A stretch of 64,000 nt of DNA, taken from assembly GCA_030141605.1 (NCBI GenBank), contig JAQGDQ010000055.1, positions 579,001 through 643,000 of the forward strand, in the 5' to 3' direction. This document shows positions 1-64,000 of the stretch, piece after piece. Each line of letters opens with the position of its first letter. Position 1 is the stretch's first letter. Origin of the DNA: Tubiluchus corallicola. Lineage: Eukaryota; Priapulida; Priapulimorpha; Priapulimorphida; Tubiluchidae. The notes under the pieces were generated by a model, which saw only the letters and a list, made by a program, of their open reading frames with translations, was not told the origin of the DNA and searched no databases. Both the position numbers and the translations under genes were made by a program.

Positions 1-328
1 GTTTGGAATACTATATAACATACTGATTCAGAAAAAAGCATTTGTGTTGCAAGCAATTAATTCCCCCAAATCGTGATTGGAGCGGCGTTCCTACTAAGCT
101 ATTTGTGAATTTAGTGGAACGAATATTTGATATTGTCGTTGTGTCGTGACACTAGGAAGAAGGGAAGAGTTTATTACATGTAAGATATATATAGATATGT
201 AAGAGTACGTTCAAGCAAACATTTCCATACTAAGATTTGCTACTGTAGAACATGACTTTGCAGGTAGAAAAATACAGGGACCTGTAAAGTTTATCCAGGT
301 TACTTAGCGCAGGACGATTATCTACATA

Positions 329-1000
329 TTAAAGCACAAGAAAACCCTCCACTTACATACAGCTTAAAAATTCGTCATAAAATTTTATACCACTTAAATA
401 CTGCCTTTTTTCATGCAGGGCTTGTGTCGGCACTAACCCTGTATAAAACTTGTAAATTTAAACTCCCGCGTTAGTAGCAACAATTTGGATGGTAGGTCAT
501 TTGAAACAAGTTTAGGTAACATTGTGTGAAGTTGAAAAAATAATCAGAGCATTCTTAGCGCACACGTCACTAACTGAGTAAAATTTTAAATTACTGTATC
601 TTGTCTATAAGATTAAAAATACGTTTTTGGTTAGTGAGTGGCGCACCCTGGAGGGTGAGTTGGCGACATTTTACCAATTGGCGGAAACATTTTAAACTAT
701 TATCTCTAGTTACATAAGTCTTTCCAGCAGGTAAGCAAAATGCTAAGTAATAGAGATTTGCATAGAAAGTTTTTTGAGACGTAATTTAACATTACCTTTT
801 CTTCCCCTGATTTATGTTTTTGTAGGACGTCATGTAATTGCGACTTCGGAACAGTATTGCGGGGGAGATTTAAGTTAAAAACAAACAAAAAATCCTTTCA
901 ACGCGAGTGCGATTGTTGCATAAAATTGCTATAAGGTTATGTATTTTTTTAAGGCGATGTTTCTGAAACCTACTTCAAGTATACCTTTTGTGTCCTTTAA
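329..1000 (-). mobile_element. TTAAAG-ended MITE family B, copy 1
   Basis: A 672-bp element with imperfect terminal inverted repeats: TTAAAGCACAAGAAAA at the left, and at the right end, read on the other strand, TTAAAGGACACAAAAGG. It is closely similar in reverse orientation to 29696-30368, including the CTTTCCAGCAGGTAAGCAAA region and the GAGGGTGAGT segment. No transposase is encoded, so it is non-autonomous. It lies in the SELENBP1 intron before the exon at 1205. Confidence 0.75.
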
Positions 1001-1204
1001 CAGTTTCATAAACCTACGTGCCTCTCTGTATGTCTCTGTAAGACTTCCTCGTCTGCAAGAAATGACGTCATGATTTTAGTGTATAAAGAATAAATCTTGA
1101 GAAGATTATAATACACTTGTCAACATAACACTTGAGAAGGTTATCAATGATACCTATAACTTTAACTACTAAATAAATCACTTGAGGTTTTTATTATTAT
1201 CTAG

Positions 1205-1283
1205 TCTCATGAATGGGTTGCCGATAAAGTGATATCAGTTCCAACGAAGAAAGTTGACGGTTGGGTCATGTCTGACATGGGAG
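1205..1283 (+). CDS. SELENBP1: SELENBP1 exon (VPTKKVDGW segment)
   Basis: Acceptor ...TTATCTAG at 1204 and donor G|GTAGGA. Translates as [13 protein letters not shown] then [13 protein letters not shown], matching the family's VI.VPPKKV.GW block that precedes the TDILLS motif. It ends in phase 1; the split Gly codon is completed by the next exon. This is the first SELENBP1 exon I can recognise in the window. Confidence 0.85.
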
Positions 1284-4200
1284 GTAGGATTTAGACCAAT
1301 AATGAAGTTAGGTTGAAAAAAAACTAAAATTTGTAGCGGTTTAATTTGGTCTGATTAATTATTGTTTATTGTATAAGCGTGTTTTTGTTTTACAAGATTA
1401 TTTTCAGAGTCGTATGAGACTATATTAACCCTAGCGCAGCCGCACCTTTACTAGACATATTGTTGAAAGCATCACAGTAATTAGTTTAATTCGATTTCAT
1501 ATAATTAATCATAAAAGCACGACTTCCAAAAACCAGCGTTTTACAAGAACAGCCATTCATTTGGTCTTTATATAGCTTTTATATGTGTCAAGGAAAAGGA
1601 AGTAAGAAAAAAATTGAGATTGAAAAAATTGAAATTGAGCAAGGGGATGTGACAGGAATGCCGTCACAAAGCACACGAAACATTAGAAAATGATTTCAAC
1701 AAATCAGCAGTTGAATTGTTCTACACTTGCTGCACCTTCCCTTGTTAGAGAACACGTGTAAAATGCTCAGTGATCCCATTAGACTAGTTTAGATTAGATT
1801 AGTTCATTTCAGCATAAAACCATACAAAAAACACAAAAACATTACATCATACTACAATAAAACAATAAAATAAAAGTACACTAAAATACTACTATGCTTA
1901 TACATTGCTGTAAAAAAGCATTCGCAGCTATCAGGTTTGACGATTGTTATTTACAAACAGACAGACTGTTGTTTCACATCTTAAAATAAGAATCTTGTAT
2001 GATTCACACGGAGTTGACAATAGTTAGTAGATGTTTATTGTCTACATGTTCTAGTATTCGTTTTCTTATACTGTAATAGGCTTTCCTGCAAAGGTGCGAA
2101 AATGTGGCAATTTTAAATTTTCACACATGCCAGAAGCACTACAAATATAATTTTTCTGGTAATTAAACAGCTTCCTGATACCATTGTTATACGCAGCACG
2201 AATTTTATTAAAGAATGAAGTGTCAAATTTCGCCCATATAAAGACGTAAAATAAAAATTACAACGATAACTCTTAAAACATGTAATTTAACATCGAGGGA
2301 AAGATGTTAGAGAGCATTATTATAGAGAACAAGCTTCTCAAATAAGTCAGAGTGGCTTTCGGTGAAAATGTCCATAGACCTTTGTTGCGGTTTTTTCGAC
2401 TACAATTTGCATTTGTGTTTCAGGTCTAACGACTGATATCCTTTTGTCGATGGATGACAAATATCTGTACATTAGTAACTGGATGCATGGCGACATTCGT
2501 CAGTATAACGTTGAAGATCCATTTAATCCAATACTTTGTGGACAGGTGATTTTAACTACAGTTCGTATGATTTCTGCTGCAAGTAACCTAGCTGTAAACC
2601 AGAGGTATTCAGCGTATGTTCAAGCTGAATACTAAACCGTCACTAAGTTTCGCCGTTATTACATTTACGAAACTATTAATAATTACGTCATTAGCTTAGT
2701 AACGGCTTTGTGAAACTGGGCCCTGGGGACACATTCATCTCATCGTGATCTCTGACTTTTCCAATGTCTTTTTTATTTGGATTTTCTATCTAATAAATTT
2801 TTCAGCATTGTTCTTTTAGAATGGTACCAGTTTATAGTACGAATTTTCTAGCATAGTGAATTTATTTAGGTTTATGATCATTTCATGTACGTACTGTACA
2901 CGTGCTCAGTAGTGAAGATTACCTACAATTTAAATTCCTATATAACCCCAACAGGCATAGAAGTTTTTGAACGCATCGTTCTGATTACACAAAGAATACA
3001 TAGTTATTATTAAACAAAAGAGACTCATAAATTACATAACTTTCCTTTTTCGGTCGAATTTTGAACGCATGTATTGCTGTAAAGATGGCCATGTTTCGCG
3101 TCTTTGGCGCGAGCGAACGAGAATGACGTACAAGGTACAGAAAGCGTCTTTAATTACCGATGTTTGTTTACAGATCTTTGGTGACTTCGTGACTGTACTC
3201 AGTACGTCATTCTGTACGCGAAAAATGGCAGTTCTTCAAATTGAATGCTGCTAACAACGAAGTGATAAAAAACGAAAAAACAAGTTTTACACTAAATTTA
3301 TAAGAAAATAAATTGAATAGTTGTAATGAGAGTAGGATTTTAATTTGTAAAAGGTTGTATTATGGTGAGGGTTTAGTTTGACTTTAAATTAACAATTATA
3401 ATGCATCCATGTAAAACTTGTAAAACTGTAAAACTTTTCACTATGAGCACCGGTGACAAAGTGAGACAGCCTGAAATTTACTTGAACAACAACTGCAGAT
3501 GACTAATTAATGGAAAATTACGTTAGCCAATCAGTGGGAATGGCTTGAGTGAGGATAAATTTAAATGGTCACCACTAGATGGGGTTGAAAAGGACTACGA
3601 ACAGACAGAAGAGAAGTGATTGTGATAGGAAAAGGTCATGAATGCAGAAATTGTAGACAAATCACTTTGTGTTAGAGCTGTGGGATGATTGCATCTTAGT
3701 TATATGAAAGGCCTCCTTAATCGATAAGTCATATTTCTTCTGCACTAAATCAATAATTGTGAAATTTTCTCCTGTAATGGGATAATTGCAGGAAATCGAA
3801 TGTGTTTTGTATAATTGAGGAGGAAATATCACAATTGTTGATACAGCACAGAAGAAATATGGTTGTGATTAAGGAGGCTTTGCATATAAAAAAGATAGTG
3901 CTATCCCTCAATTCTAAAACTAGAGTATTTGCCTACAGCGTATCTCCTTACATAGCCTCAACATATAAGCTATTCTATTCGTACTTCGGTTCAGCCCCAT
4001 CTAGTGGCGACAATTTCAATTCTAACGCTCACTCTAACGTTTCTTACTGTTTGGCTAATGTGGCTGCCAATAATTAGTCATCTACAGTGTATTACTAAGG
4101 CAATTCTGTAAGCCCCATCTAGTGGCGACTATTTCAATTCTAACCCTGACTCTAATGTTTCTTGCTGTTTAGCTAATGTGGCTGCCAATAATTGTATCAT

Positions 4201-7200
4201 CTACACTACAGTGTATTATTTCAAACTATCTGATTATAATACAATTGGTGCCCAATTGCATTTGCATCAATTCACAAGTATTGAAACATTGTAGTGGAAC
4301 ATTGTAGCAATTACCGTATTATGGTCACAAAAATAATTGCACGGTACATTATATTATCAAAAGAACATTTAACAAGCACTAAACTGGTAAAACCTATACA
4401 TTTGTTGACTCTATCAACTAAACTAGCGTCGTTTTTCTTCTTGTGACAGTTGTTTGTAGGAGGAAACGTTGTGAACGATGGGAAGATAAAAGTTATAGAA
4501 GATCAAGAATTACAGCAACAACCTCCTCCAAGAATAATTAAGGGAAGGCGAATTGACGGAGGTCCTCAGATGCTTCAGCTGAGCCTGGATGGCAAGCGCC
4601 TTTATACCACAACCTCGGTTTATTCTGTTTGGGATAAACAATTTTACCCAGACTTGATTAAGTAAGTACGTTATATAGCAAGCTGCTCAATGCACATAGT
4701 ATGTTTAAAGGAATACCGGACCCCATCTTAAATTATGGCTCAAAAATCTACCATGTAAAACATTGAAAGAAAATATACTATTTTTCCACAATGACTTACG
4801 TGAAAGAATTATTTCTGCAGAAACGCAATTTCGTGTTCGCGCGGCTAGTTCTTCACTGTTATAGGCATTTGGACATTCGTTAGTTAGATGGGCACTAGCG
4901 CCAGCATCTCGAAAACGCATTACACAAAAGCAGGTGCTGCACCTCTCAGTTCAGAGACGTTCAGTTGTGATATAGTGCGCAGGTTCGAGATCTCATGCGT
5001 GAGCACAGCAGTACACTTGAAATTTGAATTTTAAACTTAAAATTTGCCGACTTTTTGTACTTTACATACATTTGTATTCATCACATTAATATAGCACTGT
5101 ACTTCAATTTTCGCTTCCCAAACACGTTCAATGTGTGTGCTATTGAAATTTATGTTCATTTGTGACGTCTTCAATAACTGGGCTCGCCCGCCGTTAATTA
5201 AGTTTTTAATCTATTATTTAATTATCATAAATACTTTAGAATTATTATAGGTGTTAAAATATGTACTTTTCCGTACTTCAAAATGGGGGTAGGCTATTAA
5301 AAATCGTCCTGTTTCCTTTATTGTTTCTAAAACAGTTGCAAGTTGATCCAGTGTACAAAAATAGCATATATAGTCAGTCCATTCTTATACTGGTAATTCC
5401 TTGGCTGGATGACAATTGTGATGGTACTGATATTCTTGATGATGTCGGAGTTCTGTTAATAATGGGTCATGTACAGGTTATATAGTAGAGGTCATGGCTG
5501 AAAATACGACAGGCCAAATTGTGGAAGACTGACAACTTGGAAAAACATGAACCGATAATGACTGCTTTGACTCTTGCTCTCTCAATGAACTCGCTCTTAG
5601 CTAATTGTTTGTCTCGCTTGACGTTGGGTGACATTCAAGAATGGGCAAATGCTGAAAGACTTGACCTGGCTAAAGAAACAGCAATTCTTCGAAGCGAGTT
5701 ACATATCTATACTCTTATATTAATATTCTTGGTATGGGCATTATATATATATAAGATTCGAGGCTACAACCCGGACGAGGGCACCATTTGCGGCGATCTA
5801 TATATCAAACGAAAGGTCTCGATCTAGTGTCTTCTCATTGATGGTTTATTTTTCGAATCGGGCCCACCGCGAGGAAGGGGAGGCGAAAAACCTCGAAAAA
5901 TGGCCATTTTTCGGCCGTTTTTTGCAAAAGTTATACGGCTGAGATGTAGAGAACGGGAATGGGCCGAGGGGGGTACTGGGTATGGATAAATAGCCCGTTC
6001 AGCGGTGGGTGTAGTAGGCATATTTAGAATTCCCGAGAGGGCCAGGGCGCCCCGCAACGGGCGTTTTCCCGGACCCAGCTCGCGATTTTTTCGAAATTTT
6101 GGCCAAACAGCCTGCGGGAAAAACGTTCTAGCGGCGCCCGGTGGGACTCTCGGAAGGAGATATGGGGCTCTTTACAAAGAGGAAGAACGAGGCTACACGA
6201 TGATGTGGGCTATATGTTAGGGCAGGTCCACCGAGAGGAGTATTGGCGAGTTAATTAGGAGTTCTATTTTCGGCAATTTTCGCTTAGAAAACTGTTGACG
6301 CAAAGGCATTGTTGTGACGTCATCCATTGTACTCTGCTGTAATCTTATAACTTTAATTCAGCAAAAAGCTGCCTGCTACGGGTTTGCGTTAGTTAAACAA
6401 ACGGTAGGCAGGATGTTACGGGCGTTGTGTTATAAATGAGGACTGTGTAGGACGTTCGCGTATTATTGATTACACGTGGATTTTTATGCAAAATCTTTTG
6501 CGGGGCCTTTCCTATTTATTATATTATAGCACAAAGTTTCAACTTTGTGAAAAATGTTTGGAATGGTTTTGTTGCAATGCTGTGCTGTTGGTGCTTGTGC
6601 TATAGGTGTCGTCATCGTTGCCACCACCATCATCATCATCATCAACATCACGATCACCACGTGAGGTGGTGGATTTGATGTGGTGTGGTGGTGGTGTGCT
6701 TTGTGTGTTGTGCTATGGATGGTGTGGTGGGGTGGTAGGGTGTGTGGGGTGTGGTGTGGGTAGTGTGGTATGGAGTGGGTGGCGTGGTGTGTGGGTGGGC
6801 GGGTGTTGTGGTGCAGTGTGGTGTGATGTGGTGGAGTATTATGGTGTGGGTGGTGCGGTGTGGTGCAGTGCAGTGGTATGGTGTGGTGCAGTGTGGTGTG
6901 ATGTGGTGTGTGGGTGGTGCGGTGTGCTGCAGTGGTATGGTGTGGTGCGGTGTGGTGTGATGTGGTGGAGTGGTATGGTATGGGTGGTGTGGTGTGTAGG
7001 TGGGTGGGTGGTGTGGTGCAGTGTGGTGTTATGGTGTGGTGCTGTGCAGTGTGATGTGGTGGAGTCGTATGGTGTGTGTGGGTGGTGTGGTGTGTGGGTG
7101 GTGCGGTGTGGTGCAGTGTGGTGTGATGTGGTGGAGTGGTATGGTGTGGGTGGTGTGGTGTGTAGGTGGGTGGGTGGTGTGGTGTGGTGCAGTGTGGTGT

Positions 7201-8001
7201 TATGGTGTGGTGCTGTGCGGTGTGATGTGGTGGAGTATTATGGTGTGGGTGGTGTGGTGTGTGGGTGGTGCAGTGTGGTGTGATGTGGTGGAGTGGTATG
7301 GTGTGGGTGGTGTGGTGTGTAGGTGGTATGGTGTGGTGCAGTGTGGTGCGATGAGGTGGAGTGGTATGGTGTGGTGCAGTGTGGTGTGATGAGGTGGAGT
7401 GGTGTGGTGTGGGTTGTGTGTTGATTTGTGCACAAAATTCTTTTTGTGGGGTTTGGCTAGTTGTTAATTAATCCTACTCTCGAACCACGCCTAATTCCTC
7501 AAGAAACCTTCGAATTTTATGGAATAGCTTTTACTGGACTGCGTTTACAATTACATCGTTAGAGAATTGAAACAGGACAGTGAAGCCGCTAACCTCGAGA
7601 ACAAAGATTACGCCCATATGGAGCCATACAAACGGAAGAACATATATTAATGAGCTGTCCTCAAATTGATCACTTAAAAAGGCAGTTCACCGATGTAGAC
7701 TTCGAACCATTACTTCAATACTGTCTTCCAAATAAGCATTTAAAATTTATCTTCTTTTGAAAGTGTTTGAATAGTGTGTGTATACATATTTAAGTTAAAT
7801 TACCTTGGGTGAATTAATAGTTTAATAGTGGAGCTGTGTTGGATGTCGTGTATTATAGTGTATTGTGTTGTAATGTATTGTGTTGTAACTTTGTAAACTC
7901 TGTGGACTAATTCTATGTTACCCCACTATTGCAAAATATATGTTATGTTGTAAAAAATAGTCAGTAAAAAACTACTACTGCTGCTGCTGCTGCTGATACT
8001 A

Positions 8002-8042
<41 letters not shown>

Positions 8043-8070
8043 ACTGCTACTGCTACTGCTACTGCTACTG

Positions 8071-8106
<36 letters not shown>

Positions 8107-8390
8107 CCACTACTACTACTACCACTACCACTACCACTACCACTACCACTACCACTACCACTACCACTACTACTACTACTATCCCTAATTCTGGTTTACA
8201 ATTATCAACACTGTTTTTATGCAGGAATGGTGCAGTGATGATGTTGATAAACATTGACGTACAAAATGGAGGCATGACACTAAACGAAGATTTCCTCGTC
8301 GACTTTGGTAAAGAACCAGATGGTCCGGCACTGGCACATGAAATGCGCTATCCAAACGGAGATTGTAGTTCTGACATATTTCTTGCCTAG
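1205..8390 (+). CDS. SELENBP1: SELENBP1-type methanethiol oxidase, 3' part of gene (four exons)
   Basis: Exons 1205-1283, 2424-2545, 4450-4661 and 8225-8390 join in frame into the C-terminal 192 residues plus a TAG stop; the family is about 470 aa, so the N-terminal 60% lies upstream of the window. Family knowledge: a cytosolic, copper-dependent enzyme oxidising methanethiol to formaldehyde, H2S and H2O2. Seen in the translation are the family signatures [73 protein letters not shown] and the terminal CSSDI. All junctions are GT-AG and the phases agree (1, 0, 2). No disruption is seen, so the gene looks functional. It runs tail-to-tail with the beta-galactosidase gene. I found no earlier exon in 1-1204. 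Confidence 0.93.
1284..2423 (+). other. SELENBP1 intron, nothing recognised
   Basis: AT-rich intron between the exons ending at 1283 and starting at 2424. I see no conserved ORF, RNA gene or paired inverted repeat in it. Confidence 0.6.
2424..2545 (+). CDS. SELENBP1: SELENBP1 exon (TDILLSMDD propeller blade)
   Basis: Acceptor TGTGTTTCAG, donor CAG|GTGATT. Encodes [20 protein letters not shown] followed by [13 protein letters not shown], the beta-propeller segment conserved in all SELENBP1/MTO proteins. Ends in phase 0 at CGQ, and the next exon begins LFVGG. Confidence 0.95.
3090..3230. repeat. Short imperfect inverted repeat in SELENBP1 intron
   Basis: CCATGTTTCGCGT...GAATGACGTAC at about 3088-3135 pairs with GTACGTCATTCTGTACGCGAAAAATGG at about 3202-3228. 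This gives a foldback of about 140 bp, possibly an old MITE core. The short ORF across it shows no recognisable domain. Confidence 0.4.
3545..4227. repeat. Foldback element with tandemly duplicated arm
   Basis: Arms 3711-3778 and 3817-3878 are inverted copies (GCCTCCTTAATCG...TTTCTTCTGCA against AGAAGAAATATGG...TTAAGGAGGC). Outward from these, CCACTAGATGGGGTTG at about 3575 is the inverse of CAGCCCCATCTAGTGG at about 3992. The right outer arm is directly duplicated with a 118-bp period (3993-4110 and 4111-4227), including the block GCTAATGTGGCTGCCAATAA. It is probably a non-autonomous foldback transposon in the SELENBP1 intron. Confidence 0.65.
4450..4661 (+). CDS. SELENBP1: SELENBP1 exon ([16 protein letters not shown])
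   Basis: Acceptor GTGACAG, donor AA|GTAAGT. Encodes [18 protein letters not shown], then [16 protein letters not shown] and the family motif [10 protein letters not shown]. Ends in phase 2; the Lys codon is completed by the final exon. Confidence 0.95.
4705..5321 (+). mobile_element. TTAAAG-ended MITE family A, copy 1
   Basis: About 617 bp. It begins TTAAAGGAATACCGGACCC and ends ...CGTCCTGTTTCCTTTA, an imperfect inverted repeat of the start. It shares its interior (TGGGCACTAGCGCC, TTGAAATTTGAATTTTAAAC, GGCTCGCCCGCCGTTAATTA) with the copies near 10483, 14108, 40118 and 53620. It inserts in the last SELENBP1 intron and has no coding capacity. Confidence 0.8.
5486..6330 (+). other. GC-rich block of unknown origin with a short ORF
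   Basis: From about 5760 to 6220 the sequence is markedly G+C-rich (GGGCGCCCCGCAACGGGCG, GGCGGCGCCCGGTGGG style) in an otherwise AT-rich intron. Upstream, an open frame at 5519-5827 reads through a helical Glu/Lys/Leu-rich stretch ([20 protein letters not shown]), a hydrophobic membrane-like segment ([14 protein letters not shown]), then [20 protein letters not shown] and a TAG. An ATG at 5496 opens [12 protein letters not shown] in another frame, so a frameshifted insert is possible. I do not recognise it; a degraded mobile element is the best guess. Confidence 0.4.
6660..7428. repeat. TG/GGTG-rich satellite
   Basis: About 770 bp of strand-asymmetric GTGTGGTG-type repeat with higher-order units (GTGTGGTGCAGTGTGGTGTGATGTGGTGGAGT recurring in variants). 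The plus strand has almost no C. The open frames through it on both strands are repeat artefacts. It lies in the last SELENBP1 intron, with a short GAT/CAT/CAC-rich lead-in at 6610-6660. Confidence 0.9.
7500..7745 (+). mobile_element. LINE ORF2 C-terminal fragment
   Basis: In interrupted frames, 7530-7740 reads like the cysteine/histidine end of a non-LTR retrotransposon ORF2: [20 protein letters not shown] then IDHLKRQF. The pattern C-x-GA-x-QT-x-EHIL-x-x-CP is typical of these proteins. Stops and shifts make it a relic. It sits in the last SELENBP1 intron. Confidence 0.45.
7969..8182. repeat. CTG/CTA/CCA triplet-repeat array
   Basis: A composite triplet array: about six CTG, an interruption, then twelve perfect CTG (8005-8040), alternating CTACTG, a CTA run and CTACCA units. 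It ends about 40 nt before the acceptor of the terminal SELENBP1 exon. The long minus-strand poly-Val/Ala ORF over it is an artefact. Confidence 0.95.
8225..8390 (+). CDS. SELENBP1: SELENBP1 terminal exon
   Basis: Acceptor TTTTTATGCAG lies about 40 nt after a long triplet-repeat array. Encodes [17 protein letters not shown], then [20 protein letters not shown] and the C-terminal CSSDIFLA followed by TAG at 8388-8390. The length and end match the family C-terminus closely. Confidence 0.95.
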
Positions 8391-10482
8391 AAATGACACA
8401 ATTTTAACAAAATTGTGTTCCTTAATACGCTAATATAATAGTCAAGTAGAACTTGGCCAATGTTTTTGTTAAATTCATTTTCACCAGCAGAAGAATTATA
8501 CGAAGACCCTTAACGAATGAATGTTAAATTTAAAAGGAAAGGTCAAGCCTTCTGGGAAGTTAGGCTTGTTTCAATGTTTGCGAAAAATGTTAGAAGAATT
8601 TAATGATAAAAGTATATAAGCGCATTGTGTAATTAGTAAAATAACGTTAAGGTCATTTCACACTTGGGCGCTCCCATTTTGAACGCTCATTCTTCCACCA
8701 ATGAGAAAAGCAACGAACTGTAAATTTCCATAAAATGTATAACCAGTTTATGTGAAAAATTAAATAGCTAATTTGTGGGATTGTTGTAAAACATTAGGTA
8801 AGTTTCAGAAGTCTGAATTAGTTTAAGTAGCGCACGTTTACGGAAAGCCACGATGCGCTCAAAAAATCATGAAGTCCGCGTGTTACGTCACAATCTTCAA
8901 GTGAACGGCGGCAACCATCGCGCCTGAAAATTTCTATACGGGGTAGTATAAATTAAATTTATGGTTTACAGACAATTTTTTGCATTTTTTTGTTATATAT
9001 TTTCTGAGTTTAAGTGATAAGAGTAACCTGCTAAGTGACTTGTCGGTTCCTTTAAGTCTGTAACTTTGTAAATGTTTTGGCAAGCAGTTTTCATTTTATT
9101 CTCTTGTTCTAAAACTGTACAGTTGTATGTTGTATGCATGTATCTGATACTTGATATGACAATATAACAATAAGACAATTTCACATATCTGAATTTGTCT
9201 TATGAATTTACTATTAAGATGCATGAATCTGTTGCAGTAAGATAACTGTCTATGCAAAAATACTGTACATTTATCGGTATTGATTAATGTTAATCTAAGA
9301 TGCAGTGGCTCCAGCAAATATTGTTTATTTCCAAACGAATTAATCACGTGGCTAATGAGGCGAGTAACGTTTAACGTAGTAGTCATTTCGTAGCTGTACA
9401 AAACCTAATTTATAAATGTTTTCTAACAAATGTTACATAAATTTTTCCCAACATTACCTTATCGAGCAAACTCTTTTATAGTTTTGATTGGCTGGCCTCA
9501 TTTATTTGTAAGCATTTCTTAAAATACTTGTCCATGAAATCCAGGCATGCCAGGTATGCTGAGGTAATACAAGGCCTATTACAATATATTAGCGGACCTA
9601 GTAGTTTTCAGGTTGATCATTTGACTAGCCATGTTTTGCATCCATCCGTTCAGATAACAAAGATCCTTATTTTCAATGGCTCTGCTTCATTATTGGAAAA
9701 TTTCTCCCCTTCTATTTCTTCCTTTCTTCTCTTCTGTGCTCGTTTTTTAAATTCCTATTTGCATTTCTTTATTCTGCGAAGACTTCTTTGTAACACGTCG
9801 AGAGTAGCGCTCCAGGTAATATATAATGCTTAGCATGATTTGCTGCACTGATATTGTTGACTTGTATGCTTTTTCACCTATTGTTGTAAAACAGTACCAT
9901 AAGTGCGGACACGTATGAATAGATGGATGATCTGAATTTGTGCCAATTGCTTCATAATAGATATCATTCATTAATGCAATAGCCAGTACAATGGTAAATT
10001 GACGCAGAATTTTGTCTGTTTACACTCGCATTGATTTTATGGGCCTATTTCAACTCACTAGTGGTAGACGACAGTAATATAGTTCGGTAATTCAACGGGC
10101 ACGGTGAGCCAGACCTCCGTAATGTGTTATGCATTATCCACCTGCTCAATGGGAAACAGATGCAGAAAAAAATAACGCATGATGTAGATCTGATAAACGG
10201 GGCATTGAAAACAATATAAACCGATTTTATTCATTGCACATCCGCATTCCGGATGTCTGGTAAACGCCGCTAAGTTTGTTGAAGGGTTGCTAAAGCGATC
10301 TCAAGTTTTAATGTTGGTAAAATTTATTTCATTGATATTACAACATTAAATATAAAGTTCATGATCAATATACAATGTACTATGTATAGGTGGTATGTAT
10401 AAAACTATCGTCTATACAATAAATGCTAACTTGTTATCGTCTCTCACTTTCTGCTCGTATTTTTTTCGATGGCTGAAACGTT
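8391..10482. other. Intergenic spacer downstream of SELENBP1
   Basis: Space between the SELENBP1 stop and MITE copy 2. AT-rich; the short ORFs have no recognisable homology, and I saw no RNA gene or paired terminal repeats. The SELENBP1 3' UTR and poly(A) site must lie at its start, but no clean AATAAA is evident close to the stop. Confidence 0.5.
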
Positions 10483-11018
10483 GAAAAGGAAAACCGGTCT
10501 ATGTTAAACTGTGTACGTGAAAGAATTGTTATCACAGATTGGTAATTTCACGCCACTAGTTGTTCACTGTTACATGCAATTCGCCATTCGCTGGTTAGAT
10601 GGGCACTAGCGCCCGCATCACGGAAATGCGTTGCACAAAAAAAACAATTGCTGTACCTCTCACTTCGGTGGTGTTCAGTTGTGACACAGTGCACACGTTC
10701 TAAAGTTCATACTTGAGCACAGCGGTAAACTTGAAATTTGAATTTTAAACTTAAAATTTGTCCAGTTTTTGTATATTACAGTGAATGTTGTACAATTGCA
10801 CTGTACTTCTATTTTTGCTTTCGCAAGCACGTGCAACCTGTTCGCGGAATGTATGTGCTGTTGAAAATTTTCTTCGGTTATGATGTCATTAATAGTTGGA
10901 CTTGCCCGCCTTTAATTAAGATTTTACCTATTATTTAATTACCAGAACCGTTTTAGCATTATTATGGGGTCTTAAACTGAGCACTTTTACCATACTTCAA
11001 AATCATGTTTGCCTTTAA
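10483..11018 (+). mobile_element. TTAAAG-ended MITE family A, copy 2
   Basis: Starts AAAAGGAAAACCGGTC (eroded TTAAAGGAAAACCGG) and ends GTTTGCCTTTAA. The interior matches the other copies: GTGAAAGAATTGTTATCAC, TTAGATGGGCACTAGCGCC, TTGAAATTTGAATTTTAAAC, CTTGCCCGCCTTTAATTAAG. Non-coding; it lies in the spacer between the convergent SELENBP1 and beta-galactosidase genes. Confidence 0.75.
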
Positions 11019-11235
11019 GTTTCGGTAGAAGCAGCGTTTTCAGTCAACGTATTTCATTACACGCACAACGTTGGTAATTATTTAAGAGTTAAGATTAAAC
11101 TTGCTAGGAATGTTACAATATTATTCAGTAACTGAAGTCATAAATAGACCAGAGAAAGACAATTGGCTGTTCTTTCTCTACAGCCGTTAATTTCAAGAAG
11201 CTGCATATTTGGAGGTTTCACAACAATGCTTTACA

Positions 11236-13317
11236 TCATGTTTGTAATATACTCTGATGGATAAATTGAACCCGAGGTTGTGCATAATCTAATTCAAAAA
11301 TAACGATCACGTTGTCTCCTTCTCGAAGACTAGAAGCTGGTACATATAGCGTCTTTTGTGGACCTACAGTATCCCAGTATCTTCCCAGGTTAAAGTCATT
11401 AATAAATATGATTCCCTTTCCCCAACCTTCAACACGAATGTAAGTGTCACTAGGCTGCTCTTTAATATTGAGCACCCCTTTAAAAACTGATGGTCCCTCT
11501 AGAGCGTTACCTTCCTTTGCGGATTCATCCAAACTAAACCAGCCAAGTTTTGATAAGTCTGTCATGAACTGCTTATTAAACTCAACAGGATACATCTCCC
11601 AGTTGACAAGTTTTTCAGTATTGTGCCACAAGTTTCCTACAATACCTTTACGCTGGTTGTCTAAATGTACAAATTCCGGCGCTGCAAAACCATACTGGAA
11701 ATTAACCCTGCCCAAGTTTTCTACTAGCATTTCTAGCGTCACTGAGAACGGTTTCTTGCGTTTGTCGGTCGGCAAAAGAACCTCGTAATTTTCGTCTGTC
11801 CAGTCTATTTTCCGTTGCAGTATTCTTTGACTATTCTTGTACAGTGATATATGTGCTCTGTCTCGCACACGGCCCTCTAGCATTATTTTACCACCTGTTG
11901 ATTGAAAGGTGTTCCTGTAAAATATATACCCGTATCCTTGACCAGCACCATCATTGCAATCAAGCAATTCCATTGGAATGATTTCATAGTGTTTCTCCAT
12001 CTTAATAAGGTCTAGCATGCGTTCTAGTGTCAGGTAACTGACTATATCCACCCGCCCGTAACTCTTCTTTTCTATTGGTGCTGGTGGGCTTGGTAGAGCT
12101 TTCGGAACGCCTGGAGCCAAGTCTTGCAGTAACTGCCTGGTGTGCGAGTATTTAGGAGTGAGATCGCCAGACTCGCTTATTGGAGCATCGTAATCATAGC
12201 TGGTGATTGTTGGTAGATAGTAAGGCACTTGCTCTTGTCCATTGGCTCCATTCATGAATCCAAAGTTCGTTCCACCGTGAAACATGTACAAGTTCATGGA
12301 TGCACCGTGATCAAGAATGGATCGTACTTTGTGCTTGTACTCATCGATAGAGAGTAGATGATGTTTTTCACCCCAGTGATCGAACCAACCCGACCAGAAT
12401 TCCATCACCATCAATGGCCGGTTTGGCTGAAATTCTTGGAGGGTCTTCAACTTTGAACTGATGCGATTTTGAAAATTGGCAGTTGCAAAAACACCCGGGA
12501 TGCTGCCCCCATTTTCCAAATAATCTGGCCCATCTGATGTGAACAGAAGTTCCACAATGCCATACCTTTCTATTGTTTCTTTCACTAGCAGGGGATATTC
12601 TTTATCAATGCCATATGAACCATATTCGTTTTCAATCTGTACAGCGATTACTGATCCACCCTGGGTAAACTGAAACTCTCTGACAACAGTCAGAAGCTGT
12701 TCAAAATACTTATCTACTGCGTCAATATAAGGCTTGTATGAAGTTCTCACTTTCATGTTAGGATCACGCAATAACCAATAGGGCAAACCACCAAATTCCC
12801 ACTCAGCACAGATATATGGACCAGGTCGAAGTATGACGAATAAACCAATTCTCTGTGCTAGTGACAAGAAATGCCCAATGTCTAACTCATCGGCAAAATT
12901 ATACTGACCAGGTAGCTGCTCGTGTAGGTTCCATGGCACGTACGTCTCTACTGTATTAAGTCCACATGCTTTGAGTTTGAGCAGCCTGTCCTCCCAGTAA
13001 ATACGAGGAACACGAAAATAGTGTATAGCACCGCTTAGTATGAGAATGTTTTTGCCGTTCAACGTGAAATATTTACCTTCAGCTTCTAAGCCTTTCTTTA
13101 TTCCACCAGGCGGGGCGTAGAATTCGTACAAATCAGAGGGTCTTGGAATGTCTCTGTGAAACATGGTAATGAAGCTGCTTGGCGGTGACATTGAAGGCAT
13201 TAAATAATACGCGAATCCCAGGATAAAAACCACAACAAGGGATATTCTCCACACATGAACGCGTCGCAAAGAAATCACGTTCGCCATCGGTTTAAATGAA
13301 CGCCGTGGACTTTGCAT
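11236..13317 (-). CDS. GLB1-like beta-galactosidase (GH35), membrane-anchored
   Basis: A 693-aa intron-free ORF. Family knowledge: glycoside hydrolase 35 removes terminal beta-galactose from glycans by a retaining two-glutamate mechanism. Seen: a positively charged N-terminus followed by one hydrophobic segment (about residues 23-40, WRISLVVVFILGFAYYLM) that suits a type II signal anchor. The GH35 barrel starts near 85 (NGKNILILSGAIHYFRVPR), with RPGPYICAEWEFGGLPYW at 164-181. The proton donor is Glu231 in QIENEYGSYG and the nucleophile Glu306 in MVMEFWSGW. C-terminal jelly-roll motifs include GKGIIFINDFNLGRYWDTVGP near the end. The catalytic residues are intact and length is close to vertebrate GLB1L2/GLB1L3 (about 640-650 aa), which it resembles more than lysosomal GLB1. 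An alternative start is Met11. Head-to-head with the channel gene. Confidence 0.95.
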   Translation of the reverse strand: MQSPRRSFKPMANVISLRRVHVWRISLVVVFILGFAYYLMPSMSPPSSFITMFHRDIPRPSDLYEFYAPPGGIKKGLEAEGKYFTLNGKNILILSGAIHYFRVPRIYWEDRLLKLKACGLNTVETYVPWNLHEQLPGQYNFADELDIGHFLSLAQRIGLFVILRPGPYICAEWEFGGLPYWLLRDPNMKVRTSYKPYIDAVDKYFEQLLTVVREFQFTQGGSVIAVQIENEYGSYGIDKEYPLLVKETIERYGIVELLFTSDGPDYLENGGSIPGVFATANFQNRISSKLKTLQEFQPNRPLMVMEFWSGWFDHWGEKHHLLSIDEYKHKVRSILDHGASMNLYMFHGGTNFGFMNGANGQEQVPYYLPTITSYDYDAPISESGDLTPKYSHTRQLLQDLAPGVPKALPSPPAPIEKKSYGRVDIVSYLTLERMLDLIKMEKHYEIIPMELLDCNDGAGQGYGYIFYRNTFQSTGGKIMLEGRVRDRAHISLYKNSQRILQRKIDWTDENYEVLLPTDKRKKPFSVTLEMLVENLGRVNFQYGFAAPEFVHLDNQRKGIVGNLWHNTEKLVNWEMYPVEFNKQFMTDLSKLGWFSLDESAKEGNALEGPSVFKGVLNIKEQPSDTYIRVEGWGKGIIFINDFNLGRYWDTVGPQKTLYVPASSLREGDNVIVIFELDYAQPRVQFIHQSILQT

Positions 13318-14107
13318 TATATCCTGTTTGTTCCAACTACCGTTTGCTAGGTCACATACTGGCTCTGTAAAATCATGACGGTTACTGCTAGTGAATTAAG
13401 AAGCACGTTAATGATCTCACTTCAACCGTCATGTTTCACATTAGTTCTGCGTTCAGCTACGTCTTGTACATGTAGCCGAATGTAAATACTGTTTCAGCAA
13501 AATGCTAGTAAAGCATACAGAACTTTGACCCGATTCTGTGTAATATACGGTACTAAGTTCAAGGTTGGGCACGTATATGCTCAGCACTTGAGAGTGCGTG
13601 AATGCATTCCTGGTTGCTTTTGCCGTTTGTTTTTGCCCATTTTAGTCTATAGAAAATAACTCACTCTTGAAAAATCGTAGAGATCTGTCACACGTATTTA
13701 TAAAACAGGATCATTGTAGCTGTTAGGGGTATCACTTGTACCCTCCATCGTCGCACAAATTAGTGTGAAGTCGCTGAACCATTCTTTGGTTAACTAAATA
13801 TTCCAGGTTTTCCTTGTTTCTTTTTCGTTAGGTTTGGTTACTGATATTTAGGTATATTGAAGCACAATTTACTGAAAAACATAACAGCTAGCGTATATAT
13901 TGCATTACAACACACGTGCAGAGTCACACAACTTATGCATATGTGGTTATGTGAATGTGAACGACATTAAAGAAACTGCTCAGCAAATCGATAGATAATG
14001 ATTGGCTGCATCCTGGAGACCAAGACTATACGGCGCATGCGCAGTGCACATTGGCAATTTCATAATATAATAGCCTACCAGACTAAACTGAATTTAATGA
14101 CACAAGT
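13318..14107. promoter_or_regulatory. Candidate bidirectional promoter between beta-galactosidase and channel genes
   Basis: The 5' ends of the two genes diverge here. At 14033-14043 is GCGCATGCGCA, a full NRF1-type palindrome, flanked by ATTGG (inverted CCAAT) at 14001-14005 and 14050-14054. These are classical elements of TATA-less bidirectional promoters. Assignment is by motif and position only; transcription starts are unknown. Confidence 0.4.
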
Positions 14108-14735
14108 TCAAAGGAAAACAGGATGATTTTCATATGCTACCCCATTTTCAAGTCCGATAAAAAGTATACATTTTAACCCAATTAATGCAGCAAAAGCGTT
14201 TCTGTTAATTAAATAATAGATTAAAAACTTAATTAACGGTGGGCGAGCCCAACTGTTGATGACATCACAAACTAGCATAATTTTCAACATTAAAAAAGTT
14301 CCATTAGCGTGTTACACGTGTTTGCGAAAACGAAAATTTAAGTACAATGCTTCTGTAAGGTATTCAGTGTGTTGTACTAAAACTAGGCAAGTTTTAAGAT
14401 AAAAACTCAAATTTCAGATTCACCGCTGTGCTCACGCATGACCTGTAAACATGTGTAGTTTTCGTCACAAACTCACGCATCTGAACTGATAGGTACAGCA
14501 CCTGTTTTATGTACAATGCGTTTCCGAAATGCAGGCGCCAGTACCCGTTTAACTAGCAAATGGTGAAATGTATGTAACAGCGAAGAACTAGTTGCGTGAA
14601 CGTGAAATTGCGTTTGTGTGGTAATAATTCTTTCACGTAAGTCATTTTTGAGAAAAATAGTATGTTTCCTTTCAAAATTTTAAAGAGTAGATTGTTTTGA
14701 CCTACAGTTCAAGATTGTGTCCGGTTTTGCTTTAA
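14108..14735 (-). mobile_element. TTAAAG-ended MITE family A, copy 3
   Basis: Reverse-oriented: begins TTCAAAGGAAAACAGGATGA and ends GTCCGGTTTTGCTTTAA. It contains the shared ACTTAATTAACGGTGGGCGAG and TTCACGTAAGTCATTTTTG segments. Its right end is only about 45 bp before the possible first exon of the channel, so it may contribute 5' UTR or promoter sequence. Confidence 0.8.
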
Positions 14736-14778
14736 ACAAAACAAGATTCTTTTTACATTGCAAACCGGAATTCAGTAA

Positions 14779-14913
14779 ATGCTATATAGGGACAACTCAA
14801 AACTGAATGCTAATTCGGTAAGATGCGGTGCTTCAGTAACGGAGGCGTCTCAGCCACAAGTGGTAAAGCGAACAAAACTGTCCATACCAGATATCAAACC
14901 TCAAACCCAGGAG
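14779..14913 (+). CDS. CNGK: Possible first coding exon of the CNGK channel
   Basis: ATG at 14779 opens 45 codons of coding-like sequence (MLYRDNSKLNANSVRCGASV..., ...SIPDIKPQTQE) ending in phase 0 at GAG|GTTATG. This fits the phase 0 start of the exon at 15336. The donor is weak. An alternative, better donor (TCG|GTAAGA at 14818) would give a 13-codon exon in the same phase. No domain is recognisable. Low confidence because no homologue can be checked. Confidence 0.35.
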
Positions 14914-15335
14914 GTTATGAGTCATTCACGCGTTGGCATTGTATATAATAAATCTATAACAATCTATAACCTTGAAGCTCTTCTTGCTTATCGGTGCTAG
15001 AAGCTCGTTCCTGCTCGGGTCTCCGTCTGTTGATTCACACGCATCTTTCGCGGCATTGTCTGCTCTTCTTGTTTCTGCTTTTGCTTTATTTGTTCGCCCT
15101 ATTGCTTTCCTTATTGCTTGTTTTGCCTCTTCCACAGCAACTAAGCCTGCTAGAACTATCTCTAAAGTGGACGTGCCTGTAAGGCAAACTAATATACTCT
15201 TAGTGTGAAATCTGTTATAATTGGTGTCACCTAAAGTGCATCTCATTAACTGTGAATGAAGTCATAACTTTATATACAATGCAATAGTGATGATCCATTT
15301 TTGCTACCTTGTCCAAAATTATATTTCCGTTTCAG
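14914..15335. other. First intron region; unassigned open frames
   Basis: Both strands carry open frames: plus 14972-15208 and minus 14926-15246. The minus one is Ala/Lys/Glu-rich, containing VEEAKQAIRKAIGRTNKAKA. Neither has a recognisable family or clear splice sites. I treat the stretch as intronic, with the minus frame a weak alternative. Confidence 0.3.
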
Positions 15336-15477
15336 GGCATTGATAACGTGGAGCTGCAAGGTCTTCTTCATTCACCTATGAGTGACTTTGTTTGCACAAT
15401 ATTTAATTTAACTTCTCTGACTGCACCGCTTTTTCAAGATGAACACGATACTGACTTCTGTTTAATGCAAAACTCTA
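15336..15477 (+). CDS. CNGK: CNGK N-terminal exon
   Basis: Strong acceptor (TTCCGTTTCAG) and donor A|GTAAGT. Encodes GIDNVELQGLLHSPMSDFVC, then ...LTAPLFQDEHDTDFCLMQNS, a cytosolic N-terminal stretch with no domain. Its phase 1 end joins exactly to the two-nucleotide overhang of the exon at 17584, across an intron that holds a LINE. Confidence 0.6.
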
Positions 15478-18400
15478 GTAAGTACTGTTGTCTATAGGCA
15501 CTTAAGCAAAATAGGAATGTAAATTTTAAGAACAGTGACTTGTCTTTTCTGCACGCCAACACACGTAGTTATATATTTTGGAGACGTACCATCGTTGTCT
15601 TGGACGTTAATTTTTGACGTTATGTCCAAATCAATCAATTAATCAGTTTATAGAAGAAATGGAAAATGTTCTTAAACACATTAACTCAACATGGAAAACC
15701 GCATACGTATATCAACATAAATCTGCTCCAGTGTGAAGAAAGTACATTCATTTCTATCTACCTAAATATGCTTTATCCAAATCGTTTCTTCTCTGTCATT
15801 ACACAACCTGCCTACATGACTCTTCATTCAAAAAACTCTCATAGATCATTACACACATTAACAACAACCAAGACCCACGCAATGCAGGTATAGTCCTATG
15901 CGAATTAGCCGAGTATTTACCCATTTCTGCTATTGTAAGTTCATCACAAATTCAGAGAGCTGTTACTTTATCCAGACAATTTTCCCAAAGATTTAAATTC
16001 TGTACTTCTGAATATTAACAATCCCGGTCACTCAGATTTATACGATGCCTTCCAGTACACTGATGTCTTTACAAGTAACCAGGATCACCATGTTCCTTTT
16101 CGCACTCTCACTAAAAAACAACTGAGAATTTTTTGAAAGCCGCGGATTGCTACTGGCGCTCTCGCTTCTATCCACAGGAGAAGCAAACTATACAAAACAT
16201 ATAAATTATCTCAGTCTGCATACAAGCGTAATTATTACAAATTGTATTCAAGTAAACTCAACCATATTAAATAAAACTTGAAGAAGAAACATTATTATAA
16301 CTTACTTATGCTATATAAGTATATATATATGATGTGTATTTTGGACAGTAAATTAAATTAATTGAGTCTAAACAATCGTCCTTTCCTCTTTTAAGTCTTA
16401 CTTAAAAAATCGTCAACTGTTCACTAAAATCCAACAAACAAGGTAGCACCTAACAAAAATGAATTGTGTAGTACCATAAGGGTCGATCCTCGCTCCTCTC
16501 TTCTTTCTGATATACATAAACGACTTGCCCTATTCTATCAATTTAATTACATGTCTCTTTGCTGATGACACCAGTTTTTTCTTCATGATACTAATAAAAA
16601 AATCTTTACAGAAGAGTACTAATTTCGAACTGTCAGAAATAAACAGCAGGGCCAGGGTGTTAGCAAACAAATTATCAGCAAACTATTGCAAAATAAAATT
16701 TATGCTCATAGGCAAGCAAATCTCTCCTGTTAATAGAAATGCATTTAACGTTAAATTAGGTAATATTTAACACAAGAAAACTGTATCAAGTATCTTGGGC
16801 TCCAGATTGACAATAATATAACATGACCTTAACATATAAATACCATTACAACAAAATTGAGCAAAACAGCAGGCATATTTGCTAACTTGCATTATTTTAT
16901 AATACAGCTATACTAAAAATGATTTACTACGTAGCCTTATTTACCCCTTATTACCCTTGTGTACCCTTATTTGCAATATTGTGTGTTGACGTGGGGGAAA
17001 ACCAAGCACTATATACTGGAAGCATTGAAAACAGCAAAAAATAATTTTCGTGCTCGTGCTACACCTTCGTATATGCAACTTAAGCTTTTAAAATAATTTG
17101 AACAACATTTTATAGTTTAGATTTAATAATGAGTTATTACCTGACTTTATAGAAATTATTTTATTAAAGTATTCATTCGTATTATACAAGGTCCGTTGTG
17201 AAAGGACATCTATTTCAATGGCGGTACAAGTCCCATTATGGCATTAAAGAGCCTTCAGCACAGGGGGTGAAATTATGGAATAGCTTTCCTCATCATGTGC
17301 TCAACATTTACTTACATAAAAATAAAGGAAAGCAATTTCGTCATCACCTGAGAATTTATTAGAATTTTTTACTTTATTTTTTGTGGCCTTGATAATTGCT
17401 AATCTTTACTACAGGCGGCGCCGCTATAAATCGCAATAAGTCAATCAGCAATTCGAACCAGTAGGAAACACGCATTGTCTGCAGCGTCGTGTTCTTTTGT
17501 TTTTATGGTCGTGTTTGTCAATGTTTGATGAGAATTAGTTCATTAAATCATAGTTATGTTTAATTAGATCTTATATTTTCTAGAAATTGTGTGTTCGGTA
17601 AATTTCCTCCTGAATTTGAATTTTTCGATGTCTGATACAGAAGTTGGTGCGCTAAAAACAGTACCAGCTTGTTTTAAAGTTGGGTATCTTTCTCCTGAGT
17701 GGCCGCTAGTTCGTCATTGGCAAAACTTTAATACGTTTTGTGTGGTTTTGACTTGCATATTATTACCATACATATTTGCACTGGGTACCTCTGAATCTGC
17801 GTTAATCTCTGTAGGTCATTCGTTGGACGTCATATTTGTGTTCGATATGATAATTTTGTTTTTTACCGCATATCGTTCAGAAGGAATTTTGATAACAAAC
17901 AGAAAAGCTATTGCGAAAAATTATATCTTTTCATTGAATTCGCCGTTTAAATTTTCGTTGGACCTTGTATCAGCATTACCATTTGAATTTTTGGCACTTG
18001 CACTTAGTACAGCCATAGGACGTGAACCATTGTGGCTAGAAGGTGTACTGAGGTTAAACCATTTGCTGCGTTTCTACAGAATTAGTTCTATGCTAGGTAA
18101 GCACACTGTAGTTATTATTATTTTTTCGTCAGTATCTGCATTTTAGCGTGAAAAATACGCTTCTTATATTACAAGGTTCCTAACACGAAATCACAATAAC
18201 TGCAGTGATTTAGTGAAAATAAACTCTATTTATTAAAGTGGTATACTTGTTATAGTATTAGTAGGTTTTACAGCAGCCGACGTATCAGTTTAAGATGGTA
18301 ACGTTGCAGCTGCCTTCTAACAGGAAGCTGAGTTTGGGAGAAGATTAACAGTCAACAGTAGAGTACCTACCTCTCAAGTAGGTTGTAACCAGTGTGATAG

Positions 18401-21400
18401 GGGGAAATGTGGCACAGTTGAAGCCATAGTGCTCTCACAATATAGGCCACTTTGACTAGGCCTATATATATAAAACATATAGTTATTTCCAATCTGGGCC
18501 ACACAATGAAAGCAAATAATACTATAGATTATTTTAATTTGCATGTTCACAAGAACAATTTCAAATTTAGGATCTACACTTTAAAATACAATATTTGAAC
18601 ATCTCAAAGATTATTTGGAATAATCTGTAGTATATATGGAAACTTTCGAAACTGTTTGTGGCATTTTAATAAACTACATGGAATGATTCCTTGGGGGCAT
18701 TAATCAGTGGGCTTAATAATTATGGTACATGACAGAATCAAAATATGAATTAAATAATTTCATATTAATCTTCTAGGGTTGCGAGAGCAGGAAATATCTT
18801 CGAATAGTGCCCGTATTAGAGGTTTGCGGTATTTGATTTTTGGTGTATTGCTGACCCACTATATTGCTTGTGGATGGTATGCACTAGCATGTACTAGTCA
18901 GACACCTACTCTACATAGTCATTGCCATTACCATAGCTGGGTACACCACAATGGATTTTTGAATATTACTAATGGTATGATAATTATGTTAATTAAGTTC
19001 ATAATAGTTCTTAACAAAAGCATGTTTTAGTCTTTTAGTAATTAAGATTCGATTTTATCTTACCATTCCTTCTATGTATATTGTTGTTATAGGATTAATG
19101 ATTTTCCTTGGACAATCTTGTATGTTTAAGTTTTGTACTTTAACTTTTTTCTCTGTGTCCATAAGTTATTATTAGACTAAGCAATGCGCCAGGTTGGACC
19201 ATCATGAAATGCCATGACTTGGGGTATATTCATCTAGTTTTGTTGTACTTACTTAGTGTAACCTAGTATAGTACCTATGTATCAGATGCATAGTACCTAG
19301 TATAAAAAAACAGGTTAGGCTAAAAGGTGAAGTGTAGAACAGACAGAAAAGAGGCAGAGTGGAGAGAGTTATGTTGCCTCTAAAATTTTGCATATATTGA
19401 ACCTAACTTTTGCTGTTGTTGTTTTGTTTTAACTAGCAAACAAATTATTTTCTCTGCTGAAGTATTTGGTATAATAAACGAAAACCACTCTTTCTCAAGA
19501 CTGCAGTTCTGTTTGTTTCTGTTTCTGTTAGTTTATGACTTCACATACATTACCCAATCAAAAGCTACAATATAAAGAACACAACAACAGTCTAACCATA
19601 TTCATTCCATAGCATTGTGCCAGTAACACTTCCATGGATGGTGTTGTTGACCATGAATTGAAAACTGGTGCAAAAGTGCAGAGTTGGAAAATGGACAGTT
19701 GTGTTTTAGGTAGCAAGTAGCAGCCAATAAGATATGCCTACATAATTGAAATTTCCAATATAGCCTATAAGCTTATAGAAAGGTGTGTAAGGGGTTTGAC
19801 TATTAGATAAGGCAATTTTTTTCAGAATTGTTGTTGTAATGTATGTACGTATAAACGGTAAAACAAAATTTAAAGTATTAATTTTTAGAAAGACTTGTTT
19901 ACAACAGCATAAAGTAGTTTTTTGTGAATTAAACATTTTACTAGATCTAATTTGATTTCTCGCTATGATATATAGGGAGTGACAAAAGCGTAGAGAAATC
20001 AGTACATTTACAAATCGATCAAATTTTGTTGCTATTTACCTATATAAAAACAACTTGAGATTGCTTGTGAAATGGTCTGAAAATGCCATTTATATTTTAA
20101 AGATGAGATTATAGCATGAAATTACATTGGCTGTACAGAAAAAGTTCTAGCATGATAATTAAATTTATTGCAGTTCGTTTTACACTGTTGTCTTGTCCAC
20201 GTTTTCACTTAAATTTAGAAAGGTTGTTGCATGTTAGGTCACCAAATGTAGCACACTGCGGTAGTGAGATTGCAGGGTTGTTGGTAATTAATGATGACTT
20301 TAGGTAACACGCCACCACATTCTTCTTTATTTTTGGTGATGCGGAAAACGAATTGTTTAGTTAAAAATGACAGCCAGCATCAACTTAAACAAAGACATGA
20401 CTTTTATTCAAAGACAAACGTGCAACGTTTCGAGCCAGTTAAGGTCGCGTTTACACAACAATCATGTAAATAAATATATAGTATAAAAATACAAAAATCA
20501 TCATTGTGACAAGCAAATAAGTCAATTACTAAAAAATAAAGTTATGTTACTCCAACACAGTGGATTCTCTGACTAAAGCCTGTGGGTGGTAATAAGAGAA
20601 ACCGTTGCACATAAAATGATGAACAACCCTGTGAATGAGCAGTTAACCATCGATTTTTGTATTTTTTACACTGTAGATTTATTTAGGTGGATTAATGCGT
20701 GAACATGACCTTAACTGTGTCGAAATGTTATTGGTCTTGTTACCATTGCTGTTATTGCTGCTGGAACTGCTACTCTGTTGTTCTCACACGGACACCCCCT
20801 ATGGTGTTTGTCATTGAATTACAAGCGAATTTCTTCAATATTTTTTAGAAACAGTAGAATGGTCAATCACACCTCTTCGTAGATATGTGATATCATTGTA
20901 CTGGAGTGCAGCAACTGTCACATCTATTGGGTATGATTCTCTAAAGTTCTTGCACTTTAATTTCTTTAGTTTGCTCTGTTGTACTATGTTTTTATGCAAA
21001 TGTATTTTTAGACTTAGTGCTTTGAACACCACTGAGTAAGTTAGACTTAGAGAATTATTTTATCTGGTGTACCTAAATATTAATCATAGGTGGTGCCAGC
21101 ATCTGTTAATGGTGCGCATGTATTTTTTTGGTGAACTGAAAAATTTAGTAACTTCTAGTTTTGGCGACTTTAGTTTGAATCAAATTTCAGGCAAGTAATA
21201 CAGATTTTACTATGCTGTGATGTGGCCAGTTTTGGACATTTCTACTAGCTGACTGATTGAGGCTTACTGGGTTTGCTAATGACTAACTCAGTTTCTGTGT
21301 TCTCTGCTGGACTAGAATTTTTTTAATCAGCCTTGCGCAGCCTATATGATGTTTATTATTCTGAGATGATATCATAAGGCACATAACGGAGCATGATGGA

Positions 21401-24400
21401 ATTATGCTACTTGCTATATTTCCTGTACATAATTCTTAATCTTACAGAAGTAAGAATTAGCTTGTGTTATTCTCGATTAAACTATGCCTGCTGATCGTAA
21501 CTACGTCTCTGCAGAACTTAAAATGTTTTATTTTAGTAAGTTTTAAAAAATCAATTAAAGAAATTCTATTTGATTGTTAGTAAGTGTGTTCTAGGTGTAT
21601 CTGCCTTAATTAATTATTGCTAGTACTGTGCGAGAACAGCTATTTTCAGAGCTTTTCAATTGTTCAAGTGTTTTTGTTGTCAAGCCACAGTGGCACAGTA
21701 GATTCACCCTAAATTTTTATAGGTTTCTCGAGATTTACATTATTGTTTTTCAATTGAATTTATATAGTTACAAAATGATTTATCAGGTATGGCAGGTAGC
21801 TGTAGGACTAGAAAGACTAAAAAGTACTTGTTCCTTCTTCCTACAACAATCTTTGACAAGTTATTAGTAATAGTATTGTTGTATTTATTGTCATAAAATA
21901 ATTTTGATTTATTGTATTCTATTCTTTTTGTAGTCAAGGATCATTGACTACTAGCTCCATGCACTCCCATCTAGTGGTGAAACTAACTTTCTCAGGCATA
22001 TCTAATTGCCCCAGAATTCAGGAACTGGAAATCGTCCTGATGAATCAGGACGTCTCGTGCGTTATATTGAACACAGCCATTAGTTCAGAACTTGAAGTCA
22101 TAAAAAGTGCTATATTAACTCAAGCTTTCTGCAGCCACTAATATTGTCATCCAATTTGCTTAAACAAGTGACTACGTTTTTGCTTTTTGTGATAGTGAAG
22201 GGCATCTATTATGTTATGGCTATGGGCATCAACAATGCTTAAAAATTCAGGTTGGTTTCCAAGAATGTAAGAAAGCAGAACACCCAAGCATCCGGATATT
22301 AAACAAGCATACTTGCTTATGTTTTGCGTGCTATCAATGCGTATCAATTATCAGAGAGAAAACATTTAGTTTTGTCGGCAAAAAATTCAGTAATCAATAA
22401 TGCGACCAACGCAACAGCTATTGTTAGTAACAACACCTGTGGTACTTTTTTATGGCTTATGTTTCTATACAAATGCATCATATTCAGAGCACTCACAAAC
22501 CAGCAGAGATATGAGTTGAATTATAAACTAATGTATTAGTACTAAACTGCAAATAAACACACGTTCATAACAATTCTAGAATTGAAAAATTAAGTGGTTT
22601 GCTTCCTCAGAAACTAATCAGTAATCAAGACCACAGTAGGCAAGTAAGCTAAGTAAATAAGCTTATTTGTTTATCATAATTTTTATAATAACAAAATATG
22701 TAACTAAGTAATTTATAATTCTGTGCAACATTTAGTAACATTAAAAAGTGGAAAAGCAATTATTGATTTGAGTGGTGAAAGATGGCGAAAGAACTATGAG
22801 TTATCGAGGTCGGCCGCACTCTCAGAAATGTTCCTAATAATAATTATTTAATCAATGCGCATGTATCAAGAAATTAAAAATCGATTTTGCATTTAAGATG
22901 ATTGATTAAATTATGCTGCGAATGTTTTTTTAGTAGACAAAAAGTGTATACAATAATGTTCAATCATGGGAAAGAAAAAAGAGAAAAAATGTGACTATCT
23001 TTGATTTGTTTCATTTCGATCTTCGAAGAAGTGTGATGTAAGCAGCAAAATGTGCCCTAAGTAATGGTTCTGCATTGTTATTTGGTTCAGGCAGGACGCT
23101 ACATATTGTGTTATTCTTCCATAGTTGTAAAATCCACCGTGAGTCCTGAATGTTTTGAAAGTTGAAACCAACATTTTCTGTATTTACAAGCTTTTATGAA
23201 TGATAAACGTCTGGTAAAATAGGCCTATCTATTTCATGCTTGCTGAAACGTAACGTATGTTTTAAACTGTATGAAGAAACTTAATAGCAGCATCATACGA
23301 AGACAAATTTTCCACAACATTTGTAAACTTTTTTCAGATATGGAGATATTATTTCCACGAATACAGGAGAAATGCGTTTTGCTATTGTTGCCATGTTGGC
23401 TGGAATTGCCATGTTCTTTGGAGTACTACTGGGTGGTATAACATCCATTCTGACAAATTTGGATAGTCGCCGAGCAAAGTTCTTGCACAGATTTAATGCA
23501 GTCAAGAGTCGAATGGTGAGCTAATCAGAGATTTTTGGTAGGGTGAGATTACCAAATCATTTAGAATATGCATTCTTCTGATGTAAAGCACTTGATTGCT
23601 TTTTGTTTTCAGAAAGATACAAGTGTGCCATACTCGATACAGAAGATAGTCAAAAGAATTTTTGAGTATTGCTGGGAGAAACAGAAGGGATTTGAAAATA
23701 TAGCACTTTTTGCTTCCTTGCACCGGAGTACACAAGCTGACATTGCACTTATTTCTAATGAGCAGTTTTTAAAAGGGGTAAGTATATAACAAAGCATGAT
23801 ATTGTGAACACGTTTGTTGCATTGCTATATATTTAATGTCTTTTTTGTATAAAGAACATGTAAACCTACAAACTAGTTGTCCAAAGGTAACTGAGTTTAG
23901 GGATGTGATGAAGACTGGAGAGCTTCGAAACTGAATCTAGATCAGAGTTTGATTTGATTCGATTACTCTAAAATTCGATGTTACCTTATTGTTATTGTTC
24001 TGTGGTCAACTGCCGCTTTGACGAACATTTGGCAGTTCACTGTGTTGTGAGAGAAAAACACTGTAGAGCAGGTTTGGTGTCAATGAAATGATAATTCATT
24101 TCTCTGACTTCACTGTGCCAAATGTTTTGCAAAGATAACAGATATGTGGTGAGAGTAACTTCTTCCAATGAACCTGGTTTGCCAAACTTGAAGGCAGTTC
24201 AAGAGTCTGCCTTGCCAGAGATGACATGCGAGCTAGTCAGAAAGTTTGCCGAGTGACTGCCTGTGAGTTACTGCGGGTGTCAGCTTTTTTTAAATATTTT
24301 TTTAACAGCTAACGCTTCACTAAACCAGGAAGCTTTTTTAACTAAGTTACATATCTAGTGTGTGGCTGGTATGGCAGCAATTACTAGATCAGTGTCCTAT

Positions 24401-27400
24401 TTAGCTCCACTAGCCAGGAAATTTACTCGCTGACAAAGAAAATCAATAACCCCTTTACAGACACCATCACTGAAATTTTTTCCTGGACACTAAGGTCCTA
24501 CTCTGAACATTACCACTTTAACATCTAATTTATCCACACTATATTACAGGAACACTAGTGGTTACAACTTCAGACAGCTGTTCAGTTTGCCTGGTTTCAG
24601 TAACTGCTGTTAAAATTACATACATGGTTATACAAGACCATACATCGAACAACATTTGTTTTTAAATTTGGGATTATACATATAAAGTTTTTGGAGGTTA
24701 GGATGTAGTTATATGCCCGACTAAACAAGGTTAAATGTTGTTACACTGGCGTTAGATACAGTCATATGTAAACAAAGAAGATTAAATGCACCCGCTACAA
24801 TAACAGTGATTAAATGCGAAGCCTATACATGATTAAGTGATTACAATCAAATGTGGTTAAATGTGAGATTATATGCAAAAATATATCTATGTGAGCTCCG
24901 ACCACTGCGAGTGTCAGCTTTTTTTATTATATTTTTTGAGAGCCAATGCTTCACTAAACGAGGAAGCTTTTTTAACTAGGTGACATTTCTAGTGTGCGGC
25001 TGGTACGGCACCAATTACTAGATCAGTGTCTTACTTAGCTCCACTAGCATTGCATGCAATAAATCTAAATATAAATATAAGGGAACAGGGAATTTACTTG
25101 CTGACAAAGAAATTCGATAACCCTATAATGTTAAATTTGACCCGATTGCGCAGAGTTGTTTAAATTTTGGTTTAGTTTCGGTACTGCAGAGGCAATATAA
25201 CTGCGCTTTATCAATAAAGCAATTTTAGACTCTTGTACCATTACATTTTTTGACAAAATTAGTCAAATGGCGGCTTTTTTGATAGTTTTGTTCTTCTTGA
25301 AATAAGTAAATGTCACCATATTCAATCGCGTGTCCAGCTTATGAAGTCCTACACAAAAGCATACATCATGTTGACTGCTAGTTTCAACAAAATGCTAAAA
25401 TGTCTTGTGTTACTTTACCAAAACTGAACCGTATATTTTATTATTGCAGAATTACAGTCAGCCTAGCTGCTCAGGCAGGTCATCTGTACTCTTTTTTTGT
25501 AAAAATCGCTGCTGCCTTATCAATCAGCGATAACTGCATAGCCAAAATTCGAGATTTGAATTCGATTCAATTACGGAAATTATTTTAAAAGTTTGAGACT
25601 TGGATTAGATTCGTGACATACCTAATTGAAGTTTAAGATTTTTTAAGTTGCAACTACGTAATTAGTATGTTTCATATAGTAAATAAAAATCCCTCTAGAC
25701 CTGCAAGTGCATGAAAAATGTGGTGCTCTATGTTACACTTTCCATAGGACCTGCTTGATTCCGTATTTAAAATTCTGGCAATAGTGCCTGGTAATAAAAA
25801 TTGATATCTGTATTATCTCTGTTATTTTCTAAGTAAATTTGTTGAATATAGGACATGCGCAAAAAGTATTGTACAACATTCTACAACTTGCTATTAGGAT
25901 TTTGGAAAGACTTATGCAACTATAAAAAAAATCTTAAGAGTCATTCCGTGAGAAAATCAGCAAAATAGTGGAAGGTGACAAATCACCGATTTTGTTCATG
26001 TTCACAGGGTTTGATGGTCCCCTCAGATGTACCCCACAGCCAAAATATTAGATTTCAGAAATGAGCCGTTTCTGAGAAAAGCCGCCATTTTGATTTTTTT
26101 CGGATTTTGGCCATTTTGGTGTAAAAAATTGCCCATTATTTCTCACGTTATTACAGACAGTAAATGAGCGATCCAGCACTAGTTAATTGGTGATATACAT
26201 AGTAGGGGTCTTACCCTACTGTACCATTATCATTGCCAAATTGAACCTCCTTTTCAGTTGGTGTCATCAGATTGCAAATGATACGTGTCTGCTGCTGCTG
26301 AATTTAGACGCCATTTTGAAATCCCCATAACTCCACTGGGGCGGGTATTGGGGGACTAATCAATATATTTTTATTTGCAACTTGACTAGTCCTACAAATG
26401 CATGAAATAAAATTTTGGCCAGCGATCTCCCAAAAGTCCAGAATTTTTAGCCAAAGTTACTCTTTTTTGCCATTTTTACAACCTTGACCTATATTTAGCC
26501 ATTCGCCTTTGGATGATGGTGTTGCCATTAGAATCGATACAAAGTGCAGCACCGTCAATGTTTATAGTAGTAATGGACTGGCTTTAGATGTCTGGGCACT
26601 CCTAGCAACCAGACCCCTATCAGGGGGCCGCATTCCCTTCGAAGGGCCCCTGTGACGATTACAACATAGTGATTTTTATAATCTGTATAAAACACGGAAT
26701 AGTTTCATGTACATAATAACAGTTTCGTGTACAAGTGCTCGGGCTATATACCTATGGCCCGTGGATCAAGCCGAAAAGTCAGTCAAAAAGGTTTAGTGTT
26801 GCTTTGCTAAACAAGATTCTAAAGTAAGGCGGACAAGGCGAGGCAAGGCACTATTTGTGAAATTGTGTTGAAACCAATGCGAGCATCGAATATAACATGT
26901 TGGGAGCCAATTTTTAAAACGCGCACAGCTTTGTGTGGTCTTGTATTCAACAGGCGAATAGTTGTCAGTCCCTGATATTTTTCCTCAAATCAATTCGAGT
27001 TAATAGTTAGTTAGTTACTAATACCCTGGTGTGGCAACTTTGGCAGCTTCGACAACCAGACTTCTGCTTACTAACAACGGTCATTAACAAAAAAACTGGT
27101 TAAGAAACGCAGCAAAGGCCAGTACGACCCTGCCTCGGCCGTTACATACTAATTCCGACTCTGTGCAACGTATGTTTCAAGCCATTCGCTCATATTGTAT
27201 TTAACCGCCAGGTTTCCACCGTCTCGTAAAGATATACGAATGTACACTGACTACCATATTGAACTAAACTCTAACGAGAATCAAGGCGTTGATGCTTATA
27301 ATCGCAAATTTTCAAAATAACAAAAAGACAACAACAAATTCTTTACGTCCACGACTATTTTTTATTCGCCAATATTCAATGAAAAGTCGCACTATAGTAA

Positions 27401-30400
27401 ATAATAATAAGCTAATAATTGATAATACATACAGTAAGCTGCTACTGTGTGTTGCTATGGTAACCTCCTTATCAAAAGAGACACAGAGAGACAGAGAGAG
27501 ACACAGAGAGACAGAGAGAGACACAGAGAGACAGAGACAGAGAGAGTTACAGAGAGACAGAGAGAGACACATAGAGAGAGACACACAGAGACAGAGAGAG
27601 ACACAGACAGACAGAAAGAGACAGAGGAGAGACACAGAGAGACAGAGACACACAGAGAGACACAGAGAGACACAGATAGAGACACACACAGAGAGAGAGA
27701 GACACACAGAGAGACAGAGAGAGAGACACAGAGAGACAGAGAGACAGAGACAGAGAGAGAGAGAGACACAGTGAGACAGAGAGAGAGAGAGAGACACAGA
27801 GAGATAGAGAGAGACATAGAGAGACACAGAGAGACAGAGAGACACAGAGAGATAGAGAGAGACACAGAGAGACAGAGAGAGAGAGAGAGACACAGAGAGA
27901 GAGAGAGACACAGAGAGATAGAGAGAGACACAGAGAGACAGAGAGAGACACAGAGAGAGAGAGACAGAGTGAGACACAGAGAGACAGAGAGAGAGGCAGA
28001 GAGAGACACGGAGAGACAGAGAGAGACACAGAGAGCAGGCGAGAGACACAGAGAGACAAAGAGAGACACAGAGAGACAGGGAGAGACAAAGAGAGAGACA
28101 CAGAGAGACAGAGAGAGACACAGAGAGACAGAGAGGCAGAAACGGTAATTTATCATTTCTTTTTGAAATTTTCATTTTTTTTATTCAGAATTATGAATAA
28201 TTCGTAGTAATTTTTTTTCGATTTAGGTCACATTCAAGATCGAATCTCGTCAATTTATGGACGAGCTGGCCAAAATTTTATTAATGATCTAGGTATACCT
28301 GGTCAAGCTGTAAATAAACATATATTAATTATACTTCAAATACCCGCCCCAGTGGAGTTATGAGAATTTTAAAACAGGGTGTCATTCAGACTGTAGCAGA
28401 CACGCATCTTTCATGAGCTCATGATACCTACTGAAAGAGAATCTCAATTCATCAAACTCAATGTGGCAATAGGGCAAGACCCCTACTATATATACCACCC
28501 AGCAACTAGTCCTGGATTATTCATTTACTGCCTGTAATGATGTGACAAATATAGGTCATTTTTTTACGTCAAAATGGCCAAAATCCGAAAAATATCAAAA
28601 TGGCGACCTATCTCCGAAACGGCTCATTTTTGATATCTAATATTTTGGCTGTGGGGTACATCTGAGGGGATCATCCAACCCTGTGAATATGAACAAAATC
28701 GGTGATTTGTCACCTTCCACTATTTTTTGACTTTTGCATGGTTTTCTCGCGGAATGACTCTTAATATTTTAAATGTTTGTGCCAACTGGTAAAACGTCAC
28801 TGTCTCGCCATCGCAGTGTGCGTCTCTGGTACATTTAAAATATTATTAATTTTTGTTAACAATATGAAGTAATTTAAACTTTTGCATAGTTGGTGAAGTT
28901 TGTGGTATGAATACCTCTGTTATTTTTCCAAACTTTTCGCACTGTTATCTATACTTGTTTTAAACAACTTTCCGCCTTAAAATGACTGTGCCCGATGGCC
29001 TTTGCAGGAGTTAACATTTACGTTTTATACAGCATTACTGCTAACACAAGCTTTGTATGCAATAAAACAGCATGCAAGTGATACAAAATCGCAAGTCGAT
29101 TTTTTAAACTTTATTTTTGAACCATGTTGAACCGAATTGTTCTTCAAAAATTTTGCAAATGGCATAGATCAATACTGTTTTACAGTAGAACGAAAAAGTT
29201 AATGGAAGCTTTTTTGTGGATTAACAAAAAAACTTGATGTCAGTGATTAGTGTAAGTTGTGGTAAATTTCAAATACCAGCAGTACTTTTTTTATATATCA
29301 TTTTTTGTAATAAAATTGTGGATTGTTATGTAAGTTATGCAAGAATTTACCTCATCAGGATACCAGTCCTTGGCATTTTTAGGTGGCACTGTTTCAAGAT
29401 GACATTGTAGAAGTTGGTTTTAAAAGAATGATATCACTAGCCATTCATCATGAGTTATACATGCCTGGTCAGTTCATTTTCAAGCGTGGCAATCTTGGCG
29501 AAAAAGTGTATTATCTTCATAAAGGACTTATAGAGGTATGAATATGTTTGTCTTGCTTTAAAACTTTTTAGTTAGAACTTTGAAGTCCATGTTCAAGGAA
29601 CTTTTTCCACTCCTAATTTGAGCTTGTAAGAGCAAGTCCACTCATAAATAAATTTATGTAATAGTTGTAAATTCACACCATGTATTTGGTTTAATGTAAA
29701 GGACAAGAAAAGGGGTACCTGAAGTAGGTTTCAGAAAAATCGCCTTAAAAATTATATTACAGCAATTTAATGCGTACATCATACTCGTCTTGAAGGGAAT
29801 ATTTGTTTCTTTTCATTTTATATCTCCCCCAATACTGTTCCGATGGTGCCATTACATGACGTCACTATGTAAATGTAAATCAGGAAAAGAAAAGGAAATG
29901 TTAAACTATGTTTCAAAAAACTTTCCATGCAAATCTATGTTACTTGGCATTTTGCTTACCTGCTTGAAAGACTTATGTATCTGGAAATAATAATTTGAAA
30001 TGTTTGTGCAAATTGGAAAAATGTCGTTGACTCACCCTCCAGGGTGCACCACTCACTAACCAAGAACATATTTTTAATCTTATTGACAAGATACGGAAAT
30101 TTAAAATTTTACTTAGTTAGTAACATTTGTGCCACGCATACTCTGTTTATTTTTCAAACTTCATGCAATGTTATCTAAACTTGCTTTAAACGACCTACCA
30201 TCAAAATGGCTGTGCCTAATGGTTTTCGTGGGAGTTTAAATTTTCAAGTTTTATACAGTGTTGTGGCCAATGTAAGCCCTGCATGCAAAAAGGCACTATG
30301 TAAGTGGTATTAAATTTCAAGACGAATTTTTTAAGCTTGATGGAAGTGGAGGGTTTTTTGTGCTTTAAAAAAAGAGAACAATTTAAAAAATTACAGTTTT

Positions 30401-33400
30401 ATATTTTTGGTTATTAAAAATTAATAAGTATATTGTCTCATCAAGTTTTGTTTTGACTTGTTTTTTGTTTTTCAATATTAGGAAGTCTAGCAGTTTACTA
30501 TAATATTACTTAATTTTGGAAATTACCTTAATTTTTAAAGTTGTCTGCAGTTGGTTTGCTAGTTTGATAGTTATGTAAATAAATGAAGATGTAATATTTG
30601 TACATAATAATAACTCGATTCATGTTTTTAACACATTTCATACAATTTCAAGGTACAGTAGTGTTTACTCTTGTCAATTTTCCAGATTTTTTCTTTCAGT
30701 TCTAATCTGATTAACCTAACTTCCTTCAGAAAGCTATAATACACTTAAGGTTTTCTGTCTATGAGTCAAAAACGTTTTTTCAGCCAAAAATTTGACTTTT
30801 ACATCTATATAAGAGAAGTTCCTACGGTGAATTACAAATAAATAAATAATTAGAGCTTTTTATATCTAGTTTTAAAACGACACTTAGTTGGTAAAACCTA
30901 TGATAATGTGCTGCTGTTTCATTCTGATTCAGTAACCAAAGCTTTTTTGTTTATTTGTTTATTTTTTGGCGAATTATTTAGTTGCAATATATTTCTAGGT
31001 TTTAACTGATGATGATCAGACAACCGTGGCTTTTCTAGAAGAAGGTGTCGTTCTTGGAGAGGTAAACTGGTTTTAATTTATGTAATTTTTGGTAAGCTTT
31101 GTAGCTGTTTTAAAGATCTTTGTTTAGCTTAACGACAGTTTCTAAAACTTTTTAACTTTTTTCAAAAAGATTTTGATATTTTAAAAAATCTAGTCAAACG
31201 CCATTCTTTCTGTGTGATTTAACATAGCTGTCTTCATGACAACCCTGATATGTCTTGTTAGTACTGTTTAGTTTTCAAGTGTTTTTCTGACAAGTATGAT
31301 AGTTTCATGCTAACTGTAATCAATGTTTAACTGCTGTATTTTTATTTTTGCTTACAGTTACATCTTATTTATGCTTTGCCCAAGACAGCATCAGCAAGGG
31401 CTGTAACAAGTTGTTACTTATGGGTGTTAGACAGAAGTAATGCTAGAACAATTTTAAGTTACTATCCTGGTGGTAAGTCAATGAAATTTAATACATAAAA
31501 CTGTAATAAGATAATTGCACTATTTTTTGTTGAATCTGTAGAATATTGTAATTATATAATTTTTTAATAATTTGATGCGCCTGCGTATATTTATACAAAT
31601 CATATATCACATCTGCAGATAACTATGATAATTCTGTAACTGGCTTACTTAAAATTGCAGCAAATTAGTCTTAGATAAGTGCATTTTCAGCTTCGCAGTG
31701 GTGATTTTAAAGAACAGTTAGCTACACTCCACTGTTTTTGCACAGTATGTTGTTTGGACATATTTCCCAAAAACCCCTACATTTGAGAAATTCTTTCAGA
31801 TGATGTTATTATGTATGGTTAGCATCCAAACTTAAGCAATGCTGAAGTGTTAATGAAGAGATGTTAATCAATTACTTCGCTACTCATTCTGGGTAGTCCA
31901 TTTGCCATACTGGCTTAAGTGACTTTGAAATCTTTCTCACTGAGTAAGGCTCTAAGACAGCTCTGCTGCTCCATTTTAATTCATTTTAGAGGAGTTCCTA
32001 TATGAAGATGTTAGGTACCAGTCTTGCTGCAACTGTTCAGCATTACGTAAACTCAGCCTTTGAGTGCTTTTTACTGCTTGCAGGTTCTTGTATAAAACTA
32101 AAAAAAGTATTTGGCCAACATGCAGAACAAGCAATTTTACAGATGTTCTGTTTAACAGAACTTTGTTTCTAAAAAACAGTGACTAGCTCAAGATTTTAGC
32201 AATTTTTTGGCACAAATTGTAAGTGCTTCAACAACTAGCAAAAACCTGCAAATATAGTTGCATACAAACAAAACAAAATTAAAAGTATTAATTGGTATTG
32301 TAATAGTTTAGGTTTAATCAGTCTTAATTAAATGCGTCAGCAAATTACATATACATTAGACACGTAATTTTTTTTATGAAAATTTTGTGACGTGATGGAT
32401 CAAATTCGAAGGTAAAAGTTTGTTTATTTTTAGTTGAGAAACGACTAGTCGAGGTTCTGAAGCAGAGGTGTGTGACAGCAGTTGCTGTGTCACGGACGGT
32501 GCCAAGGCATAAGGTTTTTCTTAAGTTCTGTTACTTTAGTTTTTCCTATGCTGATTTGTAGAAGCGTTGACAACTCAGCATCACTTCTAAATCATTTGTG
32601 CTAACAGTTTTGCTTTTGTGCAACAGTTCTCCTTAAATGGCCTTTCCACACTTCTTTCTTTCTGTTGCATCGTGAAGAGATAACAAGTGAAGATATTTAT
32701 GTGAAGTATCAGCCAATACTGCAAACATTCGGTAGTCAATCTTCCAAATAAATTACTGCAGATATTCTTAACGTCTCAAAAATGCACGCCATAAAATTCA
32801 CGCTGTTTTGGTGTCATCCAAATAAAAACCACTCGTGAAGAGCGAATAAAATGTTGTCTTGCTACACCACCGTGACTGATAGTGTTATTGTTACTGATAG
32901 CATAAATGTGACCTTTTTTAACATTTTAGTTCCTTGTAACATCAGCGTCCAGCACTTGTAGGAGTCAGTGTATTTCCACATAAGTTTCACTGCTGATAGA
33001 GGCTCATTCCATCCTATGCATTGCAATCTCCTTTAGCATTTCCTGCATACCTAAAAGCCTAATATAGTACCCAATTACCATAGCCATTTTAGGGCACAAA
33101 ATGTACATAGATGTCCCTCTAATGAAATTGCCAACACTTTTCCCCACTACTTAGTATCAAGCATAAATCAGCACAGGTATTGGGACATTTTGAAGATTGC
33201 AAACTCATTTTTTTAAACATAAAATAGGTTACCAGGTTTTTGTGACTACTGACTTTGTCCCCCGTATTGTTAAGTGACAATGACATTTGTCATCGTATTG
33301 CACATGTTTGTATCTGCAACTTAAAGTGCACTGCTGCCTGATTTATGGCGGAATTATGAAAAATATTCGTGTGCTCTGTTCTTGAAGTTGTTCTTGTTCT

Positions 33401-36400
33401 GGTTAATTTGCTTTTAGCCTGCTTTTTAATGCTCTTGTTAGTGTAAAAAGAGAAAAGGTCTTGAGGGTTTCCTTTTCGGTTTTTTAACATTCAAAAAAAT
33501 AATTAGTTTTTGCAAAATGGCAAGGTGTTAAATGGGACATTGAAAGAATACAATCCCATCTTCATGTTTACATTGTAATATCTTACTGTGTTTTTGGAAA
33601 TTCAGAACTCATTCAACATAAAACTTCAGACAATCTAGAATAAACTGCAAATCAAGATACGAGAATTGTGCGAACTAAAAAAAATTTGTTGAAATTTTTT
33701 TATGGTGTCTTCATCCAGGTTTACATATTTCGTTGTACAACTTACAATAGTTGAGTGGGTGATTTATTTTTTCTTTGTCTGTTATCTGTTTGTAGCAAGG
33801 GTCTGCAGTCATGTTGAGGAAGCTAGATGAGGGTGATTCTCTAAAACATAACTCATTATCCTATCCATTTGGAGATACAAGAGAGGTTAGTTGGCATAGA
33901 TTACCTTACGCTGTGCAAATAGTATAAAAACTTTTATCTGCATTGCCTTATTAGAACTTTTGGACTTGGCAAAAAAGTAAGACTTAGCAAAACATCCAGA
34001 ATAAGAACAACTAAAAAGTGGACAGAAGGAAAAATCTGACTTTAAGGATTTTTGTGGGTTAGTTTGGTTAGTTACTAAGTGTTTTTCTTGTTAAGTTTAA
34101 AGATCTTTATTTTTTATTTGTTTTCCTTTGCTTTTCCTTTTAGAGAAGTGTAAGTATAGTATCGTTTGACGAAGCAGTTATTCAACTTGAAATTGAAGAT
34201 CAACAAAAGATTCTTGTGCAGGACGAACAGAAGCCGGATGGCGACAAGCATAACATCGTCGTGCCTTCTGCGTCACAGAAGTGGTCTCGTCTGGCAACCG
34301 AGCGCAGAATGTCACAAGCAAGGTCTTCAATGCAAAAACCCCAAAAACCAAAACAACACGAATCTCTTGTTTCTCTTCATATAAGTGAACACAATTTTGA
34401 ACAGACTTCACCAGTCAAGACACATGCGACAAGTGTGGTGACTGAGGTACAAAAAGCCGAAAAGCACAGGCATTCAGAGCCTGCAAGGATGCGCCAGAAT
34501 TACCCCACTGTCATTAAAGAAGTACGAGATAAGCACAAGGTATGGTGTTAAACCTTTCTAGCATCTTCTAGTAAAATGCTGTGTTATAGGGTTGGTATGG
34601 AGTTATTGATTTCTCTGTTTTTTTCTGAAGTATTTCCTGCTTCTCGTTTTGTACAAACTATTGCCACTTGTACCACGCAGTACCTCATGAATGTCATCAA
34701 GTCAAAAAAGCTTCCTGATTCAGTGAAGAGATTGGCTGCTAAAAAAGGTAAAGAGAAAGCTGACGAAGAAGCAGCAACTTTCGGGCAGTCCCTCTGTAAA
34801 CACTCTGTATTTCATGTACTCTGTCTCTGGCGAAGCAGGCTTTAAATTGCTTGAAAGTTTGGCTAATTAGAAAAAGTTATCTCTTTTCGTTCATATTTCA
34901 TATCAAAGTGTTATGGTTGGAAGAGTCAAAATAGAAAAGCGATTTATCTTAAAACAAACAGACTTGAACTCTAAACCTGCAGTTCAGTGTATTTTTGCCA
35001 ATGCAATGTAATACAAAATGATCATGGAAGAGAACTATTAAAAAAAGACCACAATAACAGCTGATTGCAAACCAGATAAAAAGATGCAAGGCTTTACAAT
35101 GTACTGTAATCAAATAAGAGACAAAAATTATTTAAAATATGCATAAAGTTCTTATGTCCAAACTGCAATTGAATGCATAAAATCATTAAAAGAAAGCTGA
35201 TCGATAGAACAGAGACTCGAGCTGGAAGGCGCATTTTCAAATGTACGTTGATGGCTTAACAGAAATCTCTGAAGAATCCAGCTTGAGTTAGGAGTAGAAC
35301 AGCCTCTTTTCTTGTAGCACTTTTGCTTCACTGTCACTGAACCATAAATTAAAAGTATCCTCTCAACTTACCGTGTGTCTGATTTCTTTATAGGAAGGAA
35401 TTAATTTGGTTACACTTTCTGATATGAAGCTGAGAAACCTTGTTACACAGAAGAGAAGAATATCACTTGACTCAGCAGGACGCGACAATGTAAGTGGTTC
35501 AACATACAAACAATTAAAGTATGTTTCATCAGATTGTATGCACAAATTGCATCAGATGGGTTGACCGTTTTTGAAGAAAGAAAACCATTGAAAGAATGTA
35601 GTGAAGAACAGGAAACAATGAAGTTGAAAAATCAAACAAAATTTGTTTTTCAAGAAAACAGCAAATGATATTAAAGATTAAAAAGTTTCTTATTTAAAAC
35701 TCTTTGCCTGTTGTTATTTAAATATGTGTATATAATAAGCTGCATACTGTAAATTTGTGCTTCAGTAACAGTGGCTGAATACAAACACTGTATAGTGGCA
35801 AATATGTCTGGTGAAAAATTCTAATTCTACTTGCACGTACATGCAAAAATATTAAATTCATACCATATTAATTGGAAAATTAGAAGTTGAGGAAACACAT
35901 CAATAATTTTTGAGCGAAATTAGTTTGAAAAAAAATAATTAATGTAGTAATAAATTAATAAATATCGTAATTTCTGTAATATTTTTTTTCATAAATTGTT
36001 TTCACGCGTTTAGGAACAGCAGTTTTTGGCTGAAGCTCAGAAGCGAGAGCAGCAAGAAGCATCTTCTGACCCTGCATCAGCTTCCACGAATATAGAGGTT
36101 TGCTAACAATTATTCATACAGTTAACATTTATGTTTTAATATCATCCGAGAACTTTTTATACAGAACTACGATATGTCTGACCCGTAATAAAAGTACTTC
36201 CCATTTCTTCACACTGAAACTGTGACAGCGCCGTATGAGCTTTGTAGCCAGAAACTCAATTAATTGACAAAACTTAATCAAATTGTTTTACAACCCAACA
36301 GGTTTCTCAGTGATACCGTTTTATACAGGTCTTAGCAATGGCAACAATTTAAGCAATGGGTGCAAATGTCGTTCTTACGGGCACCTGGAAACACTTGTTT

Positions 36401-39400
36401 AAATTCTGTAGTGTAGTTGATCATTATCAGTAATAGGGAGTTGCATCCTGTAAACACCATTGCATTATCTACAAGATGTTGACTACTGTGTGTGAAATAC
36501 AGTATACTGAATGCTTGAATGTAGTAGTCAGTCATTACACTCACTATGTTAGCACCATTTTCCTGACATCAGAATTTTGCTGAATCGTGGCCATTTAAAT
36601 GTACGGCAGTGAGTGCATGCAAACATCTAATAATTTTAACTATAAATGATGGTTTTCTGTCATTGCCTAAGTTTCCCAACTCCACATTCGTCATCATTTT
36701 TATCGTCTGAATAAATTTATAATATTGTTTCATATCACCTTAAAAGCATTATTATCATTAGGTGTCATTGCTTGATTACACTGATTATATTGATATTTGT
36801 CATTGTTATTTTTATTTGGAAATCATGCACTCATTTTACTACAAGCTTTATTATGTTGCTTACACATCTTGTTTGTCTCTCAGATTGTGTTCTTTTGCTT
36901 AGATTAGGATATTTAACTATTTTTGATTTTTGTTAATTGGCAATTAATTATTATTGTTTTGATTGTAATGTTTTTGTTTGTTACTTCATCATCTTTTCGC
37001 TATTGAGTTTTGTGTTTAGTGTAATCAAACCGTCCATCTGTGTGAAAGGACAGGAGACTAGATGATTCTTTGGTCCCTCCTTGTCCTGCTCCACAATTAC
37101 ATTCATTTAATATTGAATTAACATAATTACTGTAAATGACATTGGAGAAAAATAAAACATTCTATGTTCTATGACAGTATTGTGTTGTATCATTATCTTA
37201 TTGCTAATTATAGCATTGTCCCTCTTGCAAAATGCATCGACTAGGGGTGAGCATCAAAAGTTTATAAATTTATAAATTTGAATAATTCAGCACTTCAACC
37301 ACATACGTTCCTTATCATTAAAACGTTTGAAACTTCATACAATTAGCACAATTTAGCCGTGATTTCTGTGTACAATTTTTAAATACATTAGTGATCTTGC
37401 TGCAAAACAAAATCAAATAATATATATGATCTCTGTAAGACTGCTTTTTACTGATGGTTCGAAAACCTGTTTGAAAATCTATTAAACAGAGTTCGAATTC
37501 GAAATACTGAAATTCAGTTTGATTCGAACTCAAAAGTCACACATTCGATTCGATTCGAATTCGCTTTCTAATAGAGAATGCTCAGCCCTAGCATTGACAC
37601 CTCATTTCTTCATAGTGTACTATAAATATACTTTTTCAGCCACAAAAGAGCTTGGTTTATCCAGAAATAGGCTTATTACATTGTGACGCTGATGGTAGTG
37701 ACCTTAATGTTGCAAAACCTGAAGACCTTAATGTTGCGAAACCTGAAGATGTGGATATATATCAGGTTGATATTATTTTGTCATAAAAAAACCATTATTT
37801 GCAAGTTTTCGTATGACATTTTAGATCAATGTTGAAAGTGAAACTGAGTTGCCTGTTTGTGTAAAATAGTTACTTCATCGATTGTCCTAAAAGTTTTTGC
37901 TTTTTACCAAAATCTTTTCTTTACCAAATCTTTGCCAGATTAAATACTAGGAAAATATTTGGTTGTTCTTTTTGAAATTCTTTCTAAACCTTCCGCTTTG
38001 CAAGAAAAATCAATGTTTCACAGAAAAGGTGCAATTTTTTGTTTTGGTATTTTGGTAAGCAAGTCTTCCCTAAGCTACTTAATGTAAATGCTACAACAGA
38101 AAGCTGTATTGTGAACAAGACTCTTCAAACATTTAAGACTTGCTTAAGCTTTAGCTGTCCAGTGGAACATTGCACTAATTATTATACAGAGCAGCACCAT
38201 CAGCACAGACAGGAAGTACAGAGTCTGATGGGTTGATGATAAACAAGCAGAAACAAAGTAGGGCTATTACAGAACCTTGAGGAACACCAACATGGATTTC
38301 ATATATCAATAACATTATTTAATTTTACATACTTCATATTATTTTTTGGAATGTTAAATGCAAATAGAGAGTCGTTGTAGTTTTTGTGTAGAACTTGTAC
38401 CCAATTTCGAACAGCAGATATTTGAATTGTCTTTAAATGACCCGTAAGTAAACAAGTATCTAGTTTGTTGTGGTTTATTTGAAAAATAGAATCAGGTAAC
38501 TTCCAAAAAGTGGGTGCTTTGTATTTCAGTTAACTGTTTTAGCCCTATTTTGGAATTTAAACAGAAGTGAAGCATATAGCTTAGCGACACTAAGTCGAAG
38601 TCTATGACACTAGCTCTGGTTCATAAATAAACAGATGGCCACCAGTAATGTAGCTGATGGGTGACTAGGTTCATTGCTGATGGAGGATTCATATGCATCT
38701 GAACACATAAGACACATAAGATTGTCCTTCATAATGAGCAGGGTTCCACGTTCATCATGATCACGTAGTGGGTGACATATTTCCGCTTGCATCACACTGA
38801 ACTGCATATGAAAAAATCTGACTAGTTGTTATATTTTACGTTACTATATATTGCTGAATTTCTAGCAAATTTATCTTGTGGCACTATAAAACAATGTCTT
38901 TATTGCTCATTAAATTTCCTCTGCGTTTTAATCCACTAAATGATTCTTTTCATTTTTGTTATTTTCGCTATAGTATACTAGTATTAACTTCATATTTTTG
39001 AATTCAGTCCTCTCATTATTTAATATAAGAAAAACACATGAAGTGCAGTTTTTTACATCTCGGCACACCGCAAGCTTACTGCAATCCATCATATTGTAGG
39101 AGGACTTGTTCTGTAAGATATTTGTGGTATGACCAGAAGTGGGCACATTATCAAGGATGCCTCTCTACGATGAGGTCACTCAGCTGGTAGTATTGTCTCG
39201 GGTATTTTCAGATATACACATGTTCTTTCTGAGGTAGCAGTCAAGCATCTCACCTGGAGTGTGTGTCGAGCTGAAGGAAGCCCAATGTGAAATATGCGCA
39301 CTCGCCCCCTCGGCCATGGTCCTCCCATGAGTGTTCAGTGCGAATTTTGTACACTTGTCCTTGGCTATTAATTTAAATTATTTCAGCGAAGACAAAGTAT

Positions 39401-42400
39401 CACGTATCCGGAAATAGATCTTTTGAAGTGTGATTACGATGGTGATTCGTTGGCTGGTGAAAAAGTGGAGCAAGTTGATGTAGAAGAGGTACACATGGTC
39501 TTTTTTTTCAGTTATCATTTAGGCAGTAACCCAATCTGTAAATGTTTGTTCGTAACTTATAAAGTGTAATATCTAATATATGCAGTTATTAACCTGATGT
39601 GCTGATAGCAGAACAGATACCTTGTTTAATGTACATTTGCTTTTTAGTGACATATTTTGTCACTTTCAGCGGAGAAAGAGCCTGGTGTATCCGGAAATTA
39701 GTTTATTAGGAATTGACGTTGAACACGAAGGTGAGGCTGCAATCAAGGAAGAACCCATATACGAAGTTCCCACAGAACCCAAAAGTGCTTACATTGAACC
39801 CAAGGCTGAAGTTTTCATCAAGGAACGAACACCCGAAGCAGTTAAACTGAAAAAAGCTGTTAGTTTTGAAGTTGCGCCTGGGGTTAGCATATTTTCACTA
39901 CTCACTTCACAACATCACATAGTTTTTCTAAATATGTCTTTGCTAAGATAATCGCCATTTAGTACAGATAGTCAAATGTTGATAATAGAATTCAACTTTT
40001 AACAAAAAATTCAGTATTGCATAGATTTTCAAAAGTACAGCATCTTGCATCAGACATTCCAGTCTCATTCAGCACAGAAGAAATCCTGTATTAAACTCCT
40101 GTTGTTTTGTAGAAATGTTAAAGGAAGACAGGATGATTTTTTATATGCTACCCCATTTTCAAGGCCGATAAAAAGTATAAATTTTAACGCAAATAATACT
40201 GCAAAAGTGTTTATGATAATAAAATACTAGATCAAAAACTTAATTAAAGATGAGCGAGCCCAACTCGATAATGATAACATCACAAACTAACATAACTTTT
40301 ACCAGCAAATATATTCCACGAGTGTGTTGCACGTTTTTACGAAAGCAAAAATTTAAGTACAGTGATACTGTAAGATATTCAGTGTGTTGTACTAAAACTA
40401 AGCAAGTTTTATAATAAAAATTCAAATTTCAAATTTACTGTTGTGCTCACACATGAGCTGTCGAATGTGTGTAGTTCGTCACAAACTAACACATCAGGAC
40501 TGGGAGGTACAGCACCTGTTTTTTGTGCAATGCATTTCCGAAATGCGTGCAACAGAGAAGAACTAGTGGCGCGAGCGTGAAATTGTGTTCGTGTGGTAAT
40601 AATTCTTTCAAGTGTGTTTTTTGGAGAAAATTTCTTTTCAATATTTTGAAGATTAGATTGTTTTGAGCTACAGTTTAAGATTGGGCCCAGTTTTGCTTTA
40701 ATGAAGTCTGTTCTATCAACCCAGATATTCACTGCATTGTCACTGGCCAAAAGCACCTGCACCTTATGAAACAAATGGAAATGTTTACTGTTTTTTACTG
40801 ATATATTTAACCTTGCTTGCTCACAGTTCATTAACTGCTAACAACTTAACAATAATGAAACCGCTGAGGCCATGTTAACTGATGACTAAAATCTTCAATT
40901 TACAATAAATTATTCTTAAGCATAAATTTTATTATGCGTATTTGTAGTGTTTGTTGTCACTTGAGGTAACTAGTGTTTTACCTAAAAATTATAAACGAAC
41001 GATTGATGCAGTAAGTTGGTGTTAATTATTAATTATTAAAGGTACGTGTAATTGATAATCAGCAACACATTCAATGCAAAGTAATTCAGCTCCATTAAAA
41101 CTGCAATAACATTTAATAACTTTTTGCAGTCTTGCTAAGTGCCGTTTTTTTCCTTTTTTCAGTCTGTTACGAAAGCCCAAGCTAACGCTCTTAAATCGCA
41201 CATTGAAGGGGTATGTTAACTTTGTTTCAATGTTTGTTTAATATCTTGAGATGCTTCAAGTATTTCGAAAATTAGTTTGAAAAAATCATTTACTAGCAGC
41301 ATAATAATAAACACATACTAGTGATAATGGCGTATGCAAAATGTTATTACTGTTGACGGGTCTATGTTCAGTTTTGCAAATTGTACAAAAATTGTGTCAT
41401 TGTAAATCTTCCAGTTTGGCTCATGGTGGTTCTTACTTGAATGTGTGGAATGTTGATTAACTAAAAAATTCCAATAACTTTTTTATTTGAACATTTTTTA
41501 GTCCAGATATATTTATGCAGAAACTTAATTAAATAAATCAGAGCTAGATGTATATTTTAGTTTACAGCTCCGAAATTGTTGATATTAGCAGCTAGTGATG
41601 AAGTTATTTGCACATATGAGTGTGTATTCAACCATTGGTGAAACGAGCTCTTTTAAACAGTCTAATACCATAGGATGCAGAATAAAAAGTGTAAAAAGGT
41701 GCAAAATGATCGAACTGTGTATGCCGTCTGTCACCTAGTTGGACCTGGATGCAGTTTCATCGCCACGTTATACATAGATTTTTATTTACAAAATTGTAGT
41801 TGGACGACTGTACTTGTTGGTGTCCCAATTCTATTAGTGTTTGGCAACTATGTATGCTTAGAAAACAGTGGATTTGGTTTTAGTTAAATAGCTGTCATAA
41901 TTTAGACTTTAAAATTGTCTTGACACTGAGTGTTCGTGCGTTCGCAATGTGTACTTTGTTTTTGCATTTCTAAGGCTTCATTTCATGCCCCCGTTTCTGA
42001 TTTTTGCATTAAACAGATGAACCAGCTACTGCTTGAGCCTGATAGTAGATTTACAAAGCTGTGGGAGCGATTGATCGTACTGCTGGCTTTGTACGTTTTC
42101 TTTTTCTATACCTACGTTGCGTGTTTTCCTTCTCTGCATGGTCATAAGTTTCTGTACGAGGAACATGGTGGCCCGATAGCTCTCTTGTTTACATACTTAG
42201 TCGAGTCTTTCTTTGTTGCTGACATCATTGTACAGATGAGAACGGCAGTCATTTCTGAACATAGTAAGCTGACAAATTATTATTATTATGTATTAGGAAT
42301 GATTTCTGCTTCCATTTTGAATTTGTCAATATGTATTGCTTGCATTTTTGTGATGCAATGTAATTTATATTAGTATGTAATGTATATTAATAACATTGTG

Positions 42401-45400
42401 TTATTTATGTATCATTTATGCATTTAAACAAATGTATTACTTGTGAAATGCAGTTAAACCAGAAGCAGAAACACCAACAAAAGCATAAAAATCCACGTCT
42501 TTATTTTGATTCGTACATATCCAAAGCTCATCTTCAGTGGTAATAACCAGGATGAGTACTAGAGCTGCTCAAAATGCATTAAAATGAAAATGTGGATTTG
42601 TTACTCACTTCATTTGTGTTTTTGTTTTTTTTTATTTACGCATTTTGTCATAAAGCAGTACCATACAAATGTTATTTTTGAATAATTTTCCGACAACGAG
42701 TATAGTTTTTCATTTCTCCAAACTTAATATGTGTTTTTAGTACCAAAACAAGTTTTAAAGGAAGACAATATTTCAAAGAGTAGATTGTTTTGACGTGCAG
42801 TTTTAGTTTGGGTCCAGTTTTGCTTTAAGTTGAGCTACAGCACTAATAGTGTTTTAGTGGTAGCTGTGCCACTGGTAAATGCACTTTAATTAGTACAGAT
42901 TTGAAATCAGTCAAGTGAAAGGGAAAGTTGGTATATACTGGAGTGGAATGTAAAAAAAGTTTTCTCAGTTTGTTTATTCCCATCTGCCCAGTTGTGCAAT
43001 ATACGTTTCAGCAGAAATAAAACATGTAAAAAAGCTTCTTGAAAACATTTAACAAACTTTGTTGATCATGTATTTTATTGTGTTCAAAACAAAAATTGCC
43101 AAGTAATAATTCACTGAGCTTTAATTTCAACACTGTATGTAATATTAACTGTGAGGGTCTTGAAAAGCTTCGTTAAATGTTTTTCTACCAAAGTTTTGGT
43201 CTGGATTTTTAGGGGTTTTTCGTGATTGGCAGTCGATAAAACGAAACTACCTGATGACAGTCAATTTTGCTTATGACCTCTTATCAGTGATCCCATTTGA
43301 GATTGTCGCAATTGTGATGCATGATCCGATGCCATATTTGACCTATCTTAAGTTGAATCGTTTGCTCAAGTTATGGAAGGTTTGCGTCTCATTTTCTAAT
43401 AGTATATAGTTCGCTAATTATGTACTGTTTTTCGCTACCAGATCAATGAATTAGCATGGGTTTTGGACGATAATACTTAGCAGTTTGTTCCTTTTGTTAT
43501 AACTTTCGTAGCTGATGGTTTTTAAATCAAAAGCTAAAACAAATTTAATGTAGCTGGTAAATATTCTTTAATACATGTTCAGTATTTCTATGTAATATGG
43601 TCATCCCTCACTTGTTATAACGTTTATTTTGTGTCTTCTCTACCATAGGTCGACAGATATTTACCACACACCTGACGTTACTATAAATTTGAAACTTTTA
43701 TGTGTTTAAGAAATAGCGATATTTGTTGATATTTGCCTGCTCCACAAAATATTAGTCACTAAACAACCAACTTACATCCATAATCAGTTAAATTTCAATT
43801 GTAATATGATCTCTCTGACCACTAGACAGTCAAATTTAGTTTTTATTCCTACTGCAAAATCAAATTCTGGTACAAGACAATTTATAGTCAGGGCAAGCAA
43901 GCATTACAATCAGTATGCGATCAAAACCGAATTAATTAAAATTACAAAATTTGAAATATTTAAAAATAAACTCAGGGAATTACTTATAAATAGTCGTTAG
44001 TTACAATGTATTTTATTTTCTTTTAAGTATAATCAAGTTTTATAATTATGCTTTTTTTGTAATATTAATTAGGATGTGCTTTCTTTTTATATTGATTATT
44101 TTATATTTTTTACTTCTATGTACTGTAAACTGTGCAAAGAAAAACCTCATTTATGGGAACTGCACGTGTGATGTAAAATTAAATGGACAAACCTGTACGT
44201 GGGCATTTTCCCATGGTTTTCTCCATCCATATACTTCTGTTTATCGTTTTCTCTGTTGTGTTTGTTGTTTCCTCCCTAAAGAATGTCTTTCTGATGGAAA
44301 TACCACCCATTGGCAGTTTTTTTTGGTATAATGAGGTAGATGTGTTATGAATGTAGTGGTAAATGGAAAGGTCAGGTTTGAGGAAGGGCTGAGTGTACTG
44401 AAAGTCGTTTAGTGTGCGCTCGAGCTGGAATGGATCATGGTGGAACCGTGGAACTTAGTTTGCTGGATGTTCTTCCAATTTTTTCTTAAATGAATCCAGG
44501 GATGTAGTGCATCATATCGTTGTAATGAGGGAATTCTAGTCGTTTAGTCACGGAAAATGAATCTGTTCTTGTTTCTACATGATTAGTGATCTTATAAACG
44601 TGTTTGTTCTCTTGGATGATGTTATATGGCCTTTTTGACTTTTTTAGCTAAGACTTCAGACTTTTTTAGCTAAGACTTCAATAAGCATAGCTGATAAAAC
44701 CAAAAAAATCTTTAGCATCTGGAAAATTGCATTAGCAATCTAATGATGTGATATAATTGTCTACGCAATATTAAAACATCTTGTCCATATGCTGGTCATA
44801 AACTTTGCACTTTTTACAGCACAGCCTTTTTAAAATGTTTTATTGTAAGATTGGACCTACTGGAGGTATTGCTATTATTCTGATTAGCTATTTCTACAGG
44901 CACAAAATTCCATTTTTAGGTAGAACATTATTTTAAGAAGTTGGAGAATCGTCTAGATGTAAGTTTGTCAGCAGTGAGAACAGTACGTTTTCTTATATAT
45001 ATTTTAGCCATAACTCATATAGGAGGTTGCCTTTGGTACCTTATTGCTGGGTGAGTGTTAATAATATATTTTACTTCTACCAGTTAAAAGCTCTGAGTTA
45101 ACTATAGATTTCTCTAATGACTTTGCAAAAATGCTCATTTTTTAAATGTTTGCATACGTTTTTGAAAATATGCTAAACAAACCTATAAATTTTCTACCAT
45201 TTTGTAGATCTTTGGATCTTTTCAAGTTCTACAAATCTCACTATAGTGTTATTAACAATGATAATTATTAGTTGTGTATAGTAGTCTAAGTTACAGGCAG
45301 AAATTTAGACTTGCAAAAACTGGTTAATACTTAAACAAAATACACAGCATCCAGTTTTGATGTTGCTTTGAAGTGACTAATACAGTACCTATTTACAAAA

Positions 45401-48400
45401 AAATGTAGTGTGCATTATATGAAATTTGGTTACCAACATTACTTTCTGGAGCAAATGAGAAATGACCTTTTCAGTTGTATTGCAAGAAATGGCAATGCAC
45501 TCTGTACTCGTATTCTTGCAACCCGGAAATCTTTCCTTTTGCCTTATTAGTTTGATGAATTGACAACCTTTTCATGGGATTTTGAAATATTTCTTATAAT
45601 GATATACGGAATCTACAAGTTTTCCTAGACATGTGTCTGCATTTGTTTACTTAGGACAGCCTATTTTGTGCTGTTTGCGTGATTCCTACTCGTGTGATAT
45701 GAAATGGGTATTTTTTCTGGTATTCTTTCTCAAGTGACAAGCAGAATTTAAAATTGTAACACATACAGAAAGTACATTACTGTACAACTTTTTTGACCCA
45801 GCTACTAAGCCTGTAACTTTTTTAGCATGCATCGTGATCTTTGTGGAATAAGCCTATTATCATTATGGTTTGGTCTTACAAAAAAGGAGAAGCCATTGTG
45901 TTAATTAAGTTGAAGTAAAGCACTGATATAGTTAGTAAACTTCATCGGTTGATGCAATATTTGATACTAATTTACAACACACTACCATGTAGAAATTCTT
46001 GCAAGTCTGTTATAGTACTTTTAAGAAAGTTGTGATGAATTTTGTAAATTATTTTTATAATTTTATCTACTAATGTATGTAAAATTAAATCATTGTGGCC
46101 AGGCATTGTTTGTATTGACAACAAACTGGGTTGTGAAGTAATAATATAGAAATTCAAGTTTTCATGTCACCTTTTTTGCATTTCAAACTTGAGGCAACAT
46201 GTAATTATTCAAAAAAAATAATGCTTTTCAGAAAATGGTTCACAGGTCCAGCGCATGCACACGAGCAATCGTGGCTTTACTGGAGTTTGAAGCGTGACAT
46301 TTGGGTAAGATTGTACTTTTTGTCTTTTTTACATCAGTCCAACGTTGTTTAAGCCAGCATCGCATGTTCACTAGCAATATCTACTGGTAATGTTGAATGG
46401 TTGTGGCAGGAATGGAATCCAGGATAACTGTTGAAGATCTTGAGGTGTGACTTTGAACTTTCCACAAGGTCTTTGTAGTTTACTTTAACATTTGCTGTAA
46501 AATGATGTCTGATGATGGTCATGTCATATGTTGTATTATATTGCACAATAAGCTGTCACTAATGAATTACACTGTTAAGTTCAGAAATGCATAAATGTAA
46601 GTGTTAATATACGAAATAACTGGAAGCAGCATAGCAGATAAAATGCTCAGTTACTAGCTGGGTTTCACGCTGTTTAATTTTCTTTTGCCAAACACACGTG
46701 ACCATTGTTATCCTTGTGTGTGGGACTAAATGTGGCATTTTGAATTCTGTACTTCTTGTCTATATATGTTTGGCTTTCGTAAAACATACTTGAACTGATT
46801 GTACATGAGTGTGCGTGAGTGAAAGTGTGAATGGTTTTGAATTGGTGTGAGTTAAAGGTGTAGATAGACATCTTTTGTTATGAAGCAATAGACATACTGA
46901 TTTGCGTGCTGAGCGGTACTTTTTGCATCATCTAAGCTGCATTTTCAGGCTTCCCGAAGTTTAGAGATGAAATGCAAGTGATGTTTGTGATTTATTTATT
47001 ATAACATTATATATTTAGCAGTTACTGCTTTCTTACTGTGCATAACTGGATTTGTTTTGTTTGAAAGGATATTTTTATCATGAAATTTGACTTATTTGAA
47101 CAAGTGTTCAAGTAAATATTACTATTAGAACTTAGCAAAACTTTTTTCACTTGCGTATTTCTAAGTTTTCTTCAAGTTCAACCATTATATAATTGATAAA
47201 CACTTTTCCTAGTATTTTCATACATTTTGCTGCAATTTTGGAATACTGATACATATTAATTCGTCTATTTTTGCCTACAGCTAACATTGAGTGAGGAACA
47301 GCTTGAGATACTTGAAATTGAGAAGGGAGCATCTACATATTATAGAAAAGGTGCAATGGATGGAGCCATTGCTGACTTTAATGCTCCTTCAAGTATGAGC
47401 CTTGATGACGATGACGAAAACGATCGGGATCACGGTCATGAGGAAGAAGATCATCAGAAATCAGTTAATGGCACTGGAAGTATTTATGCTGTGTCACTGT
47501 ACTGGGCAGCTGTGACCTTGTCGAGTCTTGGATATGGGGACATCACGCCTCATGCGATATATGGCTACATAGTGGCGATAATTGTCATGTTTGCGGGTGT
47601 ACTGTTGTATGGCTTTGTTTTAGCCTACATTGCTGCTTACGCTGCGACTGCTGATGCAGCCCGGTATGTATGGAGACGTTCTTATAGCATCTTGGTCTGT
47701 GTCCCGCACGTTATCATTGTTTCATTTTGACTCTGTTATGTTTTGTTAGGGCATTTTTGCGATTTAAGTAGTAAAACCTTCACTGTAATTTCTGGACATT
47801 GAAAAAACTCTAAGTTATGAACTAATGGTGTGTTTAGCATTGACTACACAAAAGTTGAGTACTAGATACAGCTATAAGAGATGTTTGTTTTGGCTACTTT
47901 AAGTACTGCTCTACAATTTCCCACACTATTCTCTGTATTTAATGAAAGTGGTTCTCATAATGTCTATGTTTCTTGTAACAATCTTGCAAATTTAACAATT
48001 TACATTCTTATTGGAACGTGACAAATCGTAGTGACGATTTTATTGCAGACTGAATGAGGATAAGCTGTTTTTATGAAATTGTGCAATTCGTAACTAGTAA
48101 AAACTGGTTACTTGGAGTACAGTAGCATACTACACTACACTTGAGGCAAAATTTTAAATCAGATGCAAGTATGCAGCTAAGTTCCAGACCACTCGGTTAG
48201 AATGAAACGCTAGAGCCTTCTGATGCATTTTTTTGATTTGAAGATATTTTGCGGATATTATAATGTAAATATTTTTTTCATCAAAAATTTATGTTTTGGT
48301 CACAAACTGTGACTGATCTTGTGCATGCCAAATCTGAAAGCGTTCACTTCCCTAATGCATCCATGTTACGTTAGACTTGTTATCTAATTATTGTGGAAGA

Positions 48401-51400
48401 AACTGTGTGGTTCTGTTATGAATAGTTATTACGCCAAATGTTGCAAGAGTGTTTTGTTGCGCATTTAATTGTAGATCGGTGTTCTACACTGAATATTATT
48501 GTGTCCACTCTTTCTCATAAACCAATCAAATGTGTCCAGAACTCAATACATTTTAACAAAACACTTTTTAGACTTGAACCAATAAAATCATACAAGAATT
48601 GACAATCCTCATAAGTGCGTTCATGATTTTTAAACCACTTCTCAAAGTTATTTGATTTTATTCAGTGTACATCTTGAATCATATAATGAAAAGGATTTTC
48701 ATTTTGCAGTCTTTGCAATTAGCTTATTGTCACTTTAATGTTCTCGCTCTATTTTGCAGTGTGAAGTACCAAACAATGGTAAGTGCTATCAAAAAGTTCA
48801 TGAGTGTGCAGAAATTAAAGCCAGGCTTGCAAAAGCAGGTGGTTGCATACATGACTCAGATATGGTACAAATACAGGTGAGTCAATGTTAACAGTGATTA
48901 AACGAGTTGCACTCAGCTTGCCACATGAATGAGGGGAATGGGATGCAAGGCAAACCAATCATTTGTTTCATAGTAACACTTAGAGTTCTGGAAGAACAAG
49001 CAAATAATAGATGTGCAACGTGTTTGTTTGCTTGCTTTGTTTTTGTTTATAGTGATACATGATAGCGTGTTCATTCACAAATGATTAGCTTACTTGAACA
49101 TGGAAAAAGATTTTCTGGTTTCCTGTGTTATGATATTAGGGTGGCTATTAATCTCATAATGTTGCTGTTACATGCACTTTCCTTTTTGTTTACAGAGGCG
49201 AAGAATTACCAGGGACAAGGCAGAAGATATACTCAGACCTCCCTTCCAATTTGCAGCAAGACATTGCCATTTCAGAAGCTGCACTTTTTCTAGAGGTAAT
49301 GCTATCACTTTTTTCAGGACTGGCAATAATTCTTAAAAAAATTATTTTAAGTTTTTATTGTCAGGCAGGGCCAAATTAACACTTAAGCAAACTTAGCATG
49401 TGCTTATTGCACCAATGCTCAGGTGGCAATGTTTGGACTTTACGGAGACAAACAAACAAATCATCATTTTGCTCAGTATAACTGTTTATTGTTTGTACCA
49501 TTTTGATGTCACATGCCCCTTAGTCATTTTCTTCATCATATATGACACTGTGACGCCATAACCCAAAATATTACATTTTATCTGAAATAAGATATAAATT
49601 TCTTTAATAAACTAATTCATTTCTACCAAAACATCGATTATGATTAAGCGAAATTAATGAGAGTAAATAAAAAAATGACTAAATAAAATTTACGTACATC
49701 GTTGGCATTAAATCGTGAGTTCACAGAAACCCGTCATCACATGAACACCTTGAAACTTAAAATGACCGGAAATTCACTAGGATGTAAATATTGAGGCCAG
49801 GTGTCGCCACTTGTAACTGTATGGCTATACTAAATTTGACAAACAAAATCCTTGACAGGCAAAAAATAAATAGAAAAAAAAGACAATAAAATCTTTCACA
49901 GTTCAAATTGGTAATTGGCTACAGATGCACCATGGCTGGATTGTTTTTTATACCATTACATAGCACCACAGTAGCATCTTCACCTTTTATCACCTATTGC
50001 CATGGCAAGTTGGCAGCACTGTAACCACAACATCTGCAACAGTTATTAACTGAGATCCCAGAGCAGAAAGTTTCACGATCAATGGCTCACACAGTGCTTG
50101 TGATTACGCGGTCACTTTAACTTCCTGTTAACTCCTTAGGTCCGCCTGATTCAGAATAGGTCTTTTAAGATCTATGACTTTCCTGGGACTGTATGAGCAC
50201 AGATATAACTAAATAATTACAAATTAGGTAGTGTTTTATTCCGAAGAATATCGGCTATCCAATCCAAAATTAAGAAAAATGCCCTTTTCAGGCACTCCAA
50301 TTTAGCCTGTTGAGTAGCTTAGACTGGTGTACACTTGGGTGATCATACACACTAATTTATTGATCGCCTGTTTGCTACAGCTCAAGCTGTGCAGTTTTCT
50401 GCTGCTTTTCATCGAAAAACCAACCAACCAGCCAAGGATAAATTAAAGTTGTTTCATCGTTTAACAGGAATTTCTCCTCAAAAAACAAAGTAGATTTGAG
50501 GCCAAAGCAAATCGGTATTTTTCTTTACATGTGGTTGTATTTGCATTTGCGTATTCAGAACTTAACCATAATTGTGACGTCACGAAGCCATGATTGCTTG
50601 GTTGAGCTGAGTCCCTTTCATCCTTGATACAGTAGTCTTGAATACACCTGCACTATTATAATAGCGCTAAAGATTTTCCCATTGCGATTCTGACAAACAG
50701 ATGCAGGTTTGTCAATTCCAGAAAACTGAGTAGGAATTCAGAAAATTTCGTTGTTGAAGGTTGCGTTGTAAAGAAACGATAGCAAAAATGATCGATTGAT
50801 GATCAGGTTTGAGAAAATGATTGCAATGATTTGTGCAGTCGTAGAATTTGATCGTGTTCACAATGATTACAACAACTGCAGGGTCGGTTTTTTGACAGGG
50901 TCTACCCCAGTTTTCAAAATTTTCCAAAAGTATCGATGAAAAAATTGCTTCTGGAACTAATTAGTTATTGCATAGATTGTAAATACTTTGCCTGAATTAC
51001 AGTCCTAACTAACATAGATAGGATAAAAAAAATTAACTGAAAAAGACTAGCATTAAATGAAGTACCGTATTTTCCCGTGTATAAGAGACCCTTGTGTATA
51101 AGAGACCCCTTCAATTTTTAGGCAAAAATTCTGGAAAAAAGTTTTTTCAGACGGACATTTTTAGAGGGTAAAGTACAACTTTTTTCAACTCAGTGCGGTA
51201 CTGAAAACAAAATAAAACCAGTTAATGTGTTGTAGAAAAAGAGTACTGGTATATATTAAAGTGCGTACCTGCAAACCTGTAACAGGAAAAGAGAAAACGA
51301 GGAGATAATGCCTGTGTCACGATGCTTGTATTGCTTACAACCGCTTCATAGTCGAACGCCACACGCAAAACAGTTGTAGAGCACTTATTTCTTTAAAATC

Positions 51401-54400
51401 ATTAGTGTCACAATTTATGCATCTTATTGAAAAGACTTACTCCCATGTATAAGAGACCCCCTATTTTTAAAGTGAAAATTCTGAGCAAAAAAGGGTCTCT
51501 TATACACGGGAAAATACGGTAGCTAGGAAGGGTGTAGCATTAAATGAAGTAGCTATGAAGGGTGTAGCATTAAATGAAGTAGCAAGAAGGGTGTAGCATT
51601 AAATGAAGTAGCTAGGAAGGGTGTAACATTAAATGAAGTAGCAAGAAGGGTGTAATTTAGCATTCTAATTTTTGTGAATGAGCGAATATTAACTCCTATC
51701 TAGCCTATTGTTGATGCAGCATCCGTTATTTTCTACACAGATACTGAATGTTTGTAGCTCATTAATCATTGGTATGCACGGCTGACAGTTTGGCATGTTG
51801 TAGTGACAGGTTTTTGTGCAACTCAAAAGACAAAAAGAAATATCGTTGATACGTGTGTACAAGAGAATGTAATTTTTGTGCAAATAAGTTTTGAGCTGCT
51901 TTTGAATTATTTTTCTTTCTATGTGCAGTTGTAATGCAAATTTTTCTTTTGTGATTTTTAAGTTTATTATTTACAGATGTACACTCATGTCTCGATTTGC
52001 CGGACAAAAGCGGAAGGCGTCGGTTTCAGTTTACCAAATGTCCGTAGTTACCGATACTAAACTAATGCAGAAGGCGCTGTGTATGAGACTCACTGTAATG
52101 TAGAATCAGTCGTCTAATTGTCTTAAAAACGTCTTATACGAAAGTATATAAAAACTGCCGGCAATTGACTCAAATAACTCCTCATAAATGACTCTATATT
52201 TTTTCTGCACATGCTTTACGCTGATGTAATGATGAAAACAAAGTGATGGCCCGCCAACTAGTCAGCTTGTGAAATAACGGACTGTGTCCATAGTATGCGG
52301 GACTTTTTAATGGTCCAAATTTTGTCTGATTCTTCCAATATACGTAAAAAGTGAGGTCTGCCAAACCGAGATATAAATGTACTAGAAGTTTTAATTTGTT
52401 GTAACGTATTCTGTTTCAAGCATTAATCAATGTAAATATTGTTTTTTCACACTCAGCTACCGTTTTTTTGTGATGTTGACGTCAAGTTTCTTAGGCAGTT
52501 GCTTCTGAAATCAAATACATACATATTCAGTGCCGGTCAGATAATAATTTATGCTGGTGATGTAGCTGAAGAAATGTACCTGCTCAGAAGAGGCATTTGC
52601 ACGGTACTGTTGTTAATGCAAAATGTTTTTTTATTGATGAATTGCTTGCTTGCCTACTTACTTACTTGCTTATTTATTTACTTACATACTCACTCACTCA
52701 CTCAGTCACTCACTCACTCACTTACTATATTACTTACTTAGTTACATAATTATTTACCTGCTTACTTATTGATAACAGTTATTTGCTATCTGTAAGTCCA
52801 ACATATGGCTGGCTATGCTTATTTCTTTAACCAGTGCTGGAATGTTCTTAGTGGAATATGTTTTATGTATAGTTAGCACATTTGATTAATGGTGCTTTCA
52901 GATGTTAAGACTTCTTTCGCAACTTGTTGTACAAGTTCTCTCTGCGAGTAAAGTTGCACTTGTGAATGGCTTGCCAACTTCTCTGCCAACTACAGTTTGG
53001 AAAACTGTTAAACTTTGATGTGCAAGTATAAAACGGGTATAATATAACTTCTTTAGTATGACCGTTTCTCTGTAGTGAAAACTGTTCTGTTATAGCTTTT
53101 GACAAATGACCTGAAAGATGTGATAGCAGAAGTCGGTCCTGGACAGGCTTTTGGAGAGCTGGCTTTACTAGTTATCGATTACAGCCCGGTAACTATACGT
53201 GCAAAGACGGCAGTAGATGTCATTATGATAAGTCGAAGTTCATTTGAGACTGTCTGTGAGCAGTTTCCCTTAGTGAAAGCACAATTTCAAAGAGCGTGCC
53301 TGCGGGATGATTGGGTTAGCAGGATAAGGAACCAATCTCTTGTGCATAACTCGGCGAGAACTCCCGTGAGTTGACATTTTCTTAAATTGATATTGTAATA
53401 AAGTGTAACGATTGCACATTTTCACTATGCAGATTTTTGCTAAACGACTTCCTTCTCCTCCGTGATTTATAAATGTATCACTTCATTCATCCCACTTCAT
53501 AATGTATCATTCAGCACATGATTTAGCAGAGCGAGAGCACTTTAGTTTTCCTGCAGCGAAATTATTTATTATTCCTTTGATGTCTTTTTGTGCATAGAAT
53601 TAGCATTTCCTAACCTCTCTTAAAGCAAAACCGGACCCAATCTTAAACTGTAGATCAAAACAATCTACTCTTTAAAATATTGAAAGGAAACGTACTATGT
53701 TTTTTCAAAAATGACTTGCATGAAAGAATTATTACCACGGAAAGAGAATTTCACGTTCGCACCACTAGTTAAACAGGCACTAGTGCCTGCATTTCGGGAA
53801 CGCATTGCAGGTATTGTACTTCTCAGTTCAGATGTGTTAGTTTGTGAAGAACTCCACATGTTTGACAGCTCATGGGTGAGTAGGGCAATAAATTTGAAAT
53901 TTGAATTTTTACCTTAAAACTTGCACCCAGTTTTGGTACAACACAGTGAATATCTTACAATAGCATTGTACTTAAATTTTCGTTTTCACAAACACGTGCA
54001 ACACACTCGTGGAATATTTTTGCTGTTGAAAATGATGTTAGTTTGTGATGTCATCAATAGTTGGGGTCGCCCCGCTGGTAATTAAGTTTTCAGTCTATTG
54101 TTTAATCATCATAAACGCTTTTGCAGTATTAATTGTGTTAAAATTTATACTTTTTATCAGACTTGAAAGCGGGGTAGTGTACGAAAAATCATCCTGTTTT
54201 CCTTTAAACCCTCGCTATTAGTATTCTGGTGAAATTTGGCGAAGTCCCATGTCGGACACAATGTAGTCATCACTTGTGCAGTCATTCAGTTCTTTTAGGA
54301 TTGAGTTTCTTGCTGTGTAAACATTGTTAACTTCTATTTGCCATCATATGTTGCGTAAACACTGCTTAATTGGATTTATTTTGCATGTTACACCATTGTT

Positions 54401-57400
54401 AATAAAATTTTGATATGCAGAACTGCTCACTTCATTTTTTTGTTAAACACACCCCAGTTAAACACCTTGCTGGCTCATCGTGTCTAGTCGCTGATTTTTT
54501 GAACTGAACTGGGTCACCAGGACCCTCAGTTTGTGACAACATTTTTAACATAAATCTGTCAAAACTTATTGCAGTGATTATAATTAAATGTATTTTGAAC
54601 CATAAGTTCTAATTACAGCTAATTATGCACATTTCAGCTTTTTGTCTACATGGAAAAATACTAAGATTTCGCCTTTTCAGGTGCGATCTACATTGGACTT
54701 GATAAAAGATGCTCATCGTTCAAGAGAAGAGATTCCACTCGACCATATTTTGTCTTTTAAGCTACACAAAGACAACAGTGATTACAATGTTGTGTTTCAA
54801 ACGTCACCTGCTAGATTCGTCAAATATTTGTTAATGAGGTACTTCATTATGTTTAGTTAATTCATATCTAATTTTTTGCAATTAGTTTGGCAGTTTGGCC
54901 TGTTCTTAGTTCTGTGGTGCTCAGTCCTTTTTATTATTAAACTACATATTTATCAATTGTTATTGTTAATAGTAGTGAAGATTACAAGGTGTCACAATAA
55001 TGTCTGCATTTGACCTAAGCAGCTTCTTTTGCATGCAAAAGTTTGTATGAATAGTAAAATTAAGCCTAATATCAAAATATAGTTATATTTGGTATTGTTC
55101 AAAGATATATAAAAAATACTCATCGATTTGCATATTAGTGTGGTACATTTTATGCCTTTTGCTTTAATGTACTAATGTATGTACTCATTTTATATTAATC
55201 TATTTCTATGTATTTCATCTGCAATAGTTACACCACCTGTATACCATTTTTTCTTCCTGAGGCCTCTTTATCAGTGGTTACTGTGGCCAAAGGTTCCATT
55301 TTTTTGTATCTTTGACAATAATAAAAATATGGTTATATAAAAAAAGTAAGCATAACTCAGTTTTCTATGAACCAGTCATATTTTTGGCTAGTAAGGTGAT
55401 AATGAATCAGTCAGCTGGCTGGGCTGTGAGATGAAAAGCATCAAAAAACAGCAAATAGGATGATCTTGAATATATTGGAAGTTTGTGGTGGTGGTGACAA
55501 TGATGATAGTAACAATGATGTTGTTCTTCTGTTGCAGACATAAGTCATTGTACAACACTTTAGTTTCATATAACTAGATTTACAAAACTATTCAACTATC
55601 CACTTGACTATCACTTAAGATACTGAGTGATGTTTAGTTATTTGAAATAAACGGTAAATTTTTTTCAAAATCCAGATTCGGTTCTGAAGGGGCATTAATA
55701 AATTTAAAAAATGGGAGGAAGTTCAGCATCACGCTATGCAAAAGTGTATTTTCTGTAGTATGTTGTGCCACTGTGGAATATACAAATACTTGAAACTTTT
55801 ATTATGTTATTGTTGCAGGCAGAATTACAGGTTTTGATATAAGTGTACATGTTGTGCGCACTAGTGGGGGTGACCATTCGATTTGAACTTAAAATTAGCG
55901 ACTCAGACAGTGATACAGTTTATACTCATTCCATATGCATACTATTTAATTCCACACAGTTCATTATAATTGCATTGAGATGGGACGGCGAAAGACCATA
56001 ATGGTCATCTTGCAGCCACCCCTATTTATAAAACATTAATATTGTTATTAGTTAACTTAGTAGTGCTACTAGCAGCTTGCGAGAGAATGAAGCTAGTTTT
56101 AAACTTCAGCTATACATACATTCGTTATCATTAAACGTTTGAAACATCATGCAATCAGCATAATTTAACCAATTTATTAGTGTTTTTATTGCAGAGCAAA
56201 ATCAAGCAATACATTTGATCTTTGGGAGACACATGGCTTTTTATTTATGATTGTAAAATCTTTAAAACTGAATTCGGATTGGAGTTTGAAAGTTAAAAAT
56301 TCGATTTGATTCAAATTCAGTTTCTGATAATGAATGTTCGCGATTACACACTAGGACTATAGTGTTGAGTTAACTCTTAGCATCGTCATTGTCAAGAACT
56401 GCTGAGCGTAAAGTAAATTTTTTGTTTTATTTTAGACGGACTTTTTTACCAAATGGGAAGTTTATCACTGCTTGGCAGATCATGCGTGTGGGTGTTGCTA
56501 TATTGCATATGGTTATTGTACCAATCCATGCTTCTTTACTGTATAAAAATATTGGTCTGTGGATATTTGCCTACATCTTAGATCTCGTATCAGCTGCTGA
56601 CATGTACGCTGTACTTATTGCATGGTTTTTGGTGATATAAAAACATGTTATTGTTCTTACAATTTATTAACGCATTTTGTGACACATTGTTCATTTTAAG
56701 TGTGGTTCAACTAGGAAGACTAAACACTCACTAGACAGGTTTGATAAAACACTACTCCTAGTAGTCTATGCAAAATTCATTTCCCTGGACATGAAGTATG
56801 GTTAGCAAAAATATTAAAATAATCAAAGAGACTAATATTATATACAGTTTGAAAGTGTTGCTACAATGATATGGTTTTTTGTCATGTAATTATGCTACAT
56901 TGCCTGGCTAGAAAACTGTAAAAAAATTTCATTGTTGTGTTGGTATTAAGTTGAGCCCCAACTAAGCTGTTTTTATTGACTAACCTTACTTCTCAGTAGT
57001 AACATCTAATAGTGACAGCCTTCTGCAAATGCTCTCGTATTTGATTTGAGCTAATTTAAACAAGTTTAGACAAAATTAGTCTAGACAAAAGTTAGCCTTT
57101 AGACAAAATCATACACTCCTATCTCGGTTTGCCGAATAAAAGGGAGACATCGGCCCGAATTTGCCGATTGTCCATATTTACCGATATTAAGCTGATGCAG
57201 TAAACTCCGTGTATCAGACTTACTGTAATATAGAATCAATCGCCTAATTGTCTCAAAAAAGCCTAGTACGGGTCATTCCTATGCAAAGGTATTATAAAAG
57301 TGACTCAAATATCTCCACATAATTGATTCATTATACATATTTTTATACATAGAGATATGTACTGATGTAATGATGTAAACAAAGTGACGGCCCAGTAGTA

Positions 57401-60400
57401 TGTGGAACTTTTAACGGTCCAGATTTTGTCCGATTCTTCCGATATCCGTAAAAGCGAGGTCCGGTTTACCGAGATATGATGTATAAACATATCAGCATTA
57501 AATAGGTTGTGTGATGTTAAAACACTGTGATTTTATAATCATTATGAAGTGATGTTATTTCTAATATCATTAGTCTTGGACACAGTAGTGTAAGCTGCTA
57601 GTTACAATGTTTTCATGGCAACTGGTTTCTTGATACTTTATTTGTTTTTTTACTCCAGTTATGTGAAGTTGCATACGTGTTACTATAATAGTCAAGGTCG
57701 TTTGGTCTCTCATCCATTGGCAACAGCGAAGAATTACCTTAGGACAAACTTTATGATGGACTTTTTTTCTACTCTGCCGATAGAGTTTATCGCTTTCGGA
57801 CTGCACCCTGAAACAGACGCAAATGGCGCTCATGTGCTGACATTGTTCCGAATGAATCGCCTGCTGCATTTTTACCAGATTCCTCTGGCATTCAGTTTTT
57901 TGGAATCAGGTGTGGGATTTGACACTGTGCGTGTAAGGTAAATCGCATTCCATTGTTTCTGCTATTGCAGTGTCTGTCGTTGTCTCTTACTACTTGACTG
58001 TTTGCAATGATAATTCACTTACTTTTTCAGAGAAGTGAAGTACACGTTTCTATCGGTAATATTCATCAATCTGTTTACCTGCCTGTTCTTCAATCTCGCC
58101 TGTCCTCCCAATCCTGAAATATTTGCAGGCCACTCTGAGCATGAGGGTGAAATAGAGAACGTGTGTGGAGAAAACTCGTGGCTTAGTGCCATTAAATTTA
58201 CTAATGCTAATGAGAACGAAAATGTCCGTTACGTGGTCAGTCTTTACTGGGCCAGCGCTACGGCCATTAGTGTTGGCTATGGAGACATAACGCCTCAGAA
58301 CATGGCCGAAATCGCAGTCAGCATTCCCCTGATTGTGGGTGGTGTGGTGTTTTTCGGTTACATCATTGCCAAGATTGCTGCAAGCATGGCTAATGCTGAT
58401 GCACACAGAACGAATTTTCATAAAGATATGACAATCTTGCGCAAATATTGTGCGGTAAGCTAGTTGTTTATGTACATACATTTGTAAGTGCTAAATAATC
58501 TGCATGTTTAATGTCAACGGAGTTCATGTTTTTGTCCAGTTTAAGAACTTTCTATGTAGAAAACTTTGCTTTTCATGAAGATAAAGATAATGGATTTCCA
58601 TTATAATGCCGAAGAAAAACTAGTGTATGAAATCTTGGGCTTGTCAACGTGGATTATTTATTGAAGGTTTCACTAGAAATGAACTGAATGAGATGCCATC
58701 ATATTTACTAAGTAACCAATTTAAAATTGTATATGTTGATTATTGTTTTGATTTGGTTTAAACATAATTTTATTAAAGATGTAGTATTAAACTATGTTTG
58801 AAACTGACAGTTTTACTATTGATATATGTTCTCCCCTAGTTGGATTATTGTTAGGTATATATACCTATTGTTACTCATAATCTATTTTATTTTTTCTATT
58901 TTATTACGGAAACACCAAATAACAATATAATGTAGCATAACCCATTGTGATGACATTGTATACATAGGATTATATAATTACATTAATTTTGTAATAATAT
59001 CGACATGATATCTATATAAACTGTTGCTTGCATTATAGTCAGAATCATTAGAGCCACATTGAGAACCATGTAGACCCACATCTGTATTTACTTATCTCTA
59101 TTATGCATCAATTTGCGAAATAAATATACAGTAGGTGCCGCTTAATAGACTCACTTTGGGGACGGATGTGTTTTGACCCAATTAATCGACTGAATCAATT
59201 ATCCGATAGAAGTAGAAGCATAGAAGCATGAATCATCAGCTTAGTATGCACTGCAAAGGTTGTACCTGCATCTGTACCATTACTGTGCCTGCATGATGCC
59301 TGTATCCTTGACTGTTAACTGATGAAAGCGTGAAAGTGTGATCTTCAACCAGAGCTTCAATAGGAAACCATTAGACAAGTGATTAAATGTTTAGCTTCCA
59401 GAAATTCTTTGGTAACAGGTTAACTGCAGTGGACGAGCATGTAACAAATTCAAGCAAACCACTAGGCTAGCATATTAGCGTATATAATGTACCTGCTTAC
59501 AAACAAAACAGTATTTGACTTGATTGTTTCTACGTATATTATAGAGCACAAAAGCGAACTAAGATGATATAAAAGTAGCAAAAGCTCATTGGTCACAAAC
59601 AAGTGTCCAAATGCATGAGTCTTATTTAAGTGCTTGAAGTAGAAATGTTGAGTCAATTATGCAGAATTTTTTGAGTCAGTTGCAGACAGTTTTTATGTAT
59701 ATACGAATAGGAGCAGCCCATTTTAGGTGCTTTTAGGTCAATTAAGCAACCAATTCTATTTACTCTGAGTCTATAAATGGCGTGTACTGTATACATAAAA
59801 ACGATGTGACATTAGAAAGTGAGTTGTGTTTAATTCACATTAATTTTTACTTATGCTTTAATAATTACTTATCAATTGTGTCTTACTCTCAGTTAATTGT
59901 AGAATTGTTTCAACTGTGCTGAGTAAGTATATGAGTGGGTGAATTATTGCCTTGTGGTAACAGTTACTGCTTTGATATAAGTGGTGAAATTGCCCTATGG
60001 TAACAGTTACTGCTTTGATATAAGTGGTGAAATTGCCCTATGGTAACAGTTACTACATTTTCTATACTATTATGAACACGACCATTGGAAACTCATAAGA
60101 ACCATTCACTAATGAAGGGTTACATGTATCGTCTTGTCTTCTTTTTAACTTTTGTGTTTTTATCTAAGCTTTAATATAATTCTTAATTTATGTTAGCACA
60201 GTGAACATTAAACTTGAATAGTAGTTGTTTGCACAGAGAGATGTTTAATTTATTCTTTGTAGATCAAAGTTCTTAAAAAAATATTGGTGGTTTTTAAGAA
60301 TAGAATATTTCTATTTTGGGATAATTTAAAGAAAAACAGTATTCATTTACTGATTAAAATATAATTATATGCCGGATTAATTGGCACATTTTTAGCAATA

Positions 60401-63261
60401 TCTTTTGTGCCGTAGCTTATTGCACAAGATTTATTTCTTGTTTAGGCGACAGATCTCCCAGATGAGCTGACAGATCGTGCAGTTGGTCATTTTGAATTCG
60501 TGTGGTGTCGTACTAATGGCATAACACCGAAGAAGATGTTCAACTTCCTTCCACCTTCATTGCTAGGAGACGTGTCGCTTGCACTCTACAACAATGTGAT
60601 CAATGAGGTTTATCTGAATTTGTTACATAATGGTTTATTTATAACTTGAAAAGCTTGCTTCATGTTTAGGTTTGCAGACTACCAGACAATCAGCAAGCAA
60701 CAAAGAAGATAGGAACTCTAATTGAGTGACTAAAAATCCTGAACACATTTATGTTTTTATTAAAATGTTTGACCACTTAAACATGTCAACTTGTCGACGA
60801 GATCTATAGAAGTTGCTGCCTGACTGAATCAAAAGACATAGTGAAGTTGATAAGTGTTTTTGTTGTAGATATTGACTACTGAGTCTGCTATTATGTGTAA
60901 TTTTTTTATAAACCTATTTTTTATTTAATATTATGAAGCCTGAGGTAAGCAGTCTAACTAAGCTGATTTGAACCCCAGGCTTACACATACATGGGAAATT
61001 ACAAAAAAAAACATACAGATATAGACAAGCAATAAAGCATAGGAGACATTACGGTATAATAAAAAATAATACATTACACTCTGTAAGCTCACTAATTTCT
61101 AAAATAACTTTAAAGTACTGAATATCAAAAATGATTAATTTCTACGGTGAAATCTATTGGTCTCCTTAATATATCTCTACACTAATTGAAATATGTGTAC
61201 ATTTAGATCGTGGCTTAGTTGCGAATTACGAGATAGAAGAATTGATATTTTATCCTGTGAATTGAGGTTATCGAAATTAACAGCTATGCTATTAGAAGTA
61301 AATAAATCATTAAATCATTGAGTTTTTGATGGAGTTGGCTTCTACTTGCAATAAACAAAGGGCAATCAAGCAGAAAATGGTGAACATTTTCAGTATGATA
61401 TCCACAAAAACAATTTTTACTAACAGTATTTCCAGTAGAATCCTTACAACCATGGCTGTGTAGATGATCATTAAGTTGTGAGAAACCACAAATCTTAACC
61501 TGGTGTGGTGAATTACGATTGGAATATTTCCATATGCAAAATATTTTGGTCGATCAAAAAAAAACCAATGTATTATTACTTTAGCCATGAACATACTAAT
61601 CGATGTAGTACATTTAATATTAGACGGTAAGTTATTCCACTTAGCAAAAGTTGAAGGAAAAAATGAAATTCTTAAGTAATCATAATGCACTTGGTACAAA
61701 GAGAAATCATCTACATTTCTTAGTGAATAGTCAGAAATATCTCTGTTTCGAACAGGTAACAATTCATGCAAAAATAAAGATGATACTCTATTGACGATTT
61801 TATAAAACATAGTGAGTCTATGAAGTTTATGTCTGTTTGCTAGAAAATTGAAGTTGCTATCGAACATGAGATTATATGTATTAGATCCTTTCATAACCTT
61901 ACTGCAAATATGGGCAGCACGCTTCTGCACATTATCAGTTAAATCAGACAAAATCAAAGAAAGATTACAACATACACAATCAACATATTCAAGGATAGGC
62001 CTAATCATTGCTTTGTAAAGATGTTCCAGTACAGGACGTGGAACATAGCAAGAAGTTTTCTTTAGTAATTACATCAACACTTAATTCGGCTTTCTCAATG
62101 ATGAACTTGACATGAGCATTCCATTTTAAAATGGAATGCAAGTATAAACCTAAATGTTTATGAGTGTCTACCCAATCCAGTTGTCTATTATTAAGATGCA
62201 AACTGGGATAGGTAAGTAAATTAGATTTGTTACTAAATAACATGACTATGGATTTTACTGCGTTAAATGTAACATTCCACTGAAGTGCCCACAGTTCGAT
62301 AATTTTTAATTTATCATTTAATTTATGAATGCTGGCTGTTGGATCATGTACAATTTTGAGTAAAGTTATATCGTCTGCAAACAGACAAATATCACTTTTG
62401 ATGTGACATTTTAAATTGTCAATAAATATTAAGAATAAAATTGGCTGTAATGTGGAACCTTCTGGTACACCTGCATTAAAAGGAGCAAATTCAGATGACT
62501 AGCCATTGATTATAACTTTCTGTCGACGGCCTGATCAATAAGATTCAAATCGTTTCAGCAATGATCCTGTAATACCATACTGATTTAATTTAAAAATTAA
62601 TCCCCTATGCCAAACCTTATCAAAAGCTTTGGAAATATCTAGGAAGACAGTCAAGACATCACTACTATTATCTAAATTCTTGTATATTTTATGGGTAATA
62701 AATAACAGTTGATAAACAGTACCGTCATTTGGTTTAAAGCCGGAATTTTTACTAGTTAATACACAGGCAAGTAATTACACAAGGATCCATTGACATTTGT
62801 TGCCTGAAGTCGGTGAAGAAACTGTAGTATTTCACTTGAGCTTATACCAATACTTCTTGTAGCAGATTGATAGTAACTAGGCTTCAAAATTATGTGGCAG
62901 ATACTAGACTACTAAGTAACACTGGGGGATGGCTAGTGATCAACTTGTGAAAACAAGTAGTGTGTGTGTGTTGCGTACTACTAGTTACAAGCTTTGCTAT
63001 CTACAAGCAAGTTTTGGACCATCATGTTGAGCACAGGTATTTTTTTGCCTGGGTACTAAGCTTTTAAAAACACTTTATAAACATATGAATTCAGTGTTGT
63101 GTCATGAATGGAGATGTCATATATGACTGCTTTTCTGTTTGAAGGTTCCAGAATTCAAAGGTGTAGACCTGAGTTTTCGCAAACTGTTAGCCAAAACAAT
63201 GAAGCCACTGTATGTTATGAAAGGTGAATACATTATTCGTAAACACGATGTCGGTCTCGAG
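15336..63261 (+). CDS. CNGK: CNGK: multi-repeat K+-type cyclic-nucleotide-gated channel (3' end beyond window)
   Basis: Thirty-three exons join with GT-AG junctions in one frame (5,787 nt, 1,929 codons). The protein is a chain of complete 6-TM CNG/HCN-like modules, each S1-S6, C-linker and CNBD. Repeat I is encoded by 17584-31472 and repeat II by 42017-53365. Repeat III starts at 56436 and continues past the window; a fourth is expected by analogy with the four-repeat CNGK channels of sea-urchin and zebrafish sperm. Selectivity filters read SIGYGD, SLGYGD and SVGYGD, the K+-type filter, unlike Na+/Ca2+-passing CNG channels. S4 segments keep basic residues (LRLNHLLRFYRI, YLKLNRLLKLWK, LFRMNRLLHFYQI). 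Family role: plasma-membrane, cGMP-opened K+ channel hyperpolarising flagellated or ciliated cells. The linker between repeats I and II is unusually long. No stop or frameshift breaks the joined frame. Confidence 0.9.
15660..17365 (+). mobile_element. Non-LTR retrotransposon (LINE) remnant, CR1/Jockey-like
   Basis: Same strand as the channel, in its second intron. Broken frames carry, in order: an endonuclease piece (YININLLQ...LYPNRFFSVITQPAYMT, then SLIDHYTHINNN) at 15660-15890; the linker to the RT (KTYKLSQSAYKRNYYK) near 16190; RT palm motifs GSILAPLFFLIYINDLPYS and CLFADDTSFFF at 16480-16580; and the ORF2 tail (GVKLWNSFPHHV...FRHHLRIY stop) ending about 17362. Many stops and shifts; inactive. 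Confidence 0.8.
17584..18096 (+). CDS. CNGK: CNGK exon: repeat I S1-S4
   Basis: Acceptor TATTTTCTAG, donor G|GTAAGC. Encodes the pre-S1 region, S1 (FCVVLTCILLPYIFAL), S2 (SLDVIFVFDMIILFFTAY), S3 (FKFSLDLVSALPFEFLAL) and S4 (LRLNHLLRFYRI). If upstream exons are not used, translation could start at ATG 17628 (MSDTEVG). Confidence 0.92.
18777..18974 (+). CDS. CNGK: CNGK exon: repeat I S5 and turret
   Basis: Acceptor TTAATCTTCTAG, donor G|GTATGA. Encodes the S4-S5 linker, S5 (LRYLIFGVLLTHYIACGWYA) and the extracellular turret with several His residues (HSHCHYHSWVHHNG) and an N-glycosylation-type NIT. Phases 1 to 1. Confidence 0.9.
20849..20930 (+). CDS. CNGK: CNGK exon: repeat I pore helix
   Basis: Acceptor ATATTTTTTAG, donor GG|GTATGA. 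Encodes ETVEWSITPLRRYVISLYWS, then AATVTSIG, stopping inside the filter; the YGD is in the next exon. Confidence 0.92.
23338..23515 (+). CDS. CNGK: CNGK exon: repeat I filter and S6
   Basis: Acceptor CTTTTTTCAG, donor ATG|GTGAGC. Completes TSIGYGD, then S6 (FAIVAMLAGIAMFFGVLLGG) and the start of the C-linker (SRRAKFLHRFNAVKSRM). The GYGD filter predicts K+ selectivity. Confidence 0.93.
23613..23777 (+). CDS. CNGK: CNGK exon: repeat I C-linker
   Basis: Acceptor TTGTTTTCAG, donor GGG|GTAAGT. Encodes the C-linker helices (YSIQKIVKRIFEYCWEKQKG ... LISNEQFLKG), with the usual spacing to the CNBD in the next exon. Phase 0-0. Confidence 0.9.
24271..25125. repeat. Direct duplication of a ~200-bp repeat (24271-24460 and 24904-25125)
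   Basis: Both copies share GTGTCAGCTTTTTTT, CTTCACTAAAC, AGGAAGCTTTTTTAACTA, AATTACTAGATCAGTGTC and TTTACT(C/T)GCTGACAAAGAAA. The second copy has an insertion of about 35 bp. Unknown repeat family in the 5.6-kb intron of repeat I. Confidence 0.7.
25935..28767. mobile_element. Long-terminal-inverted-repeat (foldback-type) element
   Basis: About 420-bp inverted arms, left 25935-26355 and right 28345-28767. Termini read TTAAGAGTCATTCCGTGAGAAAA on the left and its near-complement TTTTCTCGCGGAATGACTCTTAA on the right. Internal shared blocks include AAATCACCGATTTTGTTCAT, CAGATGTACCCCACAGCC and CTCCACTGGGGCGGGT. TTAA at both edges suits a TTAA target. The interior (26360-28340) has no transposase I recognise and carries a large microsatellite. 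Confidence 0.75.
27476..28143. repeat. (GACAGAGA)n-type microsatellite
   Basis: About 670 bp of GACACAGAGA/GACAGAGAGA purine-rich repeat inside the long-inverted-repeat element. The long open frames on both strands (poly RE/TQ and poly LSV/CLS) are repeat artefacts. Confidence 0.95.
29383..29535 (+). CDS. CNGK: CNGK exon: repeat I CNBD, first half
   Basis: Acceptor TGGCATTTTTAG, donor GAG|GTATGA. Encodes VALFQDDIVEVGFKRMIS, then YMPGQFIFKRGNLGEKVYYL, HKGLIE: the CNBD A-helix and first beta strands. A 5.6-kb intron full of transposon sequence precedes it. Phase 0-0. Confidence 0.92.
29696..30368 (+). mobile_element. TTAAAG-ended MITE family B, copy 2
   Basis: About 673 bp, starting TGTAAAGGACAAGAAAAGG and ending TTTTTGTGCTTTAA. 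It matches 329-1000 in reverse complement over its full length. It lies in the intron between the two halves of the repeat I CNBD and is non-coding. Confidence 0.75.
30999..31061 (+). CDS. CNGK: CNGK exon: repeat I CNBD, central strand
   Basis: A 21-codon exon: VLTDDDQTTVAFLEEGVVLG then E. Acceptor TATATTTCTAG, donor GAG|GTAAAC. It carries the GE of the phosphate-binding cassette. Phase 0-0. Confidence 0.88.
31358..31472 (+). CDS. CNGK: CNGK exon: repeat I CNBD, phosphate-binding cassette
   Basis: Acceptor TTTGCTTACAG, donor G|GTAAGT. Encodes LHLIYALPKTASARAVTS, then CYLWVLDRSNARTILSYYPG. The usual Arg before (T/S)A is Lys here (PKTASARA), so nucleotide binding may be weak. Confidence 0.9.
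31473..32433 (+). other. CNGK intron, nothing recognised
   Basis: AT-rich intron with no coding or paired-repeat signal that I can support. Confidence 0.5.
32434..32513 (+). CDS. CNGK: CNGK exon: repeat I CNBD C-helix
   Basis: Acceptor TTATTTTTAG; donor AAG|GTTTTT is poor. Encodes VEKRLVEVLKQRCVTAVAVS then RTVPRHK, following the phase 1 end of the preceding exon and ending in phase 0. It looks like the end of the CNBD C-helix. Confidence 0.7.
33796..33885 (+). CDS. CNGK: CNGK exon: start of I-II linker
   Basis: Acceptor CTGTTTGTAG, donor GAG|GTTAGT. Thirty codons: QGSAVMLRKLDEGDSLKHNS, LSYPFGDTRE. It contains a SLSYPFGD segment faintly like the later S[LI]xYPEI motifs. Cytosolic linker. Phase 0-0. 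Confidence 0.75.
34144..34539 (+). CDS. CNGK: CNGK exon: I-II linker, large polar exon
   Basis: A 132-codon exon with acceptor CCTTTTAG and donor AAG|GTATGG. Polar and Lys/Gln/Ser-rich, probably disordered; contains TERRMSQARSS, an RRxS kinase-type site. Begins RSVSIVSFDEAVIQLEIED. Phase 0-0. No domain recognised. Confidence 0.8.
34681..34800 (+). CDS. Possible extra linker exon (unplaced)
   Basis: After a CAG at 34678-34680, the frame reads YLMNVIKSKKLPDSVKRLAA, KKGKEKADEEAATFGQSL, a Lys-rich coding-like stretch. Its start fits phase 0, but the only good donor (AAAAAAG|GTAAAG at about 34748) leaves phase 1. It therefore cannot join the exon at 35394 without breaking frame. It may be an alternative exon or a chance ORF. 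Confidence 0.25.
35394..35489 (+). CDS. CNGK: CNGK exon: I-II linker, RRIS exon
   Basis: Acceptor TTCTTTATAG, donor AAT|GTAAGT. Thirty-two codons: EGINLVTLSDMKLRNLVT, then QKRRISLDSAGRDN with an RRxS site. Phase 0-0. Confidence 0.8.
36014..36097 (+). CDS. CNGK: CNGK exon: I-II linker, Glu/Gln-rich exon
   Basis: Acceptor GCGTTTAG, donor GAG|GTTTGC. Twenty-eight codons: EQQFLAEAQKREQQEASSDP then ASASTNIE, a short helical-looking piece followed by a Ser/Ala tail. Phase 0-0. Confidence 0.75.
36098..37639 (+). other. CNGK linker intron, nothing firm
   Basis: AT-rich intron with scattered short ORFs and no recognisable coding signal. TAAATTTATAAATTTG-type AT repeats occur near 37263. The TTCATACAATTAGCACAATTTA segment near 37330 resembles ATCATGCAATCAGCATAATTTA near 56150, so a dispersed repeat is likely. 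Confidence 0.4.
37640..37765 (+). CDS. CNGK: CNGK exon: linker YPEI repeat 1
   Basis: Acceptor ACTTTTTCAG, donor CAG|GTTGAT. Begins PQKSLVYPEIGLLHCDADG and contains an internal direct repeat of DLNVAKPED. First of three consecutive exons beginning with a related [RP][RQ]xS[LI]xYPEIxLL motif. Phase 0-0. Confidence 0.88.
37766..39386 (+). other. CNGK linker intron, nothing recognised
   Basis: AT-rich intron with short non-conserved ORFs only; no transposon ends or RNA genes seen. Confidence 0.5.
39387..39488 (+). CDS. CNGK: CNGK exon: linker YPEI repeat 2
   Basis: Acceptor AATTATTTCAG, donor GAG|GTACAC. Thirty-four codons: RRQSITYPEIDLLKCDYDGD then SLAGEKVEQVDVEE. It shares the start motif and the C-D-x-D-G-D/S pattern with the exon at 37640; RRQS is a kinase-type site. 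Phase 0-0. Confidence 0.9.
39670..39882 (+). CDS. CNGK: CNGK exon: linker YPEI repeat 3
   Basis: Acceptor CACTTTCAG, donor GGG|GTTAGC. Begins RRKSLVYPEISLLGIDVEHE and continues with Glu/Pro/Lys-rich sequence (EPIYEVPTEPKSAYIEPKAE) ending KKAVSFEVAPG. Third related exon, with the same phase 0-0 and an RRxS site. Confidence 0.9.
40118..40701 (-). mobile_element. TTAAAG-ended MITE family A, copy 4
   Basis: 584 bp; TTAAAGGAAGACAGGATGA at the left and GGGCCCAGTTTTGCTTTAA at the right. Interior blocks GCTACCCCATTTTCAAG, CAAATTTCAAATTTACTG and GTGGTAATAATTCTTTCA are shared with copies 3 and 6. In a linker intron; non-coding. Confidence 0.85.
41163..41210 (+). CDS. CNGK: CNGK micro-exon before repeat II
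   Basis: A 16-codon exon, SVTKAQANALKSHIEG, with a good acceptor (CCTTTTTTCAG) and donor GGG|GTATGT. Phase 0-0. It is too short for homology; accepted for splice sites and continuous phase. Confidence 0.65.
42017..42263 (+). CDS. CNGK: CNGK exon: repeat II S1-S2
   Basis: Acceptor TTGCATTAAACAG, donor A|GTAAGC. Encodes the pre-S1 region, S1 (IVLLALYVFFFYTYVACF), then S2 (ALLFTYLVESFFVADIIVQM). An upstream in-frame continuation exists, so the exact acceptor is moderately certain. Confidence 0.85.
42755..42828 (-). mobile_element. MITE family A, internally deleted 74-bp copy
   Basis: Left end TTAAAGGAAGACAATATT joins directly to AAAGAGTAGATTGTTTTGA and the right end GGGTCCAGTTTTGCTTTAA. Both termini of the family are present, but about 510 bp of interior is missing. 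Confidence 0.75.
43213..43379 (+). CDS. CNGK: CNGK exon: repeat II S3-S4
   Basis: Acceptor GGATTTTTAG, donor AAG|GTTTGC. Encodes RDWQSIKRNYLMTVNFAYDL, LSVIPFEIVAIVM (S3) and YLTYLKLNRLLKLWK (S4, Lys/Arg at the periodic positions). Phases 1 to 0. Confidence 0.93.
43790..44010 (+). mobile_element. LINE ORF2 C-terminal fragment
   Basis: The frame at 43806-44000 reads LTTRQSNLVFIPTAKSNSGT, RQFIVRASKHYNQ, ...FKNKLRELLINSR stop. This is the usual tail of CR1/Jockey-type ORF2 (R..N...P...G...F..RA...WN......FK..L...L). It lies in the intron between repeat II S4 and S5. Confidence 0.55.
44920..45050 (+). CDS. CNGK: CNGK exon: repeat II S5
   Basis: Acceptor CCATTTTTAG, donor GG|GTGAGT. Encodes VEHYFKKLENRLDVSLSAVR, then TVRFLIYILAITHIGGCLWY (S5) and LIA. 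Phases 0 to 2. Confidence 0.92.
46232..46304 (+). CDS. CNGK: CNGK exon: repeat II turret, first part
   Basis: Acceptor TGCTTTTCAG, donor TGG|GTAAGA. Encodes KWFTGPAHAHEQSWLYWSLK then RDIW, on the extracellular side between S5 and the pore helix. Phases 2 to 0. Confidence 0.85.
47281..47663 (+). CDS. CNGK: CNGK exon: repeat II acidic turret, pore and S6
   Basis: Acceptor TGCCTACAG, donor CG|GTATGT. The first ~65 codons form an acidic turret extension (LEILEIEKGAS..., SLDDDDENDRDHGHEEED). Then come the pore helix and filter (YAVSLYWAAVTLSSLGYGDI) and S6 (GYIVAIIVMFAGVLLYGFVL). GYGD is intact. Confidence 0.93.
48760..48876 (+). CDS. CNGK: CNGK exon: repeat II C-linker, first part
   Basis: Acceptor ATTTTGCAG, donor AG|GTGAGT. 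Encodes VKYQTMVSAIKKFMSVQKLK, then PGLQKQVVAYMTQIWYKYR, the A'-B' helices of the C-linker. Phases 2 to 2. Confidence 0.92.
49196..49295 (+). CDS. CNGK: CNGK exon: repeat II C-linker, second part
   Basis: Acceptor TTTGTTTACAG, donor GAG|GTAATG. Encodes GEELPGTRQKIYSDLPSNLQ, then QDIAISEAALFLE, the standard DLP..L..DIA motif ahead of the CNBD. Confidence 0.93.
51063..51521. mobile_element. TA-target TIR element inserted in a minisatellite
   Basis: Termini TACCGTATTTTCCCGTGTAT and, on the right, ATACACGGGAAAATACGGTA are near-perfect inverted repeats, with AAGAGACCC continuing inward on both sides. Flanks GCATTAAATGAAG|TA and TA|GCTAGGAAGGG reconstruct one uninterrupted minisatellite unit with a single TA, giving a clean TA target duplication. 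No transposase. Confidence 0.85.
51523..51655. repeat. 29-30-bp minisatellite
   Basis: About 4.5 units of AGCTAGGAAGGGTGTAGCAT plus TAAATGAAGT, alternating AGCTAGGAAGG/AGCTATGAAGG and AGCAAGAAGG. A partial unit also precedes the TIR element at about 51048-51062, so that element landed inside the array. Confidence 0.85.
51980..52381. mobile_element. Tc1/mariner-pogo-like MITE, copy A
   Basis: TACACTCATGTCTCGATTTG at the left and CCAAACCGAGATATAAATGTA at the right form inverted termini with TA on both sides. The interior matches copy B at 57112-57483 (AATGTAGAATCAGTCGTCTAA, TGATGTAATGATGAAAACAA). Non-coding. Confidence 0.75.
52457..52603 (+). CDS. CNGK: CNGK exon: repeat II CNBD, first half
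   Basis: Acceptor TTTTCACACTCAG, donor ACG|GTACTG. Encodes LPFFCDVDVKFLRQLLLK, then FSAGQIIIYAGDVAEEMYLL, RRGICT. Standard CNBD fold start. Phase 0-0. Confidence 0.93.
52640..52765. repeat. ACTT/ACTC tetranucleotide repeat
   Basis: An imperfect run of CTTACTTGCTTATTTATTTA and CTCACTCACTCAGTCACTCA units directly downstream of the CNBD exon. Simple sequence within the intron. Confidence 0.85.
53096..53365 (+). CDS. CNGK: CNGK exon: repeat II CNBD, second half
   Basis: Acceptor TGTTATAG, donor CCC|GTGAGT. Encodes LLTNDLKDVIAEVGPGQAFG, ELALLVIDYSPVTIRAKTAV, then ISRSSFETVCEQFPLVKAQF. The GEL of the cassette is present, but the Arg-(T/S)-Ala is replaced by SPVT. Phase 0-0. Confidence 0.93.
53620..54207 (+). 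mobile_element. TTAAAG-ended MITE family A, copy 6 (best preserved)
   Basis: 588 bp, TTAAAGCAAAACCGGACCC at the left and AATCATCCTGTTTTCCTTTAA at the right. The ends pair as TTAAAG(C/G)AAAAC(C/A)GGA. It is the clearest copy for defining the family termini, in the intron after the repeat II CNBD. Non-coding. Confidence 0.88.
54681..54838 (+). CDS. CNGK: CNGK exon: II-III linker
   Basis: Acceptor CGCCTTTTCAG, donor AG|GTACTT. Encodes VRSTLDLIKDAHRSREEIPL, DHILSFKLHKDNSDYNVVFQ, TSPARFVKYLLMR, the short linker leading into repeat III. Phases 0 to 2. Confidence 0.85.
54839..56435 (+). other. CNGK intron, nothing firm
   Basis: AT-rich. Segments near 56130-56340 (ATTCGATTTGATTCAAATTCAG and neighbours) resemble 37310-37560, suggesting two copies of one dispersed repeat; ends not resolved. 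Confidence 0.4.
56436..56603 (+). CDS. CNGK: CNGK exon: repeat III S1-S2
   Basis: Acceptor TTTTATTTTAG, donor AT|GTACGC. Encodes RTFLPNGKFITAWQIMRVGV, then S1 (AILHMVIVPIHASLLY) and S2 (IFAYILDLVSAADI). Phases 2 to 2; the split Ile codon joins YVKLHT in the next exon. Confidence 0.92.
57112..57483. mobile_element. Tc1/mariner-pogo-like MITE, copy B
   Basis: TACACTCCTATCTCGGTTTG at the left pairs with CGGTTTACCGAGATATGATGTA at the right, flanked by TA. Sequence similar to copy A at 51980-52381 throughout. In the S2-S3 intron of repeat III. Confidence 0.78.
57659..57937 (+). CDS. CNGK: CNGK exon: repeat III S2-S4
   Basis: Acceptor TTTTTTACTCCAG, donor AG|GTAAAT. Encodes YVKLHTCYYNSQGRLV, S3 (FMMDFFSTLPIEFIAFGL) and S4 (VLTLFRMNRLLHFYQI), which has fewer basic residues than repeat I. 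Phases 2 to 2. Confidence 0.93.
58031..58454 (+). CDS. CNGK: CNGK exon: repeat III S5, pore and S6
   Basis: Acceptor ACTTTTTCAG, donor GCG|GTAAGC. Encodes S5 (YTFLSVIFINLFTCLFFNLA), a turret with two Cys (ACPP, NVCGEN), the pore (YWASATAISVGYGDITPQN) and S6 (IPLIVGGVVFFGYIIAKIAA). Phases 2 to 0. GYGD intact. Confidence 0.95.
59127..59791. mobile_element. TA-flanked MITE with TACAGTA ends
   Basis: TACAGTAGGTGCCGCTTAAT + AGACTCA at the left is the imperfect inverse of GAGTCTATAAATGGCGTGTACTGTA at the right; about 665 bp. Just inside, the left end has GACCCAATTAATCGACTG and the right end AGGTCAATTAAGCAACC. Non-coding; in the repeat III S6/C-linker intron. Confidence 0.7.
59948..60053. repeat. 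43-bp tandem repeat
   Basis: About 2.5 units of TTGCCCTATGGTAACAGTTA + CTGCTTTGATATAAGTGGTGAAA. The second and third copies are nearly identical, so the duplication is recent. Confidence 0.9.
60446..60607 (+). CDS. CNGK: CNGK exon: repeat III C-linker
   Basis: Acceptor TTCTTGTTTAG, donor GAG|GTTTAT. Encodes ATDLPDELTDRAVGHFEFVW, then FNFLPPSLLGDVSLALYNNV, INE, the C-linker with its LP..L..D motif. Phase 0-0. Confidence 0.92.
61300..62790 (-). mobile_element. Non-LTR retrotransposon (LINE) remnant, antisense to channel
   Basis: Read on the minus strand from about 62790 down: LDISKAFDKVWHRGLIFKLN, a GVPEGSTLQPILFLIFIDNL block, CLFADDITLL (62341-62398), then HKHLGLYL, and the ORF2 tail (MIRPILEYVDCVCCNLSLIL, VQKRAAHICSK, SFFPSTFAKWNNLPSNIK) to about 61520. 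Stops and frame changes make it inactive. It sits in the repeat III C-linker/CNBD intron. Confidence 0.85.
63145..63261 (+). CDS. CNGK: CNGK exon: repeat III CNBD, first part
   Basis: The acceptor is TTTGAAG (weak pyrimidine tract), donor GAG|GTAAGT. Encodes VPEFKGVDLSFRKLLAKTMK, then PLYVMKGEYIIRKHDVGLE, the first strands of the CNBD. Phase 0-0. The rest of this domain lies beyond the window. Confidence 0.9.
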
Positions 63262-64000
63262 GTAAGTACGGTGTCACTGTGCATATCTCTAATGTAGTTA
63301 CTGCCTTGTCGAACAGTGAATAAGATTTAAAACATTTCATTTTTTGTCAAATATTATTTTTTATCTTACAGAAAGTTTGGCTCAAAATGTCTGTAATCCT
63401 AAAAGATTATAAGAATGCAAGATGTTAAAGTGTTATTCATCTAGCTGTAGATCATCATTAGTGAATAGCTGCTATGTCTACTGTAGACACAGGGTTCTCA
63501 TATAAAACAATTTACCAGGACACAAACTAAATTTTGAAAGATTTTTACAGCAGTTTATCCAATAGACGAGACACTTATGCTTGTCATCACTGCACTTTTC
63601 TACCTGAATAAAATTCTATATACTTATTGATTTTAAAAAATTTATCAGTGTATATTTAGCCTTACGTAGTGCTCGTGTTTCATTAAAAGCTTGTCAATGA
63701 GTTCAGAACTAACTGCTTATGTAACAGTCTTATAAGAACTTTTTGCAAATATGTATAGTTGTTTTTAGTGATCCAAAGTATTTCACAATTTTGTACTTTG
63801 TATATGTTTGGAAGAAGAAAATGAAAATCGGTGATTAGTCAGTCAGTCCGTGTTCCGTCCACGTACGTGGAGATTGGAGATCTTGTAATGCCATTCTACT
63901 CTATTTTTACTCTTACTGATGATGGTATTCCTTTTCGTAATTTTAGTCCTGTCATTGATATCATCTAGTCCTCCTGCTGTCTTCCTTTAGCTCTTCTCCC
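63262..64000 (+). other. CNGK intron running off the window
   Basis: No continuation of the repeat III CNBD (expected MYYI.RG-like sequence) is seen before the window ends. AT-rich, nothing recognised. Confidence 0.6.

Follow-up and report, generated by a model that had tools for sequence, protein, structure and literature searches.

The linker between repeats I and II of a predicted CNGK channel gene of Tubiluchus corallicola carries three exons, here called A, B and C, that are old, diverged duplicates of one another and have in common the motif S-[LI]-x-Y-P-E-I-x-L-L. We tentatively propose, with somewhat less than even confidence, that this linker is a flexible, phosphorylation-regulated segment with a duplicated docking cassette.

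The host gene and its I-II linker

The window, as we call the whole 64,000-nucleotide stretch analysed, contains repeats I to III of a gene which, by its predicted product, is a four-repeat CNGK channel. Repeat IV pieces lie on the same strand at 651.8-658.7k of the contig (C162), in what is predicted to be a single gene. The features used below are the following.

17628..31472, forward strand: repeat I, several exons, with Ion_trans and cNMP_binding domains
33809..33885, forward strand: first linker exon, phase 1-0, directly after CNBD-I, VMLRKLDEGDSLKHNSLSYPFGDTRE (acceptor inferred from phase)
34144..34539, forward strand: linker exon, phase 0-0, 132 aa, with RRMS (splice sites, frame, pattern scan)
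35394..35489, forward strand: linker exon, phase 0-0, with KRRISL (splice sites, frame, pattern scan)
36014..36097, forward strand: linker exon, phase 0-0 (splice sites and open frame, judged by eye)
37640..37765, forward strand: exon A, phase 0-0, PQKSLVYPEIGLLHCDADGSDLNVAKPEDLNVAKPEDVDIYQ, motif copy without dibasic site (splice sites, frame, similarity)
39387..39488, forward strand: exon B, phase 0-0, RRQSITYPEIDLLKCDYDGDSLAGEKVEQVDVEE, motif copy with RRQS (splice sites, frame, similarity, pattern scan)
39670..39882, forward strand: exon C, phase 0-0, 71 aa, start RRKSLVYPEISLL, motif copy with RRKS (splice sites, frame, similarity, pattern scan)
41163..41210, forward strand: last linker exon, phase 0-0, SVTKAQANALKSHIEG (splice sites and open frame, judged by eye)
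42017..53365, forward strand: repeat II, several exons, with GYGD filter and CNBD
54681..58460, forward strand: II-III linker and membrane part of repeat III; the gene continues beyond the window to repeat IV

The K+ filter GYGD is present in repeats II, III and IV, and that of repeat I is split by an intron. Pfam cNMP_binding was matched in repeats I (2.6e-14) and II (4.3e-16), while CNBD III was read from open frames and CNBD IV was found by tblastn. These data agree with the placement of exons A-C, in the original prediction, between repeats I and II of a CNGK-type channel. The hand-joined I-II linker is 381 aa long and is encoded by eight exons.

Repeat II, searched against the genome's proteins, had 33 matches, 26 of them on C162 and 7 on five other contigs; the two strongest outside C162 (on C99 and C1834) are CNG-type channels with a TIGETP filter. 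Two further CNGK genes are located on the window gene's contig. The only additions from tblastn of C162:751001-791000 and 559001-579000 were CNBD pieces, at 754.8-755.7k. A tree built from 12 pore segments had poor resolution, with no branch starred. In both sister genes a phase 1-0 exon occupies the matching place after CNBD-I, and the I-II linkers, whose exons were called by eye, measure 60 and 74 aa. Neither of these hand-called linkers contains a YPEI exon, an RRx[ST] or a YP. As they are so much shorter than the 381 aa of the window gene and lack the motif, the expansion appears specific to the window gene within this cluster of three, which argues against a conserved CNGK function.

Old duplicates with a common core

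The three related exons are real as far as splice sites and open frames, from which their use was judged, can tell: they start exactly at 37640, 39387 and 39670, each is preceded by ...ttcag, and each ends at a GT donor (gttgat for A, gtacac for B, gttagc for C). Their translated starts are PQKSLVYPEIGLLHCDADG (A), RRQSITYPEIDLLKCDYDG (B) and RRKSLVYPEISLLGIDVEHEG (C). The predicted 0-0 phase holds for all three (126, 102 and 213 nt), and is not peculiar to them, since each of the seven linker exons called between 34144 and 41163 has it. The C-D-x-D-G pattern announced for A and B is indeed common to both, with a looser version in C. Exon A also contains an internal 8-aa tandem repeat (DLNVAKPE, twice).

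The proposal that these exons arose by duplication is borne out by their pairwise similarity, which is far above that of shuffled sequences. Local alignment scores were 74 for A-B, 57 for A-C and 60 for B-C (z = 12.1, 8.5 and 11.2, respectively), and none of 2000 shuffles reached any of them. Ten columns of the MAFFT alignment are invariant in the three copies: S4, Y7, P8, E9, I10, L12, L13, D16, K26 and E28. Synonymous sites among the exons are saturated or nearly so, and the flanking introns align no better than shuffles, the sole high score being that of B downstream against C upstream, which are the same intron. The duplications are therefore old, and a recent origin is ruled out by these same two observations.

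Motif codons are constrained in two of the three pairwise comparisons. In core codons 4-13, synonymous exceeds non-synonymous change for A-B (p = 0.0086) and A-C (p = 0.0008, Fisher tests on rounded substitution counts). For B-C the core was not significant (p = 0.086) and the remainder of the exons was constrained (p = 0.0016, with synonymous differences outside the core limited to the number of sites).

Four other linker exons were rejected as members of this family. Exon 33809, with SLSYP, is only a weak look-alike (p 0.07-0.22), and exons 34144 (0.21-0.62), 35394 (0.25-0.89) and 36014 (0.30-0.97) were likewise rejected. Among 36 exon pairs, two more had values under 0.02 in addition to A-B, A-C and B-C: 33809 against the CNBD-II exon (0.012) and B against 41163 (0.0035). 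A six-frame profile scan of the window scored the three copies at 49.7-52.3 and the next match at 22.0, within the maxima of 20 simulated 64-kb windows (20.7-29.0), so that no fourth copy was found in the window. The best score on both strands of C162:641001-751000 (110 kb), 20.7, also lies inside this null range, set for 64-kb windows. We further searched the 343.5-Mb assembly with an exact DNA pattern (a first codon for S, T or a few others, then I/L/M/F, any, Y, P, E/D, I, any, L/F, L/F). Seven matches were obtained, against nine for the reversed control pattern; three were the window exons, and the other four were rejected, having neither RRxS nor an AG acceptor at the position equivalent to that of exons A-C. 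Thus no copy beyond the three was found with this pattern. Prokaryote and viral contigs contained stretches fitting the pattern and no confirmed relative, as expected for an animal gene.

Pfam gave nothing above cut-off in the linker, exons A-C had no PDB match at E <= 10, and the low-confidence AlphaFold model of exon B shows neither helix nor strand over the motif. All this is consistent with a short linear motif.

Kinase-type sites and competing readings

PKA and PKG substrates have the consensus R-R-x-S/T followed by a hydrophobic residue. Exons B and C begin with such a site, R-R-x-S-[IL], which the original prediction had not pointed out, and exon A is without it. With the hydrophobic residue included, the linker contains RRISL, RRQSI and RRKSL; the fourth site, RRMS, lacks it. 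In the hand-joined repeats I-III (1,717 aa, a count leaving out the III-IV linker, repeat IV and the C-terminus), all four RRx[ST] fall inside the 381-aa linker and none in the other 1,336 aa. At least four were reached in 1 of 100,000 linker shuffles, and at least three, with the duplicated pair counted once, at 2.6e-4. Open frames of the uncounted region contain two unassigned RRx[ST] stretches, one of which is in the wrong frame over the repeat IV exon. Since two copies start with the dibasic consensus, a kinase target site is probably a more direct reading of R-R-x-S-[IL] than kinase docking.

Other linear motifs were considered. Calcineurin docks on PxIxIT-like peptides (P-x-I-x-I-[TSHDEQNKR]). 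PEIDL and PEISL of copies B and C agree with the relaxed first five positions and PEIGL does not; the sixth residue is L in all copies, and this candidate was rejected. Acidic dileucine, LxVP and SILK patterns had no match in the linker. PP1 RVxF-like matches are KAVSF, in exon C outside the motif, and RTVRF, in repeat II. A loose 14-3-3-like pattern has one match in repeat III and another in exon B, RQSITYP, where the target residue would be T.

The linker might instead have grown neutrally or under weak constraint, flexible and fast-evolving in one paralogue, gaining phase 0-0 exons by duplication and carrying a peptide without specific partner. Linker lengths of 381, 60 and 74 aa, about five- to six-fold apart among paralogues, point this way, together with seven phase 0-0 exons (34144 to 41163) free to come or go, the additional tandem duplication in exon A and a motif not found in paralogues. 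Such growth leaves unexplained why ten columns are invariant despite saturated or near-saturated synonymous sites and why A-B and A-C show little non-synonymous change in the core; we consider it rather unlikely. If A, B and C were alternative cassettes, included one or two at a time, isoforms would differ in kinase-site number. All three being multiples of 3 in phase 0-0, any combination keeps the frame; donors of A and C are non-consensus, and A, without RR, differs from B and C. The exons are however unequal (42, 34 and 71 aa) and the frame does not force exclusion; we consider this reading very unlikely. Duplicated exons such as Snap25 exon 5 are similarly homologous and close together in one gene; here, in contrast, lengths are unequal and mutually exclusive use is not forced.

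A role in sorting the channel to the flagellum seems quite unlikely as well. YPEI fits the Yxx-phi sorting pattern, and the motif copies account for three of the linker's four Yxx-phi matches, but this pattern is very common, occurring 19 times in the remaining 1,336 aa of the joined product. In copies A and C, V-Y-P-E agrees with the V-x-P portion of signals for ciliary targeting, and two published findings speak for this reading: ciliary trafficking of olfactory CNG channels requires CNGB1b, which has an RVxP motif (PMC4457158), and Ciona tetraKCNG is located along the flagellum (PMC8835908). By eye, however, RVxP itself is absent: the copies read SLVYPE, SITYPE and SLVYPE, so that V is never preceded by R and copy B has T in its place. 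A sorting signal would moreover leave the conserved S, L12 and L13 unexplained, and the motif was not found in paralogues. Lastly, the motif could copy or mimic the start of CNBD helix C (Y-P-E/D/G-I/V) and dock in its stead. Spliced CNBD-I tails of the three genes read YYPGV, YYPDI and IYPEV, CNBD-III of the window gene reads RFPEV, and exon B resembles the CNBD-I tail at p = 0.0007-0.002, borderline given 18 tail-exon pairs. Exons A (p 0.25-0.35) and C (p 0.13-0.14) are at chance level against this tail, all three do no better than chance against CNBD-II and CNBD-III tails, the hydrophobic register differs by eye, and the exon B model has no helix over the motif. We thus mostly reject this origin, which is highly improbable.

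A possible phosphorylation-regulated linker

Under the regulated-linker proposal, PKA or PKG would phosphorylate the dibasic R-R-x-S sites, two of which open the duplicated cassette, and the conserved S-x-x-Y-P-E-I-x-L-L peptide next to them would act as a phospho-dependent docking strip. Two or three cassette copies could then give graded or bivalent binding, which would tune channel opening or placement. We infer kinase use, a binding partner and a gating effect of the cassettes from these sequence features. Several points count against the proposal: the kinase site is missing from copy A, and so is not common to all three; core constraint is not significant in B-C; the two sister genes seem to manage without motif and linker; and RRx[ST] is a short consensus.

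Nav channels have PKA sites clustered in their I-II linker. The likeness would be one of layout, a kinase-controlled linker (proposed here) joining repeats of a four-repeat channel, whereas the present host encodes a K+ channel with CNBDs. Channel regulation by PKA through sites of this kind has precedents in Nav1.2 (PMC4633509) and in the regulatory (R) domain of CFTR with its PKA/PKC sites (PMC8004680). The R domain is likewise a cytosolic segment between channel halves with several PKA sites (candidate ones here); no homology is claimed, and the present array differs in coming partly from exon duplication and in its YPEI core. CNGK / tetraKCNG channels of sea urchin, zebrafish, Ciona and choanoflagellate are likewise single-gene products of four repeats, every one with 6TM, a K+ filter and a CNBD, and are further characterised by K+ selectivity and by cGMP (or pH) gating in sperm; here there are three clustered genes, only one of which has a 381-aa I-II linker with the repeated motif. 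The accessible sections of the CNGK / tetraKCNG papers mention neither such a linker feature nor such regulation, and a literature search for YPEI and motif found, in the text portions it returned, nothing on such a peptide.

In its most specific form, which as a whole we regard as unlikely, exon duplication would have equipped the I-II linker of a single gene in this CNGK cluster of three with an array of phospho-switch cassettes, R-R-x-S-[IL]-x-Y-P-E-I-x-L-L, coupling a cyclic-nucleotide-opened channel to the same cell's cyclic-nucleotide-dependent kinases via a multivalent docking peptide of a class absent from the search results. If nothing binds the peptide, this is ordinary linker growth. 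Comparing paralogues offers a test of this reading, since the genome also has two sister genes that lack the long linker. If true, it would be a clear example of exon duplication multiplying a short linear motif in the linker of a channel. Were the cassettes phosphorylated and bound by a partner, the second messenger would act twice, directly via the CNBDs and indirectly via kinase sites which exon duplication has added.

The linker exons and their host gene

Most of gene 1, as it is called here, lies on the + strand of the window; it is an animal gene for a cyclic-nucleotide-gated K+ channel with four repeats (CNGK, or tetraKCNG). Pfam detects Ion_trans and cNMP_binding in repeat I (3.7e-12 and 2.6e-14) and in repeat II (1e-23 and 4.3e-16), and the best solved relative of the pore-to-CNBD part of repeat I is the bacterial channel SthK (8.9e-40). 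On the contig, JAQGDQ010000055.1 (C162), of which the window takes up 579001-643000, and in the window itself, the relevant features are:

C162 596.6k, + strand: start of gene 1
Beyond the window: CNBD-III of gene 1, placed from open frames
C162 about 651.8-658.7k, beyond the window: repeat IV of gene 1
Window 37640-37765, + strand: exon A, AG/GT borders, phase 0-0
Window 39387-39488, + strand: exon B, AG/GT borders, phase 0-0
Window 39670-39882, + strand: exon C, AG/GT borders, phase 0-0

Two minus-strand features were also seen by eye: one uninterrupted 719-aa reading frame resembling a beta-galactosidase-type glycosidase (11239-13395), and reverse-transcriptase-like frame fragments (61287-62774) located after the membrane exons of repeat III and before CNBD-III.

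The linker joining CNBD-I to repeat II is 381 aa long. Its eight exons, called by hand, begin with one of phase 1-0 right after CNBD-I and continue with seven of phase 0-0, so that the latter phase does not distinguish exons A-C. No Pfam match above cut-off was found in the linker, nor any PDB match at E <= 10 for exons A-C together. In the predicted structure of exon B (exons A and C as rows; mean pLDDT 69.8, pTM 0.15), the shared core S-x-x-Y-P-E-I-x-L-L, codons 4-13 of each exon, adopts neither helix nor strand, a hint that would suit a short linear motif. The tails following CNBD-I (SLKHNSLSYP, 33885 region) and CNBD-II (SLVHNSARTP, 53365 region) look similar (p = 0.012 for this pair among the 36 compared).

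Coordinates, borders and phase of the three exons are as first described, and their likeness is beyond shuffling: each pair's score was reached by 0/2000 shuffles, with z of 12.1 (A-B), 8.5 (A-C) and 11.2 (B-C). These values uphold the original prediction that exon duplication gave rise to the repeated motif. Ten columns are invariant (S4, Y7, P8, E9, I10, L12, L13, D16, K26, E28). In a profile scan of the window, no further place scored higher than the top scores of 20 simulated windows. Across the assembly (343.5 Mb, 2344 contigs), the core DNA pattern has seven exact matches, exons A-C and four others lacking both RRxS and an acceptor at the matching place; since the reversed control gave 9 matches, these four are at chance level. 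Exon A contains DLNVAKPE twice in tandem (37700-37747), from an in-frame duplication of 24 bp whose copies differ at one position; this event seems far more recent than the duplications of the exons themselves.

Age of the duplications and selection on the motif

In each of the three comparisons the motif's synonymous sites are at or near saturation, and the introns flanking exons A-C align no better than shuffled DNA; the exon duplications are therefore old. In the core, synonymous change significantly exceeds non-synonymous change in two pairs, A-B (p = 0.0086) and A-C (p = 0.0008); the excess in B-C falls short of significance (p = 0.086). All p values for core and non-core change come from rounded counts. 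Outside the core the same test gave 0.25 (A-B), 0.17 (A-C) and 0.0016 (B-C). Compared with the remainder of the exons, the core has less non-synonymous change in A-C (p < 0.0001) and B-C (p = 0.049); in A-B the difference is not significant (p = 0.15). On these values, the evidence that selection has acted on the motif is good but not uniform.

Kinase consensus sites and the sister genes

Exon B starts R-R-Q-S-I and exon C R-R-K-S-L; R-R-x-S-hydrophobic is a PKA/PKG consensus. RRx[ST] occurs four times in the linker (RRMS, RRIS, RRQS, RRKS) and nowhere in the 1,336 aa that make up the remainder of repeats I-III as joined by hand, the span that the count covers; repeat IV, the linker leading to it and the C-terminus lie outside. 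Four or more sites arose in 1/100,000 linker shuffles, and three or more, counting the duplicated pair once, at a frequency of 2.6e-4. Among the open stretches scanned downstream, two that are at most putative exons contain RRx[ST], one of them being a wrong frame over the repeat IV exon. The dibasic kinase site, overlooked in the first reading, would give the most direct functional interpretation.

Two CNGK-type paralogues lie on the same contig:

C162 709327 down to at least 661.8k, - strand: gene 2
C162 712950 up to at least 755.7k, + strand: gene 3

Three CNGK-type four-repeat genes are thus clustered from 596.6k to about 755.7k, 1 and 2 convergent, 2 and 3 divergent. The filter of gene 3 reads GFG in each of its first three repeats, in the first of them across an intron that is inferred; in repeat IV, GIGS stands where the filter would be. 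Searching the genome with repeat II (E <= 0.001) gave at least 33 matches, at least 26 of them on C162 and at least 7 on five other contigs; two of these (C99, C1834) carry CNG-type channels with a TIGETP filter, and the remaining three match weakly. No hint of a four-repeat gene on any contig but C162 came from this search or from reading C99 and C1834.

By-eye calls, which may have missed an exon, give I-II linkers of 60 aa (gene 2) and 74 aa (gene 3), each of one phase 1-0 and one phase 0-0 exon. In gene 3 the first is preceded by an inferred GC donor (GAAG/GCAAGT) at the CNBD-I exon end, C162 about 719.79k. Both hand-called linkers lack the YP dipeptide and RRx[ST], and a profile scan of the two linker regions found no YPEI-like copy. 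Within this genome the motif was found in only one of three sister genes. Most simply, the short two-exon linker would be ancestral and gene 1 would have grown a longer one; loss in both genes 2 and 3 is a possible alternative.

A possible role for the linker

Gene 1 combines duplicated exons, partial constraint on the motif, a clustered kinase consensus and a gene-specific linker. Neutral growth of the linker, a sorting signal in the motif, or use of exons A-C as alternative cassettes are rival accounts. A further rival, in which the motif would mimic CNBD helix C, has some support: CNBD tails of the three genes read YPGV, YPDI, YPEV and FPEV, and exon B can be aligned to the tail of CNBD-I (p 0.0007-0.002). 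For exons A and C, however, alignment to this tail is no better than chance. In the portions available of six papers (PMC4749565, PMC8835908, PMC7576140, PMC4633509, PMC8004680, PMC4457158), from a literature that is mostly open-access, no motif is described as recurring between repeats I and II of CNGK channels.

As judged from sequence, the most likely scheme joins kinase sites to docking strips. A kinase would phosphorylate the RRxS serines of the linker, the adjoining S-x-x-Y-P-E-I-x-L-L strip would serve as a phospho-dependent docking peptide, and its two or three copies may allow bivalent or graded binding. Functional parallels are PKA regulation of Nav channels (PMC4633509) and of the CFTR regulatory domain (PMC8004680).
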